NCBI RefSeq assembly: GCF_000209165.1
Contig: NC_009068.1
Location: forward strand, 558,001 to 622,000
DNA length: 64,000 nucleotides
Source of the DNA: Scheffersomyces stipitis CBS 6054
Lineage: Eukaryota > Ascomycota > Pichiomycetes > Serinales > Debaryomycetaceae
Direction: 5' to 3'
Below, piece after piece: positions 1-64,000 of this stretch. Within the stretch, counting starts at the first letter, position 1. Every line of letters starts with the position of its first letter. The notes under the pieces were generated by a model. It saw only the letters and a list, made by a program, of their open reading frames with translations. It did no database searches and was not told the origin of the DNA. The position numbers and the translations under genes are program-made.

Positions 1-1919
1 ACTACTTCCTCACCGACAAGGTTGAGAGTGTTCCAACTCCTTCTGCTAATGCCGTTGATGCAGCTTCTTCTCCTGTAGCTGCAGCTAAATCTGTACTTCC
101 CAAGAAGACAGCAGCCTCAGCTTCGAATGGTCCTTCGAAGAGAGAAGAGAATCCGGAAGGCTTTGAACGTCACGCCAGAAGCTTTTCAGCCGGACCAGAG
201 GACTACAAGACACCACAGGCTTCTGTATCGCCAGAGCGTACTCGGGCTTCTGTTTACGATGCCAACATCAATACTGATAAAGATAAGTTTGTGGAAGTAG
301 ATGTTCCCTCTTCTAGTGCTGTTTCACAACATGACACCTACCATGAAGGTAGTACGTACCCTGCGGAGTCAACACGCGACATTCTTGCTGGAGAGAGTCG
401 TTTTGCCGAATCCTCCAAGTATGTAGATTCGCCTCGAAACGGCCACTCTTCGTACCGCGACGACTATAACTACGCTGCTATCAACGAACCAGTAGTCAGC
501 GAACTGAGAGAAGTTCATCACGAGAGAACTTCGTCGCTTCCCAAACCAGTTTCCAGATTCCTGCAAGAACCAGAAGAGAAGGCAATACTAGCCTCTCCAG
601 CTTCGAATGGCGGAAATGGACACGAGGATTCGCGCATCAAGAAGTTGGTAAGTGAGTTATCGAATGAGTTGACTCAGTTGAAGGCTACCACCAAAGCTCA
701 AATGCAGAATGCAACGGAAAACATTAATAGATTAGAACAAGAAAACTCGAGCTTAAAGGCTAATCAGTCGACAGAAGCATCAGGGTTGCGGAGACAGTTG
801 CAGGAGAAGAACTTGTTGATTGACGAATTGAAGGCTGCAGTCAATCCTCGTGAGCTTGCCATTGACGAAGATGCTCCTCAGGACCAGAACACTCCAGTTT
901 CGGAGTTGAATAAATACAAATTGGAACGCTTGGAATTGAACAACAAGATCATCTACTTAGAAGAAGAAAACGCCTTGTTGAACGACAAGATAGTTCAATT
1001 CCAGCCGTTTATGGACAATCAGATTGGCGAGTTATCCAACTTCCAAAAGATCATCAAAGCTCAAGAGGAAAAGATCGAGAGATTGACTGCTCAGGTAAAA
1101 GATGAAGAACATTTGCGTAGAGAACTCAACGACTGGCAAGCAAAATACAACAACTTGAATCTTGAGTATGAGAACTACAAAAGCATACACGCTGATGATG
1201 ATATTTCTGACGTCGATGAAGATTTTGCCAGTCCCCCAGATTTGTCAGGTCCAGCTGATTCGTCTAACAGATCGATTGTGAGTAATGCCACCTCCATCAG
1301 ACGTTCCAAGAAGGACATTTCGCTTCATTTGGAAAACTTAGTCAACTCGTGGAACAGAAGAAACGATCTCAGAGAGACTTCGTCTATTGCTTCTTCTAAC
1401 CCTGAAGACAACCCAATGGTGCAGAAGTTGCAGAAGCAAGTTGACGATCTTTTGAAGGTAGGTAAGCAGAACGAATTACAATCGTCTTCCCAGATCGACA
1501 AGTTGAGAAACGACTTGAACGAGAAACTCGTCAACTTGAAGACATTTGAAGTTAACTACCGCGATGCTTTGCAATCTGTCAACAACACCAGTAAGGCGTT
1601 GAAGATCAATCAGGAAGAATTGAACAACCAGAAGGCAATCATGGAAAAGTTGATCAAGGAGAACAACGAATTGAAGTTGTACAAGAAGGCGAACAAGAGA
1701 ATCAGCTCCAGAGCACCTACTCCTGTTACTACCGACCCTAGTGGTATCCCAGAGGTGGACGAAGAAGACGAGGAAGAAGTCATCAGCAGCGTCCACTACA
1801 ACATGAAGGTTAAGGATCTCGAAGCTGACTTGTATATCTTGAAGCAAGAAAGAGATGGGTTGAAGGAAAGCGTTACGAACTTGCAAAAACAGTTGTATTT
1901 GGCGCAAAATAGCCATTAG
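1..1919 (+). CDS. Coiled-coil protein, 3' part of a gene cut by the window start
   Basis: The reading frame is open from base 3 to the TAG at 1917-1919, so the gene starts before the window; the GTG at 291 is an internal codon. The visible part, about 638 residues, begins with a Ser/Pro/Ala-rich low-complexity stretch of about 200 residues. Long heptad-like Leu/Glu/Lys coiled coils follow, interrupted by an acidic Ser-rich linker near 1195-1310 and a short acidic patch near 1755-1785. The last 40 residues are a final coiled coil. No enzymatic domain is visible. The architecture fits polarity or cytoskeletal scaffolds; the C-terminus recalls kelch-repeat proteins of the Kel1/Kel2 type and, less well, Spa2. 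Neither identity can be confirmed without the N-terminus. The coding call is firm, the family guess is weak. Confidence 0.85.
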   Translation, partial: YFLTDKVESVPTPSANAVDAASSPVAAAKSVLPKKTAASASNGPSKREENPEGFERHARSFSAGPEDYKTPQASVSPERTRASVYDANINTDKDKFVEVDVPSSSAVSQHDTYHEGSTYPAESTRDILAGESRFAESSKYVDSPRNGHSSYRDDYNYAAINEPVVSELREVHHERTSSLPKPVSRFLQEPEEKAILASPASNGGNGHEDSRIKKLVSELSNELTQLKATTKAQMQNATENINRLEQENSSLKANQSTEASGLRRQLQEKNLLIDELKAAVNPRELAIDEDAPQDQNTPVSELNKYKLERLELNNKIIYLEEENALLNDKIVQFQPFMDNQIGELSNFQKIIKAQEEKIERLTAQVKDEEHLRRELNDWQAKYNNLNLEYENYKSIHADDDISDVDEDFASPPDLSGPADSSNRSIVSNATSIRRSKKDISLHLENLVNSWNRRNDLRETSSIASSNPEDNPMVQKLQKQVDDLLKVGKQNELQSSSQIDKLRNDLNEKLVNLKTFEVNYRDALQSVNNTSKALKINQEELNNQKAIMEKLIKENNELKLYKKANKRISSRAPTPVTTDPSGIPEVDEEDEEEVISSVHYNMKVKDLEADLYILKQERDGLKESVTNLQKQLYLAQNSH

Positions 1920-2611
1920 CTGATATCCATATTTATTTAAAATGAACTAGTTCGCTTTTAGTGCACTATATGTAAACGAGTAGCGCATGATGGGATGTAG
2001 CATGTATTAATATGAATAGAAATGAACAGGCAACTGAGTATTTGCTCTACAGCTACTGTGTTTTGCTAACATTTTTGCTAGGAAATCCATCGCTGTATTC
2101 ACTTGCAAAATGATCTGACTGGTACAATTTACATATTATCGTAAAATGAAAGTATATTTTAACAGAAGACTACCAAAATAAACTTGCAACGCCAGATACA
2201 ATTTATTCCATGACATCTTTAGCTTTCTCTCTTTGAGGCTAGCCGTTATCATAAGATCCCCGAGACTATTTTCATCTAAACCAGACGTTGTTATCAGGGG
2301 GCGATTGTCTCGTGTTCTCGGTTCCTTTTCGCCGGCTGCAACATCTGATTTTTTCCGTGGGTGCAAAATGACTAAAAATATATCTGATGATTCGAGTCTT
2401 CCGGAGAGAATAGGCTGACAACTGGACTTCGGGTAGCTAAGAATAAATTAAGTGTACAAGTGTAAAATATGGCCTGAAAAGTTTAAACAGTAGATTCTTT
2501 TCATACAATTTCTATATAATTGCAATAATTGCTTCTGACGAACCAGTACTACGAATTGCACAATTGCTAGCGAACAAACGCACGGCTAACTATATTTCAC
2601 ATTATCTACAC
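1920..2611. other. Intergenic spacer
   Basis: AT-rich spacer between two plus-strand coiled-coil genes. Only short unsupported ORFs occur. It contains one copy (2359-2367) of the 9-mer GGGTGCAAA, which recurs in other spacers of this window. No RNA gene seen. Confidence 0.6.
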
Positions 2612-3037
2612 ATGTATACTTCATCTATGAATTCCAACTTGAATACGGCAAATTCGCCTCCAGAGCTGTTGTCTACCCTCCAAGAACAATACAAAAAGGA
2701 GTACAAGAAAGCAGAGGTAAACCGGGGGGAGTACTATCTGTTGCTGCACTTCTACGAATCGCTCCAGGACGAATCGATCCACAGAGAGTTCGAGATAATA
2801 ACGCTTGAAAACAAGAATAAGTTGCTTGAAGCTCGTTTGAAGAAACTATTTTACGAGTATGAAAAACACGCTGGAAGAGCAGACAGAATACAGCATTGCA
2901 ACGAAATCATTGGCCTTTTGATTGAAGAAATAGACGAGTTGAAACAGCAATGCTCAGAAATTGCGGAGAGAATAGAAGAATGCAAGGAGAAGATGAAGAA
3001 CCACCCCCGTATACGTACTTTGCAAGAGAATATATAG
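2612..3037 (+). CDS. Small coiled-coil protein, unknown function
   Basis: The frame can be extended to a TTG at 2564, but the first ATG is at 2612 and a second in-frame ATG at 2627 is equally plausible, giving 141 or 136 residues. After a short Asn/Ser-rich N-terminus, almost the whole protein is charged helical sequence with heptad spacing (Leu, Ile, Glu, Lys), including Cys residues in the C-terminal helix. There is no signal peptide, membrane segment or catalytic motif. The size and all-helical character resemble small subunits of kinetochore, spindle or vesicle-tether complexes, but I do not recognise a family. The next gene (RIM8) converges on it from about 240 bases downstream. Confidence 0.6.
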   Translation: MYTSSMNSNLNTANSPPELLSTLQEQYKKEYKKAEVNRGEYYLLLHFYESLQDESIHREFEIITLENKNKLLEARLKKLFYEYEKHAGRADRIQHCNEIIGLLIEEIDELKQQCSEIAERIEECKEKMKNHPRIRTLQENI

Positions 3038-3278
3038 ATAAAAACGTGTTCAATCTTAAAGATTGCAATAATATCTTAATATCAATATTTATAAAGCGCA
3101 ATTGTAATCATTCTTCACTGCAGAATTAGAAATGGATCTAATCAAGGCAAGTCTCTGTAGTAACGTAAACCAACTTCGCAATTACTTCTGCAAGCATTAT
3201 ATATATTACATTCTTATCTGTCCTCTTGAATTCATGGCATCTATACTTTCTAGCTATATAGTCCTATCTTATGCTGCA

Positions 3279-5891
3279 TTACGCATGTGAAGCAGAATCA
3301 CTACCAGATTCTCTCGTCAAAGTAGAAGCAGCACCAGTGCCGGCTTGTCTTCCTTCAGCGAGGAGTCTGTCGTTACTGGCAGAATTGTAGTTGGGCACAA
3401 AGTCAATTGCATCATACTGTTCGTCGTTGTTCTCTAAATCGTTAACAACGCTGTTGGGATCGTGATAAAGTTCGTCATTAGTATCATCGTGTAACTGGAT
3501 ACCTGCCATCTGTGAGGTCGCGGTGGAAGAGTTTTGGTACGTAAAGAACTGGTACTGGCTATTATTACTATTATTATTGGTGTTACTGTTCACATTATGT
3601 GGAACACCCTGGACTTCTAGCTGAGCAGAATTCCCGTTAGTACCGTTTCTCACGTCCTCCTCCTCTCTTTCTTCTATATTGTCTAAAATGTTGTCGTTGA
3701 CAGGGCTGACTCCTTCTTCTTCGTACTCGTCTTCTTGTTCCATAGGCGGAGCTGAAGGCAACAAACTCGATTCAAGGAGTCTTAAGCGTTCCTTCTCAGA
3801 AATCGACCCTCCCATAGCATTCGAACCGGATCCACTCAATTCTGAATAATTGGGTATTGAACTGAAGTTCGTAGGCAAAGGGGTAAACTGTCTGGTTTGG
3901 CTGTGACCTTGACTCTGGTTCAAATTCTCAAAGTATGGAGGTGACTGGAAATTGTTCATTTCCACAGCCTCCGGAATGGCATTAATATACGAAGCCTGCC
4001 CTGATAGAGAAGTAGATTCAAGTGGCTGCGAAGCCATAATTGGTGCTGGATAGACTTGCTCTGTAATCTGTGGAGAAGGCGTTGTTCCCATATTAATACT
4101 ATTGCTATTGTTATTGATATTAGGTGGAGAATTGTTTGGATTCGATATCAGAGAAGATGATCTTCTCGATAAGTCGATCTGGGCATTCTCGCCCGCTCCC
4201 GTATTCGTATCTGAAGTCAGACGATGTGTTCCTATAATCACCTCAGTAGTCAATTGTAGGAACTTCTTCAGTCTCTTATATTTGTCAGTATTGATAAATC
4301 CTGATCTGTCCTTGTGATGCTGTGAAGACAACGAGTTGTTGTAGTTGAAATTGAACTTCGTACTAGAATCTATAGTCAAATTCATAGAGTTGTTGCTACC
4401 ATTAAAGGAAGTAGCCTCATGGACAGTCGTTGGATCATCTACAATCTTGGTTGCTGAATGGTGATCTGTAGGAGCATCGTTGTCTAAGACTAGCGATTTT
4501 CCTGACAAGTTCACCAAAACTTCAATAAAGTACTGGAAAGATACCAACGGACATCCCAGAATAGTCGGAAAGGCATCTGCTGGGACTCGAACACTGGTAT
4601 TGATTTCAGACTGGAAGGTCACAGGATCTACGAAAATGGGAAGAACCAGTTGTTGAAGATCCTTTCTGAACGACTCAAAAAAGGACTCTGTGCCGTTATC
4701 CAATCTACAGACTCTTACAAGGGTAATTATAATTCCATGCAAGTCCTGGATCTTCTTGAGGTGGCTGATCGAGAGTTTAATCGGTATCAATTCTCCACGC
4801 AAATAGCCTCGTTGAGGAATCTCAAGACAGACTTTAATCGTCTCTGGCTTTATAGAAGATTTATCTAAACCAGGCAACACTACATTGGGCTTGGGTGATG
4901 GGTTATTAGAGCCATTAGTGTTGGTTCCAGTAGCATTAGGAGCTTCGTAGGTGTCTGAATTATTGGAAGAAACAGTGGAATATGTGTTGATTGTATTGAT
5001 TGTGTTGATTGTAGAAGTTGAAGATTGGGTTCGAGACAACTTCTTGGAATGTTGAGTGCGTGGATCTTTCAAGATCAAGCGCTTCGGTTTGGGAGGTGTA
5101 AGAGTAGTTACGTCTATGGGGTTTACTAAGTGAATAAGTTTTTCAGAAGTGTATGAGGGATTCTGGAGAATTTTCAACGACTTTGTTTTGGCAAAGATGG
5201 AGCTGCCACTGCTGGTAGGTGAATGGGATTCTGACGGCGAAGATACTACAGAAGAAGGAGTAATTGGCGACAAGCCATTCGTAGACAGCTGTGAATTACT
5301 CAGCGCGGGAGGATGGGAAATGGACGAAGTAGGCTGGATCGAGTTTGAAGAAGTTGATATTGATGTAGTTGATGCGCCTGTGGTTGTGTATGAGCTTGAA
5401 TTTCCTAGAGAGGCTCTCAATATGTAGCTGATGGAACCCTTACCGAAATCGATAGAGGTAAATACTCTTTTGTTAGGAAGCTTGACGATGAAAGGAAAGA
5501 CGTGCTCGCCCTTGTACAAGCCGTTGGTGAAGTCTGCTTCGCTTACAGAACCCAGAGCTTCTGGCAGTAGGCCATCTCCATAGATCTTTATCGTGTGGTC
5601 AAACAAGCTGTGTTTTATAGGTCTCAATTTGGAGTGCGACAGAGCGTTGATTTTCACATAACCTATTAATGACAAAGTGATGACGATGTTGGCGAGATTC
5701 TTCTTGGAGATAAGAATGATTTTGCCGGGCACTTCATCGCCAGGGAGCCATGTCTTATGCGGTTTATCGAGCTGGATGTAAAAATCGGCCACGGAGTTGA
5801 AGTCTATGCGAAAGTTGGAAGAGTGGAGTGGCTCGGTAGAACCAGAGAGAAACTTCGGCGTGGGGATGATTTTCAGTACGGCACGCCTCAT
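3279..5891 (-). CDS. RIM8: Rim8/PalF arrestin-like adaptor of the pH-sensing Rim101 pathway
   Basis: An 870-residue arrestin-related protein. The start begins MRRAVL, like other Rim8 proteins. The N-terminal arrestin fold covers about residues 25-165 and is interrupted by a long Ser/Thr-rich insert. A second arrestin domain lies around residues 340-460 (KVCLEIPQRGYLRGELIPIK). The C-terminal half is disordered and Asn/Ser-rich. A PSAPP motif at about residue 712 (bases 3744-3758) is the late-domain type of motif through which Rim8 is known to bind the ESCRT-I subunit Vps23. In the known pathway Rim8 couples the Rim21 plasma-membrane sensor to ESCRT and to Rim101 cleavage at alkaline pH. The protein is longer than S. 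cerevisiae Rim8, mainly through low-complexity inserts. The family call is strong. Confidence 0.9.
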   Translation of the reverse strand: MRRAVLKIIPTPKFLSGSTEPLHSSNFRIDFNSVADFYIQLDKPHKTWLPGDEVPGKIILISKKNLANIVITLSLIGYVKINALSHSKLRPIKHSLFDHTIKIYGDGLLPEALGSVSEADFTNGLYKGEHVFPFIVKLPNKRVFTSIDFGKGSISYILRASLGNSSSYTTTGASTTSISTSSNSIQPTSSISHPPALSNSQLSTNGLSPITPSSVVSSPSESHSPTSSGSSIFAKTKSLKILQNPSYTSEKLIHLVNPIDVTTLTPPKPKRLILKDPRTQHSKKLSRTQSSTSTINTINTINTYSTVSSNNSDTYEAPNATGTNTNGSNNPSPKPNVVLPGLDKSSIKPETIKVCLEIPQRGYLRGELIPIKLSISHLKKIQDLHGIIITLVRVCRLDNGTESFFESFRKDLQQLVLPIFVDPVTFQSEINTSVRVPADAFPTILGCPLVSFQYFIEVLVNLSGKSLVLDNDAPTDHHSATKIVDDPTTVHEATSFNGSNNSMNLTIDSSTKFNFNYNNSLSSQHHKDRSGFINTDKYKRLKKFLQLTTEVIIGTHRLTSDTNTGAGENAQIDLSRRSSSLISNPNNSPPNINNNSNSINMGTTPSPQITEQVYPAPIMASQPLESTSLSGQASYINAIPEAVEMNNFQSPPYFENLNQSQGHSQTRQFTPLPTNFSSIPNYSELSGSGSNAMGGSISEKERLRLLESSLLPSAPPMEQEDEYEEEGVSPVNDNILDNIEEREEEDVRNGTNGNSAQLEVQGVPHNVNSNTNNNSNNSQYQFFTYQNSSTATSQMAGIQLHDDTNDELYHDPNSVVNDLENNDEQYDAIDFVPNYNSASNDRLLAEGRQAGTGAASTLTRESGSDSASHA

Positions 5892-8862
5892 GATGGTTTA
5901 GGTGTGCTTATATGTGCTTAGGGAGTAGGGGAGCTTTAAAATGGTGTACTGGAGGCATGTAGTAGCGGCGATGTTGAGATTGACTGGCTGGTGAAGAATC
6001 AATGAGAATAACAGGAATAAATATCGTGGTAGAAATGGTAGAATTTATGATAGGAGAAGTGCGTAGGGAAAATGAAAATTACCGAGAGTGGAGCTGGTGC
6101 GAATATTTCCTTATATATTGCGGAGGAATAGTGAGATTACTGAGACTGGGGAGTATTCAGAAGGCAATTAAGAACAGAATTCAAGACTAAGCTGGGGCGG
6201 ACGCGGCTAGGGACAGTATAGACACAGAGCTTTTGGTACAGCAACAGTGTCAGACAGCCAGATATTGGTACAAGCAAGGGGTGGAGGTGGTGGTGGTATT
6301 GTTTTTATTTTCACTGCCAAAGTTGAGGTTTAAGAAGCCGGAATTGAAAAGAAAATGGGAGAGCAAATCAAAAACAAGGGATTCTGTGGATACGACAGGA
6401 AGCCCGGGCAATCGAATGGTAAAGGTTGCTAGCTGGCTAAGCCTTGGACAGCAAGAGCTGAGGGTTGCAGAAGAAAGTGAGAAATAAAAGTTATGGAATA
6501 CTGCTACATTAAGTAAGGTTGAGGGAGAGGAAGGAGAGCAAATAGAGCGGTGCGGCTCCGTGCTAAAAAGAGGAAATAATGCAACTTTAGTGAGGATACC
6601 GAACTTGAAAATTAGTGACAATAGACGAGATAAACGCTAAAATTACGGGCAGAAACCGAGGGGAAGGACAATAGAGACTGGGATATGAAAATGAAAGAGA
6701 GTGGAAGATATGACTGATTATGAGCTTTTACCTGCCTTTTTTATTCTAGAAATTCCCTTAAGCTAGCGAGAAGCTAGAGCAATGTCACTTTGTCATCGAG
6801 CACAATTTTGGGTGTACAAATCCACCGGTGTGAATCTCTTGTCCCAGCAGTTCCGATCTGTCTGCTTCGGCCCAGAAAAGGCGGTGGGTTTTGTGGTTGG
6901 GCCGTTTGACAGATCGTGCTGTGGTGGGATTTGGTCCGCAGGGCAGTGCAGGAGACAGCAAGTATTACCGAGAGTTTGTAGCGATCGCAAACGGGTCATT
7001 GGAATGCTCTCAACAAAGAAGAGGACCATCCTGACCAGGTGGAGAACTCACGTCACTATGACAACTTCAGCACGAGCCCAGTGATGTGTCGGTAATCAAA
7101 TTCATCAATTTCCACAGTTGCTGCGTCTTTGGCTGAACCCTGCTTCCTCGCGATCTCGGCGAACTGCCACTCCAAGAAAACTAGCGACGAGAAAAAATGT
7201 CTCGCTAATTTCCAGCAGATCTCCCTACACCGCGAAGCGCGCTGTGAGCCCATATTGTGGGACCAGATTGGCTGGCTGATAGTCTTAAGATCGTGACTAG
7301 TCGTTGCAACAGCTATATAGAGTGAAATGGCTTGACACAACTCTTCATGTGAGGTCTAGCGTATAGTCTAGGGCATTTAAAACGTCTCTGAATTTCATCT
7401 AGTGCAGAGCGGTATATATTGTATCTTACTGAACGCATAGTCTGCCGACGCCTCACTAAGTCTCGCTAATAGAATTACTGAAGTCTCACAAGAGTCTCTG
7501 TAAGGTCCCGCTAGACTCTCGCTAGACTTTCACGTAATATCTCGCTACTATCACGTAACTGCAACTTCTTCCAAATCCCGATCTCAGTTTCTGCTGCTGG
7601 CTCCCGTCATTTTCTCGCTAGCCAGAACCCACATTTATTATTTCTTTACGCAGTTCTCTCCAGAATCTCTCCATAAATGCATGCTGGTCATGGACTGACG
7701 CTCAGGACCTACGGCCACAATCTTTCCTTAGACCGTTCTCTGGTCTGCCTGGTCTGCCTGGTCTGCCTGCTCCCAAACCTCTCAAATTTTCACCAATGGG
7801 CATCCCAAGCCCCCATTCTTCTCAGCCAATAGAATTCTCTCGTGGACAAGGCTTTTTCGCATGGCTTAGGGAAGTTTTCTTGTAGCTCTTCTACACCAGC
7901 TTTATTCGCCAACTCTGGGGGCCCAAGAAAAAACGTCTCCCGTCGCCCAGCAATCGGCTTTCAACTTCGGCTATCTACAGTCAGAAGTCTCTCCACAACG
8001 TCAAGAATACGGGCATCTTTTCTTATCGCTAATATTCTCTTGTCGTAGACTTGCTTCTGTCCATAAATTTCTTGACATTTCTCGCTTTGTCTTGTGCCAT
8101 GGCTAAAGCGTGGCTATTTCAGTTTTACAGAGAGCTAATTTCTGCTCGCCAGCTCACCTCTCGTGCTACCACGTTACATCATTATTTCATTTGCTGGTGA
8201 CCCATTGTTCCTTTACTTTTTCCTCTACTTTTTCCTCTCTTTTCCCTGGAAGGTCATTCTCATCTGTTTTACGTTCTTCATTATTATTTGTCCCTAGCAC
8301 CAAATCAGCGAATCTGGACCTTAAATTCAGAATCGTCTTCCACCCCGTATAACCTTAAAAATTTGAACAGCGCTCATACATTTTCGCATACTCTTCTCAG
8401 CAGGGATATCACACTTTTCAAGCACAGTTCGTGACGGTCTTTATCACACTCTCCATCCCAATCCTCCCTCTTGAGATCCCCGCTGTTCAACAGGGGGAAT
8501 GCTGGTAGCGCTGATCTCTAATTTTATGGCCAACCGTTTCTTCTACTGTGGATACACTCCAATAGCGTGGGCATTGCCATTTTAGGCGTCACCCCTTCAC
8601 CCCCGAGCCACTTCTCTATATACATCCTCTGTGTCTCTGCTCCTTACTATTGGGCTCTTCTCTACTGTATACGGCTGTTATCACTCTACACTATCTAGCT
8701 CCTTCTCGCTACAATGGCATGTATTAATAAGTATGGTACAAGGTGCTCTCTATGAAATTAGAAAAGTGCAACAGAAAATAATGGGTGCAAATGGTGCGGC
8801 TTCAAAATGAATGCAAAAAATGGTGCTAATTTTTTCCTTAGCATGCAGCTAAACCTCTATGC
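5892..8862. other. Long intergenic region upstream of RIM8
   Basis: Nearly 3 kb without a convincing gene, lying between the RIM8 start and the NSR1 stop, both on the minus strand. ORFs here are below about 125 codons, lack recognisable domains and overlap one another. The sequence is rich in CT tracts and in the 8-mer TCTCGCTA or its complement (6764, 7200, 7461, 7517, 7540, 7613, 8704). It is probably an extended regulatory region, possibly with an untranslated or noncoding transcript. Confidence 0.5.
7742..7768. repeat. Three perfect tandem copies of a 9-base unit
   Basis: The unit GGTCTGCCT occurs three times head to tail, with no ORF across it that looks real. A small minisatellite of no known function. 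Confidence 0.8.
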
Positions 8863-10233
8863 TTAGTCAAAGGTCTTTTTGGTACCCTTGAACTCGGCGG
8901 TCTTAGGACCAGATCTGGTTGGGGTTGGGGTAGACGATCTTTCACGACCGCCGAAGCCACCTCTGTTTCCGTCGAAACCACCTCTGTTTCCGCCGAAACC
9001 ACCTCTGTTGCCTCCGAAACCACCTCTGTTACCCGAGGAACTAGGGTCCTTTGGAGTGGAGAAGTCTAATCTACAAGCACGGCCCTCGATGTATTCACCG
9101 TTCAAGGCTTCCATAGCGGCCTTGGCTTCGTCAACAGACGAGAATTGGACGTAACCGAAACCCTTTGGCTGTTGGGTGTCTGGGTGGGTTGGGATTCTAC
9201 AGGAGATGACGGTACCGTGTACACCGAAGATGTTGAACAAGTTGTCTCTGTCAGCGTTGAAGGACAAGTTACCAATGAAAAGAGTGTCAGATGGAGCAGA
9301 TGGAGTGTCACCGTATTGCTTGGCTCTGTTTTCAGTGCTCTTGGTGACATGTGGCTTACCAGTCGACATGTCCAAGTTGATTGGTCTACCGTCCAATTCT
9401 CTACCCTGGTATTCGTTAAGAGCCTTTTCAGCAGCAGACTTGCTGTCGAAGTCAACGTAACCGTAACCTCTGGACTTACCTGTTGCTCTTTCCATGATGA
9501 CTCTGGCAGAAATAACACCACCAAGAGGTTCGAATTCTCTTCTCAACCACTCATCGTCGATGTTCCACGACAATCTACCAACGAACAAAGTAGCTGGCTC
9601 TTCGTCAGTCTTAGCCTTCTTGGCGACTGGTTCTTCACTGGAAGTTTCTTCTTCTTCAGAAGACTCGGCCTTACGCTTGGTAACCTTCTTTTCTTCTTCT
9701 TCGTCGTCAGAGGAGTCGGAGTCGGAGTCTGAATCAGAAGAATCAGAATCGGAAGAAGAGTCAGAATCAGAAGAGTCGGAATCGGATGAAGAGTCAGAGT
9801 CAGAGTCGTCCTTCTTAGTTTCCTTCTTAGTTTCCTTCTTGGTCTCCTTCTTTTCTTCCTCTTCTTCGTCAGAGGAGGAATCGGAATCGGAATCGCTGTC
9901 GGAGCTAGAGTCAGAGTCACTGGAGTCAGATGATTCTTCCTTCTTGGCTTCCTTCTTAACTTCCTTCTTTACTTCCTTCTTTTCTTCCTTCTTTTCTTCT
10001 TCAGATTCGGAATCGGAATCAGAGTCGGAGTCAGAAGAGGAAGAGGAATCAGAGCTAGAAGAAGAAGAGTCTTCAGATTCAGAGCTGGAAGAGTCTTCAG
10101 ACTCTTCTTCAGATGAGCTGGATTCAGAAGAGGATTCGTCAGAGGATTCTTCCTTCTTGACTTCCTTGGTCTTCTTAGACTTGACCACTTCCTTCTTGGA
10201 TGCCTTGGTAGAAACCTTTGATGATTTAGCCAT
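8863..10233 (-). CDS. NSR1: Nucleolin-like nucleolar RNA-binding protein Nsr1
   Basis: A 456-residue protein starting at the ATG at 10233 (MAKSSK); an in-frame upstream TTG at 10248 is not a credible start. The N-terminal 200 residues alternate Lys-rich blocks with Ser/Asp/Glu tracts, typical CK2-type acidic regions of nucleolins. Two RRM domains follow: RRM1 at about 212-290 with RNP1 SRGYGYVDF, and RRM2 at about 312-390 with RNP1 PKGFGYVQF. A short RGG box (repeated NRGGFGG) lies near 400-425. Known Nsr1 acts in the nucleolus in pre-rRNA processing and 40S assembly. The acidic region is long and repetitive at DNA level (TCN/GAN runs), so length variation between strains is likely. High confidence. 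Confidence 0.95.
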   Translation of the reverse strand: MAKSSKVSTKASKKEVVKSKKTKEVKKEESSDESSSESSSSEEESEDSSSSESEDSSSSSSDSSSSSDSDSDSDSESEEEKKEEKKEVKKEVKKEAKKEESSDSSDSDSSSDSDSDSDSSSDEEEEEKKETKKETKKETKKDDSDSDSSSDSDSSDSDSSSDSDSSDSDSDSDSSDDEEEEKKVTKRKAESSEEEETSSEEPVAKKAKTDEEPATLFVGRLSWNIDDEWLRREFEPLGGVISARVIMERATGKSRGYGYVDFDSKSAAEKALNEYQGRELDGRPINLDMSTGKPHVTKSTENRAKQYGDTPSAPSDTLFIGNLSFNADRDNLFNIFGVHGTVISCRIPTHPDTQQPKGFGYVQFSSVDEAKAAMEALNGEYIEGRACRLDFSTPKDPSSSGNRGGFGGNRGGFGGNRGGFDGNRGGFGGRERSSTPTPTRSGPKTAEFKGTKKTFD

Positions 10234-11108
10234 TTTGTATGTTAGCAATGCTCTATGAAAGTAGACTTTAGAAGGAATCTAGTATCTGATTTTTTGAATT
10301 TTTCACTTACCCCATCTCAAAAAAATGAGACTGAAATTTTTTTTAGACTAAAAGAAATTTTCTGGCATATAGCCGTCTCGTGACTTTATCGATTTTGCAC
10401 CCGATGGCCAGTAGAACATCCAAGAGATATCAGCGTTACGGAGGTTTAGAGGTTTACAGAGGTATTGTCGGTCACTGAAATGATGGTTTAGCTGGAATTT
10501 GAATGGTGGAAAAGATCCTCTTTATTTGGGGCTTTTAGCTCAAGTATTCGTGGTAATATGGTAGTCTTGCGACCATTGTAGGAATTTACTATCTGGAACT
10601 GAAAACATATTCAGTTGCAATCACTTTGTAGTTATTCTCCAGCTTCAACACATATTTCCTTCTATTTATTGAAAGCTGGCATTCTCTTGTGCTCCTTCCA
10701 AATGTACCATCTACCAAAAACATGAACAAATTTTTCATGTCACTCACTCTCTTCACGATTTCCACTTCACTTCCATTCTCAAGTCTACGTCAGCTTTCTC
10801 ACGTATAAACCATAAAGACGACAGGATAAAATAACATCGACGTCGTATTACGCCTTCTAGAAAGCCTTTCCATTACTTCCAACTGAACTGAACGAATACG
10901 AAATTCTCACTTTTCTGAGTCTGAGTGAAAAGCCTCAAAGTCTTCAATATTGGCTAAGATTGCCGTAGCTTCGCCATAAGCGAACTCTCCTTACAAGAAC
11001 TCGCCACTCTTCAGACGTAGTCGTCACAGCCGTCGCTATCGCCTTACCTGCGTGGAGGTTGTCGTCAGCTCACAAAGTAGTGGAAGTTGCTTGCAGAGGG
11101 GAAGGAAT

Positions 11109-11114
11109 CACGTG
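11109..11114. promoter_or_regulatory. CACGTG E-box in the LEU4 promoter
   Basis: A perfect CACGTG about 380 bases upstream of the LEU4 ATG and 16 bases before a Leu3-like site. Cbf1- and Tye7-type bHLH factors bind this sequence in yeasts; use here is inferred. Confidence 0.45.
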
Positions 11115-11129
11115 TTTATAATTCCTATA

Positions 11130-11139
11130 CCGGTGCCGC
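11130..11139. promoter_or_regulatory. Leu3-like binding site upstream of LEU4
   Basis: CCGGTGCCGC matches the Leu3 consensus CCGGNNCCGG at nine of ten positions and lies 357 bases before the LEU4 start. Leu3 with alpha-isopropylmalate, the product of Leu4, activates leucine genes in S. cerevisiae, so feedback through this site is plausible but inferred. Confidence 0.5.
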
Positions 11140-11495
11140 TTTCGCTGGCCGGATCTAGAAATTTTTCAATATCAGATTTCTCCGCCTACCACTCCAGCCA
11201 ACAGAAAACATTCCAAATCGTTTTGTCATCATTGGAATTTCTTCTCTAGAGTTTGCTGGTAGGAATCGAAAACAAGCTTGAAAGTTTTGTACTTAGTGTC
11301 GTTATCTGCTATTCACCGTAGTTAAGGTACAAGCCAGATTTTCAACTACTGAAAAAGACAAAGTCAACCAGACTCTTGACTACAAAAACTAGAAGTAAAC
11401 GGTCGATTTTGTTGATCTCAACTTTCTAATACATATCTAAGTTACTTGAACTTGACCAATTTTTCAGTCACAGCACAATTTATCAACCTGGCACA

Positions 11496-13286
11496 ATGTT
11501 CAAGCAAACAGCCAGACTCTTTCAAAGAGCTTCCAAATCTATACCCCCAGTGGTGCCAGCATACAAAAATATGTTAAAGGATCCTTCCACCAAATATGCT
11601 GCCTTTAAAGGAGTCAAGTTGGACAAGAGAACCTGGCCCTCAAAGTCTATCACCAAGGCTCCTAGGTGGTTATCTACTGATTTAAGAGATGGTAACCAAG
11701 CGTTGCCTGATCCCATGTCTGTCGAAGAGAAGAAGGAGTATTTTCACAAGCTCTTGGAGATCGGATTCAAAGAAATCGAGGTATCTTTCCCTTCTGCATC
11801 TCAAACAGATTTTGACTTCACCAGATATGCTGTGGAGAACGCACCAGATGATGTTTCGATCCAAGTTTTGACTCAGTCTAGAGAACCTTTGATCAGAAGA
11901 ACTGTTGAATCCGTAAAGGGTGCTAAGAAGGCTACCATACATACATACTTGGCTACTTCTGACGTTTTCCGTGATGTTGTTTTCAACATGTCACAAGAAG
12001 ATGCAATTGCCAAAGCCATTGAAACTACCAAGTTGGTCAAGTCTTTGACAAAGGACGATCCAGAAATGCAGGAAACCGAGTGGACCTTGGAATTCTCTCC
12101 TGAATGCTTCTCAGATACTCCTACCGAATTTGCTGTGCAAATTTGTGAAGCAGTCAAGAACGTCTGGGAGCCAACTGTAGAGAATCCTATCATTTTCAAC
12201 TTGCCAGCTACCGTTGAAGTTGCTTCTCCAAACGTCTACGCTGACCAGATCGAATACTTTGCTACCCACATTTCCGAACGTGAAAAGGTGTGTATTTCTC
12301 TTCATGCTCACAATGACCGTGGCTGCGGTGTTGCTGCCTCGGAATTAGGTTTATTGGCTGGCGGAGACAGAGTCGAAGGTTGTTTGTTTGGAAACGGTGA
12401 AAGAACCGGTAACGTAGACTTGATCACTGTTGCTCTCAACATGTACACCAATGGAGTTGCACCGGAGTTGGACTTTTCAGAAATCGAAAAGCTCATCGAG
12501 GTCAGTGAAAGATGTAACAAAATCCCAGTTCACCCAAGAGCTCCATACTCTGGATCCTTGGTCGTTTGTGCCTTCTCTGGTTCTCACCAAGATGCTATCA
12601 AGAAGGGATTCTCCAAGGCTGAAGCCAGAGCTGCTAGGGGTGACACCAAATGGGCCATTCCATACTTGCCATTAGACCCTAAGGATATCGGTAGAAACTA
12701 CGAGGCCGTTATCAGAGTCAACTCTCAATCTGGTAAGGGAGGTGCTGCCTGGGTCATCTTGAGATCTCTCGGCTTGGACTTGCCAAGACACTTGCAAGTT
12801 GTCTTTTCTGGTATTGTTCAGGAAAGAGCTGACTCTTTGGGTAGAGAATTGAAGTCTGAAGAGATTGCCGCTTTGTTCAACGAGCAGTACTGCTCTACTT
12901 CCAACTTGTCTGTCAAGGACTTCGAGATAACTAAGAGAAAGAATGCTCCAGAGAACAAGGACCGTGAGATCTTTGCTGTCTTGCAGGCTGGATCCAAGAC
13001 CGTTGACGTCAGTGGACAAGGTAACGGACCTATTTCGGCCTTTGTGGATGCCATATCCAAGAAATACGGTGTTTCCTTTGAAGTCGTCAACTACAGTGAA
13101 CACAGTTTAGGCAGTGGTACCCAGAGTAAGGCTGCTACTTACATTGAGTTAGCCTACAACAACTCTAACAACGAGCATGTTACAAAGTGGGGATGCGGCA
13201 TTAACACAGATGTGTCGCAGGCTTCGATGGAGGCCATTCTTTCTGTTGTGAACTCATTGATTGATAGCAAGGAAATTAATTTGTAG
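11496..13286 (+). CDS. LEU4: 2-isopropylmalate synthase, mitochondrial
   Basis: A 596-residue enzyme that condenses acetyl-CoA with 2-oxoisovalerate, the first committed step of leucine synthesis. The first 35 or so residues are basic and Ser/Ala-rich without acidic residues, fitting a mitochondrial presequence. The TIM-barrel catalytic domain starts near residue 55 with STDLRDGNQAL, which holds the catalytic Arg and metal-binding Asp. The metal-binding HAHNDRG motif is at residues 269-275 and GNGERTGN follows. The C-terminal LeuA allosteric domain, which mediates leucine feedback inhibition, covers about 445-590. Length and domain order are normal for fungal Leu4/Leu9. Whether a second isozyme exists cannot be told from this window. 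Confidence 0.97.
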   Translation: MFKQTARLFQRASKSIPPVVPAYKNMLKDPSTKYAAFKGVKLDKRTWPSKSITKAPRWLSTDLRDGNQALPDPMSVEEKKEYFHKLLEIGFKEIEVSFPSASQTDFDFTRYAVENAPDDVSIQVLTQSREPLIRRTVESVKGAKKATIHTYLATSDVFRDVVFNMSQEDAIAKAIETTKLVKSLTKDDPEMQETEWTLEFSPECFSDTPTEFAVQICEAVKNVWEPTVENPIIFNLPATVEVASPNVYADQIEYFATHISEREKVCISLHAHNDRGCGVAASELGLLAGGDRVEGCLFGNGERTGNVDLITVALNMYTNGVAPELDFSEIEKLIEVSERCNKIPVHPRAPYSGSLVVCAFSGSHQDAIKKGFSKAEARAARGDTKWAIPYLPLDPKDIGRNYEAVIRVNSQSGKGGAAWVILRSLGLDLPRHLQVVFSGIVQERADSLGRELKSEEIAALFNEQYCSTSNLSVKDFEITKRKNAPENKDREIFAVLQAGSKTVDVSGQGNGPISAFVDAISKKYGVSFEVVNYSEHSLGSGTQSKAATYIELAYNNSNNEHVTKWGCGINTDVSQASMEAILSVVNSLIDSKEINL

Positions 13287-13550
13287 ATTTGATTTTGATA
13301 ATTAAAAGTTAGTTAAACAATAAAAGTACGATAGAGGACTATTTACAAAGAATGAATAATACTCAATAAGTCAATACTCGAGCAAACAAGTCTATCAAAT
13401 GCATTGCCATCTGTAGTTTGTAGATATTTGCGCATATGGTGTGGATTCATTGTACTTTGTGAGTACGATTTGGGTGCAAAGTCTGGACAGTCCGATAAAG
13501 CAGCTCTGCGTCTCTGTAGCAAATTCTCACTCTGTGCGACAGAACTCAGT

Positions 13551-13567
13551 CTAGGGCTCAGCCCTAG
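13551..13567. promoter_or_regulatory. Perfect palindrome with two Tbf1-type half-sites in the RPL16 promoter
   Basis: CTAGGGCTCAGCCCTAG is a perfect 8-1-8 inverted repeat. Each arm resembles the AGCCCTAA-type site used by Tbf1 at ribosomal-protein promoters in Candida. It lies about 270-285 bases before the RPL16 ATG and 12 bases before a CACGTG. Confidence 0.6.
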
Positions 13568-13579
13568 TTAAGTCAGCGG

Positions 13580-13585
13580 CACGTG
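13580..13585. promoter_or_regulatory. CACGTG (Cbf1-type site), RPL16 promoter, distal
   Basis: Perfect CACGTG directly after the Tbf1-like palindrome. In Candida albicans Cbf1 sites accompany Tbf1 sites at ribosomal-protein genes. Confidence 0.55.
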
Positions 13586-13664
13586 ATGTAGGACACTACT
13601 GCACACACCACTCTGCACTACCTGGCTCGTTAAACTCATCGTTCGCACTGATAAATATTTCAGT

Positions 13665-13670
13665 CACGTG
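13665..13670. promoter_or_regulatory. CACGTG (Cbf1-type site), RPL16 promoter, proximal
   Basis: Second perfect CACGTG, in the context GTCACGTGC, 85 bases downstream of the first and 165 bases before the RPL16 start. Confidence 0.5.
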
Positions 13671-13835
13671 CTGTTCAGGCTCCATCCGCTCCAATTCTCC
13701 CAGCGATTCTCTCTCTGAATCGCAGTCTCTTTCGCAGTGCGAAAATTGCTATAGTGGGAAAATTTTTTTCTGTAGCCTACAAGAGTTCTTTTCTTTCTTC
13801 CTTGTTTAGTTGATAACTCCATACAATTATACACG

Positions 13836-14438
13836 ATGTCTACCTTCGAACCAGTTGTTGTCATTGACGGTAAGGGCCACTTGTTGGGTCGTTTGGCCTC
13901 CATTGTGGCCAAGCAAGTCTTGAACGGCCAAAAGATTGTCATTGTCAGAGCCGAAGCCTTGAACATCTCCGGTGAATTTTTCAGAAACAAATTGAAATAC
14001 CACGACTACTTGAGAAAGTCCACCAGATTCAACAAGACCCACGGTCCTTTCCACTTCAGAGCCCCATCCAGAATTTTCTATAAAGCCGTCAGAGGTATGA
14101 TTCCTCACAAGACTGCCAGAGGTAAGGCTGCTCTTGAAAGACTCAAGGTATTTGAAGGTGTCCCACCTCCATACGACAAGAAGAAGAGAGTTGTTGTTCC
14201 CCAAGCCTTGAGAGTCTTGAGATTGAAGCAAGGTAGAAAATACACCACCGTCGGTAAGTTGTCCTCCGCTGTCGGCTGGAAGTACGAATCCGTCGTTGGC
14301 AAGTTGGAAGAAAAGAGAAAGTTACAGGCTGCCGAATACTACGCCAAGAAGAAGGCCTTGACCAAGAAGATCACTGCTGCTAAGGCTTCCACCGCCGAAT
14401 CCGAAGTTGCTCAACAATTAGCCACCTTCGGTTACTAA
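13836..14438 (+). CDS. RPL16: 60S ribosomal protein L16 (uL13 family)
   Basis: A 200-residue protein nearly colinear with S. cerevisiae Rpl16A/B from the N-terminal [16 protein letters not shown] to the C-terminal FGY. It carries the uL13 core and the eukaryotic C-terminal Lys-rich helix. It is a structural component of the large ribosomal subunit. The gene is uninterrupted here, whereas the S. cerevisiae paralogues carry an intron near the start. Codon choice is strongly biased (TTG for Leu, AAG for Lys, GTC/GTT for Val), as expected for a very highly expressed gene. The upstream palindrome and two CACGTG sites match the ribosomal-protein promoter design known in Candida. Confidence 0.97.
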
Positions 14439-15196
14439 GCGTCCTTGTGTATTATGTGAGGCTCTGGCTTTGGCTCGAGCCTAGCAACGACTAAAACGAA
14501 GTGTAGCTGGACGGACGACCTTGTCGTTTGTCTGGTGTTGCTTCACCCTCCTTTTTCTTATTAATATCAATACATGCAAATACAAATTGTCATAGAGTAG
14601 CGGATATGTAGAAAAAGAATATTTTATCTTACTTGAATTTGTAGCAAAGTGTAGCTGTTTCTACAATATCTGGATTCAAAGACAGAGAGGTCCTTGCTGG
14701 TCTTCTACAGATCAGATAACGGTTCCTAGTCCGCAAGAAAGTGAATCATATTGTAGATGCACAAAGATCGTACTACCTGAAAAATGTATGGCTGAAAAAT
14801 TTATGGCTGAAAAATTCTGTCGCATCTTAGCGAATCTTATCTACATAGAATCGTTAATATGGAAGTTTCCAAAATTAGGAAAAGGTGATAGGGCCATTAG
14901 CATTTTATAAACCTTTTCAGTCCTGGAAGAATGTGAAGTCTCCTATAATTGCTACGATGTGTTGTTACTCTTTATGACTGAGGTTCTGGCTGAAAATCAG
15001 TCGCAGGATCTACTATACGTTACTTGAGCTTAAGCCAGAGTATATCTATTGAAGAGTAAGCTGTTAACATACTCTTCAAAAACATACCGTAGAATGCCAG
15101 CGCATAGCACAAACTAGATCTACTGGCTATCCTGTATTACGATTTCTACTCCTCTGGCATAATGTATTTCGTTTCTATTCGTGCATTCGTTATATT
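14439..15196. other. Intergenic spacer, convergent 3' ends
   Basis: The 3' flanks of RPL16 (plus) and the next gene (minus) meet here. A short direct repeat, TATGGCTGAAAAAT, occurs twice near 14787-14815. No gene or structured RNA recognised. Confidence 0.5.
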
Positions 15197-16015
15197 CTAC
15201 AGATTGAAGAAGAACCGTTTCAACGATCTTCTGAGCTGGCGAGGAGGCCTCTTGAAGTCATCGGCGTCCTTGCCGGTGTCTAGACCAACTTTTGTAGCCG
15301 ATCTCGACAATTTGGACGATTGGCTCTCTACTTTGCTAACTATCGTCTGGCTATTGACAGAATTAGAAGTGAGAGTGCTGGTGTTAGACACCACCGACGA
15401 CTGTCTGCCGTTCTTGGACTTGATCTTGTTGATAAAGCCATCCATGTAAGTGACTGGCTGTGAATTCATGTCGATTTTCACCTTGACTCCGTTCACAACC
15501 ACATGGTCGTTGACGTAGTTCTTGAGATTGAAGAACTGGTAGATGGAAGGAGTTGGCTGTGAGCCTATGGTGCTGTCGCTATTAATACAAACTAGAAAAG
15601 AATTGAACTGCTGGATGTTGAGCGTATGCAAGTAGGGCGAGGTTTTGTTTTCAAACTTGTAGCCTTTGCCCAAATGAATTAGTGAGATTTGGTCAATGTA
15701 AAACCGTGTCCCAAAAATGTGACTCTGGCCCTGGTACAAGTATATGAGAAGATGTGTAACTGTAAGGTCCAGCAACGAAAGTCGAACGGAGTCGCTGTCG
15801 ATGAACGAGTTGATCACATTTAGCACGGAGCAGATGCGGATGACGATCTCCTGGTGGTTGTAGATAAGCGTAATGTCCTGGTCTGTTTTCTGGTGCTGCA
15901 CTAGATCGGCGATTCGCAGTGAGAGATACGTCTGAAAGATCGAGGTGTTGAAATCGTCGATAAGCGGAAGCGTGGTGCAAGAGTCGCAAGGAGAAAGTAG
16001 TGGACTGGAAGACAT
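15197..16015 (-). CDS. Unrecognised protein, 272 residues
   Basis: A clean ORF with an ATG at 16015 that I cannot place in a family. Residues 1-200 look globular, with mixed hydrophobic and polar segments (for example YLYQGQSHIFGTRFYIDQISLIHLGKG, given here as YLYQGQSHIF then GTRFYIDQISL). Residues about 205-250 are Ser/Thr-rich and probably disordered. The C-terminus is strongly basic (RQLRRSLKRFFFNL). No signal peptide or clear membrane helix. The basic-aromatic tail could bind membranes or nucleic acid, which is only inference. Codon use resembles the neighbours, so it is probably a genuine, fast-evolving clade-specific gene. Confidence 0.65.
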   Translation of the reverse strand: MSSSPLLSPCDSCTTLPLIDDFNTSIFQTYLSLRIADLVQHQKTDQDITLIYNHQEIVIRICSVLNVINSFIDSDSVRLSLLDLTVTHLLIYLYQGQSHIFGTRFYIDQISLIHLGKGYKFENKTSPYLHTLNIQQFNSFLVCINSDSTIGSQPTPSIYQFFNLKNYVNDHVVVNGVKVKIDMNSQPVTYMDGFINKIKSKNGRQSSVVSNTSTLTSNSVNSQTIVSKVESQSSKLSRSATKVGLDTGKDADDFKRPPRQLRRSLKRFFFNL

Positions 16016-17779
16016 GGCGATGGTATATCTTCAAATGTGGTATGGAATTTGGTTGTATGAAAGAGTCTCGAAACTAAGAGAACGAGTACGAAATGTATGA
16101 GATATGAAATATCAGTTCAAAGTCAGATCGACTGAGACAAATATCAGCCTATATTACGAGACTTATTGACAGCAGATCTGTGTGTGTTGTCGTGGCCCAC
16201 TGGATATTTTTGCTGTTGATTGTGGGAATGTGGAGTCTGGAGAGTGTGGGGTCCAGCTGAAATCGAGTGGATCGTGGAAAAAAGGATAATAGCGAGACAA
16301 AAGGAGAATGAAGCAGAGAAGTCTAGAGCAGCCTGGAAAGGACCATCAACAGGAATACTGCTATTATATATTGGATATACAACAATAGGAGGTGGAATCA
16401 CCAACCAACAATACAGCAAAAAAAAATTGGTGAAACTGAAAATTATTCCACCAATAAAATTTTATTTTGTCACTTTCGTATCAAAACATCACGATTCGTA
16501 GACACGGCTCTCCACAGAAAAGTTCCGGTGCATAAAACACGGAGAAACTGCATCCGCCATAGAAAAGATGACGAAAGAGACGAAAAGAAAGTACGTGATA
16601 AAGGCAGACAATAGTGCTACAAGAGGTGGGAAATGAGAGTATACGAGTTTACGAGAGTGTGAGAGAACATGGCGGTATTCTAAAGCCGTGGAAGTGTACC
16701 GCAAGGAGTATGAGATTGGACTGGTGAATTTTAGGGAAGATAATTTTTAGTGAGAAAAGTGAAAAAAAAATTTGTTTGACGTCTCCAGGTCAATTTAGGG
16801 GGAGCGAAAGTTTCTCGTGGGTAACCAGGAGAGAAAAAGTTCCTCTTGCCAACACCTTGCCAACACCACTTTACCTTCTATCAAACATGGGGGCAGCCGG
16901 AGTTCGTACCTCCTATCGTGATTCTATAACCACGCAATGTGTCAAGTCTCCCTGAGCCACTTCGAGCCAAGCTCTTCCCGTCGAAACTTATTCTGAGCTC
17001 GAGTCTTCCCCAAGGTTGCAATCTCTTATTGCCCCGGAAATTCAGGGCGGGGAGCGCCTGCACGTAGCAAATACGAGAATCTCTCCATTTTCTCGCCGTG
17101 GGGCGGGTGGGGAAGTCACGCTGGCTCGGTACGCTCTCGGTACTCTAGCGAGAGTGCATCTTGGTAGGGAGACTTCAGTGAGTGGCGAGACTTTAGTGAG
17201 AGAAGACCCGGCAGCAGCTGCTAGTGGGCGAGAGAATGGAGCACCAGCAGCAAATTAGCGGTGGTGGTAGTGTCGTGATGTCAGTTCCACGGCAAGGCGA
17301 CGACCATCTTCGGTATGGAATTTCGTTCTAAGCAGCCAGTCGTGATGCCAGTAAAGTGTCAGTTCCAAATGTATCATCTCTGTATGTCTGCAGTTGGATC
17401 GTGCCGAAGATCTCACAAGAGCAATGGAACACAATCTGGCATGAGGATGCAACTTGTTACTATCTGACATCTCTTTCTTATCTCTCTGCTTCTAATCTCA
17501 TTTTGCATCTGTAGAAGTGAATCTTGTTCAATTTGTGTTTTGTTTAATTCTTCTCTCTTCTCACTTCTCTTCTTCTACTGGACTCTCACTCTCTCCTTCT
17601 CCTTCTCTCTGTCTCTCCTTCTCTCCGTCTCTCCTTCTCTCTGTCTCTCCTTATCCTCTTGTATGATTTCTCTTGTTGTTTCCTCTCCTCTCCTACTCTT
17701 CTACTCTCTCTTCTGTGTTCACGAATTCTTTGTTCTATTCATTCCATATTCTCTATCATGATTCATTACTATTACTCTA
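16016..17779. other. Long intergenic region
   Basis: About 1.76 kb between two minus-strand genes. It includes A-rich tracts, a relatively GC-rich part near 16880-17260 with copies of TAGCGAGA (16290, 17146), and a long CT tract next to the downstream gene. Short ORFs show no recognisable domain. Confidence 0.5.
17551..17660. repeat. Polypyrimidine tract with imperfect CT-rich repeats
   Basis: More than 100 bases of almost pure C and T with irregular repeats of CTCTGTCTCTCCTT-like units. It lies about 120 bases past the stop codon of the minus-strand gene at 17780, so that gene's transcript would carry a purine-rich 3' end if it extends so far. Confidence 0.8.
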
Positions 17780-18589
17780 CTACACCTCTACCTCTTCATC
17801 CACCAACATGCTCACGTAGCTGCTGTACTCCTTGTCAACTAGAAACAACGCATACGGCGTCGTTCCACTCGTAGCCTTCCTCACTACACTCACCAACAAC
17901 TGGTTCTTCTCGTTGTACGAGAGCTGCGCCTGTGGCAGTTCTAAAATCAGATACAAGTTCTCGATCACCACCACCAATCTTGTGCTCTCGGGCATCGCCT
18001 TGGCCTTCTCGCCGATCTTGTTCCTGATCTCTTGTATGGTATCGATCTGCTCGTAGTCTATAATCCTCCCTAGGTTATCGTTATCCACAAGCGTTATAAG
18101 CTCGTAGGGCCCAGTATTGTTGAAGTAGATCACCTGGACATTCGAAAGAGTAGTGCCTCTTCTACTGGCAACTTCGATACCACTACCGGCTTCCTTGTCT
18201 TCACTGGCCTGCTCGGACATCATCTTCAATTGGGCAACAACGTAGGCGACACAGGGTGCCAAACGGCCGTCTCTGGTGTAGACATATGTCGAGGATGGCG
18301 AAGGAACCACCGACACTGGAACTTTAGCGGAGTCTCTCGTGTCTCTGGTTAAAGACGTAGATGCTGTGGTAGCCGTGAACGCTGAAGCGGCCGACGAAAA
18401 CGTGGAAGCGGCCAGTGTAAAGGATGCGTTGGTGGATGTGCTGGCAGTCGACCCTCTCATACGACTGGTGCGTCTGTCTGGCGTCTTCAAGCTGGAAAAT
18501 GAGATTGTGCTCGAGTTTGAAATTGTCGAGTCTGAATCAGACATTCCTGAATCTTCGACATTCCTAATTGCATGCATTTTTTTCCCCAT
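17780..18589 (-). CDS. Unrecognised protein, 269 residues
   Basis: An ATG-started ORF (MGKKMHAIRN; Met5 is an alternative start). Residues 1-90 are Ser/Thr/Ala-rich and probably disordered. Residues from about 100 on look folded. They include a hydrophobic strand ending in an acidic residue (RLVVVIENLYLILELP), reminiscent of a Walker-B strand in RecA-like folds, but there is no Walker-A P-loop. Catalytically dead RecA-like subunits such as those of Elongator or Rad51-paralogue complexes are one possibility; this is a structural hunch only. No signal peptide or membrane segment. Confidence 0.65.
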   Translation of the reverse strand: MGKKMHAIRNVEDSGMSDSDSTISNSSTISFSSLKTPDRRTSRMRGSTASTSTNASFTLAASTFSSAASAFTATTASTSLTRDTRDSAKVPVSVVPSPSSTYVYTRDGRLAPCVAYVVAQLKMMSEQASEDKEAGSGIEVASRRGTTLSNVQVIYFNNTGPYELITLVDNDNLGRIIDYEQIDTIQEIRNKIGEKAKAMPESTRLVVVIENLYLILELPQAQLSYNEKNQLLVSVVRKATSGTTPYALFLVDKEYSSYVSMLVDEEVEV

Positions 18590-19574
18590 CCAACAGTTGA
18601 AGATACTGAACTACGGTATGTTTGCATTGTTTTACGTTTTGAATTTCATTTTCGGTTTCGTTGCCTTTTCTCATTTTCACACTTAAACCATTATGCCAGC
18701 AAGAACTGTTGTTGGAGGCGGATTTGTGCAGAAGTTGGAATTCCATCACATTCAGTACTATCGTCTAACTATAGTCCCGCCTACAGAATTAGTTCGGTTA
18801 TGCAAGTAGACAATCGTGATTAGCTAAAGCTAGTGTGGTTTCAAGTGTCTGCGCAAATTGGTGATAAAGTGGTCCTTGTGGATCACGAAAGAAGTTCTAG
18901 AGATCGATTCAGGAATGGTACATCAGTACTGGCTCGTGCCTTATAAGTCGTAATGCAGGCAATGTATAACAATGTACAATCTAAGGGACTCTATCTGTAT
19001 CTAATGGTGGAATCTGGCGTATTTATCTACATTTACATGACTTTCATGAAAGTTGCAGCCATTTATGCACAAATTTTCAATTATATTTATAAGCATTATG
19101 ATTAATTGAATTACAACATTATTAAAGAAGAAAAAGAAGACGACTTCGACAGGTCTATTAGTAACGGATAGCCTTCAAAAAAAAAGATTGGCCATAGTTT
19201 GAATATGAAAATCGAAATTCACGTCGGTATATCAAAGATACAATTTTCGTTGGAAGGCACCATAACTGGCACAATTATCGAAATACACCTATGGGTGTAT
19301 CAATGAAGAATACCTGATTGAATTATGTCATTTTTATCATTTGGAGCATTGTGATTTCCTAGTTTTACAATTAATATTGAAATATGCAATCCAGTTTCCA
19401 TGTCCTTTACTATGACCTTTTAACACAGTGATTTTGGGTTGATTAAACAGTTCGTATTGCAATCGTGATTTTCGTTACAATTTTCAAAATAGTGAAAACT
19501 TCATGAGACTGAAATTTTCAGTTGAAATCTCTAAAATAGCAAAAATTTAAAAGATCTCTCGAGAGACACACCCT
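18590..19574. other. Intergenic spacer
   Basis: About 1 kb of increasingly AT-rich sequence between two minus-strand genes: promoter of the 269-residue gene and 3' flank of GSF2. No gene recognised. Confidence 0.5.
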
Positions 19575-20711
19575 CTACTTGTCCAACTTGTTGGCAACAG
19601 AAGCGTGCTTTCTCTTCTCGACAATCTTCTTGATGTTGTCGTTGGAGTACAACAAACCGTATCTTCTGTACTGTTTGATGTAGTCTGTCAATTCAGAGCC
19701 CTCCTTGTCATCGACGTACTGGGTGAACAAGAGTCCCAATTGACCAAAGTACTCAAAGTTCAACTCCAACTTGAACGTAGGGTTTTCTTCGTCCAGAGCC
19801 TGGTCAAGCAACTCTTTGAAAGTGCCCTTGTGTTCAATAGGAGTGTTGTAACCTTCACCAGGGCCCAAGTGACAGCCCAAGTTCTTCATGATGTCGAACA
19901 AACCGGCTCTGTGTGCCTGGATCATGCCTCCATGCTCCTTGATCTTGTATTCGCGGAAGTATTCGTTGTACTCATCAGGGGTGGCCTTTCTGGTTCCTGT
20001 CCAGCCCAATTCAATTAACTCTTCCTTGGTGATTTCGTCACGAATGTTCTTACGGGCAAAACGCAAAAGCTTGACTGGGTTGAACATTCCTGAGTAGAGA
20101 AGGCCAAAGATAGCAGCGATCTTCAAAAGGTGGAACACAAAGAAAATCAACTGACCTGGAATTGCAATGCTCTTGCCAATGTCCTCCACAAGAGTGTTGG
20201 CGACATTTGGGTAGCCAAAGTGAATAGCAACTTTAGCAGCAAGTTGGGAAAGCGTGTTGGTCAAACAAATACCAGGAGTAGGCGAAATAAAATCAGGCAA
20301 ATCAGTGTATAACCATGTTGCCAAGGCTGCAATCGTGGAGTAGAAACCAAAATCGTTGAAAACCCATACTGGCAAAATCAACTGACCGGGCCACACATGC
20401 TGAGAGACTTTGTCGTCAAGGTTGGCAATCTTCTTGGTTTGCTTATGAGCATCGTATTCGAAGATGAAGTTACCATCTTCAGTCAAGTAGCCTGGAGACG
20501 TAGACACTTCAAAGCCAACTGGCTTGGCTTCGTAGAAGATGGAGGGTCTCAACGCGATGGGCAAGGTGTTGAAGATCTTGAACAAATCACGGAAGGTGGT
20601 TGTGGTCTTGATCTGGAAACAGTAGTCCTTTTCCATATCCTCGTTAAAACGAACGTAAATATCGAAGTACTCGTTGTGTTCGTCCACTTCGGGAGCTTGT
20701 TTTTCAGACAT
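19575..20711 (-). CDS. GSF2: Gsf2-like ER membrane protein that promotes hexose-transporter export
   Basis: A 378-residue protein resembling S. cerevisiae Gsf2 along its length. Shared blocks include the N-terminal YVRFNEDMEKDYCFQI segment, LRPSIFYEAKPVGF, WPGQLILPVW, WLYTDLPDFISPTPGICLTN and LGWTGTRKATPDEYNEYF. Two hydrophobic segments at about 118-140 and 190-215 are probable membrane helices. S. cerevisiae Gsf2 is an ER protein required for Hxt1 export and normal glucose repression. This links functionally to the HXT2-type transporter near the end of the window, although the genes are 36 kb apart. The gene shares a 3.2 kb divergent spacer with the GAS/PHR gene. Confidence 0.88.
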   Translation of the reverse strand: MSEKQAPEVDEHNEYFDIYVRFNEDMEKDYCFQIKTTTTFRDLFKIFNTLPIALRPSIFYEAKPVGFEVSTSPGYLTEDGNFIFEYDAHKQTKKIANLDDKVSQHVWPGQLILPVWVFNDFGFYSTIAALATWLYTDLPDFISPTPGICLTNTLSQLAAKVAIHFGYPNVANTLVEDIGKSIAIPGQLIFFVFHLLKIAAIFGLLYSGMFNPVKLLRFARKNIRDEITKEELIELGWTGTRKATPDEYNEYFREYKIKEHGGMIQAHRAGLFDIMKNLGCHLGPGEGYNTPIEHKGTFKELLDQALDEENPTFKLELNFEYFGQLGLLFTQYVDDKEGSELTDYIKQYRRYGLLYSNDNIKKIVEKRKHASVANKLDK

Positions 20712-23700
20712 AGTGAGAAATCGATTGTTCAGTCAAATCTAGGAGATACAAAATACTATGAGAAGTATACTATGAAATGTAGATGTAGACGAAGAAGAGC
20801 TCGATAGGAAGAAGTCTTGGATCGTGAAGAAAAGAAGAAGAAAAAAGACTTGAAAATCGAAAATCTCAGTTATATTAGTGAAAAGTCCGAATCATTCCTC
20901 CACTGGACGACTCCCTTATTATTTTCTGGGACGGTACCACGACGACGTCCCAAAACCGCAGAGTCCACCTGGAGAAAATCGACGCTACCGCCAGCGCTAC
21001 CAAGCCACCGGTCGCGGGCTGCGGAGAGCAGGAAAATTTTCTCGGTGTGTGTTGCCCAACATTGGTGGTACGTCTGGGGAGAGTGGGGAGGGCCACGGTA
21101 GAAGCTAATGGAAGGTAGTGGACAGGGAGGCTGGGGAGGTGGGGTAGAACGAATGTGGGTTTTAATAAACGGCTGGCGTAGATCTGAAATTTGCAATTGA
21201 CGCAGATGGCTCTATTGGTGCCCGTTAGCTACCATTCAACAATTGTAGGTGGTTCCACCACGAAAGATTGTGGGGGTCGATGAAAAATTTCTGAGATGCG
21301 AATCTCGCTATTTTCCCTGGCTGTCGCTAATTCAAAAATGTGCGAGTGCCATCTACTGGGAGAAATCCAATACCATAAAACTGTATTGCCATATGACCCC
21401 AAAACAGTATCAGACCAATGGCAAGGCTGGATAAACGGTACTATATCGCCGTGTCATTTGGCCTGTCTTCTGCGGATGTGTTAATTAGTTGTGCCACCAG
21501 TCGCTGTGCTGAATTGCCTTGCGGAAGAATCTCCTATCTTGGGAGCAGATCCTTTATGAGAGTTTCGCCGAACACATTTCGGAAAAATTTTTTTGAAGGT
21601 GGGGTACCAGACTAATTGTTAATTGTTCAGTCTCAATGGATCCTCGCTAGGCTAGCTCTTTTGTTCAGCTAGCGACAATTAACGGATTTTGCGGGGTGAG
21701 CAAGGCGACTTTCAGAGCAGAAGAATAGAGACAAGAAAGACTGCTATGGGCAGATTTGTAGGCCGTGGATTCTGGCTACGACTTACACTTCTGATGGGGC
21801 GAGAAGGCATGGAGCAGAAAGTTATCGTTAACTATGTAGACCGCCTAGTCTCACAGCCGAGTTTTGTGCCGTAGCAGAGCTTCGTGTCGACTGAACTTCT
21901 TCTTGCAAAGGAGTCTCTGGCTTTTTATAGGTTTGTGAATTCGCTTGAACGTTAAGCCTGGAAGTTGTCTACAAGTGTGTCTGGCTATCCGACCGTAGTT
22001 TGTTTCTATTCTAAGCTCACAGTGAAGTACTCCAGGTTCCAGGGCGGAGTGCTGCTAACCATTCCATTCCTTTGTGTCATGTCCATGGAACCGCGTCTCG
22101 TCTGCAATCCCGTTTGGGTTAAATTGGCTCCTGGAACTACAAGGCACAACAGGGCACAACTACGGGGTCAAGAAAAGGAGGAACCGAGATTTAGAGCTTG
22201 ACAGCTCGGTTCAAGACCGAAGACCTCCTTGTCGGAACCACTATCCGAGTCTGTGTTATTTGGCACAACCGGAAGTGGAAACGCTGGTAACGTAAAAAGC
22301 AATTCTGGAGAACTGCTAAAGAGGTTTCTCGTATTGTTCTTCCCAGCAAGATGGTGGTTACCAAGTCCACAGTGACTCTTCAGCCGTTGGCCAGTATGGA
22401 ACAACTTCGTATTTGATATTATTTGGTGGGTGCAAATATTGCGCAGGCGTCAGGTCGGAAACGGACCGGTAGTATGCATATTTAGGTTGGATCACTCACA
22501 TGACGTCATTTCCGGGCTTGTTTGTTTGGATGAATGCGCCGGTGCATGCAAGCGTTTCACTTGACAGCCGAGGGTGCGTTCGGAAAGTGGTCGGATCGGC
22601 CCTTGGCGACGACTTCGCCTACTTGGCCGGTTTCTTTTTGTCTGTCGGCATCTGATCTTTTTGGGTGCAATCCAACCAGGAACAGACGGAGGACGGGCCA
22701 AATATGTCAGAGTAAAGCTATCCAAGGTGGTGAGGTGGCGGTGTTTAAGTGTTATAAGGTAGGTGAAATATATTAGTAGTGTAGGTCGAATATGTAAACG
22801 AAGACCAGTCTCTCGTAGCTCTTTTCTGGTTGTGCTACTTCAGCAGTAAAATTCGAACAACTCTTTACAGACACTTCTGACCAGACAAGAAATCAGAAGC
22901 TGCAATGGATTCATGCACATACAGATGAGACAGAAATAGGTGCTTCCAATCTATTGTCAACAAATATCAAAGGAATCACTGTCCGGCCCTTACAGTTGAT
23001 GCAGACAGCATTTCTTTTTCTGTCTGTGTAGAGAACTGGCGAGATGTTTACATTTGTTCTAATTTTGGCAGAGTGATTCCCGAAGGGTTCGAGATACGAG
23101 GGTGTGTCCAGGAATGGCACCCTCGCATTTGCTCCCGGAAGTACCTCCGCGAGCTAAACAAGGCTTGAGTGGAAACGAATGGGCAGCTTGTTTTGGCAAT
23201 GGTGCAATGCCATTGGCTGGATCGTTGACGAAACAACTTTGTGGATGAGTCCAGCAGAGACGGCAAGACTCTCGTGTAGAAAAATGGGCATATCCCTTGA
23301 TGTACCCCGGAAATGACAGTAAATATTCTGCTTATTCTAATATTTATTCCGCAGTAAAAATGTTCTAAAGTTTATTACGTTTAGATATTATATATCTATA
23401 TATAGCTTTTAAAGCTGGCTGGAGCACGTATATAGAGCCATTTTTCCTCGATATTTCGTCTGAGAACCTCCATTATCAGCATCTACTCCACCTGGACACC
23501 TCCATAAAGAGCTGCTGCCATAAGAATACGAGCTGAAAACTCCGTTTAGAAACCTTCCAACTGCCGCATCGTTGTCCGAGATTTGTCGCGAATTTCTCTT
23601 CTGTCTGCCGCCAGTGTCTGCTTCTTGACTGTCAACTGCTTTGTACCGGAACTCGGTTTTCCCGGAAATTCTCTATCCAGATCCGACCGCCACACGAATC

Positions 23701-23877
23701 CCATTGATTCCAATCTATCGGCCATTTTTTCACCAGAAAAGTTTCACATATAAATTATTCCAAATTTATATCTCTCTGGATTTATATTTATAACTCCTTT
23801 TTTTCCCAGCGACGGTTTTTTTCTGAGATTTTTCTGAGTTTACTTCCAGTCTCATAAACTCGTACTTCACATTCGTT
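20712..23877. other. Long divergent promoter region between GSF2 and GAS/PHR
   Basis: About 3.2 kb with no supported gene; all ORFs are below about 110 codons and lack domains. It contains one TCTCGCTA (21303), one GGGTGCAAA (22428) and two GCCAAG cores at 22602-22627. The final 600 bases before the GAS/PHR start are AT- and CT-rich with TATA-like stretches near 23748. An unusually large control region, consistent with complex regulation or an unseen noncoding transcript. Confidence 0.5.
22602..22627. promoter_or_regulatory. Pair of PacC/Rim101-type GCCAAG cores upstream of GAS/PHR
   Basis: CTTGGC, the complement of GCCAAG, occurs at 22602-22607 and 22622-22627, exactly 20 bases apart and about 1.25 kb before the GAS/PHR start. 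GCCARG is the PacC core and GCCAAGAA the Candida Rim101 site; PHR1 of C. albicans is a Rim101 target. The short core and the distance make this tentative. Confidence 0.3.
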
Positions 23878-25515
23878 ATGTTGTTTCCCTCGCTTTTGTC
23901 GCTGGCAGCAGTGGGTTTGAGTCTTTTGGCTCTGGCTGTTGCTGACGATCTTCCTGCCATCGAAATTGTCGGCAACAAGTTCTTCTACTCCAACAACGGG
24001 TCCCAGTTCTACATCAAGGGTATTGCCTACCAGCAGGACACTGCCAACACCACTTCCAGCTTCGTTGATCCTCTTGCTGATGCTGAAGCCTGTAAGAGAG
24101 ACATCCCCTATTTGACGGCTGTGGACACCAACGTGATCAGAGTGTATGCCTTGAACGTAACCCAAGATCACACTGAGTGTATGCAGCTTTTGCAAGATGC
24201 TGGAATCTACGTTATTGCCGACTTGTCGGAACCACTGGACTCTATCAACAGAGACGACCCAGAGTGGACCGTGGACTTGCTCGACAGATACACCGGCGTT
24301 GTTGATCTTTTTGCCAACTACACTAACATCCTCGGTTTCTTTGCCGGAAATGAAGTCACCAACAACAACACCAACACCGACGCCTCCGCTTACGTCAAGG
24401 CTGCCGTCAGAGACACCAAAGCCTATATCAAGGCCCAGGGCTACAGAAAGATCCCTGTCGGATACTCTAGTAATGATGACGCAGAAACCAGAGTCCCATT
24501 GGCTGATTACTTTGCTTGCGGAAGCGATGATGAAAAAGCTGATTTCTTCGGTATCAACATGTACGAATGGTGTGGATCTTCTTCTTTCAAACAGTCTGGA
24601 TACCAGAATATCACTCAAAACTACCAGGACTTGGGTGTTCCGCTCTTTTTCTCGGAATACGGTTGTAACCAAGTCCAACCTAGAAAGTTCCAGGAAGTCG
24701 GCACTTTATACTCATCGGATATGACTGACGTCTGGTCCGGAGGTATCGTATATATGTACTTTGAAGAAGCCAACAACTATGGTTTGGTTACGATTGAAAA
24801 CGGTGATGTCTCTACTTTGGCCGATTATGGTTACTACTCGTCGCAAATCAAAGCCATCTCTCCTACATCCGCTCAGTCCAGTGCCGTATCCGCTGCTTCA
24901 GGAACTTCCTGCCCCAGTGAATACGTCAACTGGAAAGCATCTACCGATTTACCTCCTACTCCAGATGACCTGGTCTGTGCTTGTGCAAACAAGGGCTCTG
25001 GCTGTATTGTGGACTCGAGCGTAGACTCGGAAGACTATGGCGATTTGTTCTCATACATCTGTGAAAACATCGACTGTGGTGGCATCAATGGTAACGGAAC
25101 TAGCGGAGTCTACGGTGCATTCTCTGCTTGTAGCCCAGAAGACAAGTTGAACTTTGTTTTGGGACTTTACTACGCCGAAAACGGCGGTGATGATTCTGCC
25201 TGTGATTTCTCCGGTTCTGCTACTGTCAGAGCTGCTTCCACTGCTTCTACCTGTAGTGCTTTCTTGAAAGCTGCTGGTGCTTCTGGTATGGGAACAGTGT
25301 CTGGATCTATTGGTACCACTAAGCACACCGGTATCACTGGCTCCGACTCTGATTCTGAAACTGGTTCCGGTTCTGGCTCTGGAACCTCTACATCCACCTC
25401 TACTTCTTCCGGTAAGGCTTCTGGTGCCCAAAAGCAAGTGTCTTTCGACTTTGTCACCAAGACTATGTTTGTCGGTGTCGCCTTTGTCTTTGGTATGGGT
25501 ATGATCATGGCCTAG
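23878..25515 (+). CDS. GAS1: GPI-anchored beta-1,3-glucanosyltransferase, Gas1/Phr family
   Basis: A 545-residue GH72 enzyme that cuts and religates beta-1,3-glucan in the cell wall. A signal peptide covers about residues 1-22. The catalytic domain (about 25-330) holds the acid/base Glu159 in GNEVTNN and the nucleophile Glu260 in FSEYGCN, spaced as in S. cerevisiae Gas1. A Cys-rich CBM43/X8 module (about 343-455) includes [13 protein letters not shown] Ser/Thr/Gly linker (about 468-520) leads to a hydrophobic C-terminal tail ([14 protein letters not shown]) typical of GPI attachment. This is the GH72+ subgroup, which contains Gas1, Gas2, Phr1 and Phr2. Which paralogue it is (pH-regulated PHR1/PHR2 or GAS1) is unclear. 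RIM8, in the pathway controlling PHR genes in Candida, lies 18 kb away. Confidence 0.93.
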
Positions 25516-25744
25516 ATGGTTACCTTCTAAACTTTAAACATAAAACAACTTCAAGACTCTCTTAGAATCAACTTAGGATCAGAATCCTTAGTGTAAAACT
25601 TCTTCTTGCAGATCATACTATGTTGTGAGACTTTATATTTATTTGTTTAGGTGTTTTATAAATGTTATGAGAATCAAAATGTAGTGGATAATACCATGGT
25701 TTTATTGTGAATTTTTAGTATTAGTTGCACCTATTTATCCTAAC

Positions 25745-26011
25745 ATGTCAGGAAAGAAATTCGTATACAAGTCAGTGATGACGGATGAAAATTTCTATAA
25801 AGCCTTCCATCAAAACCAGGATCGTGTCTCTATTTATACCTACCCTAGTCTTGGCTCGAATGGTGTTTTCACATTTCTACCCTCAACCAAACCGTCTTTG
25901 TACAACAGTCTAAAAAGGATATGCCGTACTATTCCAAGCTTTGTAGCAATTTTCTTGGTTCGGCTACTCCTACTATTGTTGAAATTGTTGGCATTAACAA
26001 ATTCGTGGTAG
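25745..26011 (+). CDS. Possible small tail-anchored protein, 88 residues
   Basis: An ATG-started ORF in the 750-base gap between GAS/PHR and BFA1. The first 60 residues are polar with aromatic residues. The last 28 are strongly hydrophobic and rich in Leu and Val (FVAIFLVRLLLLLLKLLAL), like a C-terminal membrane anchor. No homologue is known to me. The tail is low complexity, so a chance ORF is quite possible. Confidence 0.25.
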   Translation: MSGKKFVYKSVMTDENFYKAFHQNQDRVSIYTYPSLGSNGVFTFLPSTKPSLYNSLKRICRTIPSFVAIFLVRLLLLLLKLLALTNSW

Positions 26012-26269
26012 AATTTTATCTTCAAACATTCTGATTTGAGTCTACCACCGTGATCTTGGCATTGGTATAACCTTTAATCCAGTAGTTATTTAAGCACATA
26101 TATACATATACGAACATACTTGGGCAAAAGGCTGTAGCCACTGGCGGTATATAACAGCTTTTGACGTTAAACTTTGGTTCACAAATTGAGAGTATCTTAA
26201 TGCTATTGGGTATCATTTTGGGTATAAAACAGCATATGAATATCTTGTATATTTTGCCCAAGCTTTCGA

Positions 26270-28303
26270 TTATTCATTCTCCATAACCATCTTGCGGATT
26301 TCCCAGTAGTACTCGGTATCTGTGAAATTCATTTTCTTGATATTGTAATCGTAAGCCTCGTTGGCATTGAACCAATGCTGGGTTTTCTTGATAATCTTCA
26401 CTTCTTCTTTGTAGAACTTGTCTATAAGCTTGGCGGAAAGTTTGAACGCTTCATCTACTTCCTCTTCTGAGCTTTCTGTAGCAGACGAATTTGTATTGCT
26501 GGAAGCTGTCCTCTGGGTGAACTGACTTATTCCCCGAGTGGTGATGGGTGATTGCAAATGCGTAATATTTGGTACTACAAAAGGAGAGATCGAACCCTTG
26601 AATGCTAGTGTGTTTGGTTTAATTTGGCGTGGAGGTGATGCCAACACGTATTCCTTTTTGGCAAGATTTCCATTATCCTCAACAAGATCTTCAATGTCGT
26701 TGAAAATGGAGTCGTCTTCCTCCCTCAAGTTGATCCATCTTCTGTTCTCGTTGTCGTACACCATATGAGGATTTCTACTGTCCTTGACGTCTAACTTTCC
26801 TATTTTCGGTTTGAGGGAATCGTCATCAATCGGATCTTGGAGCTCATTCATCGTTATAAGCGAAGGCTTGCTCAAGCTATCAAATCGGAGAAGATCGTGT
26901 TCGTTTCCTTCCCATTCTTGTCGTACAGAGTTGTACCGCATCATCTTGTTGTTTGTCGGTATAGAAGGGTTTTTAATTACCGAGTTATTATTTAAATACT
27001 TCACCAATCCTAGTTTGGGATGCTTGCTTTGTTCAGGTCCAGCCCTCGCAAGTCTACTTTGTCTCTTTTTCTCTTTTTCAGAAAGTGCTTGCTCCTTGTA
27101 TTTGGTAAGAAGCTGTGATTTTCGTGAAGAAAGCTCGCTGTTTCGGCTGTTGCTGTTGCTGTTGTAGAACGACGGTATTCTGTCTAACTTACGGATTACG
27201 TTGTTGTTGTAGTTGAACTCTGGTTCATTATGCATCAGCTCTTCATCAATGTTCTCAAAGCCATAACTCCCTACTAGATCCATATTTGACTTGAATCGCC
27301 TTACTGAAGAAGAGTTATTTCTGCTGAGAATAGGCATAGATGCTTTGGATCGAACCGTAGCCATATTTGTGGCTTTTGGTCCCACAGATCTGCTGTTCTT
27401 GAGATTGCTTTCAAAGTTATCCTCAAAGCCAGTTTCGAACTCTTCGAAATCATCTCTGGTATATTCGTAATTGACAGTCTTCTCATTTTCAATCTGATCA
27501 AGTATGTTTAAATTCTGTGAAGTCAAGTTGTTTTTAGGGGCATCTATCTGAATTTTGTTGAAATCCCTTAATCTGAGCGTAGCGTTCACATCCAGGAGCG
27601 TATTTCTTTGTTGCTCTTGCTGTTTTTCCAACTGGCTTCTGAGCTCAATTTCTTCTGAATCAGCCTGTTTCTGTAATGCCAGCTTTTTGTTGGAAAGAAT
27701 CTTGTTCATTTTATCGTAAATGCCGCTTTCTTCATTTCCAAAGATGTTATCCAAGTCTTCGAAATCGTTATCATTGAACTCTGATGTTATGTCCGTATCT
27801 TCTCCTTCACTGAAATCCGATAAAGATTCCTTTGTCACTCTTCTGATGCCATTATTTCGATCCGTAGACTCTGAATTACGGGAAACTGGTGTGAAAACAG
27901 ACTGTTTTGGTGAAGAGGTGGACAATGAGTCTAGTGGAGAGTAGCCATTCTTGCCAAAAATTGTGCCCTGGTCTTGTAGCCCAAGTTCATCATCGAATTT
28001 TATCGCTTTCCTGGCCTCCGCATGGTTTTGTCTGATCGTATTGAGATCCAGGCTCGAAATTTTCAAAGTTTTGAAATCGTCACCCAAGCCAAAATCCGAC
28101 TCTTCAGCTCCACCAAATATGTCTTCACCTGCTTCGTGGCCATTTCCTACCTCCCGGTATTTCTGAAGAAGATCCTGTTTGTCTACGGCCTGCAATGGCT
28201 GCTGTTGTGAAGTTGAGTTGGCTTGTGTTAGACTTGCAAATCTGGGTGAGGGAGTCAGAATCTTTCGGGACACTGCCCTCGGTTTTCGACTTATGGGATT
28301 CAT
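26270..28303 (-). CDS. BFA1: Bfa1/Byr4-like subunit of the mitotic-exit GTPase-activating complex
   Basis: A 677-residue, largely disordered protein. The C-terminal block (LSAKLIDKFYKEE, the HWF motif, and final YYWEIRKMVMENE) aligns with the end of S. cerevisiae Bfa1 (LSSRALEKFYHEE, SWF, YMYEIRNMV). Other shared islands are KSNMDLVGS-like SMP segments, MRYNSVRQEWEGNEHDLLRFD (first half MRYNSVRQEWEGN) and YDNENRRWINL. Bfa1 pairs with Bub2 at spindle pole bodies as the GAP for Tem1, delaying mitotic exit until the spindle is positioned; Cdc5 inhibits it. The many Ser/Thr-Pro and acidic Ser stretches fit kinase control. The gene lies 188 bases past the stop of the FKS gene on the same strand. 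Confidence 0.88.
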   Translation of the reverse strand: MNPISRKPRAVSRKILTPSPRFASLTQANSTSQQQPLQAVDKQDLLQKYREVGNGHEAGEDIFGGAEESDFGLGDDFKTLKISSLDLNTIRQNHAEARKAIKFDDELGLQDQGTIFGKNGYSPLDSLSTSSPKQSVFTPVSRNSESTDRNNGIRRVTKESLSDFSEGEDTDITSEFNDNDFEDLDNIFGNEESGIYDKMNKILSNKKLALQKQADSEEIELRSQLEKQQEQQRNTLLDVNATLRLRDFNKIQIDAPKNNLTSQNLNILDQIENEKTVNYEYTRDDFEEFETGFEDNFESNLKNSRSVGPKATNMATVRSKASMPILSRNNSSSVRRFKSNMDLVGSYGFENIDEELMHNEPEFNYNNNVIRKLDRIPSFYNSNSNSRNSELSSRKSQLLTKYKEQALSEKEKKRQSRLARAGPEQSKHPKLGLVKYLNNNSVIKNPSIPTNNKMMRYNSVRQEWEGNEHDLLRFDSLSKPSLITMNELQDPIDDDSLKPKIGKLDVKDSRNPHMVYDNENRRWINLREEDDSIFNDIEDLVEDNGNLAKKEYVLASPPRQIKPNTLAFKGSISPFVVPNITHLQSPITTRGISQFTQRTASSNTNSSATESSEEEVDEAFKLSAKLIDKFYKEEVKIIKKTQHWFNANEAYDYNIKKMNFTDTEYYWEIRKMVMENE

Positions 28304-28491
28304 AGTCTGACTCTTAACAATTATTATTGGTATTTATGAGGTATCCCATGTGCCTACAGGGTCAAAATTGCTACTTCACAAACAAAAGTGTGCTCTATAA
28401 TTTGTAGATTTCACATTAGTCCAAATCAGAACAATATTCACATATACAGGATGATTCTACAAAATGGTAAATAAACATCACGTGAATTTCT

Positions 28492-31400
28492 CTAAGCTAC
28501 AGTCCGCATTGGGAGAGGGCGCGGTTTGGCTCGTGGAATATAGTACGGGGCATTTTCCCCGGTGTCATTATTCAACTGGTGGTTGGGCTGGAAGAGTTCT
28601 GAATACGGGGGAGGGAGCCGAGGTCTTAGGTTTGGAATGTAGTGGTTGAGAAATAGTGGTGCCAAAAAAATGGCTGCTAAGAGTGCCATGATCACAAAGT
28701 AGAGAAATCCGTAGCGCACCATACGCCTTTGTCTCTGGCGAGTTCTTTTTCTGGAGTAAATGGCCCTACGGAACTTTTTGGAAGGTTTGAGCCAGAAGAG
28801 CATGCTTGTATGCCATTTATCTGCTAGTGGGACAAGGAGAAAGGGTGTCATACTGAACATGAGACAATGCCCAGCTACAAAGTCACATGCAAAAGAGTTC
28901 AACTCAAAGATCTTCACTATGAACTCTCTTAATGGCTGCGAAATAATGTGAATCCCAAGACCACTTGTAAACCAACGGCCAGACCACCAGGATAGGTTGG
29001 GACTGTCCAACAGCAATTCTCGGGATACGAAGACAGTGATGACAAAATGGAAAATAAATCTGTGGAAGCTAGTAATAAAGATGAACCCACAAGCTGCTCT
29101 TTGTAAGTTCCATCCTTCAAGCAAGAGAAGAACCTGAAAGGCAACAATATTTCCCAAAATTGAAACAAAGTGAACCAATCCAGCGATCACAGATGTCACG
29201 CTAGGACAGCAATATTGAAGAATCCAACCACTTAGAAATGAAATTGGGTGCAATACAAGAAGAATTACAATATTGACTGTGTAAGGAAGTAGTGCAACAC
29301 AAAGAATCCGAAGCAATGGGTTAACTCGGGCTGGAACGGAAACCCCATTTTGAGAATTAATGAACATGTATGGGATGAATAGGAAAATACATTCAAATAG
29401 CCTCAAGACTACTTCGCTGAGGATAGTGTTCACTCTGGCAGATCTTGTATCTTCTATCTCTATGCTTGTTTCTGATCGTGCAATCCTTCTCACCCCAGTA
29501 ACTCTGGAACGTTGACTTTTCACATAATGAATCCAAGAATTGTTTGACGATGATGTATTCCCTCTAGACATCCAATGAATGAATTCCCTGTAATCCAAAA
29601 AGAACTCACCAACTTCAAACTGGTGAGGATTGAAGATAAAAGGTGCAAGACACAATGAGACTATTGTAATCCAAAACCAAATCAATGAGAATTGCCATAT
29701 CGTCATAGTTGCAAATAGTAAAGAAAAAAAAATCTTGATTCCCAAGTTAATTGAAACAGGTGAGTATCGGGAATAGAGTGTGGAAAAAGGAACTCGAGAA
29801 ATTGCAAACCCTCTTCCAGTTGCAACGTATCTTGCTTCTCCATAAGTTAGGTTGTCCCTCAAAGACTTTGAGAATACTTGACAAACAAACACTTCAAAAA
29901 GTGGAGACAACGACACGAAATGATAGAAAACTCTTGCCAATGCCTTGACATATCCCTTTTCTATGAGCTCTTGTGTTAGCAAAGGAACGAAGGAAATGAA
30001 GAAGCAGATGAAAACGGATAGCACAAACCTGTTAATCCAATTAAGTACAGGCTGCAAATTATAACATCCAATGGGTTCTTCAATATCAGTATAAGGGACA
30101 GAAGGATTATAATTACATAGAATTGATTCATGTACTAAAGCTCCTAGGTTGATTATAGTGACCATGAATATTTGGACTGAAAGTATGATGAAGAGATTAT
30201 TAAGGTGAAATCCAGCATGTGCGTAATAGAAAGATAGGAACCTATCGATTGGCAACCGAGTTCCCATGTAGAAATACTCCCTTGAAAGAATCTGCTCTCC
30301 CATTCCAGAACCTATTTTTGTGGTGAAATTTAAAATGGTTCCAAATCCTAAGTCTCTTCCTTTTCCACATTGGTAGTAGTCACAATGCTTGATTCTTCCT
30401 CCTCTACTAGAAGCTGTCATTCCGGCGTAGATGTCCTCGTTCAAGTGCAACCCTTTCTGAGCTTTCGAAATTCCACTTCTTGTAGTCATAAATATCGAAT
30501 TCAAAAAGTCTGGGTGTCCATAGTGAAGCTTTCCACCTATCTCTGCTAGCGTTCTGGAAAATAATGTCCCAAACGTTTGTTCCTTTCCGGCAGCTATATC
30601 ACCCAAAATCCCAATATTTTCAGAGAATATATACTCTCTAGTCCCAAGAATTGCAACTGGGCAATTCGAATTATCATCTGTTACCTCCGGAATATATTCA
30701 GAAGCAGAATTATTCTCCATTTCTTCGAATTCAGCAAGTACAGATTTGATTTTCAAGCATTCTTCCAAATAGTTATCCTGATTGGCATCTACTACTTGAA
30801 TATACTCCCCACGGGTAAATATCAAGGAATGATTTTGATTATCTGATTTTCCATCTCCAAGAATTGGGTTTCCTGAAAGCTTTATTTTGTATTTGCAACC
30901 AAAGGTATTGTCTGGGTTTGGATTTGACAAATCCAATAATGTCGAATAGTAGTCTAATTGACCATCTTCACGTGGTACCTCTTCAAGGTAGGCGACATTA
31001 ATCGAAGGATACGTTCTAAACAACAAGTGAGCCGCTTCTCTCTCCTCTCCTGAAAACTTTTGGTATCTTTGCATTGCGATAAGTAGTCTGAACTTTCTAT
31101 TGGAAAACTGGTTTAGTTCGTACTCCATTTCAAGAGGCGATTCAAACGACATATACTGATCTTTATCTTCCAATCGGTAGAGTAACTTGATAGCAGTTTC
31201 GTAGTTCATGAACCCTGAAACAGTTCTGTATAAGGTTTGACAACGTAAAGAAGACCAGATCCTTGTTCTTATAGTGTACTCTGGGGTAGTATCTTTGAAT
31301 CCAACACAGTAAAAAGGTAAGTCATTGATCTTGTTCTTCATGTACTCTGTCTCTTTGTCAGTTTTGGTGGTGATTGTTGACGAGTTTATGTTAAGGTTCA

Positions 31401-33750
31401 AAGGATCATAATCTTCTGGGTTTGCTGATGAAATCTGTTGCAATACTTTTGAATCTTGTACAAAGCATTCCCAATCATTTGGATGTAACTGTTTTAGATA
31501 CTCCAATAGAGAGAGCTTAGAATCTTTGTCTTCTTTGATGATTTCTTTCAATCCTAATATAATCTTTTCTGAGTAGTGGGGAACTAGGACTGTAAATGAA
31601 GGTAATGCTCTAGTTGGGTATGGATCAAGAAGTGGTGTTGCTAAAGATTGGGCAAAGAAAGAAATTCTTCTCTCTGCTTCACCTTTCGGATAGAAGAAAT
31701 CCTTCATGCTAATAGAATTGTCATCTTGGTAGACAAAGAACAATGGGGGTATGACGTTGTCTTCGCTATCCGCTTCTCTAACCAGCTGGTAAACTAGCCT
31801 ATTCACTTGTTCTATGGAAATCAAATGTTCTCTATACATGGAAACAATGATGCTATTCCAAACCTGCGATATTAGGAAAGCTTTTCCATTTTTGATATCT
31901 GGACTGGCAAATATCATTTTTGCTGCTATTCTTTCTGGTAATCTTGAAAAGATGTTTCTCCAAGGTGTGAATATTGAGTTTCCAGAAGAAAATGTAAGAC
32001 CAACTGAAAAGAAGCAATTACAGATAATGTACCAGAGATAGGTGTCGAGGAAGAAAAGAATCAAATTTGTGAGGTATAGAAGTCCCAATACTACCCTTGG
32101 TTGTTGTCGACACAAGAAATTTCCAAATATAATGTCCCCAGAACATCTGTTCATTTCCATGATAGATAGAACTCGGATGGGATCTCGTAAGGAAAGAGTT
32201 AAGAAAAAGTAAGACTCTGTGAATTTGGCTGCGAAAATGAAAACCCAGAGAAGAACTGATAAGCATTGGCCGCGAGGTTTAAGATTTGGAAATGATGAAG
32301 TAAATGTAACCAGAGGATTCCTGTCATGTTTGTTTCCAAGAATAAAATTGAAGAGCCTATTGGGAGATTCAACTGATAAGTAAAGAAATGTAAAGATTGA
32401 ATTGATGAACTGGCATATACCAATTATTAGCCCACGCTTTGAATAGACGTCAATAGGAATGAAGAAAAGGATGTAACAGGAAGGGGCAATATTTATGCCT
32501 GTGAGGATAATTAAGCAAATCAACCTTCCAAAAATTGGTTGTGATCCAGGAAACCTTCTGGGTACATATCTACACTCAGATACTATTGATACTAAAGATA
32601 TCAAGCATGAAATTACACTTCCTAAGGAAACCACCGCAAGTGTTACTTGAGGAGGCGGTTTATTATCCAATAATTGGGAATAATTCTTGGTGTATAGCGT
32701 TGGAGAGTTGAAAGACGTATAGTACCAGAACATGGTCATGTGGATAATCCATACCCTACTAAAATTTGTGAAAACGTGTAGCCAAGTCCTAGTCTCTCTG
32801 TACGTCTTTTGAAATGCTTGTTCCCATTTAATTGCCGGTAGTCTATGGTACCAATTTTGAGGTGGAAGAGTTCCTAGCCTTTGAAACTGTGATCCATTTT
32901 GAAATTTTAATTTTTCTATATTTTTCCCAAACCAGAAGAATTGGTTGACATCATCGTATCCAATTATTTCATTGTGGTCTTTTCCATTTCTCTTCCATTT
33001 TCCATCTTTTATTTTATATCTTTGCCCACGGATATACGAATAAAGTGGGGTTATTACATTATCAAGAAAATGAAACTCAGGCACGGCAATGCTCTCTTGA
33101 AGTTCTCCAAGAGAGTAGTAATAATCAATTGCACACTTGTAGATGAAACATATGTATTCCGACATGAACCTCAAATTGTTAGCCTCTCCCCAAATAAGGA
33201 GATACAAGGCTAATTGGTAGATATAATCTGTATTGGTGTAGTTTTGCATTTTCTTCTTCCATCGGTAATCCTGAGTGGGCCAGTCCGATTCCTTTTCTGA
33301 TTTGGCCTTCTTCTGTCCGACGTTTTCGATTTGTGAACTCAAGTACCATTTTTTGTAATTGGACCGGTCACCTCCAATGTAGTCCGCATGCAAGGAGAGA
33401 AGGGCCAAAGAACAGTCCATTCGACAGGATCTTGAGTCTAGAAGACAATTGAAATAATCAAGCATGTTTCTGACATTATCCTTTTGAAATCCAAAGATGG
33501 TTCCCAACTCTTCAAAGATACTTTCAATAGTTTCTACAGGTATCGGGGCATTGTTTTCTTCACACCAAGCAGTATATTGACCATCTTCAGGGAAGTATTC
33601 AATGTATTCGGAAGATTTGGACGAAATTTCTGTGGAAACATCGTCAGCACCTCCGGCGGTTCCCGTAGGTATTGGGCCCTGGTAGTTCTGGTATATCCTG
33701 TAGTCATTGAAGGCTACATCAGTTGTAGCTGATCTGGGACGTTCACTCAT
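28492..33750 (-). CDS. 1,3-beta-D-glucan synthase catalytic subunit, FKS family paralogue
   Basis: A 1752-residue plasma-membrane enzyme that makes cell-wall beta-1,3-glucan from UDP-glucose. I start it at the ATG at 33750 (MSERPRS); the longer frame to 33861 would run into a tRNA gene. The N-terminal FKS1 domain contains [19 protein letters not shown], followed by membrane helices. The large cytosolic catalytic domain contains [39 protein letters not shown] and [13 protein letters not shown]; C-terminal helices follow. Hot spot 1 is canonical (FLTLSLRDP, residues 516-524). The hot-spot 2 counterpart reads NWINRFVL (1237-1244) instead of DWIRRYTL. It is shorter than the main Fks1 (about 1890) and lacks its long N-terminus, so it is probably a secondary paralogue of GSL or FKS3 type. 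Confidence 0.93.
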   Translation of the reverse strand: [1752 protein letters not shown]

Positions 33751-33815
33751 GTATAGATAAAGATAAGTTCTATGTAGTAATAAAAAAAGATAAGCGTTTA
33801 ATAGAAATGGTTGCG

Positions 33816-33823
33816 AAAAAAAA
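33816..33823 (-). terminator. Pol III oligo-T terminator of tRNA-Thr
   Basis: The T run on the minus strand begins four bases after the last tRNA base, as usual for Pol III genes. Confidence 0.75.
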
Positions 33824-33826
33824 CAT

Positions 33827-33898
33827 GCCTTCAGCCAGATTCGAACTGACGATCTCCTCATTACTAGTGAGGTGCCTTACCAACTTGGCCATAAAGGC
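33827..33898 (-). tRNA. tRNA-Thr (anticodon AGU), no intron
   Basis: On the minus strand a 72-base cloverleaf folds cleanly. The acceptor stem GCCTTTA pairs with TGAAGGC, the D-stem is GCC/GGC, and the anticodon stem CCTCA/TGAGG encloses the loop CTAGTAA with anticodon AGT. The T-arm GTCAG-TTCGAAT-CTGGC is intact. A run of seven A on the plus strand (33816-33823) supplies the Pol III T-terminator directly downstream. It lies 76 bases upstream of the FKS start on the same strand. Confidence 0.95.
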
Positions 33899-35108
33899 TA
33901 ATTTCGAAACTATGGTTGTTATATGTGAGTTAGACGGTGCGAAAATCACGGGATAAAAGTCACGTTAATTTCGTCCAAAAACTCAGAAATAGGCTGGGAA
34001 CAGAAGTGATTGGGAGTAGGATCGACAGTATCTGCTTATTTAGGTAACAGAAGCCTAAATTTTGCCTAGTACTTTCAACCTGAGAGAAAATATTTGAACC
34101 ACTCACGATTTTATGATTCTAAGAAGAGTCTAGAAGCTGTTCCAAAATAGACAAAGCCCTGTCGCTTTTGGCAGAACAGGCGAATATACCGAGGAATTTT
34201 CCAGTACGCAGGACATCAATATTTCACATTTTCTTTGGTGCAACAAGCTATTCTGTCAGTATGAGTCTGATAGCGAAGTATTCTGAAAGTCCGTTTGTAG
34301 ATATATATGTCTTTTGCGTGCTTGGTGTAAAGTCTGATTTTATGGAGAATTGGCGATTTTTGTACACTTTCACATATGGTTACGTGATTTGTAGGTGCAA
34401 ACAGCAGAAAAGAGAGATGACACGTCGATGAAAGTTGCTTTCTACCTATTTTCCTCCTTAGTAGAGCATTGTCAATACTAGTTATCACTTTTGAAAGTTG
34501 TCTTCTTCACTTTTTGCAACCATTAAGAACCCCAAAGCCCCGAAGCTATCTTCCTTTTATGCCAGCCGTTTGCTTTCTGCTACACAGTTCCCCTGGATTA
34601 CAACATGCAGGTAAATAATATTGAACTCATCAGGAATTGCGCTTCCTGCAGGAGGCTACATCTGCTTTGGTCTTTCCTTCTTAACTATGCTATTTCAGGT
34701 TGATGATGAAATTACAAACAAAGGCTAAACACGGTTTGTGGAATTCAGTCGTTAAAGCGAAATATCCGAGTCTAACAGAAGCACTGGCAGAATTTTTGAC
34801 TTTGTATTTTCCCTTTTTTACCAATTGCTACTTCCTTCTATCTGCGTCTGTCTCTGTAGCGCTAATAACCATTCTTCACTGTTTGTGGTCTTCAATCCAA
34901 TAGCCACAATATTCAAGAGTCAGAAGATAGTCAAGAAGAATCGAGTTGTTTTTTCTTGAATTTCATAAGATTTCACAAGAAGGCCATTTCAAAGAATTTT
35001 AATACTACTTTTCCTCAATATAAAGCTATCATCACTAGCCTAGAGTTGAAGTTAGACAGAGAAGAGTATAGAATACTCAACACTACAATTGTCAACTTAT
35101 AATTCAGT
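33899..35108. other. Intergenic region between tRNA-Thr and PNS1
   Basis: About 1.2 kb with only unsupported ORFs (up to 90 codons, overlapping on both strands). The 200 bases before PNS1 are AT-rich promoter-like sequence (TATAAAG near 35020). Confidence 0.5.
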
Positions 35109-36725
35109 ATGAGCTACAACAATAAGAAGTTCGATCCTCCTTCCTACCCTCCTCCGTCAGCAAACAACTACGACCCTCAGAACCAACAGGGTTATGGAGG
35201 GTACCAACAGCCTCAATACTCGCAGGAGCCTGAAGAGGAATTGTATGATCAAACCGACTTGGAAAATGGCCAATTCCAGAATTACAGCGAGAAGCCAGTG
35301 AGTTCCGAAAACTTTGAGGAAAGTTTTAAGATAGAAAAGCCAAAATGGAATGACTGGCCATTCACACTTTTCTTCCTCGCTGTCGTTGTTGGATTCGTAG
35401 CTGTAGCAGTAATTACTATCAATGCCTTGAGAGCTAGGTTCGGTTTTGAAGGAACAGGCATCTATGGCTCGTCCAATACCTTCAGTTTGAATACGAATAC
35501 GATCGTCTTGTTCGCTTTTGTCATTGTCGTGGGGTTGGTATTGTCTACTTTGATTATGGTATACGCTCGTATGGCTCCCCGGATTTTTATCACTACTGGT
35601 TTGATCTTGAATGTGGTATTGGGCATCGGTACAGCCATTTATTATTTCGTAGTTCACTATTACTCTGCTGCCATTGTGTTCTTGGTGTTCTCGCTCTTCT
35701 CGGCCTACTGCTACTGGAGTTGCCGTAGCAGGATCCCGTTCAGTGCGACCGTTCTTGAGATTACCATTGATGTCATGAAAAGATACCCCTCAACCTTGGT
35801 AGTTTCCCTCATTGGTATAATTGCTTCGGCTGCTTTCAGTGCTTTGTTTAGTATTGTAATTGTCGCTACTTATGTTAAGTTTGATCCTAACCCAAACAAC
35901 GAAGGTTGTTCTGTTGGTGGAGGCAACTGTTCGCAAGCCAAGTTGGTAGGTGTTCTTGTGTTTGTGTTCTTTGCTGGATTCTACATATCTGAAGTTTTCA
36001 GAAATGTCATCCATGTTGTCATAGCTGGTATTTATGGTACCTGGTATTACTTGGCTGGATCCGATCAGGGTGCCCCAAGAGTTCCAGCTTTAGGTGCTTT
36101 GAAGAGAGCCTTGACTTACTGTTTTGGTTCTATTTGTTTCGGTTCTTTGATCGTAGCTTTTATCCAACTTCTCAGGGCATTTATCCAAGCTCTTAGACAG
36201 AATGCCTTAGCTGGTGGTGACAACTGCGCCTTCTGTGCTCTCTGTATTCTTGATTTGATCGTTGGTTTCATCGACTGGATGGTCCGTTACTTCAACCATT
36301 ATGCTTACTGCTACGTTGCTTTATACGGAAAGAGTTATCTCAGATCAGCAAAGGACACCTTCGACTTGCTCCGTTATAAAGGTATGGATGCTTTGATTAA
36401 TGACTGTTTCATTAATACTGCATTGAATTTCTATGCCTTGTTTGTTGCCTTCGTCACTGCTCTCTTGTCTTTCCTCTACTTGAGATTCACTGAACCAGAT
36501 TACAATGCTGACGGTAACTTCTATGCGCCAGTTATGGCGTTTGCCTTCTTAATCTCTGGACAGATCACCCGTGTTGCTACTTCAGTCATCGAGTCTGGTA
36601 TTTCTACATTCTTCGTCGCCTTGGCTAAGGACCCAGAAGTGTTCCAGATGACTAACAGGAACAGATTCGACGAGATCTTCAGAAACTACCCCCAGGTATT
36701 ACAGAAGATCACCAGTGACCATTAG
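35109..36725 (+). CDS. PNS1: Choline-transporter-like membrane protein Pns1
   Basis: A 538-residue multi-spanning protein of the CTL/SLC44 family. It matches S. cerevisiae Pns1 in length and throughout: a Pro/Tyr/Gln-rich cytosolic N-terminus (about 1-75), then KPKWNDWPFTLFFLAV at the first helix and about ten membrane segments. Signature stretches include YYISEV-like FYISEVFRNVIHVVIAG, FNHYAYCYVALYGKSYLRSAK, GMDALINDCFINTALN and the C-terminal FRNYPQVLQKI. Family members are linked to choline transport in animals; in yeast the substrate is not established. An intact single-exon gene on the plus strand. Confidence 0.95.
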   Translation: MSYNNKKFDPPSYPPPSANNYDPQNQQGYGGYQQPQYSQEPEEELYDQTDLENGQFQNYSEKPVSSENFEESFKIEKPKWNDWPFTLFFLAVVVGFVAVAVITINALRARFGFEGTGIYGSSNTFSLNTNTIVLFAFVIVVGLVLSTLIMVYARMAPRIFITTGLILNVVLGIGTAIYYFVVHYYSAAIVFLVFSLFSAYCYWSCRSRIPFSATVLEITIDVMKRYPSTLVVSLIGIIASAAFSALFSIVIVATYVKFDPNPNNEGCSVGGGNCSQAKLVGVLVFVFFAGFYISEVFRNVIHVVIAGIYGTWYYLAGSDQGAPRVPALGALKRALTYCFGSICFGSLIVAFIQLLRAFIQALRQNALAGGDNCAFCALCILDLIVGFIDWMVRYFNHYAYCYVALYGKSYLRSAKDTFDLLRYKGMDALINDCFINTALNFYALFVAFVTALLSFLYLRFTEPDYNADGNFYAPVMAFAFLISGQITRVATSVIESGISTFFVALAKDPEVFQMTNRNRFDEIFRNYPQVLQKITSDH

Positions 36726-37372
36726 ACACTGTTGCAGTCTATTGTCCGATTCACACTCTTTTCCTTTCGTCTATTTATCCTATTTCTAAAACCCTAATAC
36801 TAATATGTTTAACCATCAAGAGATGAGTCAGATTGTAGTTTCCATTGGTATCTTGCAACATTAGTGTCTTCTATTGTGAGTTTTCGCAGGTAGATTAAAA
36901 TGAATTTTATTCTTGTCGTGAAGAACACAATGGAGATTTCTGACAGAGCTGTAGATAACTTGCCACTATTGTCAAAAGAAAGTAGGAACAAGCTCGATAG
37001 TATCAACAAGATTAAACGGCGGTTTCACCTGATTTTAATCTGAAACCAAGTTAGTCGTCTACGGTGAATCTATATGTTTTATACGAATTTTCACAATTTG
37101 GTTCTTCAATTGTAAATGAGCCTCTAGCCTCTAGTTTTCAAATTTGTGAATTCAATTTTAAAATTCTTAATTTTATCAGCTAGTATATTAAAAAGACACA
37201 TTAACTAAACAGTTAACACATTGAAGATAAATAAAGAAAAGGAATCCACCAAGTATACTTGGTAGAAAACACTGCTAGCTGTGTATCAAACAACTTAGAC
37301 TAGTAAATAATATCAATTGGAAATAATACCAAGTGGACCTTATACCGATCATATTGTTAGGGGGCATAGTGC
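36726..37372. other. Intergenic spacer, convergent 3' ends
   Basis: AT-rich spacer between the stops of PNS1 and the small secreted gene on the other strand. Nothing recognised. Confidence 0.5.
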
Positions 37373-37666
37373 TTAGAGACCGATTCCACCAGCACCAATT
37401 CCAGCACCAAGAGCACCGATACCATTGAGGATACCACCAATACCTGCACCAATACCTCCAGCTTCAACTTGTGGCTGAGCAGGAGCAGGAGCAGGAGCTT
37501 GCTGAATAACTACAGTCCTACCATTACCATGGTTGTTACCGTGGTTGTTGTGGTTGTTACCGTGGTTGTTGTGGTTGTTACCGTGATTGTTATGCGATGG
37601 AAGTCTGGCACCCAAAGAAAAGCCAACAAGAGCCAAAATAGTCAAAGAAGAGAATGAAAGTTGCAT
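37373..37666 (-). CDS. Small secreted Asn-His-Gly repeat / glycine-zipper protein, 97 residues
   Basis: The N-terminus MQLSFSSLTILALVGFSLGA is a clear signal peptide. A repeat block follows at about 23-48, made of HNNHGNN units and encoded by three 21-base DNA repeats. A linker VVIQQAPAPAPAQPQ comes next, and the last 30 residues contain only Gly, Ile, Ala, Leu and Asn with GxGxG spacing. Only one residue in that tail is polar and no membrane anchor follows it. The His-rich repeats could bind metals and the Gly/Ile tail could insert into or assemble on membranes; both are inferences. Close paralogues lie at 49037 and, more distantly, 46992. A TATAAAAGG box lies 74-82 bases upstream. Confidence 0.75.
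   Translation of the reverse strand: MQLSFSSLTILALVGFSLGARLPSHNNHGNNHNNHGNNHNNHGNNHGNGRTVVIQQAPAPAPAQPQVEAGGIGAGIGGILNGIGALGAGIGAGGIGL
37531..37593 (-). repeat. Three 21-base tandem repeats inside the secreted-protein gene
   Basis: Two identical units and one with two changes, each encoding seven residues (HNNHGNN register). The repeat length is a multiple of three, so copy-number change would keep the frame. An allele-variable minisatellite is likely. Confidence 0.85.
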
Positions 37667-39958
37667 GGTTGTTTTGAGGATCTGATTATTTGAATATCGA
37701 ATGGTAAAGTCAATACTATTTCAATAGAGAAATCGAAGACCTTTTATATTTCCTTTCTAATATACTCTCAACATTAGAACCCCTTGAGTTCGCAAAGAAT
37801 TGTACTTTATTCATGAGAGAAGTACTCAAATTTGCAACTAATTCAATTTCGAAACATAAGGCAACTGCTAAGTAAGGCAGTTATCAATTTTAAGGGCAGT
37901 TACAGGAGTTTAGGCAATCAGAAAGGTAAGTACCCTTTGAGCCAATTCAAGACACCTATTCAGATGTGCTTGCCACACTAGAATTACTCATGAGAACCAG
38001 CCACTTAACCCTGTAGCTTGTTAAAGCTAGATACTGTTTCAACCAAGATATTAAAGTTGGTGACAAAAAGGGCTTTGCTGAAGGCTTTGTTCATATCAAT
38101 GCCCTCAGCAAAGGTTTTAGTAAAGGCTCTTGCAGAGCCTGACCCAAATCCAATTAGAGGGGATCTACCCCCCTAAGTTTGCAAGCAACTTAGGTAGACA
38201 CTAGCAATGAGCAGATTGTTCAATGTGGAGTGATGCCTTTTCATCACTTGACTCCTGGTAAGAGTATTATCTAGTTCCCTTCTGTTGGATGCCTTTCCAA
38301 TTGGGATATTGGAACCATGTAAGTGTTCTGCAGCTGTTGCAGTCATATGCGGGATGACGAATTGATGATGTTTGAAAACAGAATGATAGGGATTGTGTTT
38401 ATGACCTTGCAAACAGAGAGGCGTGGGTTGAATGAAAGTGAAGAAATAAGGAAACGAGTTCCATTAAGTTTTGTTCTTGAATAGTCAGGAACCCCCTTGA
38501 TTCTAGAATTCTGTAGTAAATATTCTGCATGACAGACCATAATTAGGTATAATTGAGAACTTTGGTAATGGATAAAGGGTCTGTTATTCTAGACAGATTT
38601 TTGATTGCATTTTGTATCTAATTGGTGCCACCATATGTGACACTTCACTTTTTCATATCCGGCCATCCTGCTTTATAATCTAGCACCTAACTTTTGCCAA
38701 GAGACCGCATTCATACCAACCTCAGAACAGTCTCCTCGACTTACAGCAGTATAAGTCATTTGTGGATACCCAATCAGTGCACATTCCAGAAATAATAGAA
38801 AAATATGACCAAAAAGGAGAGGAGTGGAAAACTGAATTGCATCAAATCTATTTACTTTTCTTTTGTCTTGAAATCTAACAATAGGTTGAAATGTGGAATT
38901 AGATTTACCTTTTGATTCTGAAAGGTACAAATAAGGCGTAGATACGTTATGTCAAAATTGACACATAAATGTTTTATTGATTTATACAGCAACTTTTGTG
39001 GAATTAATTAAGAGGTGTTGTTTTACTTTCGAAGGGATCCTTAATTCTTTAAGGAACCTCAGGCAGCGAGGGACGAAGCTTTCGTTTCTCAACTTACCGA
39101 AAACATCAACAATATTGCCCAATTCGAAAGGATAAAATTGGCCCATCCTGTGGTATTTGTATCTTTTTAAAAGAGAAAGTAATTGGCAACTTTGTACATA
39201 TTTGAATTAAATGTAGGCATAAGCAGGGAGCCATCCTTAAGATGTATAAAAAATAGATCCCTTCGCCCCAGTTTCAAATTATTAAAAATCAAATTATTGT
39301 TGTTATAAAAGTTGCTGGACACCATAAAAAATGACGTGATTATTAATGTAACATACTTCTGCTATTGATTAAAATTTTTGTTTTAGCAAAACTGAAATAT
39401 TGAACCACTGATAATCGTGCAAAGTGATTTTGCAATAAAAATTGCAACCATCTGCATAGTAAATATACAGTAGTTCCGTGAAAGCTGGAGTCAGTATAAT
39501 TTATTTCAATTATGAAGTTGCCATATTTGCGCCAGCAATAAATATTTGATAACATAACAAGAGATCAGTGAATTCTTTCCCTCTTTGATTAAATATTGTT
39601 CATCTCTTTTAATTAATTGTGTATTTTCAAAAATTTGTGTTTCCATGAACTGTTTTCATTTTCATTTCTTTTAGAAAAATCACTTTTCTTATTAAGACCC
39701 CAAAATTGTAAATGCCGGTTGCTACTAAAACTGTCTATTACTACCAGATTTAAATTGAGTTTCATCTACTTTATTCTTAACCCCATAAAGTAGTCAAATG
39801 TATGGTGGTCTCTAACTCACCTATTTTCATTTATGGTAGTGATATTTGATAATCCCACGACATGGATTGTGCACAGAAGTTCCAAACCATATTGGCGAAG
39901 ATAGCCACTGCTTCTTCAGTTCAGCACTATATCTCTATACACCTTTATCTCATTCTTC
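37667..39958. other. Long AT-rich intergenic region
   Basis: About 2.3 kb between the divergent 37373 gene and VPS29. ORFs are below 90 codons and unsupported. Base composition is visibly more AT-rich than the spacers before 35 kb. No terminal repeat or transposon coding sequence recognised. Confidence 0.45.
37740..37748 (-). promoter_or_regulatory. TATAAAAGG core promoter of the 37373 gene
   Basis: On the minus strand TATAAAAGGTCTTCGATTTC lies 74-82 bases before the ATG. The same arrangement (TATAAAARG then CTTCNNTTTC) occurs at 46917, 48948 and 50679 before the other secreted-protein genes. Confidence 0.65.
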
Positions 39959-40885
39959 ATGCTTACATTAGCCATTGGTGATCTCTACATTCCTGAGCGA
40001 GCTCTCGATTTGCCGGCCAAATTCCGCAAGTTGTTGTGCCCCAATCCTCAAAGTATCCCTACCAATAGTAAAATATCTGAGGTGATATGTCTTGGGAACA
40101 TCACCAATTCTGTTGATACGTTGAAGTTTTTGCATGATTTATCACCTTCGTTGCATTTAGTGAAAGGTGAGTTTGACGACTTGCCAATATTGTCACAGCA
40201 GTTGTCGCTGGTGAGCAAGAAAGATGAGAATGTTGGTATATATGGGGTAATAACTCATGATAACTTGAGAATCGGATTCACCAACGGCTACCAGGTAGTA
40301 CCCAAGAACGACCCGTTGGCATTGCTGACGTTGGCGAGAGAATTGGATGTAGATGTATTGATTTGGGGAGGAACTCACAAAGTAGAAGCATATACCTTAG
40401 ATGGCAAGTTCTTCGTGAATCCTGGAAGCGGAACGGGTGCTTTCAGTTTTGATTGGCCCGAATGGTACGAAGAAGAAGAGAACGCAAAGGAAGAAGAAAT
40501 AAAGGAAAATGAAGACGAGGCAAAGCCAGAAGTAAACGAGGAAGAAAAAGAAGAACCTACTGTGGAAACGAAAGAAGAAAAGAAAGATGAAACTGAGGAT
40601 GTAGAAAAGAAAGACGCAGAAGTTACAGAAGTTTCAGAAAACAAAGCAAATCTATTCGATGAAGGACAAACGGAAACTGATGCACAAGATACACATGGTG
40701 ATCCTTTACTGGATACCAGGGCCAATGTAATAGACGAACACATCTTAAGTGAAGTTACCGAGCTCAATGCCATAGTTCCGTCTTTCTGTCTTCTTGATAC
40801 TTTTGGATCTACTTGTACTTTGTATATCTACACACATTTGAACGGCGAGGTTAAAGTGGACAAAGTGTCCTACACTAAGGAATAA
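39959..40885 (+). CDS. VPS29: Retromer subunit Vps29
   Basis: A 308-residue protein of the Vps29 metallophosphoesterase-like fold. It starts MLTLAIGDLYIPERALDLPAKF and continues with ICLGNITN, VKGEFDD, GFTNGYQVVP, DVLIWGGTHKVEAY and FFVNPGSGTGAFS, all typical of Vps29. Retromer carries Vps10-type receptors from endosomes to the Golgi; Vps29 is a scaffold in the Vps26-Vps35-Vps29 trimer. Between about residues 170 and 260 a highly acidic Glu/Lys/Thr-rich insert separates the core from the final strands (SFCLLDTFGSTCTLYIYTH). Fungal Vps29 proteins often carry such an insert, but this one is long. It converges with CDC36. Confidence 0.95.
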   Translation: MLTLAIGDLYIPERALDLPAKFRKLLCPNPQSIPTNSKISEVICLGNITNSVDTLKFLHDLSPSLHLVKGEFDDLPILSQQLSLVSKKDENVGIYGVITHDNLRIGFTNGYQVVPKNDPLALLTLARELDVDVLIWGGTHKVEAYTLDGKFFVNPGSGTGAFSFDWPEWYEEEENAKEEEIKENEDEAKPEVNEEEKEEPTVETKEEKKDETEDVEKKDAEVTEVSENKANLFDEGQTETDAQDTHGDPLLDTRANVIDEHILSEVTELNAIVPSFCLLDTFGSTCTLYIYTHLNGEVKVDKVSYTKE

Positions 40886-41167
40886 GATGCTTGCACAACG
40901 AATTCCGGGTACTAGTGTTGTAAATGCCTAAAACTATTTACGCAACTATTATAACATTGTGGGCATACACTATCAATACAATACCTGAGATAGAGTTAAT
41001 TTTGAGTATTCACTCAGAAAGAAATTTACAGGTAGTTGCTTCTAAGATATCAAGTTCTATGAATTCTTCGTTCCTTCATGAGTAGTCATGGTGATAATAC
41101 TATAATATATACATTACAAGTAAAAATACAGTGGCAGCAATCATCTACCAACAGCTATCGTCCAATT

Positions 41168-41852
41168 CTATGCCTGGACCGATGAGTAATGAAGAACAAA
41201 TTCCTTCTTGATCTTTTCCCAGTTGTGAGGATCAAAGAATATATATACACCCTTTTCGACATCCTGGCTAATTAGCACAGGCTCTACGTTGCTATCTTTA
41301 GTTAACCACACTTGTATATCCTTGTGGTATCTCCAGTTTCTTGCTACAAGTTCACGAGCAGCGTATTCCTGAAGAGTATCTCTAGGTTTCATATAGAAGA
41401 TGTAGAAAAGAGTTTCATCAGTAAACAGCTGGATTTTGTTATCACAAGGACCTGGCGGAGGCACTATAGACTCAGTCAAGATGGACCGAGGTAATGTGAA
41501 GTAAGGTTCGACTTCTGAACGTGAAGTTTCTGCCCAGGGTGAGGGTAAATTCTTGAGAATGGTGGAATCTTGTGACAAATCAAACCCCAACTTGGTGATA
41601 TCCTGTCCGATGGCAAAAGTTGTGTAGTCTGATTGGTCCATTTTCACCAAGGACAGCAATCCTGCCAATCCATACTTGGACATTTCGTTGTCTACTGCAG
41701 TGTCTTGGCCTGTCTGGATAGACAAGTTATTCGTGGGTAATCCTGGTGGTAGGGTCGCTGGAAAATGTTAGTAGGAGTTGAAAAAAAGTCTGCAAAAAGA
41801 AAGTTGGAAACCCGAAGACCCGCAGGTCTTTGTTCTCAATTTACTTACGCAT
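41168..41852 (-). CDS. CDC36: Cdc36/Not2 subunit of the Ccr4-Not complex, two exons
   Basis: Exon 1 is only four bases (41852-41849, ATGC). Exon 2 runs 41757-41168. Joining them across the intron gives an in-frame protein of 197 residues starting MPTLPPGLPTNN, slightly longer than S. cerevisiae Cdc36 (191). Without the intron the frame has no ATG near its 5' end, only a TTG at 41725. The C-terminal NOT2/3/5 box contains LFYIFYMKPRDTLQEYAARE, the WRYH stretch, VWLTKD and IFFDPHNWEKIKKEF. Ccr4-Not controls mRNA deadenylation and transcription. The gene is divergent from FAP7 and converges with VPS29. Confidence 0.92.
41758..41848 (-). other. Spliceosomal intron of CDC36 (91 bases)
   Basis: The minus strand shows GTAAGT at the 5' splice site (41848-41843), the perfect branch-point TACTAAC (41773-41767) and CAG at the 3' end, nine bases after the branch-point box. 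Removal joins ATGC to CGACCC and restores an ATG start in frame with Cdc36. Confidence 0.9.
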
Positions 41853-42228
41853 TATTTGTGGGTTGCTATGTGAAGAAATGCTATGGACAAGTTTGTTGTG
41901 GACGATAATGGAGATCACAGAAATGGAATTGGAGTATAAGCCAATCTGGATATGTTGGAGTTACTGGCGGAGATGGTAAGCGCACGCAATTGAAAATTAG
42001 CGAGGTTTAGTGAGAAATACTGAGAGTTTCGCGATTCTCTCGGTATAGTACAACTAATTAAGAGTCAACTTATGGAAGCATTGCCACTCTTGTTTCTCAA
42101 ATTCGACTACCAAGATCTTGGTTGATCTATTGCAATATTACTTTTGTCATTTTAAAGCTTTTTGCAAAAACTCAATTCATTTTCTCAACTACAAAATAAC
42201 TGTAACTATTAATAGTTGCTCTCATCTT

Positions 42229-42280
42229 TCTCGCTATCTTTCTACTCTCCACGTTCTCGCTAAATTCTCGATTCTCGCTA
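42229..42280. promoter_or_regulatory. Three TCTCGCTA words in the FAP7 promoter
   Basis: TCTCGCTA occurs at 42229-42236, 42255-42262 and 42273-42280, all within 150 bases of the FAP7 start and in the same orientation. The same 8-mer is scattered through other spacers of the window. The binding factor is unknown to me. Confidence 0.5.
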
Positions 42281-42373
42281 AGTAGTTTACCAGATTCGAT
42301 GCGATGAGCTACAACTGTTAATTTATACTAATCCATTCTTTCACCAACAACAACTTCTACTTCATTTCCTACC

Positions 42374-43063
42374 ATGTATAGACGGTTTATACCCAACATT
42401 ATAATCACCGGGACTCCGGGTTGTGGGAAGACTTCTCATTCCGAGCTGCTCTTGTCTGTTCTCAACGACAAAGCTGAGGATTCTAGGAAATTTCAACATT
42501 TTTCAGTTTCTGATATTGCCAAAGAACGTAAATGTATCGAAAGCTACGACGAGAAATTGGACACGTCAGTAGTGGACGAAGATAAGCTCTTAGATTCCCT
42601 TGAACCTGACTTAGAAAAAGGTGGCATATTGGTAGACTGGCACTGCTGTGATATCTTTCCAGAAAGATTGATTGACTTGGTAGTCGTCTTGAGGACAAAC
42701 AACTCGTTGTTGTATGATAGATTGAAAAAGAGAGGCTACAAGGACAACAAGATCCAGGAGAACATCGACTGTGAGATTATGGAGGTCATAGCTCAGGATG
42801 CGAGAGAATCATATCTTCCTGAAATAGTCATAGAGTTAGAATCCAATTCTGTAGAGGACATGGAGGAAAACGTAGACAGAATCGCTGCCTGGACTATAAA
42901 TTGGATTAACGATCATCCAAAGGGTGTTACCAACGAATTGGATCCAGAACTAGTAGCTGCAATCAATGCTGAAGATGAAGATGAAGATGAAGATGGTGAA
43001 GATTATGAAGAAGAAGAAGAAGACGATGAAGAGGAAGACGAAGAAGACGAAGATGAAGAGTAA
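42374..43063 (+). CDS. FAP7: Fap7/AK6-type nucleotide kinase for 40S ribosome assembly
   Basis: A 229-residue P-loop protein. The Walker A motif GTPGCGKT is at residues 13-20 and the hinge/Walker B region ILVDWHCCDIFPERLIDLVVVLRT follows. The LID-like segment LKKRGYKDNKIQENIDCEIMEV and the C-terminal region complete the AK6 fold. Fap7 binds Rps14 and acts with pre-40S particles in the final cleavage of 20S pre-rRNA; it also has adenylate kinase activity. The last 33 residues are almost entirely Glu and Asp, encoded by GAA/GAT/GAC repeats; acidic tails are usual in fungal Fap7. It is divergently transcribed from CDC36 across about 520 bases. Confidence 0.95.
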   Translation: MYRRFIPNIIITGTPGCGKTSHSELLLSVLNDKAEDSRKFQHFSVSDIAKERKCIESYDEKLDTSVVDEDKLLDSLEPDLEKGGILVDWHCCDIFPERLIDLVVVLRTNNSLLYDRLKKRGYKDNKIQENIDCEIMEVIAQDARESYLPEIVIELESNSVEDMEENVDRIAAWTINWINDHPKGVTNELDPELVAAINAEDEDEDEDGEDYEEEEEDDEEEDEEDEDEE

Positions 43064-43332
43064 GCAATTTGAAAGTATAGACGATATATCTGTCCACAAT
43101 GAAGAGAAGATCAGCTGATCAATAATCTTTATTTTAGGACAGATGAGAGAGGTGTAGTAAGAATTCCAGATATATAATTATAGTTCCTACAGATATCATA
43201 CTGGCAGTTTATATTAAACACCATCCCAACCAAACCTCACTGGTGAATAGATATGCAATCAAAAGGTATAACTAATAATAAAAAGAAATAGAACTGAAAT
43301 TTGTTTGCTGTGGATTGAATATTCAATATTCT

Positions 43333-44211
43333 CTAAGCAAAGCTGTAGATGAATCTTCTGACGTATTCCAATGCAAGCAAGGCAAGGATAACCAAGAGGG
43401 CTTGGTAACCCTTAGTGACAGCCAAGTAGGACCACTTCAGCTTTAATCTGGCCATGTTGTGGGCTTCAAGCTCGACTATACACTTAGCGTTCTGTTCAAA
43501 AATATACTTTGATTCTTCAATGATTTCCAATTTTTGTTCTTCAGTAAGACCGTTTCTGGTGACAAGCTCGTAGTCTCTCTTGTAGATCATTCTGAGCAAG
43601 TTCTCGTCAGCAACATCGAACGTGAAGAAATTCGTTCCCAACTTAACGATTTCTTCGTGGGACAAGCCGTTCTTGTGTGGGAACAAGCCAGTAGCCTTTG
43701 CGAAAGACGATCTCATGATTCTTCCACCGGCAAACAAGGCCAAGTACATAACATGCAAGTAGGCAAAGAGCAAGTATGGCTTTTCGGCAGTGCCTTCCAA
43801 GATGTGATTGGCAAATGCGATCTGCTCTGGCATGATAGGGTTGACAAACTTTTCCTTTCTGTCATCGTAGTAGAACAACAAGTCTTGTTCTGCCTTCTCA
43901 CGTCTAGCAATTTCTGGCTTCCACACGCTCTTCAACATTGGCGTCCATTCGTCGTCCTTCTCGAGCTGGGCGTGGAGCGATTTTTCGATGGATGCAAAAA
44001 CATGGTAGAAACTCTGCAAGCCCTGTCTGTAGATCTTGCCGTCTCTGAGTGCGAGGGCCATCTTGAGGGTGACCAACTTGTCGACTTTGTCATGGAGAGA
44101 TCTTGTTTCGGAGTTGATTCTGTTGGCAAGAGCGCCAATGTCGTTCTTGGCCGGAAGAATCTCGTGTTGAGAAAGCTTGGTGGTGGCGCCGGAGTTTTGT
44201 ACCTTGGACAT
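43333..44211 (-). CDS. HMX1: Heme oxygenase Hmx1, ER-anchored
   Basis: A 292-residue protein that opens heme to biliverdin, CO and iron. The probable heme-ligand His is residue 40 in RINSETRSLHDKVDK, the position occupied in heme oxygenases. The distal helix region contains YLALFAGGRIMRSSF. A C-terminal hydrophobic anchor (GYQALLVILALLALEYV, about 267-285) matches the ER tail anchor of Hmx1. In S. cerevisiae the gene is induced by iron shortage and helps recycle heme iron. No clear iron-regulatory site was found by eye in its promoter. Confidence 0.94.
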   Translation of the reverse strand: MSKVQNSGATTKLSQHEILPAKNDIGALANRINSETRSLHDKVDKLVTLKMALALRDGKIYRQGLQSFYHVFASIEKSLHAQLEKDDEWTPMLKSVWKPEIARREKAEQDLLFYYDDRKEKFVNPIMPEQIAFANHILEGTAEKPYLLFAYLHVMYLALFAGGRIMRSSFAKATGLFPHKNGLSHEEIVKLGTNFFTFDVADENLLRMIYKRDYELVTRNGLTEEQKLEIIEESKYIFEQNAKCIVELEAHNMARLKLKWSYLAVTKGYQALLVILALLALEYVRRFIYSFA

Positions 44212-44770
44212 TATGATACTATGCGATTTAAGATGCGAAAAAGATCGAGATATGGGAAAGTCGATCAGGGGAAAATTCTGCTAGCTAATGTTTGAAAATT
44301 ACAGACAAAAAAGTCAAATGTCAAACGGATATTGGCAGTTTTCTGAGAAAAGCAGTTGTAGATGTAAACAAAGGAAAGTTGGAGACTTTTCTTCAAAAAA
44401 GTGGATTCTTCCCTTTTATATTTGTATGGAGTCGTGGCAGCGATATGTCCGAGAAATTTCTGCGCCTGTAGATGCGCGTCGTTTTGTGTAACCAAGAGCG
44501 CAGTTATCGGTGCAATCGGCAGTATTAATTGGAGGGCCGAGCACGGTCTTTTCTAAAGAGTGTACGACTCGGCAAGAAGGACGCGTGAATGGTGATCTAA
44601 TTGCACGTCACCAGCCAAGAAAGAGTATACCCACTTTGAGGCTGAACTCTGAAAAATATTGTTTGTTTATCTTGGGGAAAAAGGGCTGAAGCGATGGGGT
44701 TAAGCTCAAATGAATGCCGATAAGATCGAATAAAATTCTCCGACCGTAGGGTGACTGTTTCTGAACAGTT

Positions 44771-44836
44771 TCTAGAGAAGAGCTGAGAAGAGCTGAGAAG
44801 AGCACAGAAGAGCACAGAAGAGCACAGAAGAGCAGA
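44771..44836. repeat. Tandem 10-base minisatellite (AGCACAGAAG / AGCTGAGAAG)
   Basis: Six to seven decamers in register: TCTAGAGAAG, AGCTGAGAAG twice, AGCACAGAAG three times, then a partial AGCAGA. It is about 560 bases upstream of the HMX1 start. The period is close to one DNA helical turn. Confidence 0.88.
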
Positions 44837-46916
44837 CCGAAAAGTCCACAGAGAGCCAGAAAGTGATGTTTACAGAGGTTTTAGTACGAAGTCGTACTGG
44901 AATAATCGCACAACACTTCTTATTGTCGGGCGCCAATTCTTGAAATTACAACTTGGTTCTTGTATTGTCTCTGAATATAGGCAGGAGCCCTAATCTCCCA
45001 ATTCACTTTCTACGAACTGGTTGCACCATATTTTCTGCGAATGTGTAATTCCGATAATCAACTTCTGCAGTTGTTGATTTGCTCCGATTAACGGCAATGC
45101 CACAGCCTAGCAAGGGTAAAAATACAATGAGTAGGGAGCTGGTTTTTAAACAATATCTGGTTAGCCCAACAATAAAGAACAGTAGGTATAAGCCACGAAT
45201 TTGATTGCGAAAACAAGGGGTACCTGAAATTGTTGCAGCGGCTGGAGCGCTCAACTCTTGCAGGGGAGAGTATTAGGGAAGGTGTAAACCAGGATAAGGC
45301 TGAAGAAATTTGAGCAAAGAGTGTACGCTTGACCATACATGCTTAGGCAAAGAAACTTCGAAAATGTATTGAACTAATTCTGTTTCAATACCTTCACCTA
45401 GATGACCCCCCATAGACTTGTTTTGACATAAAAATTTGAGCAAGCATTGCAATTACGTCGTTGTTGGCAGGCTTCAAGAATTAAAAGTTGGAAGCCAAGT
45501 ACCTTATAATTGCGCAGACAATATTGAATGATTGCCATCATAGGTTGTTGATATCCAATATCAGAAGCAATTGGTTGATATCTTTGACTCGTTTCTAAAG
45601 TGTTTGGGATTCATTTCTTCTCCAAGGGGAATTGCGATATTTGGTGGAGCGTATGGATGCTATTCGCAACTGCCATGAGGATTGCAAGCTTCCGACTATT
45701 TGATTATGAGACTCAAGGTAACGAGTTCAACCTTTTCACCTATCGTCTGCAGTATTCCACTTTTACATGATCGTTTTAGAAGAATTTAATACCCTTTCAA
45801 ATATCCAAAATGAATCCTTCCTGGTGAGAGTATCTATATGTGTGCGAGTTGCTTTATACCACTACAAGGGTTTGATCAGGGTGGCTCAACCGTTAAGGAG
45901 ATGGGACCATATTTTATTTACGAAAAGTCAACTCAATTGTCGTCTGAAAGTTCGCCTACCCCCGATTCCGCCTCGAAAGCTTTGTTGACGGGAACCCGCC
46001 CTTTCAGAATAGGAATTCCACCTACAGCAAACTATTGAAGTACATAGATCATTACATTAGATGACACGTACTGCTTTTGACAAGATGTGACTTTGATAGT
46101 AGAGTTTATAGTGATGGCATATATTCAGCCACTAACAAGAATTTACTGAAATCTGCTGAATTTGACACAGAAGATATTCAGCCTTGATAAATTATCATGT
46201 CACAGCCAAAAAAATAATCTCGCCCTGCATTTCGAACTGTCGTAAACTCACATGATGATAGAATACGTCAATTTATTTTATGCAAACCTACTAAGATTAT
46301 TCTTCTCTGTTTTCAACAATGTAAGAATCGAATGTCAGCAAAAACTCTTGTACAGTTAATACTCATTCCTTGTTAGACTACGTTAAAGAGGTTTGTTGGT
46401 CGATATTAGAAAATAATAAATTGACCCCAATTTAGTTACACAGAAAATTCTATAGGCTTAAAATATGGTGAAATAGATAGTGGCAACCTTCTGCATCGTA
46501 AAACATCTGCTCACTTATTCCTACAGGATATATCCAACATTATTGTTCTTTTCTTTCCCTTTATCTTAATAATTTTTCGTTCTACTTTATACCTCGCCTA
46601 AGTCAAAGAAAAAAGGCAACACACTCGTACCAGATCTCCAAATCTCAGAAGATACTCTATCCGATGAACCCAAGTTGTACAAAATGGCGTGTTGATCACA
46701 ACTTGCCGTTGTTTTAGTTGGAAGAATCTTTGAATTTTGCAACTGCCTTAGCTTCGGCTACTGCCCAAACTTGTGCAACGCCATAGCTTCAGCAACCGAA
46801 TTTCAGTAAGTGCCTTGCAAAGTCGTTACCCTTTTTTCACATGAGCATATACTTCCCAGAACTAAAATACTTGAACAGATCTAAAAATCTGTTCTACTCG
46901 AAGGATAAATGTCAGT

Positions 46917-46925
46917 ATAAAAGGC
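46917..46925 (+). promoter_or_regulatory. TATAAAAGG core promoter of the 46992 gene
   Basis: TATAAAAGG, followed at once by CTTCCATTTCTCATTGGAAA, lies 67-75 bases before the ATG. The downstream box is shared with the 48948 promoter. Confidence 0.65.
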
Positions 46926-46991
46926 TTCCATTTCTCATTGGAAATTGAAATTATTGCTCAATATTCAGATATAGAAATATTCAAATTATTC

Positions 46992-47372
46992 ATGCAACTT
47001 TCTTTCTCTTCTTTAAGTATTTTGGCTCTTGCCACCACGTCCTTTTGCTTGCCTCAACAAAATTCTAAAGCAAAAAATCTTGGTCTTAATAACTTAGTCA
47101 AGCAAGTTCAAGGTCATACAACTCAAGCAGTAGCACCTGCTCAGAAAACCAACGGAGTTACTTTATCTGGTGGCGGTATAGGTGCTGGTATTGGTGGCGA
47201 GATCTTCCCTGGAATCGCTATTGGAGCCGGAGTTGGTGCTGGTGAAGGAGACATCGAGGCCGATGGTATCGAACTCGAAGGTGCTGGTGTCGGTGCAGGA
47301 ATTGGTGCTGACATCGATGGCCACTTGATCGGTGTGGGTATTGGAGCTGGTTTAGGAGGTATTGTCCTCTAA
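46992..47372 (+). CDS. Small secreted Gly/Ile-rich protein, 126 residues
   Basis: The ATG at 46992 (MQLSFSSLSILALATTSFCL) gives a clear signal peptide; the longer frame to 46938 would bury it. The mature part has a short polar region (about 20-52) with VAPAQ resembling the linker of the other family members. Residues 60-126 are Gly-rich with GIGAGIGG, GVGAG, GAGVGAGIG and GVGIGAGLGG motifs, mixed with Asp/Glu. It lacks the Asn-His-Gly repeats of the paralogues at 37373 and 49037. The regular GxxxG-like spacing suggests packed strands or helices, possibly self-assembly. Function unknown. Confidence 0.72.
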   Translation: MQLSFSSLSILALATTSFCLPQQNSKAKNLGLNNLVKQVQGHTTQAVAPAQKTNGVTLSGGGIGAGIGGEIFPGIAIGAGVGAGEGDIEADGIELEGAGVGAGIGADIDGHLIGVGIGAGLGGIVL

Positions 47373-49036
47373 ATAAGCTCTTGTCTGTCCCGAAGTTCCC
47401 GAATATTGCTGAGATTGATTTGCGATTGAAGGTAATCTGTTTTTCAAAAGAACTGCTCAACACATTCAGCAGAGGTTTCTTTGGATTAAACATGATGGAA
47501 ACTCTATTTAGCTTGAATAATTTTAACGAAGTAGATATTAGGACCATGAAATTTTTACTATGTACTAGTTTGAAAAAGAATTGTAATCGAGATTCATTTT
47601 GGAGGTCATCATAGGTTTCATTGGAAGACAATTAAAAAGATGAGATAAAAAATGTCCATGTTGAAGTATTTGAATCTAAATTCCAATGAAGTCTAATTTT
47701 GATTGATTTCGTTGCCCTTTTCTTTTCAATTCTCTTCAGAGAGATTTAACACTTTCAGGGTCCTCATTCAGAAATGATACTTAAGTCTATTTCTACAATT
47801 TCTTCTTCAGCTGAAGCACAATGACATCACTGGGCAGCATTGGAGCTTTGCATGGAACAGGGGCGAAGGAGCTTGATAACCTGGCTACTGAAAAACTACT
47901 GGACTACAGATGATAGTTGCTCAAGTTGAGCAAGACTTTGATTATTTTCTATTCTTTGGTAGGGGAAGACACACAATATTGAATACATTTTCTAACATGC
48001 ACGAATGTGCCAATTTGGAGATTCTAATGAGAATGTTTGAGGTGTTTTTTCTTCATCAAGAGTACATCTATTCTCTAAGTTGAATGTTTTGAGAAGTTAA
48101 GGCAGGTAGTATGAGCCTTGAAATAATACCTTTGTTGACCTTGTCTATGCCGCTCCCTAGGTTGCATAAATTCTGAAAACTTTGTGAATACAACAACAAA
48201 AGTTCATATTAACGCAAATTGTGCAACTTCTTTTTGACAAGGTTGACAGTTGCTGTAGAATAAAATATAACATCGGGATTTCTATTCAATTGTTTTAAAA
48301 TCAATATAAAATAGGACTAATCACATTTACAGGTTTTCTCACTCGTTTTCATCTTGCAGTTAAGTATAAATATATCACTCTGCAATTCAGATGTCTGAGA
48401 GGGCAATTGGATATTTTTTCATGCAATTAGGCTTTTCAGTTCTCCTATATGCACACATTAATATTTTAAGGGTCCCCGAAGAGGATCTTTAAATCTAGTT
48501 ACTTCAGTAAAGATTAGAAAATAAAGTAAAGAGGTACCCAGAAATCTTGTAGAAGTATTGTCTGAATGCTAGAGACAAAGGAAGTATGTCGGACTCTAGT
48601 GCCTCAATATTCTGTAACAATACGACTCTATCACAGCTTATCCCTATCTCGAAACCTCTTCCATAACGACTTCAATCCTCGTCTAAACCTACAAAAAAAG
48701 GTGTATCTCAAGACCCCCACATCTCAGATTGTATTTTAGTAGAACTTTCAATTCGAGTAGCATAAACTGCATATACAACAGGTACTTGTTTTGTTTGAAT
48801 TCCTTCTATTTTGCAGCTGCCTAACTTTTGAAACTGCCTTACATTCCGAAATCATTATCGCCTTTAACTTGAATAGAATTCAATGCTATTATAAACACAA
48901 TGAAGATAGAATTGGGATTTTGAATTCAATTGCAAAGGAAAAAAAAGTATAAAAGGCTTTCAATTTCATCATTGGAATGAAGTTTGAGTATTGAAGTAAT
49001 AACCATTGAATACTTAGATATTTACAACCCCCCACC
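47373..49036. other. AT-rich intergenic region
   Basis: About 1.7 kb without a supported gene. The promoter of the 49037 gene occupies its end. A 77-codon ORF at 47381 and its antisense partner show no domain. Confidence 0.45.
48948..48956 (+). promoter_or_regulatory. TATAAAAGG core promoter of the 49037 gene
   Basis: TATAAAAGG followed by CTTTCAATTTCATCATTGGA lies 81-89 bases before the ATG, almost the same sequence as at 46917. Confidence 0.65.
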
Positions 49037-49372
49037 ATGCAACTTAACTTCTCTTCTTTAACTATTTTGGCCCTTGCTGGTTACGCCTTGAGTGCTCCTT
49101 GTGCAAGTTGTAATGCTAACAAGGTTCCAACCAACAACCATCACGGTAACAACCATAACAACCATGGTAACAATCATGGCAACAATCATGGCAACAACAA
49201 TCACGGTAACAACCATGGTGGTAAGACTGTTGTTGTTCAGCAAGCTCCTGCTCCCACACCTGCTCAGCCACAAGCTGAAGCTGAAGGTATTGGTGCAGGT
49301 ATTGGTGGTATACTCAATGGTATCGGAGCTCTTGGTGTTGGAATTGGTGCTGGTGGAATCGGCCTCAATTGA
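49037..49372 (+). CDS. Small secreted Asn-His-Gly repeat / glycine-zipper protein, 111 residues
   Basis: A close paralogue of the 37373 product: signal peptide MQLNFSSLTILALAGYALSA, repeats of HGNN/HNNHGNN at about 33-61, linker VVVQQAPAPTPAQPQ and the tail GIGAGIGGILNGIGALGVGI. It adds a CASC motif directly after the predicted signal-peptide cleavage site and four-residue rather than seven-residue repeats. The high similarity of linker and tail against a variable repeat number indicates recent duplication with repeat-length change. Possible roles are metal binding by the His repeats and membrane or wall association by the tail; neither is shown. Confidence 0.75.
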   Translation: MQLNFSSLTILALAGYALSAPCASCNANKVPTNNHHGNNHNNHGNNHGNNHGNNNHGNNHGGKTVVVQQAPAPTPAQPQAEAEGIGAGIGGILNGIGALGVGIGAGGIGLN

Positions 49373-50740
49373 ATTTTTTCATAAGCTATTTAGATATTAT
49401 TGAAGATAATAATACATTAGTTTATAATAATTGTAGGGTTCACATCAATTTTAAGGGTAACGTCTTCTGAAGTCATTAATTTAAAATCGACACCTATTCC
49501 AGCTTTTTAGTTAACCATTTGATTACCATAAATTAACTTTGGTAATATTATTTGTCCTGATAGTATTTACTGATTTTTCTTATTTTTCTTTGCTTATGAT
49601 ATTTGGTACTGAATATTGATAATAAATATTGATAAACATGCACCCAAAAGGAGTTTTGGTTCGAATCTCCTTTCCCTTATTATGAACAGTTCGGCTACAA
49701 GTAAGCAACAATAGTAAGTGGATGAGAATAATGACTAACTCTGCAGTCAGTTTAGATGTTCAGTTTGAATAAATACATCAAAACTGCAGTCTTGAAAAGT
49801 TGAAGCCTTACAATTAAATTAACCAAAGACCTTCAAACGGCTACAGTTTCATACACTTGGAGTATCCGTTACTGAGAATCTGATCTAGTATACCCATGAT
49901 GTGGCAACAAGGTTGTCTAGAATGTTTTGAAAGACAATTTAGGAATGACCAGCTGAAGCATATAAGGCTCCATCTTACGTCAAGACTTGTGGGGTGGTCA
50001 GGAAATAACATAGTAAGACCTCTCGTACCTCATGAAATATACGTAACCCCTCATAATTAATTTCTCTCCTCGTATGGGCAACCCAACTAAGTAGCACTAC
50101 TATTCGTCATTTTTTACTAAGAATGAGGTGTCTCGTCTGTGAATGAGGTTTCCGTCCATTCTGGCACGGATTTTTAGTCTAGAGGTACCTTTCGTAAATT
50201 CAGGGATGTGTCATCTGCAGACATCTGAAAGGTAGCATAATTCACATGAACTCTGATCTCATTTTCCATGGCTCCCAATATTGGAAAAATTGCAATTCTT
50301 TATTTTGAAAATAATATTGTCTTTAAACTTCTTTGGGCTATACCCTGTTCTGAATTGATTATATCGGCTGTGGTCAACAGTTTCAAAAAAAGCTGAATTG
50401 AGTTTATAAATCCAGCAAGTACCTACAAACACCAATCACTATTAGGCATGGAGCTCTACTATTTAAAAATAATATCAAATCAAAATATTCTACCTTTTTC
50501 TTCTTTTGGTGTTTCTAAAACTTATTCAATGTTTCACAAACGCCCTTCCATTCCCTGGATGCTTCCATGAAATTTGTTTACATTCTGTAATGCCTCATAT
50601 TTGAAACCACATCCCTTCAGGGACTGATGCTTTCCAAATGAGTAGACCAAACCAGTGGCATGATACTCCTAAATTTACTATAAAAAGTCTTCATTTTCTT
50701 TAATGTTATTACAATTCGTTCTTGAAAATCATTCAACAAC
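49373..50740. other. AT-rich intergenic region
   Basis: About 1.4 kb. It includes a tRNA-T-loop-like string near 49657-49672 without a surrounding cloverleaf. The promoter of the next secreted gene lies at its end. No gene supported. Confidence 0.45.
50679..50687 (+). promoter_or_regulatory. TATAAAAAG core promoter of the 50741 gene
   Basis: TATAAAAAGTCTTCATTTTC lies 54-62 bases before the ATG. It matches the TATA-plus-CTTC box of the glycine-rich family although the encoded protein belongs to another family. Confidence 0.6.
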
Positions 50741-51124
50741 ATGAAGATTTCTTTTACAATTTTAACAATTTTGGCATTTGCTGGCTATGTTTTGTGTTTA
50801 CCAAGAATCGAAGCTTGGTCTGAGAAAGGATGTAAAGGGAAGAGACTTACAACTAGATGGTTCCAAGATTATTCAGATGGATGTGTTCCATGGCCATCAG
50901 GAACTAATTGCATAAAGTGGTTAGGAGGGGGTTATTGTGCTGTCGATATTTGCTATGGTAAAAATGCAAAAAAAAGGGAGGGTTGGTTGATAAATTGTCC
51001 ATCGGGAGTAAATTATAAGGCATCTTTGACACCTGGTTACACAACTTTCGATATCACCAGCGCTGGTATTGCTTGCTATGATTTGGAGTGTCTGGGGTGG
51101 CTCGGCAGTAAAGCAGTCCCATAA
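50741..51124 (+). CDS. Small secreted Trp/Cys-containing protein, family copy A, 127 residues
   Basis: A signal peptide (MKISFTILTILAFAGYVLC) precedes a mature domain of about 107 residues. Landmarks are RIEAWSEKGCKGKR, RWFQDYSDGCVPWPSGTN, IKWLGGGYCAVDICYGKNA and GWLINCPSGVNYKASLTPGY. Eight Cys in the mature part suggest disulfides. The spacing of GC.G, a W/Y-F aromatic core and SGTN-IKW resembles fungal small secreted beta-sandwich proteins of a crystallin-like type, which is a weak structural guess. It is the first of three copies of a 1.4 kb segment; its closest copy is at 55442. Function unknown. Confidence 0.8.
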   Translation: MKISFTILTILAFAGYVLCLPRIEAWSEKGCKGKRLTTRWFQDYSDGCVPWPSGTNCIKWLGGGYCAVDICYGKNAKKREGWLINCPSGVNYKASLTPGYTTFDITSAGIACYDLECLGWLGSKAVP

Positions 51125-52156
51125 CTTGGGAATATGCTAAAGAGTAGACACTATCTTGCTGATGTTGAGAGTAGTGCTGGAGATTAACACGTTGCAAAGA
51201 CGTGAATTATTCGGACAGAAGTATAGGAACTGATACTAAAGACATCATTGATCAATAGGAGCAGTACTTGTTCGTCAATACTTCATTAAGAATTTGTTGG
51301 GAACATTTCATTTTTTTATCACCTAGTAGGTATTTGTCCAAGTAGCAGGTGCTAACTGGTTTCTCTTGTTCCAAGTATTTTTTGAACTATTTTGTTTAGG
51401 TTCAGAAAGGAAAACAAAAGTAAAAGCAATATAGTGGATTTTATTTAAAATATCTGATTTTCTTTAGGTATACGTCAAATAAATGTGATTTTGCCCCAAG
51501 TTTTTGAAAACCTAAACATGCAGTTGCAACAGAAGATACCTTTAAGCTGCAACTCTAAAATCAATCTTTAACAAATTTAAAAGTGAATGTTTCATTTGCA
51601 GGATTTCAGTTAAACTAGAAATTGATGCATTTTTGTAGTCAATAACATTCTGATTAGAATTTTTGGTTGATTGAATAGGTTTTACAACAAATTCATCCTT
51701 CTTTAGCGGAAGGACATCCTCCAGTCTCGCCTACAATGGGAGAGATAATAAACTTGTTCCTATTACTGCTTTTCTGATCACATCATTATTTTTTTCTACA
51801 AAATGGGGTATTTATTTCCTCATTCTAACTGCAAGCCTTTCATTTCTATTTCGTTCTCAAATCATATGAGATTCCAAGGAATTTTGAACAAGATGGAAGC
51901 CCTGAGAGTGCTCACGGGAATACAGAAAGACAAAACCTTGGTGTATGCTTGACTTTTGCGCTAAAGTTCTTAAGCGAATTAAGGACAAAGTTACGACGGA
52001 CGTATATATATGATCCTTATTACGAGGAGTCGACTACATCAACGAGCCCTATTCCACAATTGAATAATGACAAATGATGTCTATTTACAAGCGTTTGCCT
52101 AGATTGTATAATCAGGTATGGTTTACTGTGATAAAAAGAGTAGAATATATACCTTG
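51125..52156. other. 3' flank of copy A, part of the repeated segment
   Basis: No gene is seen. Parts align with the flanks of copies B and C: 51725-51800 with 54840-54900, 51930-51990 with 56650-56720, and 52104-52160 with 56839-56895. Confidence 0.6.
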
Positions 52157-52582
52157 TTAGATATTGATCCCTGAATCGCTGGGGAGCGGGGCGTCCACTG
52201 GAAGAGGGCCACCGGGACCTGGGTTACCCAAGTTGCAAGGCTGAGGTTGTATTGCTACACCTGGCCAATATATATTACCACAACCTCCATGACGATTATT
52301 AATATTCCCAGCAGGCTTTGTACCTGGTGGGCAATCTAAAGTTAAGATCGGAGAGCCGGTTGCATGTCCCGAGCACATTACAAGTATACAGTCCACACCG
52401 TCAACCCATTTGATACTATTTGTGCCTGAGGGCCATGGCACGCATTGATCTTTGTAATCTTGGAACCACCTTGAAACAATTATATGACCTGTGCAATCAG
52501 GACCTGACCAAGCTTCGATATGTGGCAAAGACGTAACTACCTGAAGTAGGGTAGCTAATAGTGAAATCAACTTAAAATACAT
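52157..52582 (-). CDS. Diverged secreted Trp/Cys protein of the same family, 141 residues
   Basis: Starts at the ATG at 52582 (MYFKLISLLATLLQVVTSLP), with a signal peptide unlike those of the other members. The mature domain keeps the landmarks HIEAWSGPDCTGH, RWFQDYKDQCVPWPSGTNSI and KWVDGVDCILVMCSG, then diverges. The C-terminus is Pro/Gly-rich (NLGNPGPGGPLPVDAPLP) and absent from the others. It is on the opposite strand, so this older member arose through inversion or an earlier duplication. The ORF is intact, with conserved Trp and Cys, which indicates selection. Confidence 0.75.
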   Translation of the reverse strand: MYFKLISLLATLLQVVTSLPHIEAWSGPDCTGHIIVSRWFQDYKDQCVPWPSGTNSIKWVDGVDCILVMCSGHATGSPILTLDCPPGTKPAGNINNRHGGCGNIYWPGVAIQPQPCNLGNPGPGGPLPVDAPLPSDSGINI

Positions 52583-53765
52583 ATTCAAATATGTTCCTGT
52601 ATGTAGGTAAATATATTCAGATTCTTCTTCACTTAGTTAATTTCCTTTCCTCTTATACCTCAAAATTAAATGTCACAAAAGAATTGTCTACCCCTAAGAT
52701 ACCCCAACTAGGTTCCCAGATATCCGCCTTGACCTTCCACCTAGCAAACTTCAGATAGATACTTCTTTCTCATATGTGTACTACATTCTCAGATAAAGAA
52801 CGATATCAATACTATAGCCCTGCACACACTATTCTTTTTAACATACCCTTCTTGAAGCAGAATAATCTAGATCAATAGCCAAATCTATGAGCTGGATTCC
52901 AAAATCGAAGTGAGCATGGTGTTAATACCTTTGCTATTCTTGGAGCTTTTTTCCTTGTATCACTCGATTCGTGTCTCGGTGGAAAGTTACGGGCTAGTTA
53001 TGGCCAATGACAGATTGGGCTTAATGGTCATATCTGGGCGTGCAAGGGCCATCTTCTCCACTTTTTGAACCATTGGTTCCGAAAGATGGGGAACTAGAAG
53101 AACTGGAAACTTCATGACATAAAATTTATTTGAAAAAGTGAGAATACAGACGATCAAGTTGAGCTTGAAATGACGGAATGGTCAGAAAGGGTGAGAGATT
53201 ACTGAAGAGGTGTGGTGAGCTAGTTTCACGATTTTTGATAAAACAAATACTATCACTTGAGGAACTGAAGTACCAAATTCTAATGCAGATAATAGGGGTT
53301 ATACCGCCAAGACTATAAAATGACATTTGGCTCAAAAGCTTAAGCTGAATGACATATTTTTGACTTAATAATCAATTGATAAGCAGTTTGCACTCTCGAT
53401 AATTATTCATTTCTAAGCTCCGCTTGACTTGTTCGCCTATCCAAGCCCCTCACCAAGCCCCTCTTTCCTATCCCTGGGGCCCTCTTGAGTCCAACTCCGT
53501 GCCTAAGTTTGGAAATATGCTCAAAAATGTTGGATATCGAGATAAATCCCTGGAAATTGCCCTCTATAGCATTTTCTTTTGTCAGCTCCGACCTTCACTA
53601 AAACTGTTTTGAATATTGCCTTTCAAATCAGCTCTTTGAACAAGTGACACGATACTAGCTACTCACACCAGTGAAAGCTATATATAGAGGTCTTAGTCAT
53701 CTGAATTCGTAACTATTTTTCAAATAACGATTAAATATAGTCAACAGACAATTTTGGATCTTGAC
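52583..53765. other. Intergenic region upstream of the pseudogene
   Basis: About 1.2 kb, with short unsupported ORFs on both strands. A TATATATAGAGGTCTTAG string near 53690 may be the decayed counterpart of the family promoter. Confidence 0.4.
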
Positions 53766-55000
53766 ATTTACTGAATGTGACTTATGTTTATCAAGAATCG
53801 AAGCTTGGTCTGAGAAAGGATGTAAAGGGAAGAGACTTACTACGAGATGGTTCCAAGATTATGCAGATGGATGTGTTCCATGGCCTTCGGTAACTAATTG
53901 TATGATATGGCTAGGTGGTGGCCAATGACGCTATAGACACAATGCTAAAGCAAGAGAAACAGAATAGTGACTTGTCCACCAGAAGTGAGATGTAAGGCAT
54001 TCTAGACACATTCTAACAGAACTTTCCACTGGAACTACTTGATTAGATTTCCATTGTGGCTTTCAATACCAGGCTACGGTGAAGCCGTTCAAGCTCTTGG
54101 AGTCGATATTAATTGTGCGAGCGATCGGTGGACATGGTGATAATGGTATAGAAGATAACTAGAGTGCAAATTATTTCCGTCATAGAAACCCATACTGGAG
54201 CTGGTAGTGGAAGTTCCGAATTGAACAGTGGAAGAAGCAGAATTTGACAGTTCGGAGAAATTAAATTGAAGACATCTCAATTGATTGTGAAGTAACAGAA
54301 ATTTGCTCGGATAGTATACTAGATGATCTCTTTGGTTCCACCAAATATTGTTCATCTATTTTGCGAAATGAAGGCATAAAAATCAAAAAAAAATGAAATA
54401 ATTGAACACGGAAGATTTGGCTATGGTATATTTTTGGGTTAAGTAGAAAAACAATAAAAAACAGAAAAAAATATGACTAATTGATTTTAAATCGTTCAAC
54501 AACCGTATAGGTAACATGGAAGAGAAATCCAGAATGATACATCAGACAGTTTTCGCAGACCTGAAAATTTGACAAAAAACTATTCTTGTATAACTTAGAT
54601 AGATACATTTGCACCTGTTATAAATAAGAAATGCATCTAACTTATAACTCTAAAATCTAGAATCTCGACACAATTTCGAGAGCAAGTGCTATATTAGAAG
54701 AAGCTTGAAATGGGACACTTGTTACGTCGATCAATTGTAAGAAAAAACTGTATTTTGATTCGAACTCCATCAAAAGCGAAACATCGACTAAGTATTGTGG
54801 CTAACTATACAATTGCAACTTTCGGTATTGATAGAACTTTCCCGTTTCCACCTGCAATGGGAGAGTCGATAGAATATGTATCTACTACTCCTTTTGTAGA
54901 CGCATATCTTAAATTTCTGCACATGGTCGATATTTTTTTTCGGTTAGGAGCCTTACCCTGTAGGTAACTGAGGACAACAATTAAAGTCAGCTTAGGAGTT
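53700..55000. repeat. Segmental duplication, unit B (degenerate)
   Basis: Pseudogene plus flank. The landmark corresponding to the unit A string at 51735 is GCAATGGGAGAG near 54855, at nearly the same offset from the gene. Confidence 0.7.
53766..54025 (+). pseudogene. Decayed copy B of the secreted Trp/Cys family
   Basis: The sequence still encodes the RIEAWSEKGCKGKR to DGCVPWPS stretch almost identically to copy A, but the signal-peptide start is lost. An in-frame TGA at 53926-53928 falls just after LGGG. The remainder matches only with frameshifts and substitutions up to about 54025. The matching 3' flank continues to about 54960. A young pseudogene, given its near identity with copy A. 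Confidence 0.85.
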
Positions 55001-55441
55001 AAATCTAAATAAACGTCATAACAAGACTTTATAAAGGTGAACCTCATATAAAAAAATGTTGAACCTGTAGAACTTGAGCCATATGCTTAATCTCATCTAG
55101 TACCTCTAAAACAAAATATATAATAGAATTAAAAATTCGGTGTCTTGCGCATGTTGTCGAAAATGTGCTCAGTTTGCATAACCCCACTTGAACTGATACA
55201 ATGGAGCCTTAATGCTTGATGGAATCATCCCTAGATCCTTACAAAATATCCTGAAACACGTCACATATTGTCACACGATCAACCTTGGTTGTGTGGCATT
55301 GATTCTCTTGCGGAGAATTTTTACCGTCGCAACGAAATTATTTGGATCCAATGTAACCGCTTCCCATGTCAGCAAAAGTAGTTTAAAATATCTTTGATTT
55401 CTCAAAGAAATTCAATTCTTTCTTGAAAATCATTCAACAAC
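54026..55441. other. 3' flank of copy B and promoter region of copy C
   Basis: 54090-54300 and 54640-54930 align with 55850-56000 and 56350-56590, the flank of copy C. ORFs at 54089 and 54710 lie in this repeated flank and are not conserved between copies, so they are not genes. Confidence 0.6.
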
Positions 55442-56900
55442 ATGAAGATTTCTTTTACAATTTTAACAATTTTGGCATTTGCTGGCTACGTTTTGTGTTT
55501 ACCAAGAATCGAAGCTTGGTCTGAGAAAGGAGGTAAGGGAACGAGACTTACAACTAGATGGTTCCAAGATTATGATGATGGCTGTGTGCCATGGCCTTCA
55601 GGAACTCAAAGTATAAAGTGGTTAGGTGGGGGTTATTGTGCGGTGAATGTTTGCTATGGACACAATGCTGAAAAAAGGAGTGGTTGGTTGAATAATTGTC
55701 CTTCAGGTGTAAGTTATAAGGCATCTTTGACACCTGGTTACACAACTTTCGATATCACCAGCGCTGGTATTGCTTGCTATGAATTAGTTTGTGGTTGGAG
55801 CGACCAAAAAGCAGTCCCATAACTTGGAGACAATGGCAACCGGGTAAACTGCAACTGTGCACATCTTGATAATAGTGAAGAAGGCAATTACAGTGCAAAC
55901 TGTTGAATCATAGGGGTCCATATATTGCTGTTGGTGGAGGTTCCGTTGCTGAAGAAGGCTTTGATCGGTAGAAGTAGCAGAATTCAACACTTCTGTGATT
56001 CACTTGAAAACATCACCATTGGTTATGACCGAACAGGCGTCTATTCCAATTAGTAAGTGTACTAAATAGAATCTTTTCCAGCTCAGAAATTCCTATTATA
56101 CTATTTTGTTGTGTTTAGCGATTGACTATAAAAGATTAAATATTCGAATATCGAAGTTTGATTTTGGGTTAATTGATCTCTTTTTGAGATCACAAACCAA
56201 ATAATATATTTCGAACATCTTCCATGTAGGTAAAATAGAAGAGAAATGATAGAGAATGTCTGTTGTAGCAATTTACTTTATATCCTTAAATGCAATTGCA
56301 GTTGTTGGAATTTTTCAGTACATTTGAAATATAACTTCAAAATAAAATCTTAATCCCGCAACAACTTTGAGAGCAAATGGTACATTAGAAGAAGCCACCA
56401 AGTTGCTATTTTGATGCAGGCTCAATCAAAACACTAAATACCGATCAAGTATTGAGACTGAGAATTCAAAACAATTTCAACTTTCGCCCGGTTCCGCCTG
56501 AAATGGACTATAAGTGTCGAAAGGTGTCTTCGAAACATATTACTACTATTCCTGGACGCAATTATTGAATTTCTGAATATGATGGGATGTGTATTTCCCC
56601 ATGGATGGCTTAAAACATTTTTTGTTTTGAAATCTTGTGCTGAATATATTAGCAGAATACAGAACAAGACTTTGGCACTTGATTTTGTTGTAGCCTGTGT
56701 CTTGTTTGAAACTGATTAATCAACTTAAGGGCATATGAATCTTATTTAAGGAATAAACGATTATTTATGCAATGACATTATGTTGTGTAGATTTTACTAG
56801 GCGACTTCAATCCAATCTTACAAAAACGAGCAAAAATTTTATAATCAGGTATAATTTATTGACTAAAGCTTAGAACATATATACCGTTGTTAAAAAACAA
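55380..56900. repeat. Segmental duplication, unit C
   Basis: Gene copy C plus flank, ending with ATAATCAGGTATAATTTATT and ATATATACC near 56840-56895, matching 52108-52152 of unit A. It ends about 75 bases before the stop codon of the transporter gene. Confidence 0.7.
55442..55822 (+). CDS. Small secreted Trp/Cys-containing protein, family copy C, 126 residues
   Basis: Nearly identical to copy A (50741): the first 60 or so coding bases and a stretch of about 60 bases near the 3' end match base for base. Differences cluster in the middle and at the C-terminus. Two Cys of copy A (in GCKGK and TNCIKW) are replaced (GGKGT and TQSIKW), which could remove one disulfide. The signal peptide is the same. 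The promoter lacks the clean TATA box of copy A (TTTAAAATATC near 55382), so expression may differ. Function unknown. Confidence 0.8.
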   Translation: MKISFTILTILAFAGYVLCLPRIEAWSEKGGKGTRLTTRWFQDYDDGCVPWPSGTQSIKWLGGGYCAVNVCYGHNAEKRSGWLNNCPSGVSYKASLTPGYTTFDITSAGIACYELVCGWSDQKAVP

Positions 56901-56974
56901 TTAATGACAGATTTGTCAGCATATTAAAGAATTGAAACTCATAGTATTATGGAATTAGAATAAGTTCAGCTATC
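55823..56974. other. 3' flank of copy C up to the transporter stop
   Basis: Non-coding; belongs mostly to unit C. The 77-codon ORF at 56434-56667 is not open in the other units. Confidence 0.5.
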
Positions 56975-58618
56975 TTAAACTCTTTCACCAATCTTCTCGT
57001 TTGAAGAGTTGCCGTCTTCCAAGTGTTCGACAGCAGATTTTTCAACAGGAGAAGAAAGTCTGTGCAATGTGGTACCGGCATCGTCACCGAAAACAACGGC
57101 AACCTCTTCCAAGGTGTAACCGAAGGTTTCGACGTAGAAGAAGAACACAATAACCAATTCGAAGGCCAAGACACAACACCAAACAATGTAGTACTTCCAT
57201 TCGATTGCATCCATGGCAATTGGGTTGACGTAACCGTTGTAGACAAGAGTACACAATTGGGTGAAGTACATCAAGTTAAGACCCTTAGCTCTGTGGGAGT
57301 ATGGCAACACTTCAGTAGCATACAAGAATGGCAAACCATTAGCACCAATATCGTAAGAGAAGTAGAACAAAAAGATCATGGCAAGAATACCTCTACCCAA
57401 TCCCTTGTCTTCGAAGTTACGTTGTTGGTTAATTGCAGAAAGAACGGTCCAAATAACGTAACAGAGAAGCATACCAGCAATACAAACCAAGAATTGGTGT
57501 CTTCTCTTGAATCTGTAGGTAAGGAGAGCAGCACCGACGGAAATTACAATGTTGAAGACTTGTAAACAACCGTTGATCTTCAATTGTTCAGTAGGTGACT
57601 CATAACCAATACTTCTCAAGACCTTAACAAGATAATAGGACACTAAACCGTTACCAGACATTTGCATGATGAAAGCAGTAAAACAAACCAAGAATAATCT
57701 CTTTCTATAGGATCTAATCTTGAGGAAGTCAAAGTAAGAAGAGCTGGCATATAACTTTTCTAATTCCAAAGCAGACTTGATTTCCTTGATTTCGAATTCA
57801 ACCAAAGCATGAGCTCTTTCGTCGTCAACGTTACCAGTGTGGTAAGCATTAAGAACTGATCTTGCCTTCTCTTCCTTACCGTTGTCAATTAACCATCTTG
57901 GAGACTCAGGACAGAACCACAAAGTCAAAACTTGGATACCTGGCAAGATTGCCTGCAAGTAGGAAGGAATTCTCCATGCCTTTGGCCCATGCAATTTCTC
58001 GGTACCAAAAGTAATCCAAGCAGCAAGAATAGCACCCAAATACCACAAAGTGTTGAAGACAGCAGTACAAGATGATCTGTAAGATGGGAAAGAAAGTTCA
58101 GCGATCCAAGCGGGAGCACCAGTCAAAGCAATACCGACACCAAAACCAATGATGATTCTTGCAACCAAGAAGAAAGCGTAATTAGTAGATGCACCTTGCA
58201 AGATACCACCTATAAAAGAAATAATAGAACCGAAGAGAACACCGAACTTTCTTCCCCACTTGTCGTTAAGGTAAGAAGCACAACTGACAGCGATAATAGA
58301 ACCGAACATGGTACCGTTGGCAAGAGAACCCAACTTGTACCCTTCTGGCGTACCCATGGTAGTTTGCCAATCGGGAATAGCTTGCAAACCGTTCAACATG
58401 GAACCATCGTAACCATTATTGGTGGAGGCCAAGGCAATCAAGGCAATCATGAAATGCAACTTTCTGAAATGGCCGTATTTCCACCAACCGTCAGTTTGGA
58501 ACAATAAGTCATTGATGTCGGTGTTAGGATCGTTCAAGATGTTTTGCTGTTCATCAATGTGATCAGTGATCGAAAGGGAATCGGTCTGATCCTTGATGTT
58601 GTGAAGTTTGTCAGACAT
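56975..58618 (-). CDS. MFS sugar transporter, HXT2-type (Lac12-like family)
   Basis: A 547-residue sugar porter with twelve predicted membrane helices. Family motifs are present: NDKWGRKFG (loop 2-3), PESPRWLIDNGKEEKA after helix 6, and ATEVLPYSHRAKGLN in the second half. The cytosolic N- and C-termini are hydrophilic. Sequence style and the neighbouring glucanase gene match the HXT2.1-2.6 set of S. stipitis, which is closer to lactose permeases than to S. cerevisiae Hxt proteins; the exact number cannot be assigned. Substrates may include beta-glucosides such as cellobiose as well as hexoses; this is inferred from the context. It is divergently transcribed from the GH5 gene. Confidence 0.9.
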   Translation of the reverse strand: MSDKLHNIKDQTDSLSITDHIDEQQNILNDPNTDINDLLFQTDGWWKYGHFRKLHFMIALIALASTNNGYDGSMLNGLQAIPDWQTTMGTPEGYKLGSLANGTMFGSIIAVSCASYLNDKWGRKFGVLFGSIISFIGGILQGASTNYAFFLVARIIIGFGVGIALTGAPAWIAELSFPSYRSSCTAVFNTLWYLGAILAAWITFGTEKLHGPKAWRIPSYLQAILPGIQVLTLWFCPESPRWLIDNGKEEKARSVLNAYHTGNVDDERAHALVEFEIKEIKSALELEKLYASSSYFDFLKIRSYRKRLFLVCFTAFIMQMSGNGLVSYYLVKVLRSIGYESPTEQLKINGCLQVFNIVISVGAALLTYRFKRRHQFLVCIAGMLLCYVIWTVLSAINQQRNFEDKGLGRGILAMIFLFYFSYDIGANGLPFLYATEVLPYSHRAKGLNLMYFTQLCTLVYNGYVNPIAMDAIEWKYYIVWCCVLAFELVIVFFFYVETFGYTLEEVAVVFGDDAGTTLHRLSSPVEKSAVEHLEDGNSSNEKIGERV

Positions 58619-58743
58619 TTTTACTACTTTAATGCACTTTATAGATCGACCAGCGATAGAAGCTTGTAGGCTGTAGTACTAACAAGTGATTGTTGAGATA
58701 ATGAATAATTAAATCTCGAGAACATCAACAGGGGGATCCAGTG

Positions 58744-58751
58744 TATTTATA
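58744..58751 (-). promoter_or_regulatory. TATA box of the HXT2-type gene
   Basis: TATAAATA on the minus strand, 126-133 bases upstream of the transporter ATG. Confidence 0.55.
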
Positions 58752-59627
58752 CAAAACTTTGGAATTAGGATTGGCTCCAAATTTGACCAGCAGCAACCAT
58801 TCTGTTGATAGTAAGGCATTTCTTTTAGTATGGGTCCCGCATATTATGAAAGAAAATTATTTAAAATTTTTATAATTTTTCTCCCACCCACACTATGCAC
58901 CAGTCCCTAAAAAATATCGACCCAGACGCATAATCCCACTAGTTTTACGATCTGAATTCTGGAGTATTTTTTAGAGGACATTGCAGTTTATCCAAGTGTT
59001 TCCGTCAGACAAAAGTTAATAATGGTGTGAATACAAACACAAATCTGACATTTTCGTAGTTGAATGTCTTCACCAACAGGAGTCGTGACGTTGAACAGGA
59101 AACAATGGGCCGGCCAACAAACGGCCGCTTCTGCTAGAATGCTAGTGAGATACCCACTCAACCCTTTCTTGTACGTCCAGAAACAGATCGACACAGACCT
59201 GCTCAGGTACTATTGGAAGGTCGCAATAGTGGGGCATCTCCGCACTTGTCCGTTCACGTCCCTCATTTAGATTTAGATGCAAACACAAGAAACCAAAAAA
59301 TGTCAGGCAAAACTGCAGTATTTTTTCCCAAAGGGTCGAACCAATAAAAGAAATTTTGTGAAACTACCAGTCACTACACAGAATCTGGAGTTGAGTAGAT
59401 TCGGTATTTTTTTGGAGTCCGCACTATTGTCTAGCGGAGACACCTTCAGACTCACACAAACAGCGACAATTTCTGTTTCCTTCCAGACACGAGATCCTAA
59501 GGCTGACACTCGGGCTTTCTTTTCCACTCGGCGGTAACAGATTCCGTTCATTGTCTGTCTGGTACGGTGTGACCCAGCGGTCTTTTTGCATCTATTCGGC
59601 GAATCGGCAAAAATTAGTAAGAAACCG

Positions 59628-59644
59628 ACTCCGACAGTCGGAGT
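59628..59644. promoter_or_regulatory. Perfect palindrome ACTCCGACAGTCGGAGT, possible zinc-cluster factor site
   Basis: An 8-1-8 inverted repeat containing CCGACAGTCGG, that is CCG and CGG half-sites separated by five bases, the geometry used by many fungal Zn2Cys6 regulators. It lies about 1.0 kb from the transporter start and 2.1 kb from the glucanase start. Confidence 0.45.
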
Positions 59645-61604
59645 GCGACCGCGACTGTCTGAGATGAGATTACCGATTGATAGTCCAATATCAGACACCT
59701 TAGCGATGAGTACGAATAAGAGGAGGGGTATGCATCTGCCACAACAAAGCAGACGACAGCAATATTTTCTTGATTGACACTTGGGGATGGAAGCAGGTTG
59801 ACCTTCTGCCTCACCACCTGATCGGGGTTATGGAGGCTGGATGGTGGAGTTGAAGAAGGAGACGACACCACCTTCGAGTGTTAAGGGTCAATCTCCTAGT
59901 TGAGAAAGCGAGTAAGAAAGGTTGATCCTGAGGCTAATTCATAGAAAAATTGTTGGCGGGAATTGTCTGCATGAGCCGAATTGCAGGTTAGGTGTCTCTG
60001 CCGGACAGAGAAGCAATTATCAGCATTACTATGATTCGTATTTTTTAGGTGTGTCTCAAAAACGTATGGGGAACCATCTTGGGGTAATGCACCTTGTGCA
60101 TTGAAATATTGGAGAGAAAAATCCTGCATTGCGTACCTTTACAACTGGCATTCTTAGCTACTTTTATTATTGAATATATTATTGTGGGCAAGCAGCTACC
60201 CCACCGGGGACGCCTATCTAAACTAGCAATCATTCCTAATACGTCCCAATGTATTGGACGGAAAACGGTTCGATATGTGTATAATTAGATATTCAGCCGT
60301 CTAGAGAGGCGTTTGAATAAGTGTATGATAGCCGTTTCCAGTAACGAATATTCGATAACACACAAAGCCCAGTGAAAAAAACATGTCACCTATTGCAAGC
60401 ATATTCACACGAGATCCATCCCCAGACGATACTCCAGATTCCAGACACATTTTGCATTCTGCCCCGTTCATTCGGTAAAGTTAATGTGTCGGTGCCCCTC
60501 GGCTCACATCTGGGGCTTGCTTGCCGTGCAGCTCGCGCAATAACTTCCTGACCACTTAACGCAGACAGTCTGTCAAACAGACAGAAGGTGGAAGGGGACG
60601 GATAGACCTTTTGCGTCGGCCAAGAAGATAGAATGACTGGTGACACCTGCAGTCCGGAAGGTCTTTCCCGGCGAAATATTAATCCACGACCTCTAAATTA
60701 GGAACTGGCCCTTTGGTGACACTAAGATTTTGTCCATCTGCTGTTCTCCTGCAGACACTGCGATGGAAGCTCAATCCATAATTTTGTCTGCAATATTTAC
60801 GAGCCAGGGCTCTTAGAAATATTTGCGAGTTAGGTGAGGTGATTCGCTGCGGAGTACATAATATACCGGTGTACATGGTGTACTGGTGGAAAGAAGACTG
60901 ACAGAATAGTCTCATGTCACTGTAGCACAGCGTGAGAGCCTCAGACAATTTTTCCAATATCGTGTCGGGCATCTCACAAGTCAGCCGATATTCTAGAGCC
61001 GCCTGTAGACTCAAAGTTTTGCGTCAGGGTTCTTTGGCTCGAAACGTCCTAGACTTACCAGACCAGGTAAGCCGGAATGGATCTGGTTTCATCGCCATAT
61101 CAGCGTCAGTGTCATAGAAGTGGCTTAAATCGAAGGAGGGGTGATCATGTGACTGATCAATTACCTCATTGAGAGGGTATCCCGCACTTATGCCCCATTT
61201 CCCGCATGGACCTGAACTCCCAATTTTGTGTCTGTCTGGGGATAGAGTTGCATTAGGCAGTCAATGCAGTTTGGCTCTGGCGGTGTCGGCAATTTCGAGG
61301 TCTGGGCCAGTCCCACCAAATTCACATTCTTGTAACTTCCAAAGCTTTTGAGTCGGCGTAAGGTGGATCCAGATTTTCAGACACCAGCCATACTGTTACC
61401 GCCCAGGAATCAGCTGTCTGCGATTGTCGGGAACCAGCTACCACTGGTGCAACAGACATTTACCCAAACTAAGAAATCAGGCTGCGAAATCTGGGGCTCT
61501 TTGGTTCCAGATGTCGGTTCCTGGGCTCGGCACAGTTTTCTCTACAATACTCGGGAAGTTTGGCCACCATCGTTTTTTAGATTGTCCCCAGATTTGATCC
61601 AGGC

Positions 61605-61612
61605 TATATAAG
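61605..61612 (+). promoter_or_regulatory. TATA box of the GH5 gene
   Basis: TATATAAG lies 113-120 bases before the glucanase ATG, inside an otherwise mixed sequence. Confidence 0.55.
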
Positions 61613-61724
61613 ACTCTCGGACTGCTCTCTGATTCCGATCTAACGTTCATCTTGTTCAAAATAGAAAACAGACACTTATAGATTTTACATCTCTTTTGTC
61701 AAAGTAATTCTAATACCCTATACA

Positions 61725-63170
61725 ATGTCTACCGGATTCTTAACTACCAAGAACACCAAGATCGTCGATGCTAACGGAACCCCAGTCGTTCTTGTCGGTA
61801 CTGCCATCGGTGGTCACTTGAACATGGAAAACTTCATCACTGGTTACCCAGGTCACGAAACCGAACACAAGAAGGTCTTGAAGAAGAAGATCGGTGAAGA
61901 AAAGTTCAACTTCTTCTTTGACAAGTTCTACGAATACTTCTGGACTGAAAAGGATGCCGAATTCTACAAGAACGAATTGGGCTTCAACTGTTTGAGAATT
62001 CCTTTCAACTACCGTCACTTCATCGATGACGAAGTTGACTTGTTCAAGATCAACCCTAAGGGTTTCGAAAGATTGGACAGAGTCATCGACATCTGTTCCA
62101 AGTACGGTATCTACACCATCTTGGACTTGCACGCTACTCCAGGTGGTCAAAACCAGGACTGGCACGCTGACTCCGGTATCCACAAGTCTATCTTCTGGGA
62201 CTTCAAGGTCTTCCAAGACTCTATGGTCAACTTGTGGGTTGAACTTGCCAAGCACTACAAGGACAACACCTGGGTTGCTGGTTACAATCCTTTGAACGAA
62301 CCTGCTTCGCCAGACCACCTGAAGTTGGTCAACTTCTACCAAAGATTGCAAGATGAAGTCAGACCAATTGACCCTCACCACATCTTCTTCCTTGACGGTA
62401 ACACTTACTCCATGGACTTCAGACAATTCCCAGCTCCAAAGGACTTCATTCCTAACTCTGTCTACTCCATCCACGACTACTCTACCTTCGGTTTCCCAAA
62501 CATCCAAGGTACCTTGTACGCCGGTACTGCTGCTGAAAAGGACAAGTTGAAGAGACAATACGACCGTAAGGTTGAATACCATCTTGAACACAATGTTCCC
62601 GTCTGGAACGGTGAATTCGGTCCAGTCTACGCTTCTAAGGAAAGAGGTGATGAAGACCCAGACACCATCAACAGAGCTCGTTACCAAGTGTTGAAGGACC
62701 AATTGGCCATCTACAAGAAGGGTGACCCATCTGGTGACGGTACCCCAATCTCCTGGTCCATTTGGTTGTACAAGGACATTGGTTACCAAGGTTTGACTTA
62801 CGTTGACCCTGAATCCAAGTGGTACAAGGTCTTCGGTGAATTCTTGTTGAAGAAGAAGAAGTTGGGTCTCGACAGATGGGGTAACGACATCGACCCAGCC
62901 TACAACAAGTTGTACCAGGACTTGATCGACCACATCCACAGCAACGTCCCAGAAAAGTACCACAAGGCTCTTTACCCTCACGGCTGGACCACTCAAGACT
63001 ACTTGTTCAGAGTTGCTAAGGACATGTTGTTCTCTCAATACGCTCAACACGAATACGCTGACTTGTTCGTCGGTCTTTCGTTTGAAGAATTGGACGAACT
63101 TGCTGCTTCCTTCAAGTTTGAAAACATCAAGCAAAGAAAGGAATTGAACGAAATCTTGAAGGACTACTAG
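61725..63170 (+). CDS. EGC: GH5 beta-glucanase (EGC type), no signal peptide
   Basis: A 481-residue glycoside hydrolase of family 5. Landmarks are NCLRIPFNYRHF, the LDLHATPGGQN strand, acid/base Glu192 in YNPLNEPA and nucleophile Glu297 in VWNGEFGPV. The N-terminus (MSTGFLTTKNTKIVDANG) is hydrophilic, so the protein is predicted to stay in the cytosol. This suits hydrolysis of imported oligosaccharides or glycosides. In S. stipitis such genes are annotated as endo-1,4-beta-glucanases EGC1-3 and sit next to HXT2 transporters and beta-glucosidases; which one this is cannot be told. The real substrate may instead be beta-glucosylated lipids, as for related fungal GH5 enzymes. Codon bias is very strong (TTG, AAG, GGT), suggesting high expression. 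One CTG, codon 199, would be Ser. Confidence 0.9.
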   Translation: MSTGFLTTKNTKIVDANGTPVVLVGTAIGGHLNMENFITGYPGHETEHKKVLKKKIGEEKFNFFFDKFYEYFWTEKDAEFYKNELGFNCLRIPFNYRHFIDDEVDLFKINPKGFERLDRVIDICSKYGIYTILDLHATPGGQNQDWHADSGIHKSIFWDFKVFQDSMVNLWVELAKHYKDNTWVAGYNPLNEPASPDHLKLVNFYQRLQDEVRPIDPHHIFFLDGNTYSMDFRQFPAPKDFIPNSVYSIHDYSTFGFPNIQGTLYAGTAAEKDKLKRQYDRKVEYHLEHNVPVWNGEFGPVYASKERGDEDPDTINRARYQVLKDQLAIYKKGDPSGDGTPISWSIWLYKDIGYQGLTYVDPESKWYKVFGEFLLKKKKLGLDRWGNDIDPAYNKLYQDLIDHIHSNVPEKYHKALYPHGWTTQDYLFRVAKDMLFSQYAQHEYADLFVGLSFEELDELAASFKFENIKQRKELNEILKDY

Positions 63171-64000
63171 AGATGCAATCTCGTTCAATAGAGAGATGCT
63201 AGGTGATGAGGCGAAAAATTTGACTATCTGACTTTATAGAGTAAAATACACATAATTTGTGTCTAAAAACTGACATATCGTAACTGCTTGTACTGTCTTG
63301 AATCTCGTAACTAGACAATTAAGATGCTGGGTCTAATCCAGGTGCCCCAGAATGAAATATCCCTCTACGAGATTATGTTTTTACTGTTTCTCTGGTAACT
63401 GGATTGCTTCCATTTTCGGAAGGAACTCCGCGACTTGCAGATTGCCTGTTGCCCCTCCTACCCCAGATTTTTGATCACACAGAAAAAATATCTTGAGCGA
63501 GATACAGTGGAAGGTCTTCGCTTTGGGAAAGCACTCCAACCCACTCTTGCCGTTCCCTGGATGACATCCAAGAGTAGCTGAAATAGACTTCCACCAGGGC
63601 AATGTATGACAAAGCCCAACAACAATAACAATAACAATATTAACTACTTCCTACAGCGCCCTCGGCTGCTTGAAAAGAATAATACTGCGGTTGGGGTACA
63701 TGGGATATTTTTCTTCTGTGTCTGGAGAAGTTGGGGCCCTTTTGGGTTTGAAATTGGGGCTATCTCTTCAAACACCTTCCTTGGTTTATTGGTACTATGA
63801 GCGATTAATTGGTTATTGTTATCCATTCCCTGTGTTTCGAGTTCATGTGGTGGGCTTCTCCGCAACTTCGATTACTACGATTTACGTAATACGAACTCTG
63901 GGGTTCCAAGTTAAATTGCAATCCGCCAACACATTCCAACCTAGTTTCTATCCTTGTCTATAAACTGTAGGCTTTCCTAGGAAGAATTCTGTATTTTCGC
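63171..64000. other. Intergenic region to the window end
   Basis: About 830 bases after the glucanase stop. Only short overlapping ORFs; probably 3' flank and promoter of a neighbour outside the window, possibly a beta-glucosidase by analogy with known clusters. Confidence 0.45.

Follow-up and report, generated by a model that had tools for sequence, protein, structure and literature searches.

What brings two families of small secreted proteins together in a few kilobases of a yeast chromosome, when their mature sequences have nothing in common? Orphan secreted proteins are common in yeasts, and their origin is rarely visible. The question is raised by a locus of Scheffersomyces stipitis CBS 6054, lying in a 64,000-nucleotide stretch of DNA (contig NC_009068.1, positions 558,001 to 622,000; hereafter the window, in which all coordinates are counted), where Gly-rich genes (G) lie close to genes for Cys- and Trp-containing proteins (W). 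The signal peptide of W1 and W3 resembles that of the Gly-rich genes, a likeness that probably reflects common descent.

Organization of the Cluster

A sequence-only reading of this DNA had described two small secreted-protein families and one pseudogene, and its gene map stands: all six open reading frames (6/6) are intact where it had placed them, and the pseudogene is recognizable. Translation with CTG read as Ser altered one residue, S118 of W1. We consider the following anatomy very probable.

37373..37666, − strand: G3, Asn/His-repeat protein with Gly-rich tail, 97 aa
46992..47372, + strand: G1, 126-aa secreted Gly-rich protein with SSLx[IV]LAL leader, paralogous to the C4 gene and weakly to G3
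49037..49372, + strand: G2, Asn/His-repeat protein with Gly-rich tail, 111 aa, 84% identical to G3, with an LTILAxAGY leader in common with W1 and W3
50741..51124, + strand: W1, 127-aa secreted Cys/Trp protein, mature part with 8 Cys, Gly-family-like leader
52157..52582, − strand: W2, 141-aa secreted Cys/Trp protein, diverged, different leader, 43% identity with W1 across 94 aa
about 53748..53921, + strand: recognizable part of the W pseudogene, 85% identical to W1 and 80% to W3 in DNA
55442..55822, + strand: W3, 126-aa secreted Cys/Trp protein, mature part with 6 Cys, 87% identical to W1

Signal peptides were assigned by inspection and a crude hydropathy filter, which G1 and G2 did not pass. 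A whole-genome search recovered the pseudogene with four stops within the match and placed the W family at four sites, all within the block. The Gly-rich family extends beyond it, since a fourth member (G4) lies on another chromosome, at C4:123964. The sugar-use pair noted beside the block corresponds by its place to the published HXT2.4-EGC2 cluster of S. stipitis chromosome 1. The description of the block as AT-rich holds for its composition (GC 0.35-0.40 in 2-kb windows from 45 to 58 kb, the values for 1-29 kb and 58-64 kb being about 0.40-0.47) and fails as a distinction, because the 29-41 kb stretch is equally AT-rich (GC 0.35-0.42) and AT-richness therefore does not single out the block.

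A Probable Common Leader of the Gly-Rich Genes and W1/W3

The likeness between the families is confined to their 5′ ends, at these two W leaders:

50741..50803, + strand: Gly-family-like leader of W1, identified by leader comparisons, DNA profile and BLASTP
55442..55504, + strand: Gly-family-like leader of W3, identified by leader comparisons and DNA profile

When whole G2 was compared with W1 by BLASTP, the alignment was restricted to residues 1-21, with 12/21 identical. The motif LTILAxAGY, searched as a degenerate DNA pattern with Leu coded as TTN only, occurs at three places in the 15.4-Mb genome, namely G2, W1 and W3, and the reversed-pattern control at none. SSLx[IV]LAL has four exact places, G1 to G4; the remaining 34 of its 38 places carry one mismatch and are at about the control level of 33. 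Leader scores agree with this picture. The G2 leader scores 61 against both W1 and W3 at the protein level, while 41 other hydrophobic ORF starts from the genome give no score above 29; at the DNA level the values are 34 and 39, with controls at or below 21. Queried with the W1 leader, the protein scores are 61 (G2), 53 (G1), 49 (G3) and 36 (G4), with a control maximum of 31, and the DNA scores are 34 (G2), 29 (G3), 27 (G4) and 23 (G1), with a control maximum of 30. The 41 control leaders are few, partly unproven as genes and in many cases mutually related.

Signal peptides are short and biased in make-up, and the likeness could in principle be convergence, with the families sharing nothing and the upstream TATA match described below arising by chance. 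Codons at identical residues are not clearly closer than codon bias gives in a rough count, one of the control leaders scores 30 with W1 in DNA, and plain DNA searches leave the two families unconnected: the 5′ part of W1 (201 bases) found itself and W3 in the genome and no Gly-rich gene, while that of G2 (391 bases) found itself and G4 and no W gene. However, the other leaders all fall far below 61 at the protein level, LTILAxAGY has no further place in the genome, and a DNA profile built from G1-G4 only, free of any W sequence, ranked W1 (E 0.00096, from the TATA element to the leader) and W3 (E 0.0034) first after the Gly-rich copies, the next match having E 1.4. This profile searched 285,160 bases that included overlapping loci, and its E-values scaled to the genome are about 0.05 for W1 and 0.2 for W3. 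Convergence is thus unlikely, and descent from one ancestral leader is the probable explanation suggested by these comparisons.

W2, related to W1 and W3 in its mature part, is without the Gly-type leader and TATA element. Its leader scores 20 against W1 at the protein level, equal to background, and is likewise indistinguishable from background against W1/W3 or the Gly-rich genes. The BLASTP alignment of W2 with W1 nevertheless extends slightly into the W2 leader, which could be a far-diverged form of the W1/W3 type; for this reason a leader transfer and its direction are unproven. Leader conservation varies among the pairs: W1 and W3 have no amino-acid change in the leader; G2 and G3 differ at 5 of the first 20 residues, their leader being no more conserved than the mature part; and W2 differs from a protein of another S. 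stipitis record (P0007, see below) at 1/20 leader and 27/120 mature positions (Fisher P 0.077).

TATA Element and Upstream DNA

Upstream of the Gly-rich genes lies a TATA-containing element, with candidate counterparts before W1 and W3:

37729..37748, − strand: TATAAAAGG element of G3, found by pattern search with 0 mismatches
46916..46934, + strand: TATAAAAGG element of G1, read and aligned, one base below consensus length, which kept pattern searches from matching it
48948..48967, + strand: TATAAAAGG element of G2, found by pattern search with 0 mismatches
50679..50698, + strand: Gly-family-like TATA element of W1, 2 mismatches to the pattern from G2, G3 and G4 only, 1 to a looser pattern
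55382..55401, + strand: candidate TATA element of W3, diverged, with 3 mismatches against the pattern built from G2, G3 and G4 only

With up to three mismatches, the pattern from G2-G4 has four places in the window: G2, G3, one site 62 bases ahead of the W1 ATG and one 60 bases ahead of the W3 ATG. Chance predicts 0.28 places, and at least one of 100 shuffles gave 3, so the two additional places weigh mainly through their position. The upstream part alone was not significant in the DNA profile search, where W1 had E 2.2, an unrelated place did better at 0.9 and W3 was not among the best 14 matches. Whether the Gly-rich genes and W1/W3 have this element in common is, on these sequence data, evenly balanced; a common element would predict co-regulation.

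A promoter common to the two groups over 400 bases was rejected, since seven of eight pairs gave z ≤ 2.0 and G3-W1 gave 2.7. In the same test, the upstream regions of G3 and W2 scored z 5.9 and a control pair, G4 with an unrelated gene, z 10.0. The control value indicates that such upstream scores can be compositional.

Duplication, Probable Gene Conversion and Selection

The DNA 3′ of the W copies preserves traces of old tandem duplication:

51130..52156: flank 3′ of W1, old tandem duplicate of 55828-56974, 56% identity by mafft (38-43% in 5 shuffles)
53922..55200: flank 3′ of the pseudogene, old tandem duplicate of 55828-56974, 60% identity (42-48% in 5 shuffles)
55828..56974: flank 3′ of W3, old tandem duplicate, compared with the other flanks by mafft

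The W1 and pseudogene flanks are 48% identical, near their shuffled maximum of 47%. Against flanks 48-60% identical, W1 and W3 share two 69-column identity runs in 419 columns, the longest run of 69 having P 0.0037 by shuffling. This points to gene conversion, although identity runs may also stem from selection.

W1/W3 have a dN/dS of 0.31 (bootstrap 0.16-0.65) and G2/G3 one of 0.21 (bootstrap 0.11-0.39); G1 has 0.49 against G2 and 0.45 against G4, at dS >1. Values well below 1 indicate that the reading frames are not chance and are under coding constraint. Positive selection was considered for W1/W3 and is not seen. Codon adaptation is 0.55-0.65 in the Gly-rich genes, mid-range for the window, and 0.36-0.43 in the W genes, near the low end. 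This low adaptation, together with the decayed copy, would fit unexpressed relics in a gene-poor stretch, a reading that the dN/dS of both pairs and the conservation of frames and leaders make very improbable. The fast turnover proposed in the sequence-only reading stands in part: the pseudogene, the diverged tandem flanks and the 80%-identical W2 relative point to birth and death, whereas the intact copies are under purifying selection.

Relatives and Possible Functions

The absence of recognized domains is borne out, as is a restricted taxonomic range, within the databases searched. None of the six proteins (G1-G3, W1-W3) has a Pfam or NCBIfam match at the curated cut-off, and W1-W3 have no Pfam match up to E 10. 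Matches of the Asn/His repeats to VPA0510 (NCBIfam, E 0.008 and 0.044) lie far under the curated cut-off and were set aside as compositional. PHROGs gave a single match for five proteins, at E 0.73; in the PDB, W1 alone had one chance-level match (E 0.32) and the W profile none up to E 10. Among 5.77 billion proteins, the W profile gave 88 scored candidates, of which three were kept—W3, W2 and P0007, 80% identical to W2—so that the W relatives found are solely from S. stipitis; the search depends on shared 5-residue words and can therefore miss far relatives. P0007 may be an additional W2 paralogue rather than an allele; two sequenced S. stipitis isolates differ by one base per 306, according to PMC8546629. 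A bacterial or viral origin of the W family was discarded, as one scan each with the W alignment and two peptide patterns found no encoded relative in bacterial/archaeal contigs (9 pattern stretches) or viral contigs (21 pattern stretches). No publication on these genes was found in the open-licence PMC literature, as judged by titles and abstract openings.

These searches bear on whether the W family is an orphan at all. It could be a diverged branch of the widespread small disulfide-rich beta proteins of fungi, of the beta-gamma-crystallin-like or killer-toxin-like kind; its pattern W-x(4)-C-x-G ... C ... S/N-I-K-W ... C-x(4)-C-x-G is presumably one known from many filamentous fungi. AlphaFold2 with 4 sequences each reached pLDDT 34 for W2 and 30 for mature W3; the Cys spacing and the few strands in the former, a near worthless model, are compatible with such a domain. 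The lack of any Pfam, NCBIfam, PHROGs or PDB support and the three S. stipitis proteins kept from 88 candidates speak against it, and we regard this affiliation as a real but minority prospect.

A more specific proposal, that the W proteins are S. stipitis killer toxins, with W1 and W3 active and W2 diverged or immunity-related, appears unlikely. W1 and W3 are cationic (net charge +3.9 and +1.0) and Cys-rich, W2 is acidic (−3.8) and differs strongly between S. stipitis records, and the species is called a previously reported killer yeast in PMC12875307. However, that paper supports the statement for K. africana and S. stipitis jointly by two references, and the main text of one of them, PMC7888664, contains neither 'stipitis' nor 'Scheffersomyces'; the S. 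stipitis candidate presented in PMC12875307 is a Ksino-like gene, Ksino having 202 residues. No sequence link was found between W and any toxin, Ksino and Klus being compared by description only, and the cysteines are only partly conserved, since W3 lacks C31 and the Cys found at W2 position 47 is absent from P0007.

Both families might instead be structural proteins of the wall or matrix with no outward target. The alternating-Gly tail is significant in G1 (P 0.0015) and marginal in G2 (0.037), and co-expression would be possible through the TATA element. As a family trait, silk-like alternation was dropped: it holds for G1 and marginally for G2, with 0.19 in G3 and 0.31 in G4 (four uncorrected tests of one spacing). 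Against a structural role for both stand the Cys-rich W proteins, in which no repeat is seen, the codon adaptation of the two families, and the scan of the six proteins, which match no wall-protein family (for G1-G3, none of those described in Pfam above cut-off). This account is somewhat improbable.

A role toward competitors or hosts, at surfaces or in a coat is conjectural. The wall or extracellular matrix is the most likely location of the Gly-rich proteins, in which a flexible Asn/His/Gly repeat is followed by a hydrophobic Gly-rich tail. The W proteins would be small disulfide-rich domains, most likely exported, with a binding target outside the cell that belongs to a competitor, an insect gut or plant matter; such outward action is proposed tentatively.

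A Model for the Origin of the Cluster

The reading we prefer, to which we give an even chance, is that of a lineage-restricted secreted cluster in which one 5′ cassette, comprising the signal peptide, perhaps together with a core promoter element, precedes two unrelated cargoes. The Gly-rich family, with four copies found and one on another chromosome, would be the owner of the cassette. Recombination within the cluster would have brought a copy of the Gly-type leader in front of a W2-like Cys/Trp domain, and tandem duplication of the resulting gene would have produced W1, the pseudogene and W3, copies later homogenized in part by gene conversion while one decayed. With a common cassette, conditions that lead the cell to make the Gly-rich proteins may also yield W1 and W3. 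The difference in codon adaptation between the two families speaks against this model.

The leader common to two families without mature similarity, missed in the sequence-only reading, appears to be new. Since the 5′ end of W1 and W3 apparently comes from a family a few kilobases away, how a ready-made leader gives rise to a new secreted gene becomes directly testable in a tractable yeast. A broader and rather speculative extension is that S. stipitis diversifies its secretome by swapping cargoes behind a mobile promoter-leader cassette, the Gly-rich cassette having captured an orphan Cys-rich domain to give a co-expressed set, matrix-type and outward-acting, that differs between isolates. 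If true, it would be a free-living-yeast counterpart of the leader-sharing venom and antimicrobial peptide families.

Comparison with Known Systems

Tandem families such as CIP1.1-1.5 are called idiomatic to S. stipitis in PMC2784038, and their upstream parts diverge along with the genes; these are enzymes, whereas the present cluster has two unrelated secreted cargoes with a common 5′ part. The yeast killer toxins Ksino and Klus, as described in PMC12875307, are likewise small, secreted, Cys-containing and lineage-patchy proteins, and the same source credits S. stipitis with a Ksino-like gene; by description, Ksino is set apart by its 202 residues and modelled sheet-plus-helices fold, the W proteins having 126-141 residues. 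In frog skin antimicrobial peptide precursors, according to PMC6245896, a conserved signal peptide precedes a hypervariable mature part. One homologous leader before differing mature parts is also the arrangement seen in G2, W1 and W3, with the plain DNA searches and the DNA control as reservations. In contrast to the frog precursors, the two S. stipitis cargoes are unrelated to each other, each about 80-120 residues long and with no propeptide visible by eye, and the set, as read from its sequence, may also have a core promoter element in common.

Gene positions and genomic setting

The block of small secreted-protein genes is real and under constraint. The six intact open reading frames (ORFs) and one pseudogene claimed in the sequence-only reading were borne out in position by ORF reading and by a search of the genome, which comprises 8 contigs totalling 15,441,179 bases; the window is C1:558001-622000.

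Features of the Gly-rich (G) and Cys/Trp (W) families and of the neighbouring pair; window positions unless a contig is named
37373, minus: G3, Gly-rich gene
46992, plus: G1, Gly-rich gene
49037, plus: G2, Gly-rich gene
C4:123964 (L014:3965-4369): G4, Gly-rich gene
50741, plus: W1, Cys/Trp gene
52157-52582, minus: W2, Cys/Trp gene
about 53748-53921: decayed W copy (pseudogene)
55442, plus: W3, Cys/Trp gene
56975-58618, minus: 547-aa ORF, sugar transporter-like by eye
61725-63170, plus: 481-aa ORF, glucanase-like by eye

As genome-wide queries, W1 and W2 returned the identical four places, every one in the block, while G1 brought out G4, a 134-residue ORF with apparently two copies of the tail module. 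G4 lies between ORFs of 418 and 847 aa, and its leader type and TATA element are those of the other Gly genes. Low GC content is not peculiar to the block, since the 29-41 kb part of the window is similarly low.

The last two ORFs, previously described as a sugar-use pair, together occupy C1:614975-621170, inside the range (Ch1:614-626 K) at which PMC2784038 places the HXT2.4-EGC2-BGL5 cluster of Pichia (Scheffersomyces) stipitis, whose first two genes are divergent. By place, the pair is the HXT2.4-EGC2 part of that published cluster (window 56975-63170), which makes the window part of S. stipitis chromosome 1. The intergenic stretch of about 3.1 kb (58619-61724) has coding-like GC and contains no ATG-started ORF of at least 120 aa.

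A probable common leader of unrelated cargoes

The new point of this analysis is that one leader (N-terminal signal peptide) stands before unrelated cargoes, those of the Gly family and of W1/W3, a conclusion that is well supported. Whole G2 and whole W1 align by BLASTP only over residues 1-21, 12 of them identical. The motif LTILAxAGY, written as a degenerate DNA pattern (Leu as TTN), occurs at three places in the genome, namely G2, W1 and W3, and its reversed control at none. The Gly-type core, SSLx[IV]LAL, matches exactly only in G1-G4; one mismatch adds 34 further places, which is the control level (33).

Leaders were also scored against ORF starts with a hydrophobic core, of which 259 kb of sequence (counting overlaps) yielded 46; the 41 outside both families served as controls, many being mutually related and not all proven genes. 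At the protein level, the G2 leader scores 61 against both W1 and W3, 59 against G4, 56 against G1 and at most 29 against the controls, and the W1 leader scores 36-61 against G1-G4 and at most 31 against the controls. At the DNA level, the G2 leader scores 34 and 39 against W1 and W3 (controls at most 21), and for the W1 leader one control reaches 30, close to G2 at 34 and above G1, G3 and G4 (23-29). The W2 leader stays at background (17 against G2, 20 against W1).

A DNA profile trained on G1-G4 (-95 to +63) and run on 285,160 bases of genome, overlapping loci included, ranked W1 (E 0.00096) and W3 (E 0.0034) directly after the Gly copies, the next best being at E 1.4; the W1 match starts at the TATA element and takes in the leader. 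With a leader-only profile, W3 (E 0.0014) and W1 (E 0.005) again came next, and with an upstream-only profile W1 was not significant (E 2.2) and W3 lay outside the best 14 matches listed. In plain DNA searches the two families stay apart: the 5' part of W1 finds only W3, and that of G2 only G4.

Candidate core promoter element

A candidate TATA element, TATAAAAGGNYTTYRATTTC, lies 82-89 bases 5' of the ATG in G2, G3 and G4. With up to three mismatches, the pattern, made without any W sequence, occurs at four places in the window: at G3, at G2, and once each 5' of W1 (62 bases from the ATG, 2 mismatches) and W3 (60 bases, 3 mismatches). Only 0.28 places are expected, and none of 100 shuffles gave four; the shuffle maximum was three, so the W1 and W3 places count mainly through their location. 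A looser form, picked with W1 in view, gives five genome places at one mismatch or fewer (G2, G3, G4, W1 and one on C8) and none when reversed. Over 400 upstream bases, similarity is evident among the Gly genes (z 6-14 in all 6 pairs) and slight between them and W1/W3 (z at most 2.0 in 7 of 8 pairs). The chances that the Gly genes and W1/W3 have a promoter element in common stand about even.

The C8 place (C8:833017-833036) is the only other one in the genome with the loosened element at one mismatch. Separately, the 400 bases upstream of G3 (37667-38066) and those upstream of W2 (52583-52982) give a higher alignment score than when shuffled (z 5.9), perhaps for compositional reasons.

Coding constraint and history of the block

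Codon-based rates reveal constraint in both families. For W1/W3, dN is 0.09 and dS 0.29 (dN/dS 0.31, bootstrap 0.16-0.65); G2/G3 give dN/dS 0.21 (bootstrap 0.11-0.39), and more distant pairs 0.26-0.49, with dS above 1.

Downstream flanks are 56% identical for W1-W3, 60% for pseudogene-W3 and 48% for W1-pseudogene, the last barely exceeding chance (shuffled flanks 34-48%; five shuffles, all pairs). These three units (W1, pseudogene, W3) are tandem duplicates whose flanks are old. The gene-bearing stretch of W1 and W3 is 88% identical and holds two 69-column identity runs in 419 columns (longest run, P 0.0037 by shuffling), which suggests gene conversion; selection could also generate such runs, one of which begins in 5' untranslated bases, crosses the start codon and covers the greater part of the leader.

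The W2 mature part is clearly related to that of W1 (43% identity over 94 residues), and its leader and upstream region are unlike those of W1/W3. In the simplest order, a W2-type domain would have come first, a Gly-type leader would then have joined a copy of it, and that copy would have undergone duplication, conversion and decay. The reverse, with W2 losing or diverging from a Gly-type leader, is possible.

Taxonomic range

The W matches among 5.77 billion proteins are all from S. stipitis: W1 as query found W3 alone, and a W profile kept 3 of 88 candidates (W3, W2 and P0007, the S. stipitis hypothetical protein G9P44_005221). Bacterial/archaeal contigs and viral contigs, scanned once each for the W family, gave nothing. 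In the capped set of 7994 candidates scored for the Gly profile, the one match was a longer reading of G1. These searches rely on shared short words or motifs, which distant relatives may escape, and so far W appears only in this species.

G9P44_005221, from another S. stipitis record, shares 80% identity with W2, from which it differs at 28 of 140 aligned positions. Because the next relatives of W2 in this genome reach only 45-51%, it would be either a very diverged W2 allele or a gene absent from this strain. It is unusual as either, since two sequenced isolates are reported to differ overall at one base per 306 (PMC8546629), a divergence that it far exceeds.

Possible roles

Mature parts, with cleavage points set by eye, comprise 107 residues in W1 (8 Cys, 6 Trp, charge +3.9), 106 in W3 (6 Cys, +1.0) and 122 in W2 (7 Cys, -3.8); the cysteines are not all conserved. 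Two attempts at structure prediction of W proteins gave no usable fold. Codon adaptation, referenced to three window genes, is 0.55-0.65 in Gly genes and 0.36-0.43 in W genes (0.34-0.86 across 14 further genes of the window, with the reference genes counted among them). Glycine alternation in the tails is significant in G1 only.

We take the Gly-rich proteins to be putative wall or matrix material. That the W proteins are putative exported, disulfide-rich binders with a target outside the cell is a tentative reading, somewhat short of an even chance. They might also be toxins: PMC12875307 lists S. stipitis as a killer yeast known from earlier reports, but one of the two works that it cites on the matter does not name the species in its main text, and this analysis found no sequence link between W and any toxin.
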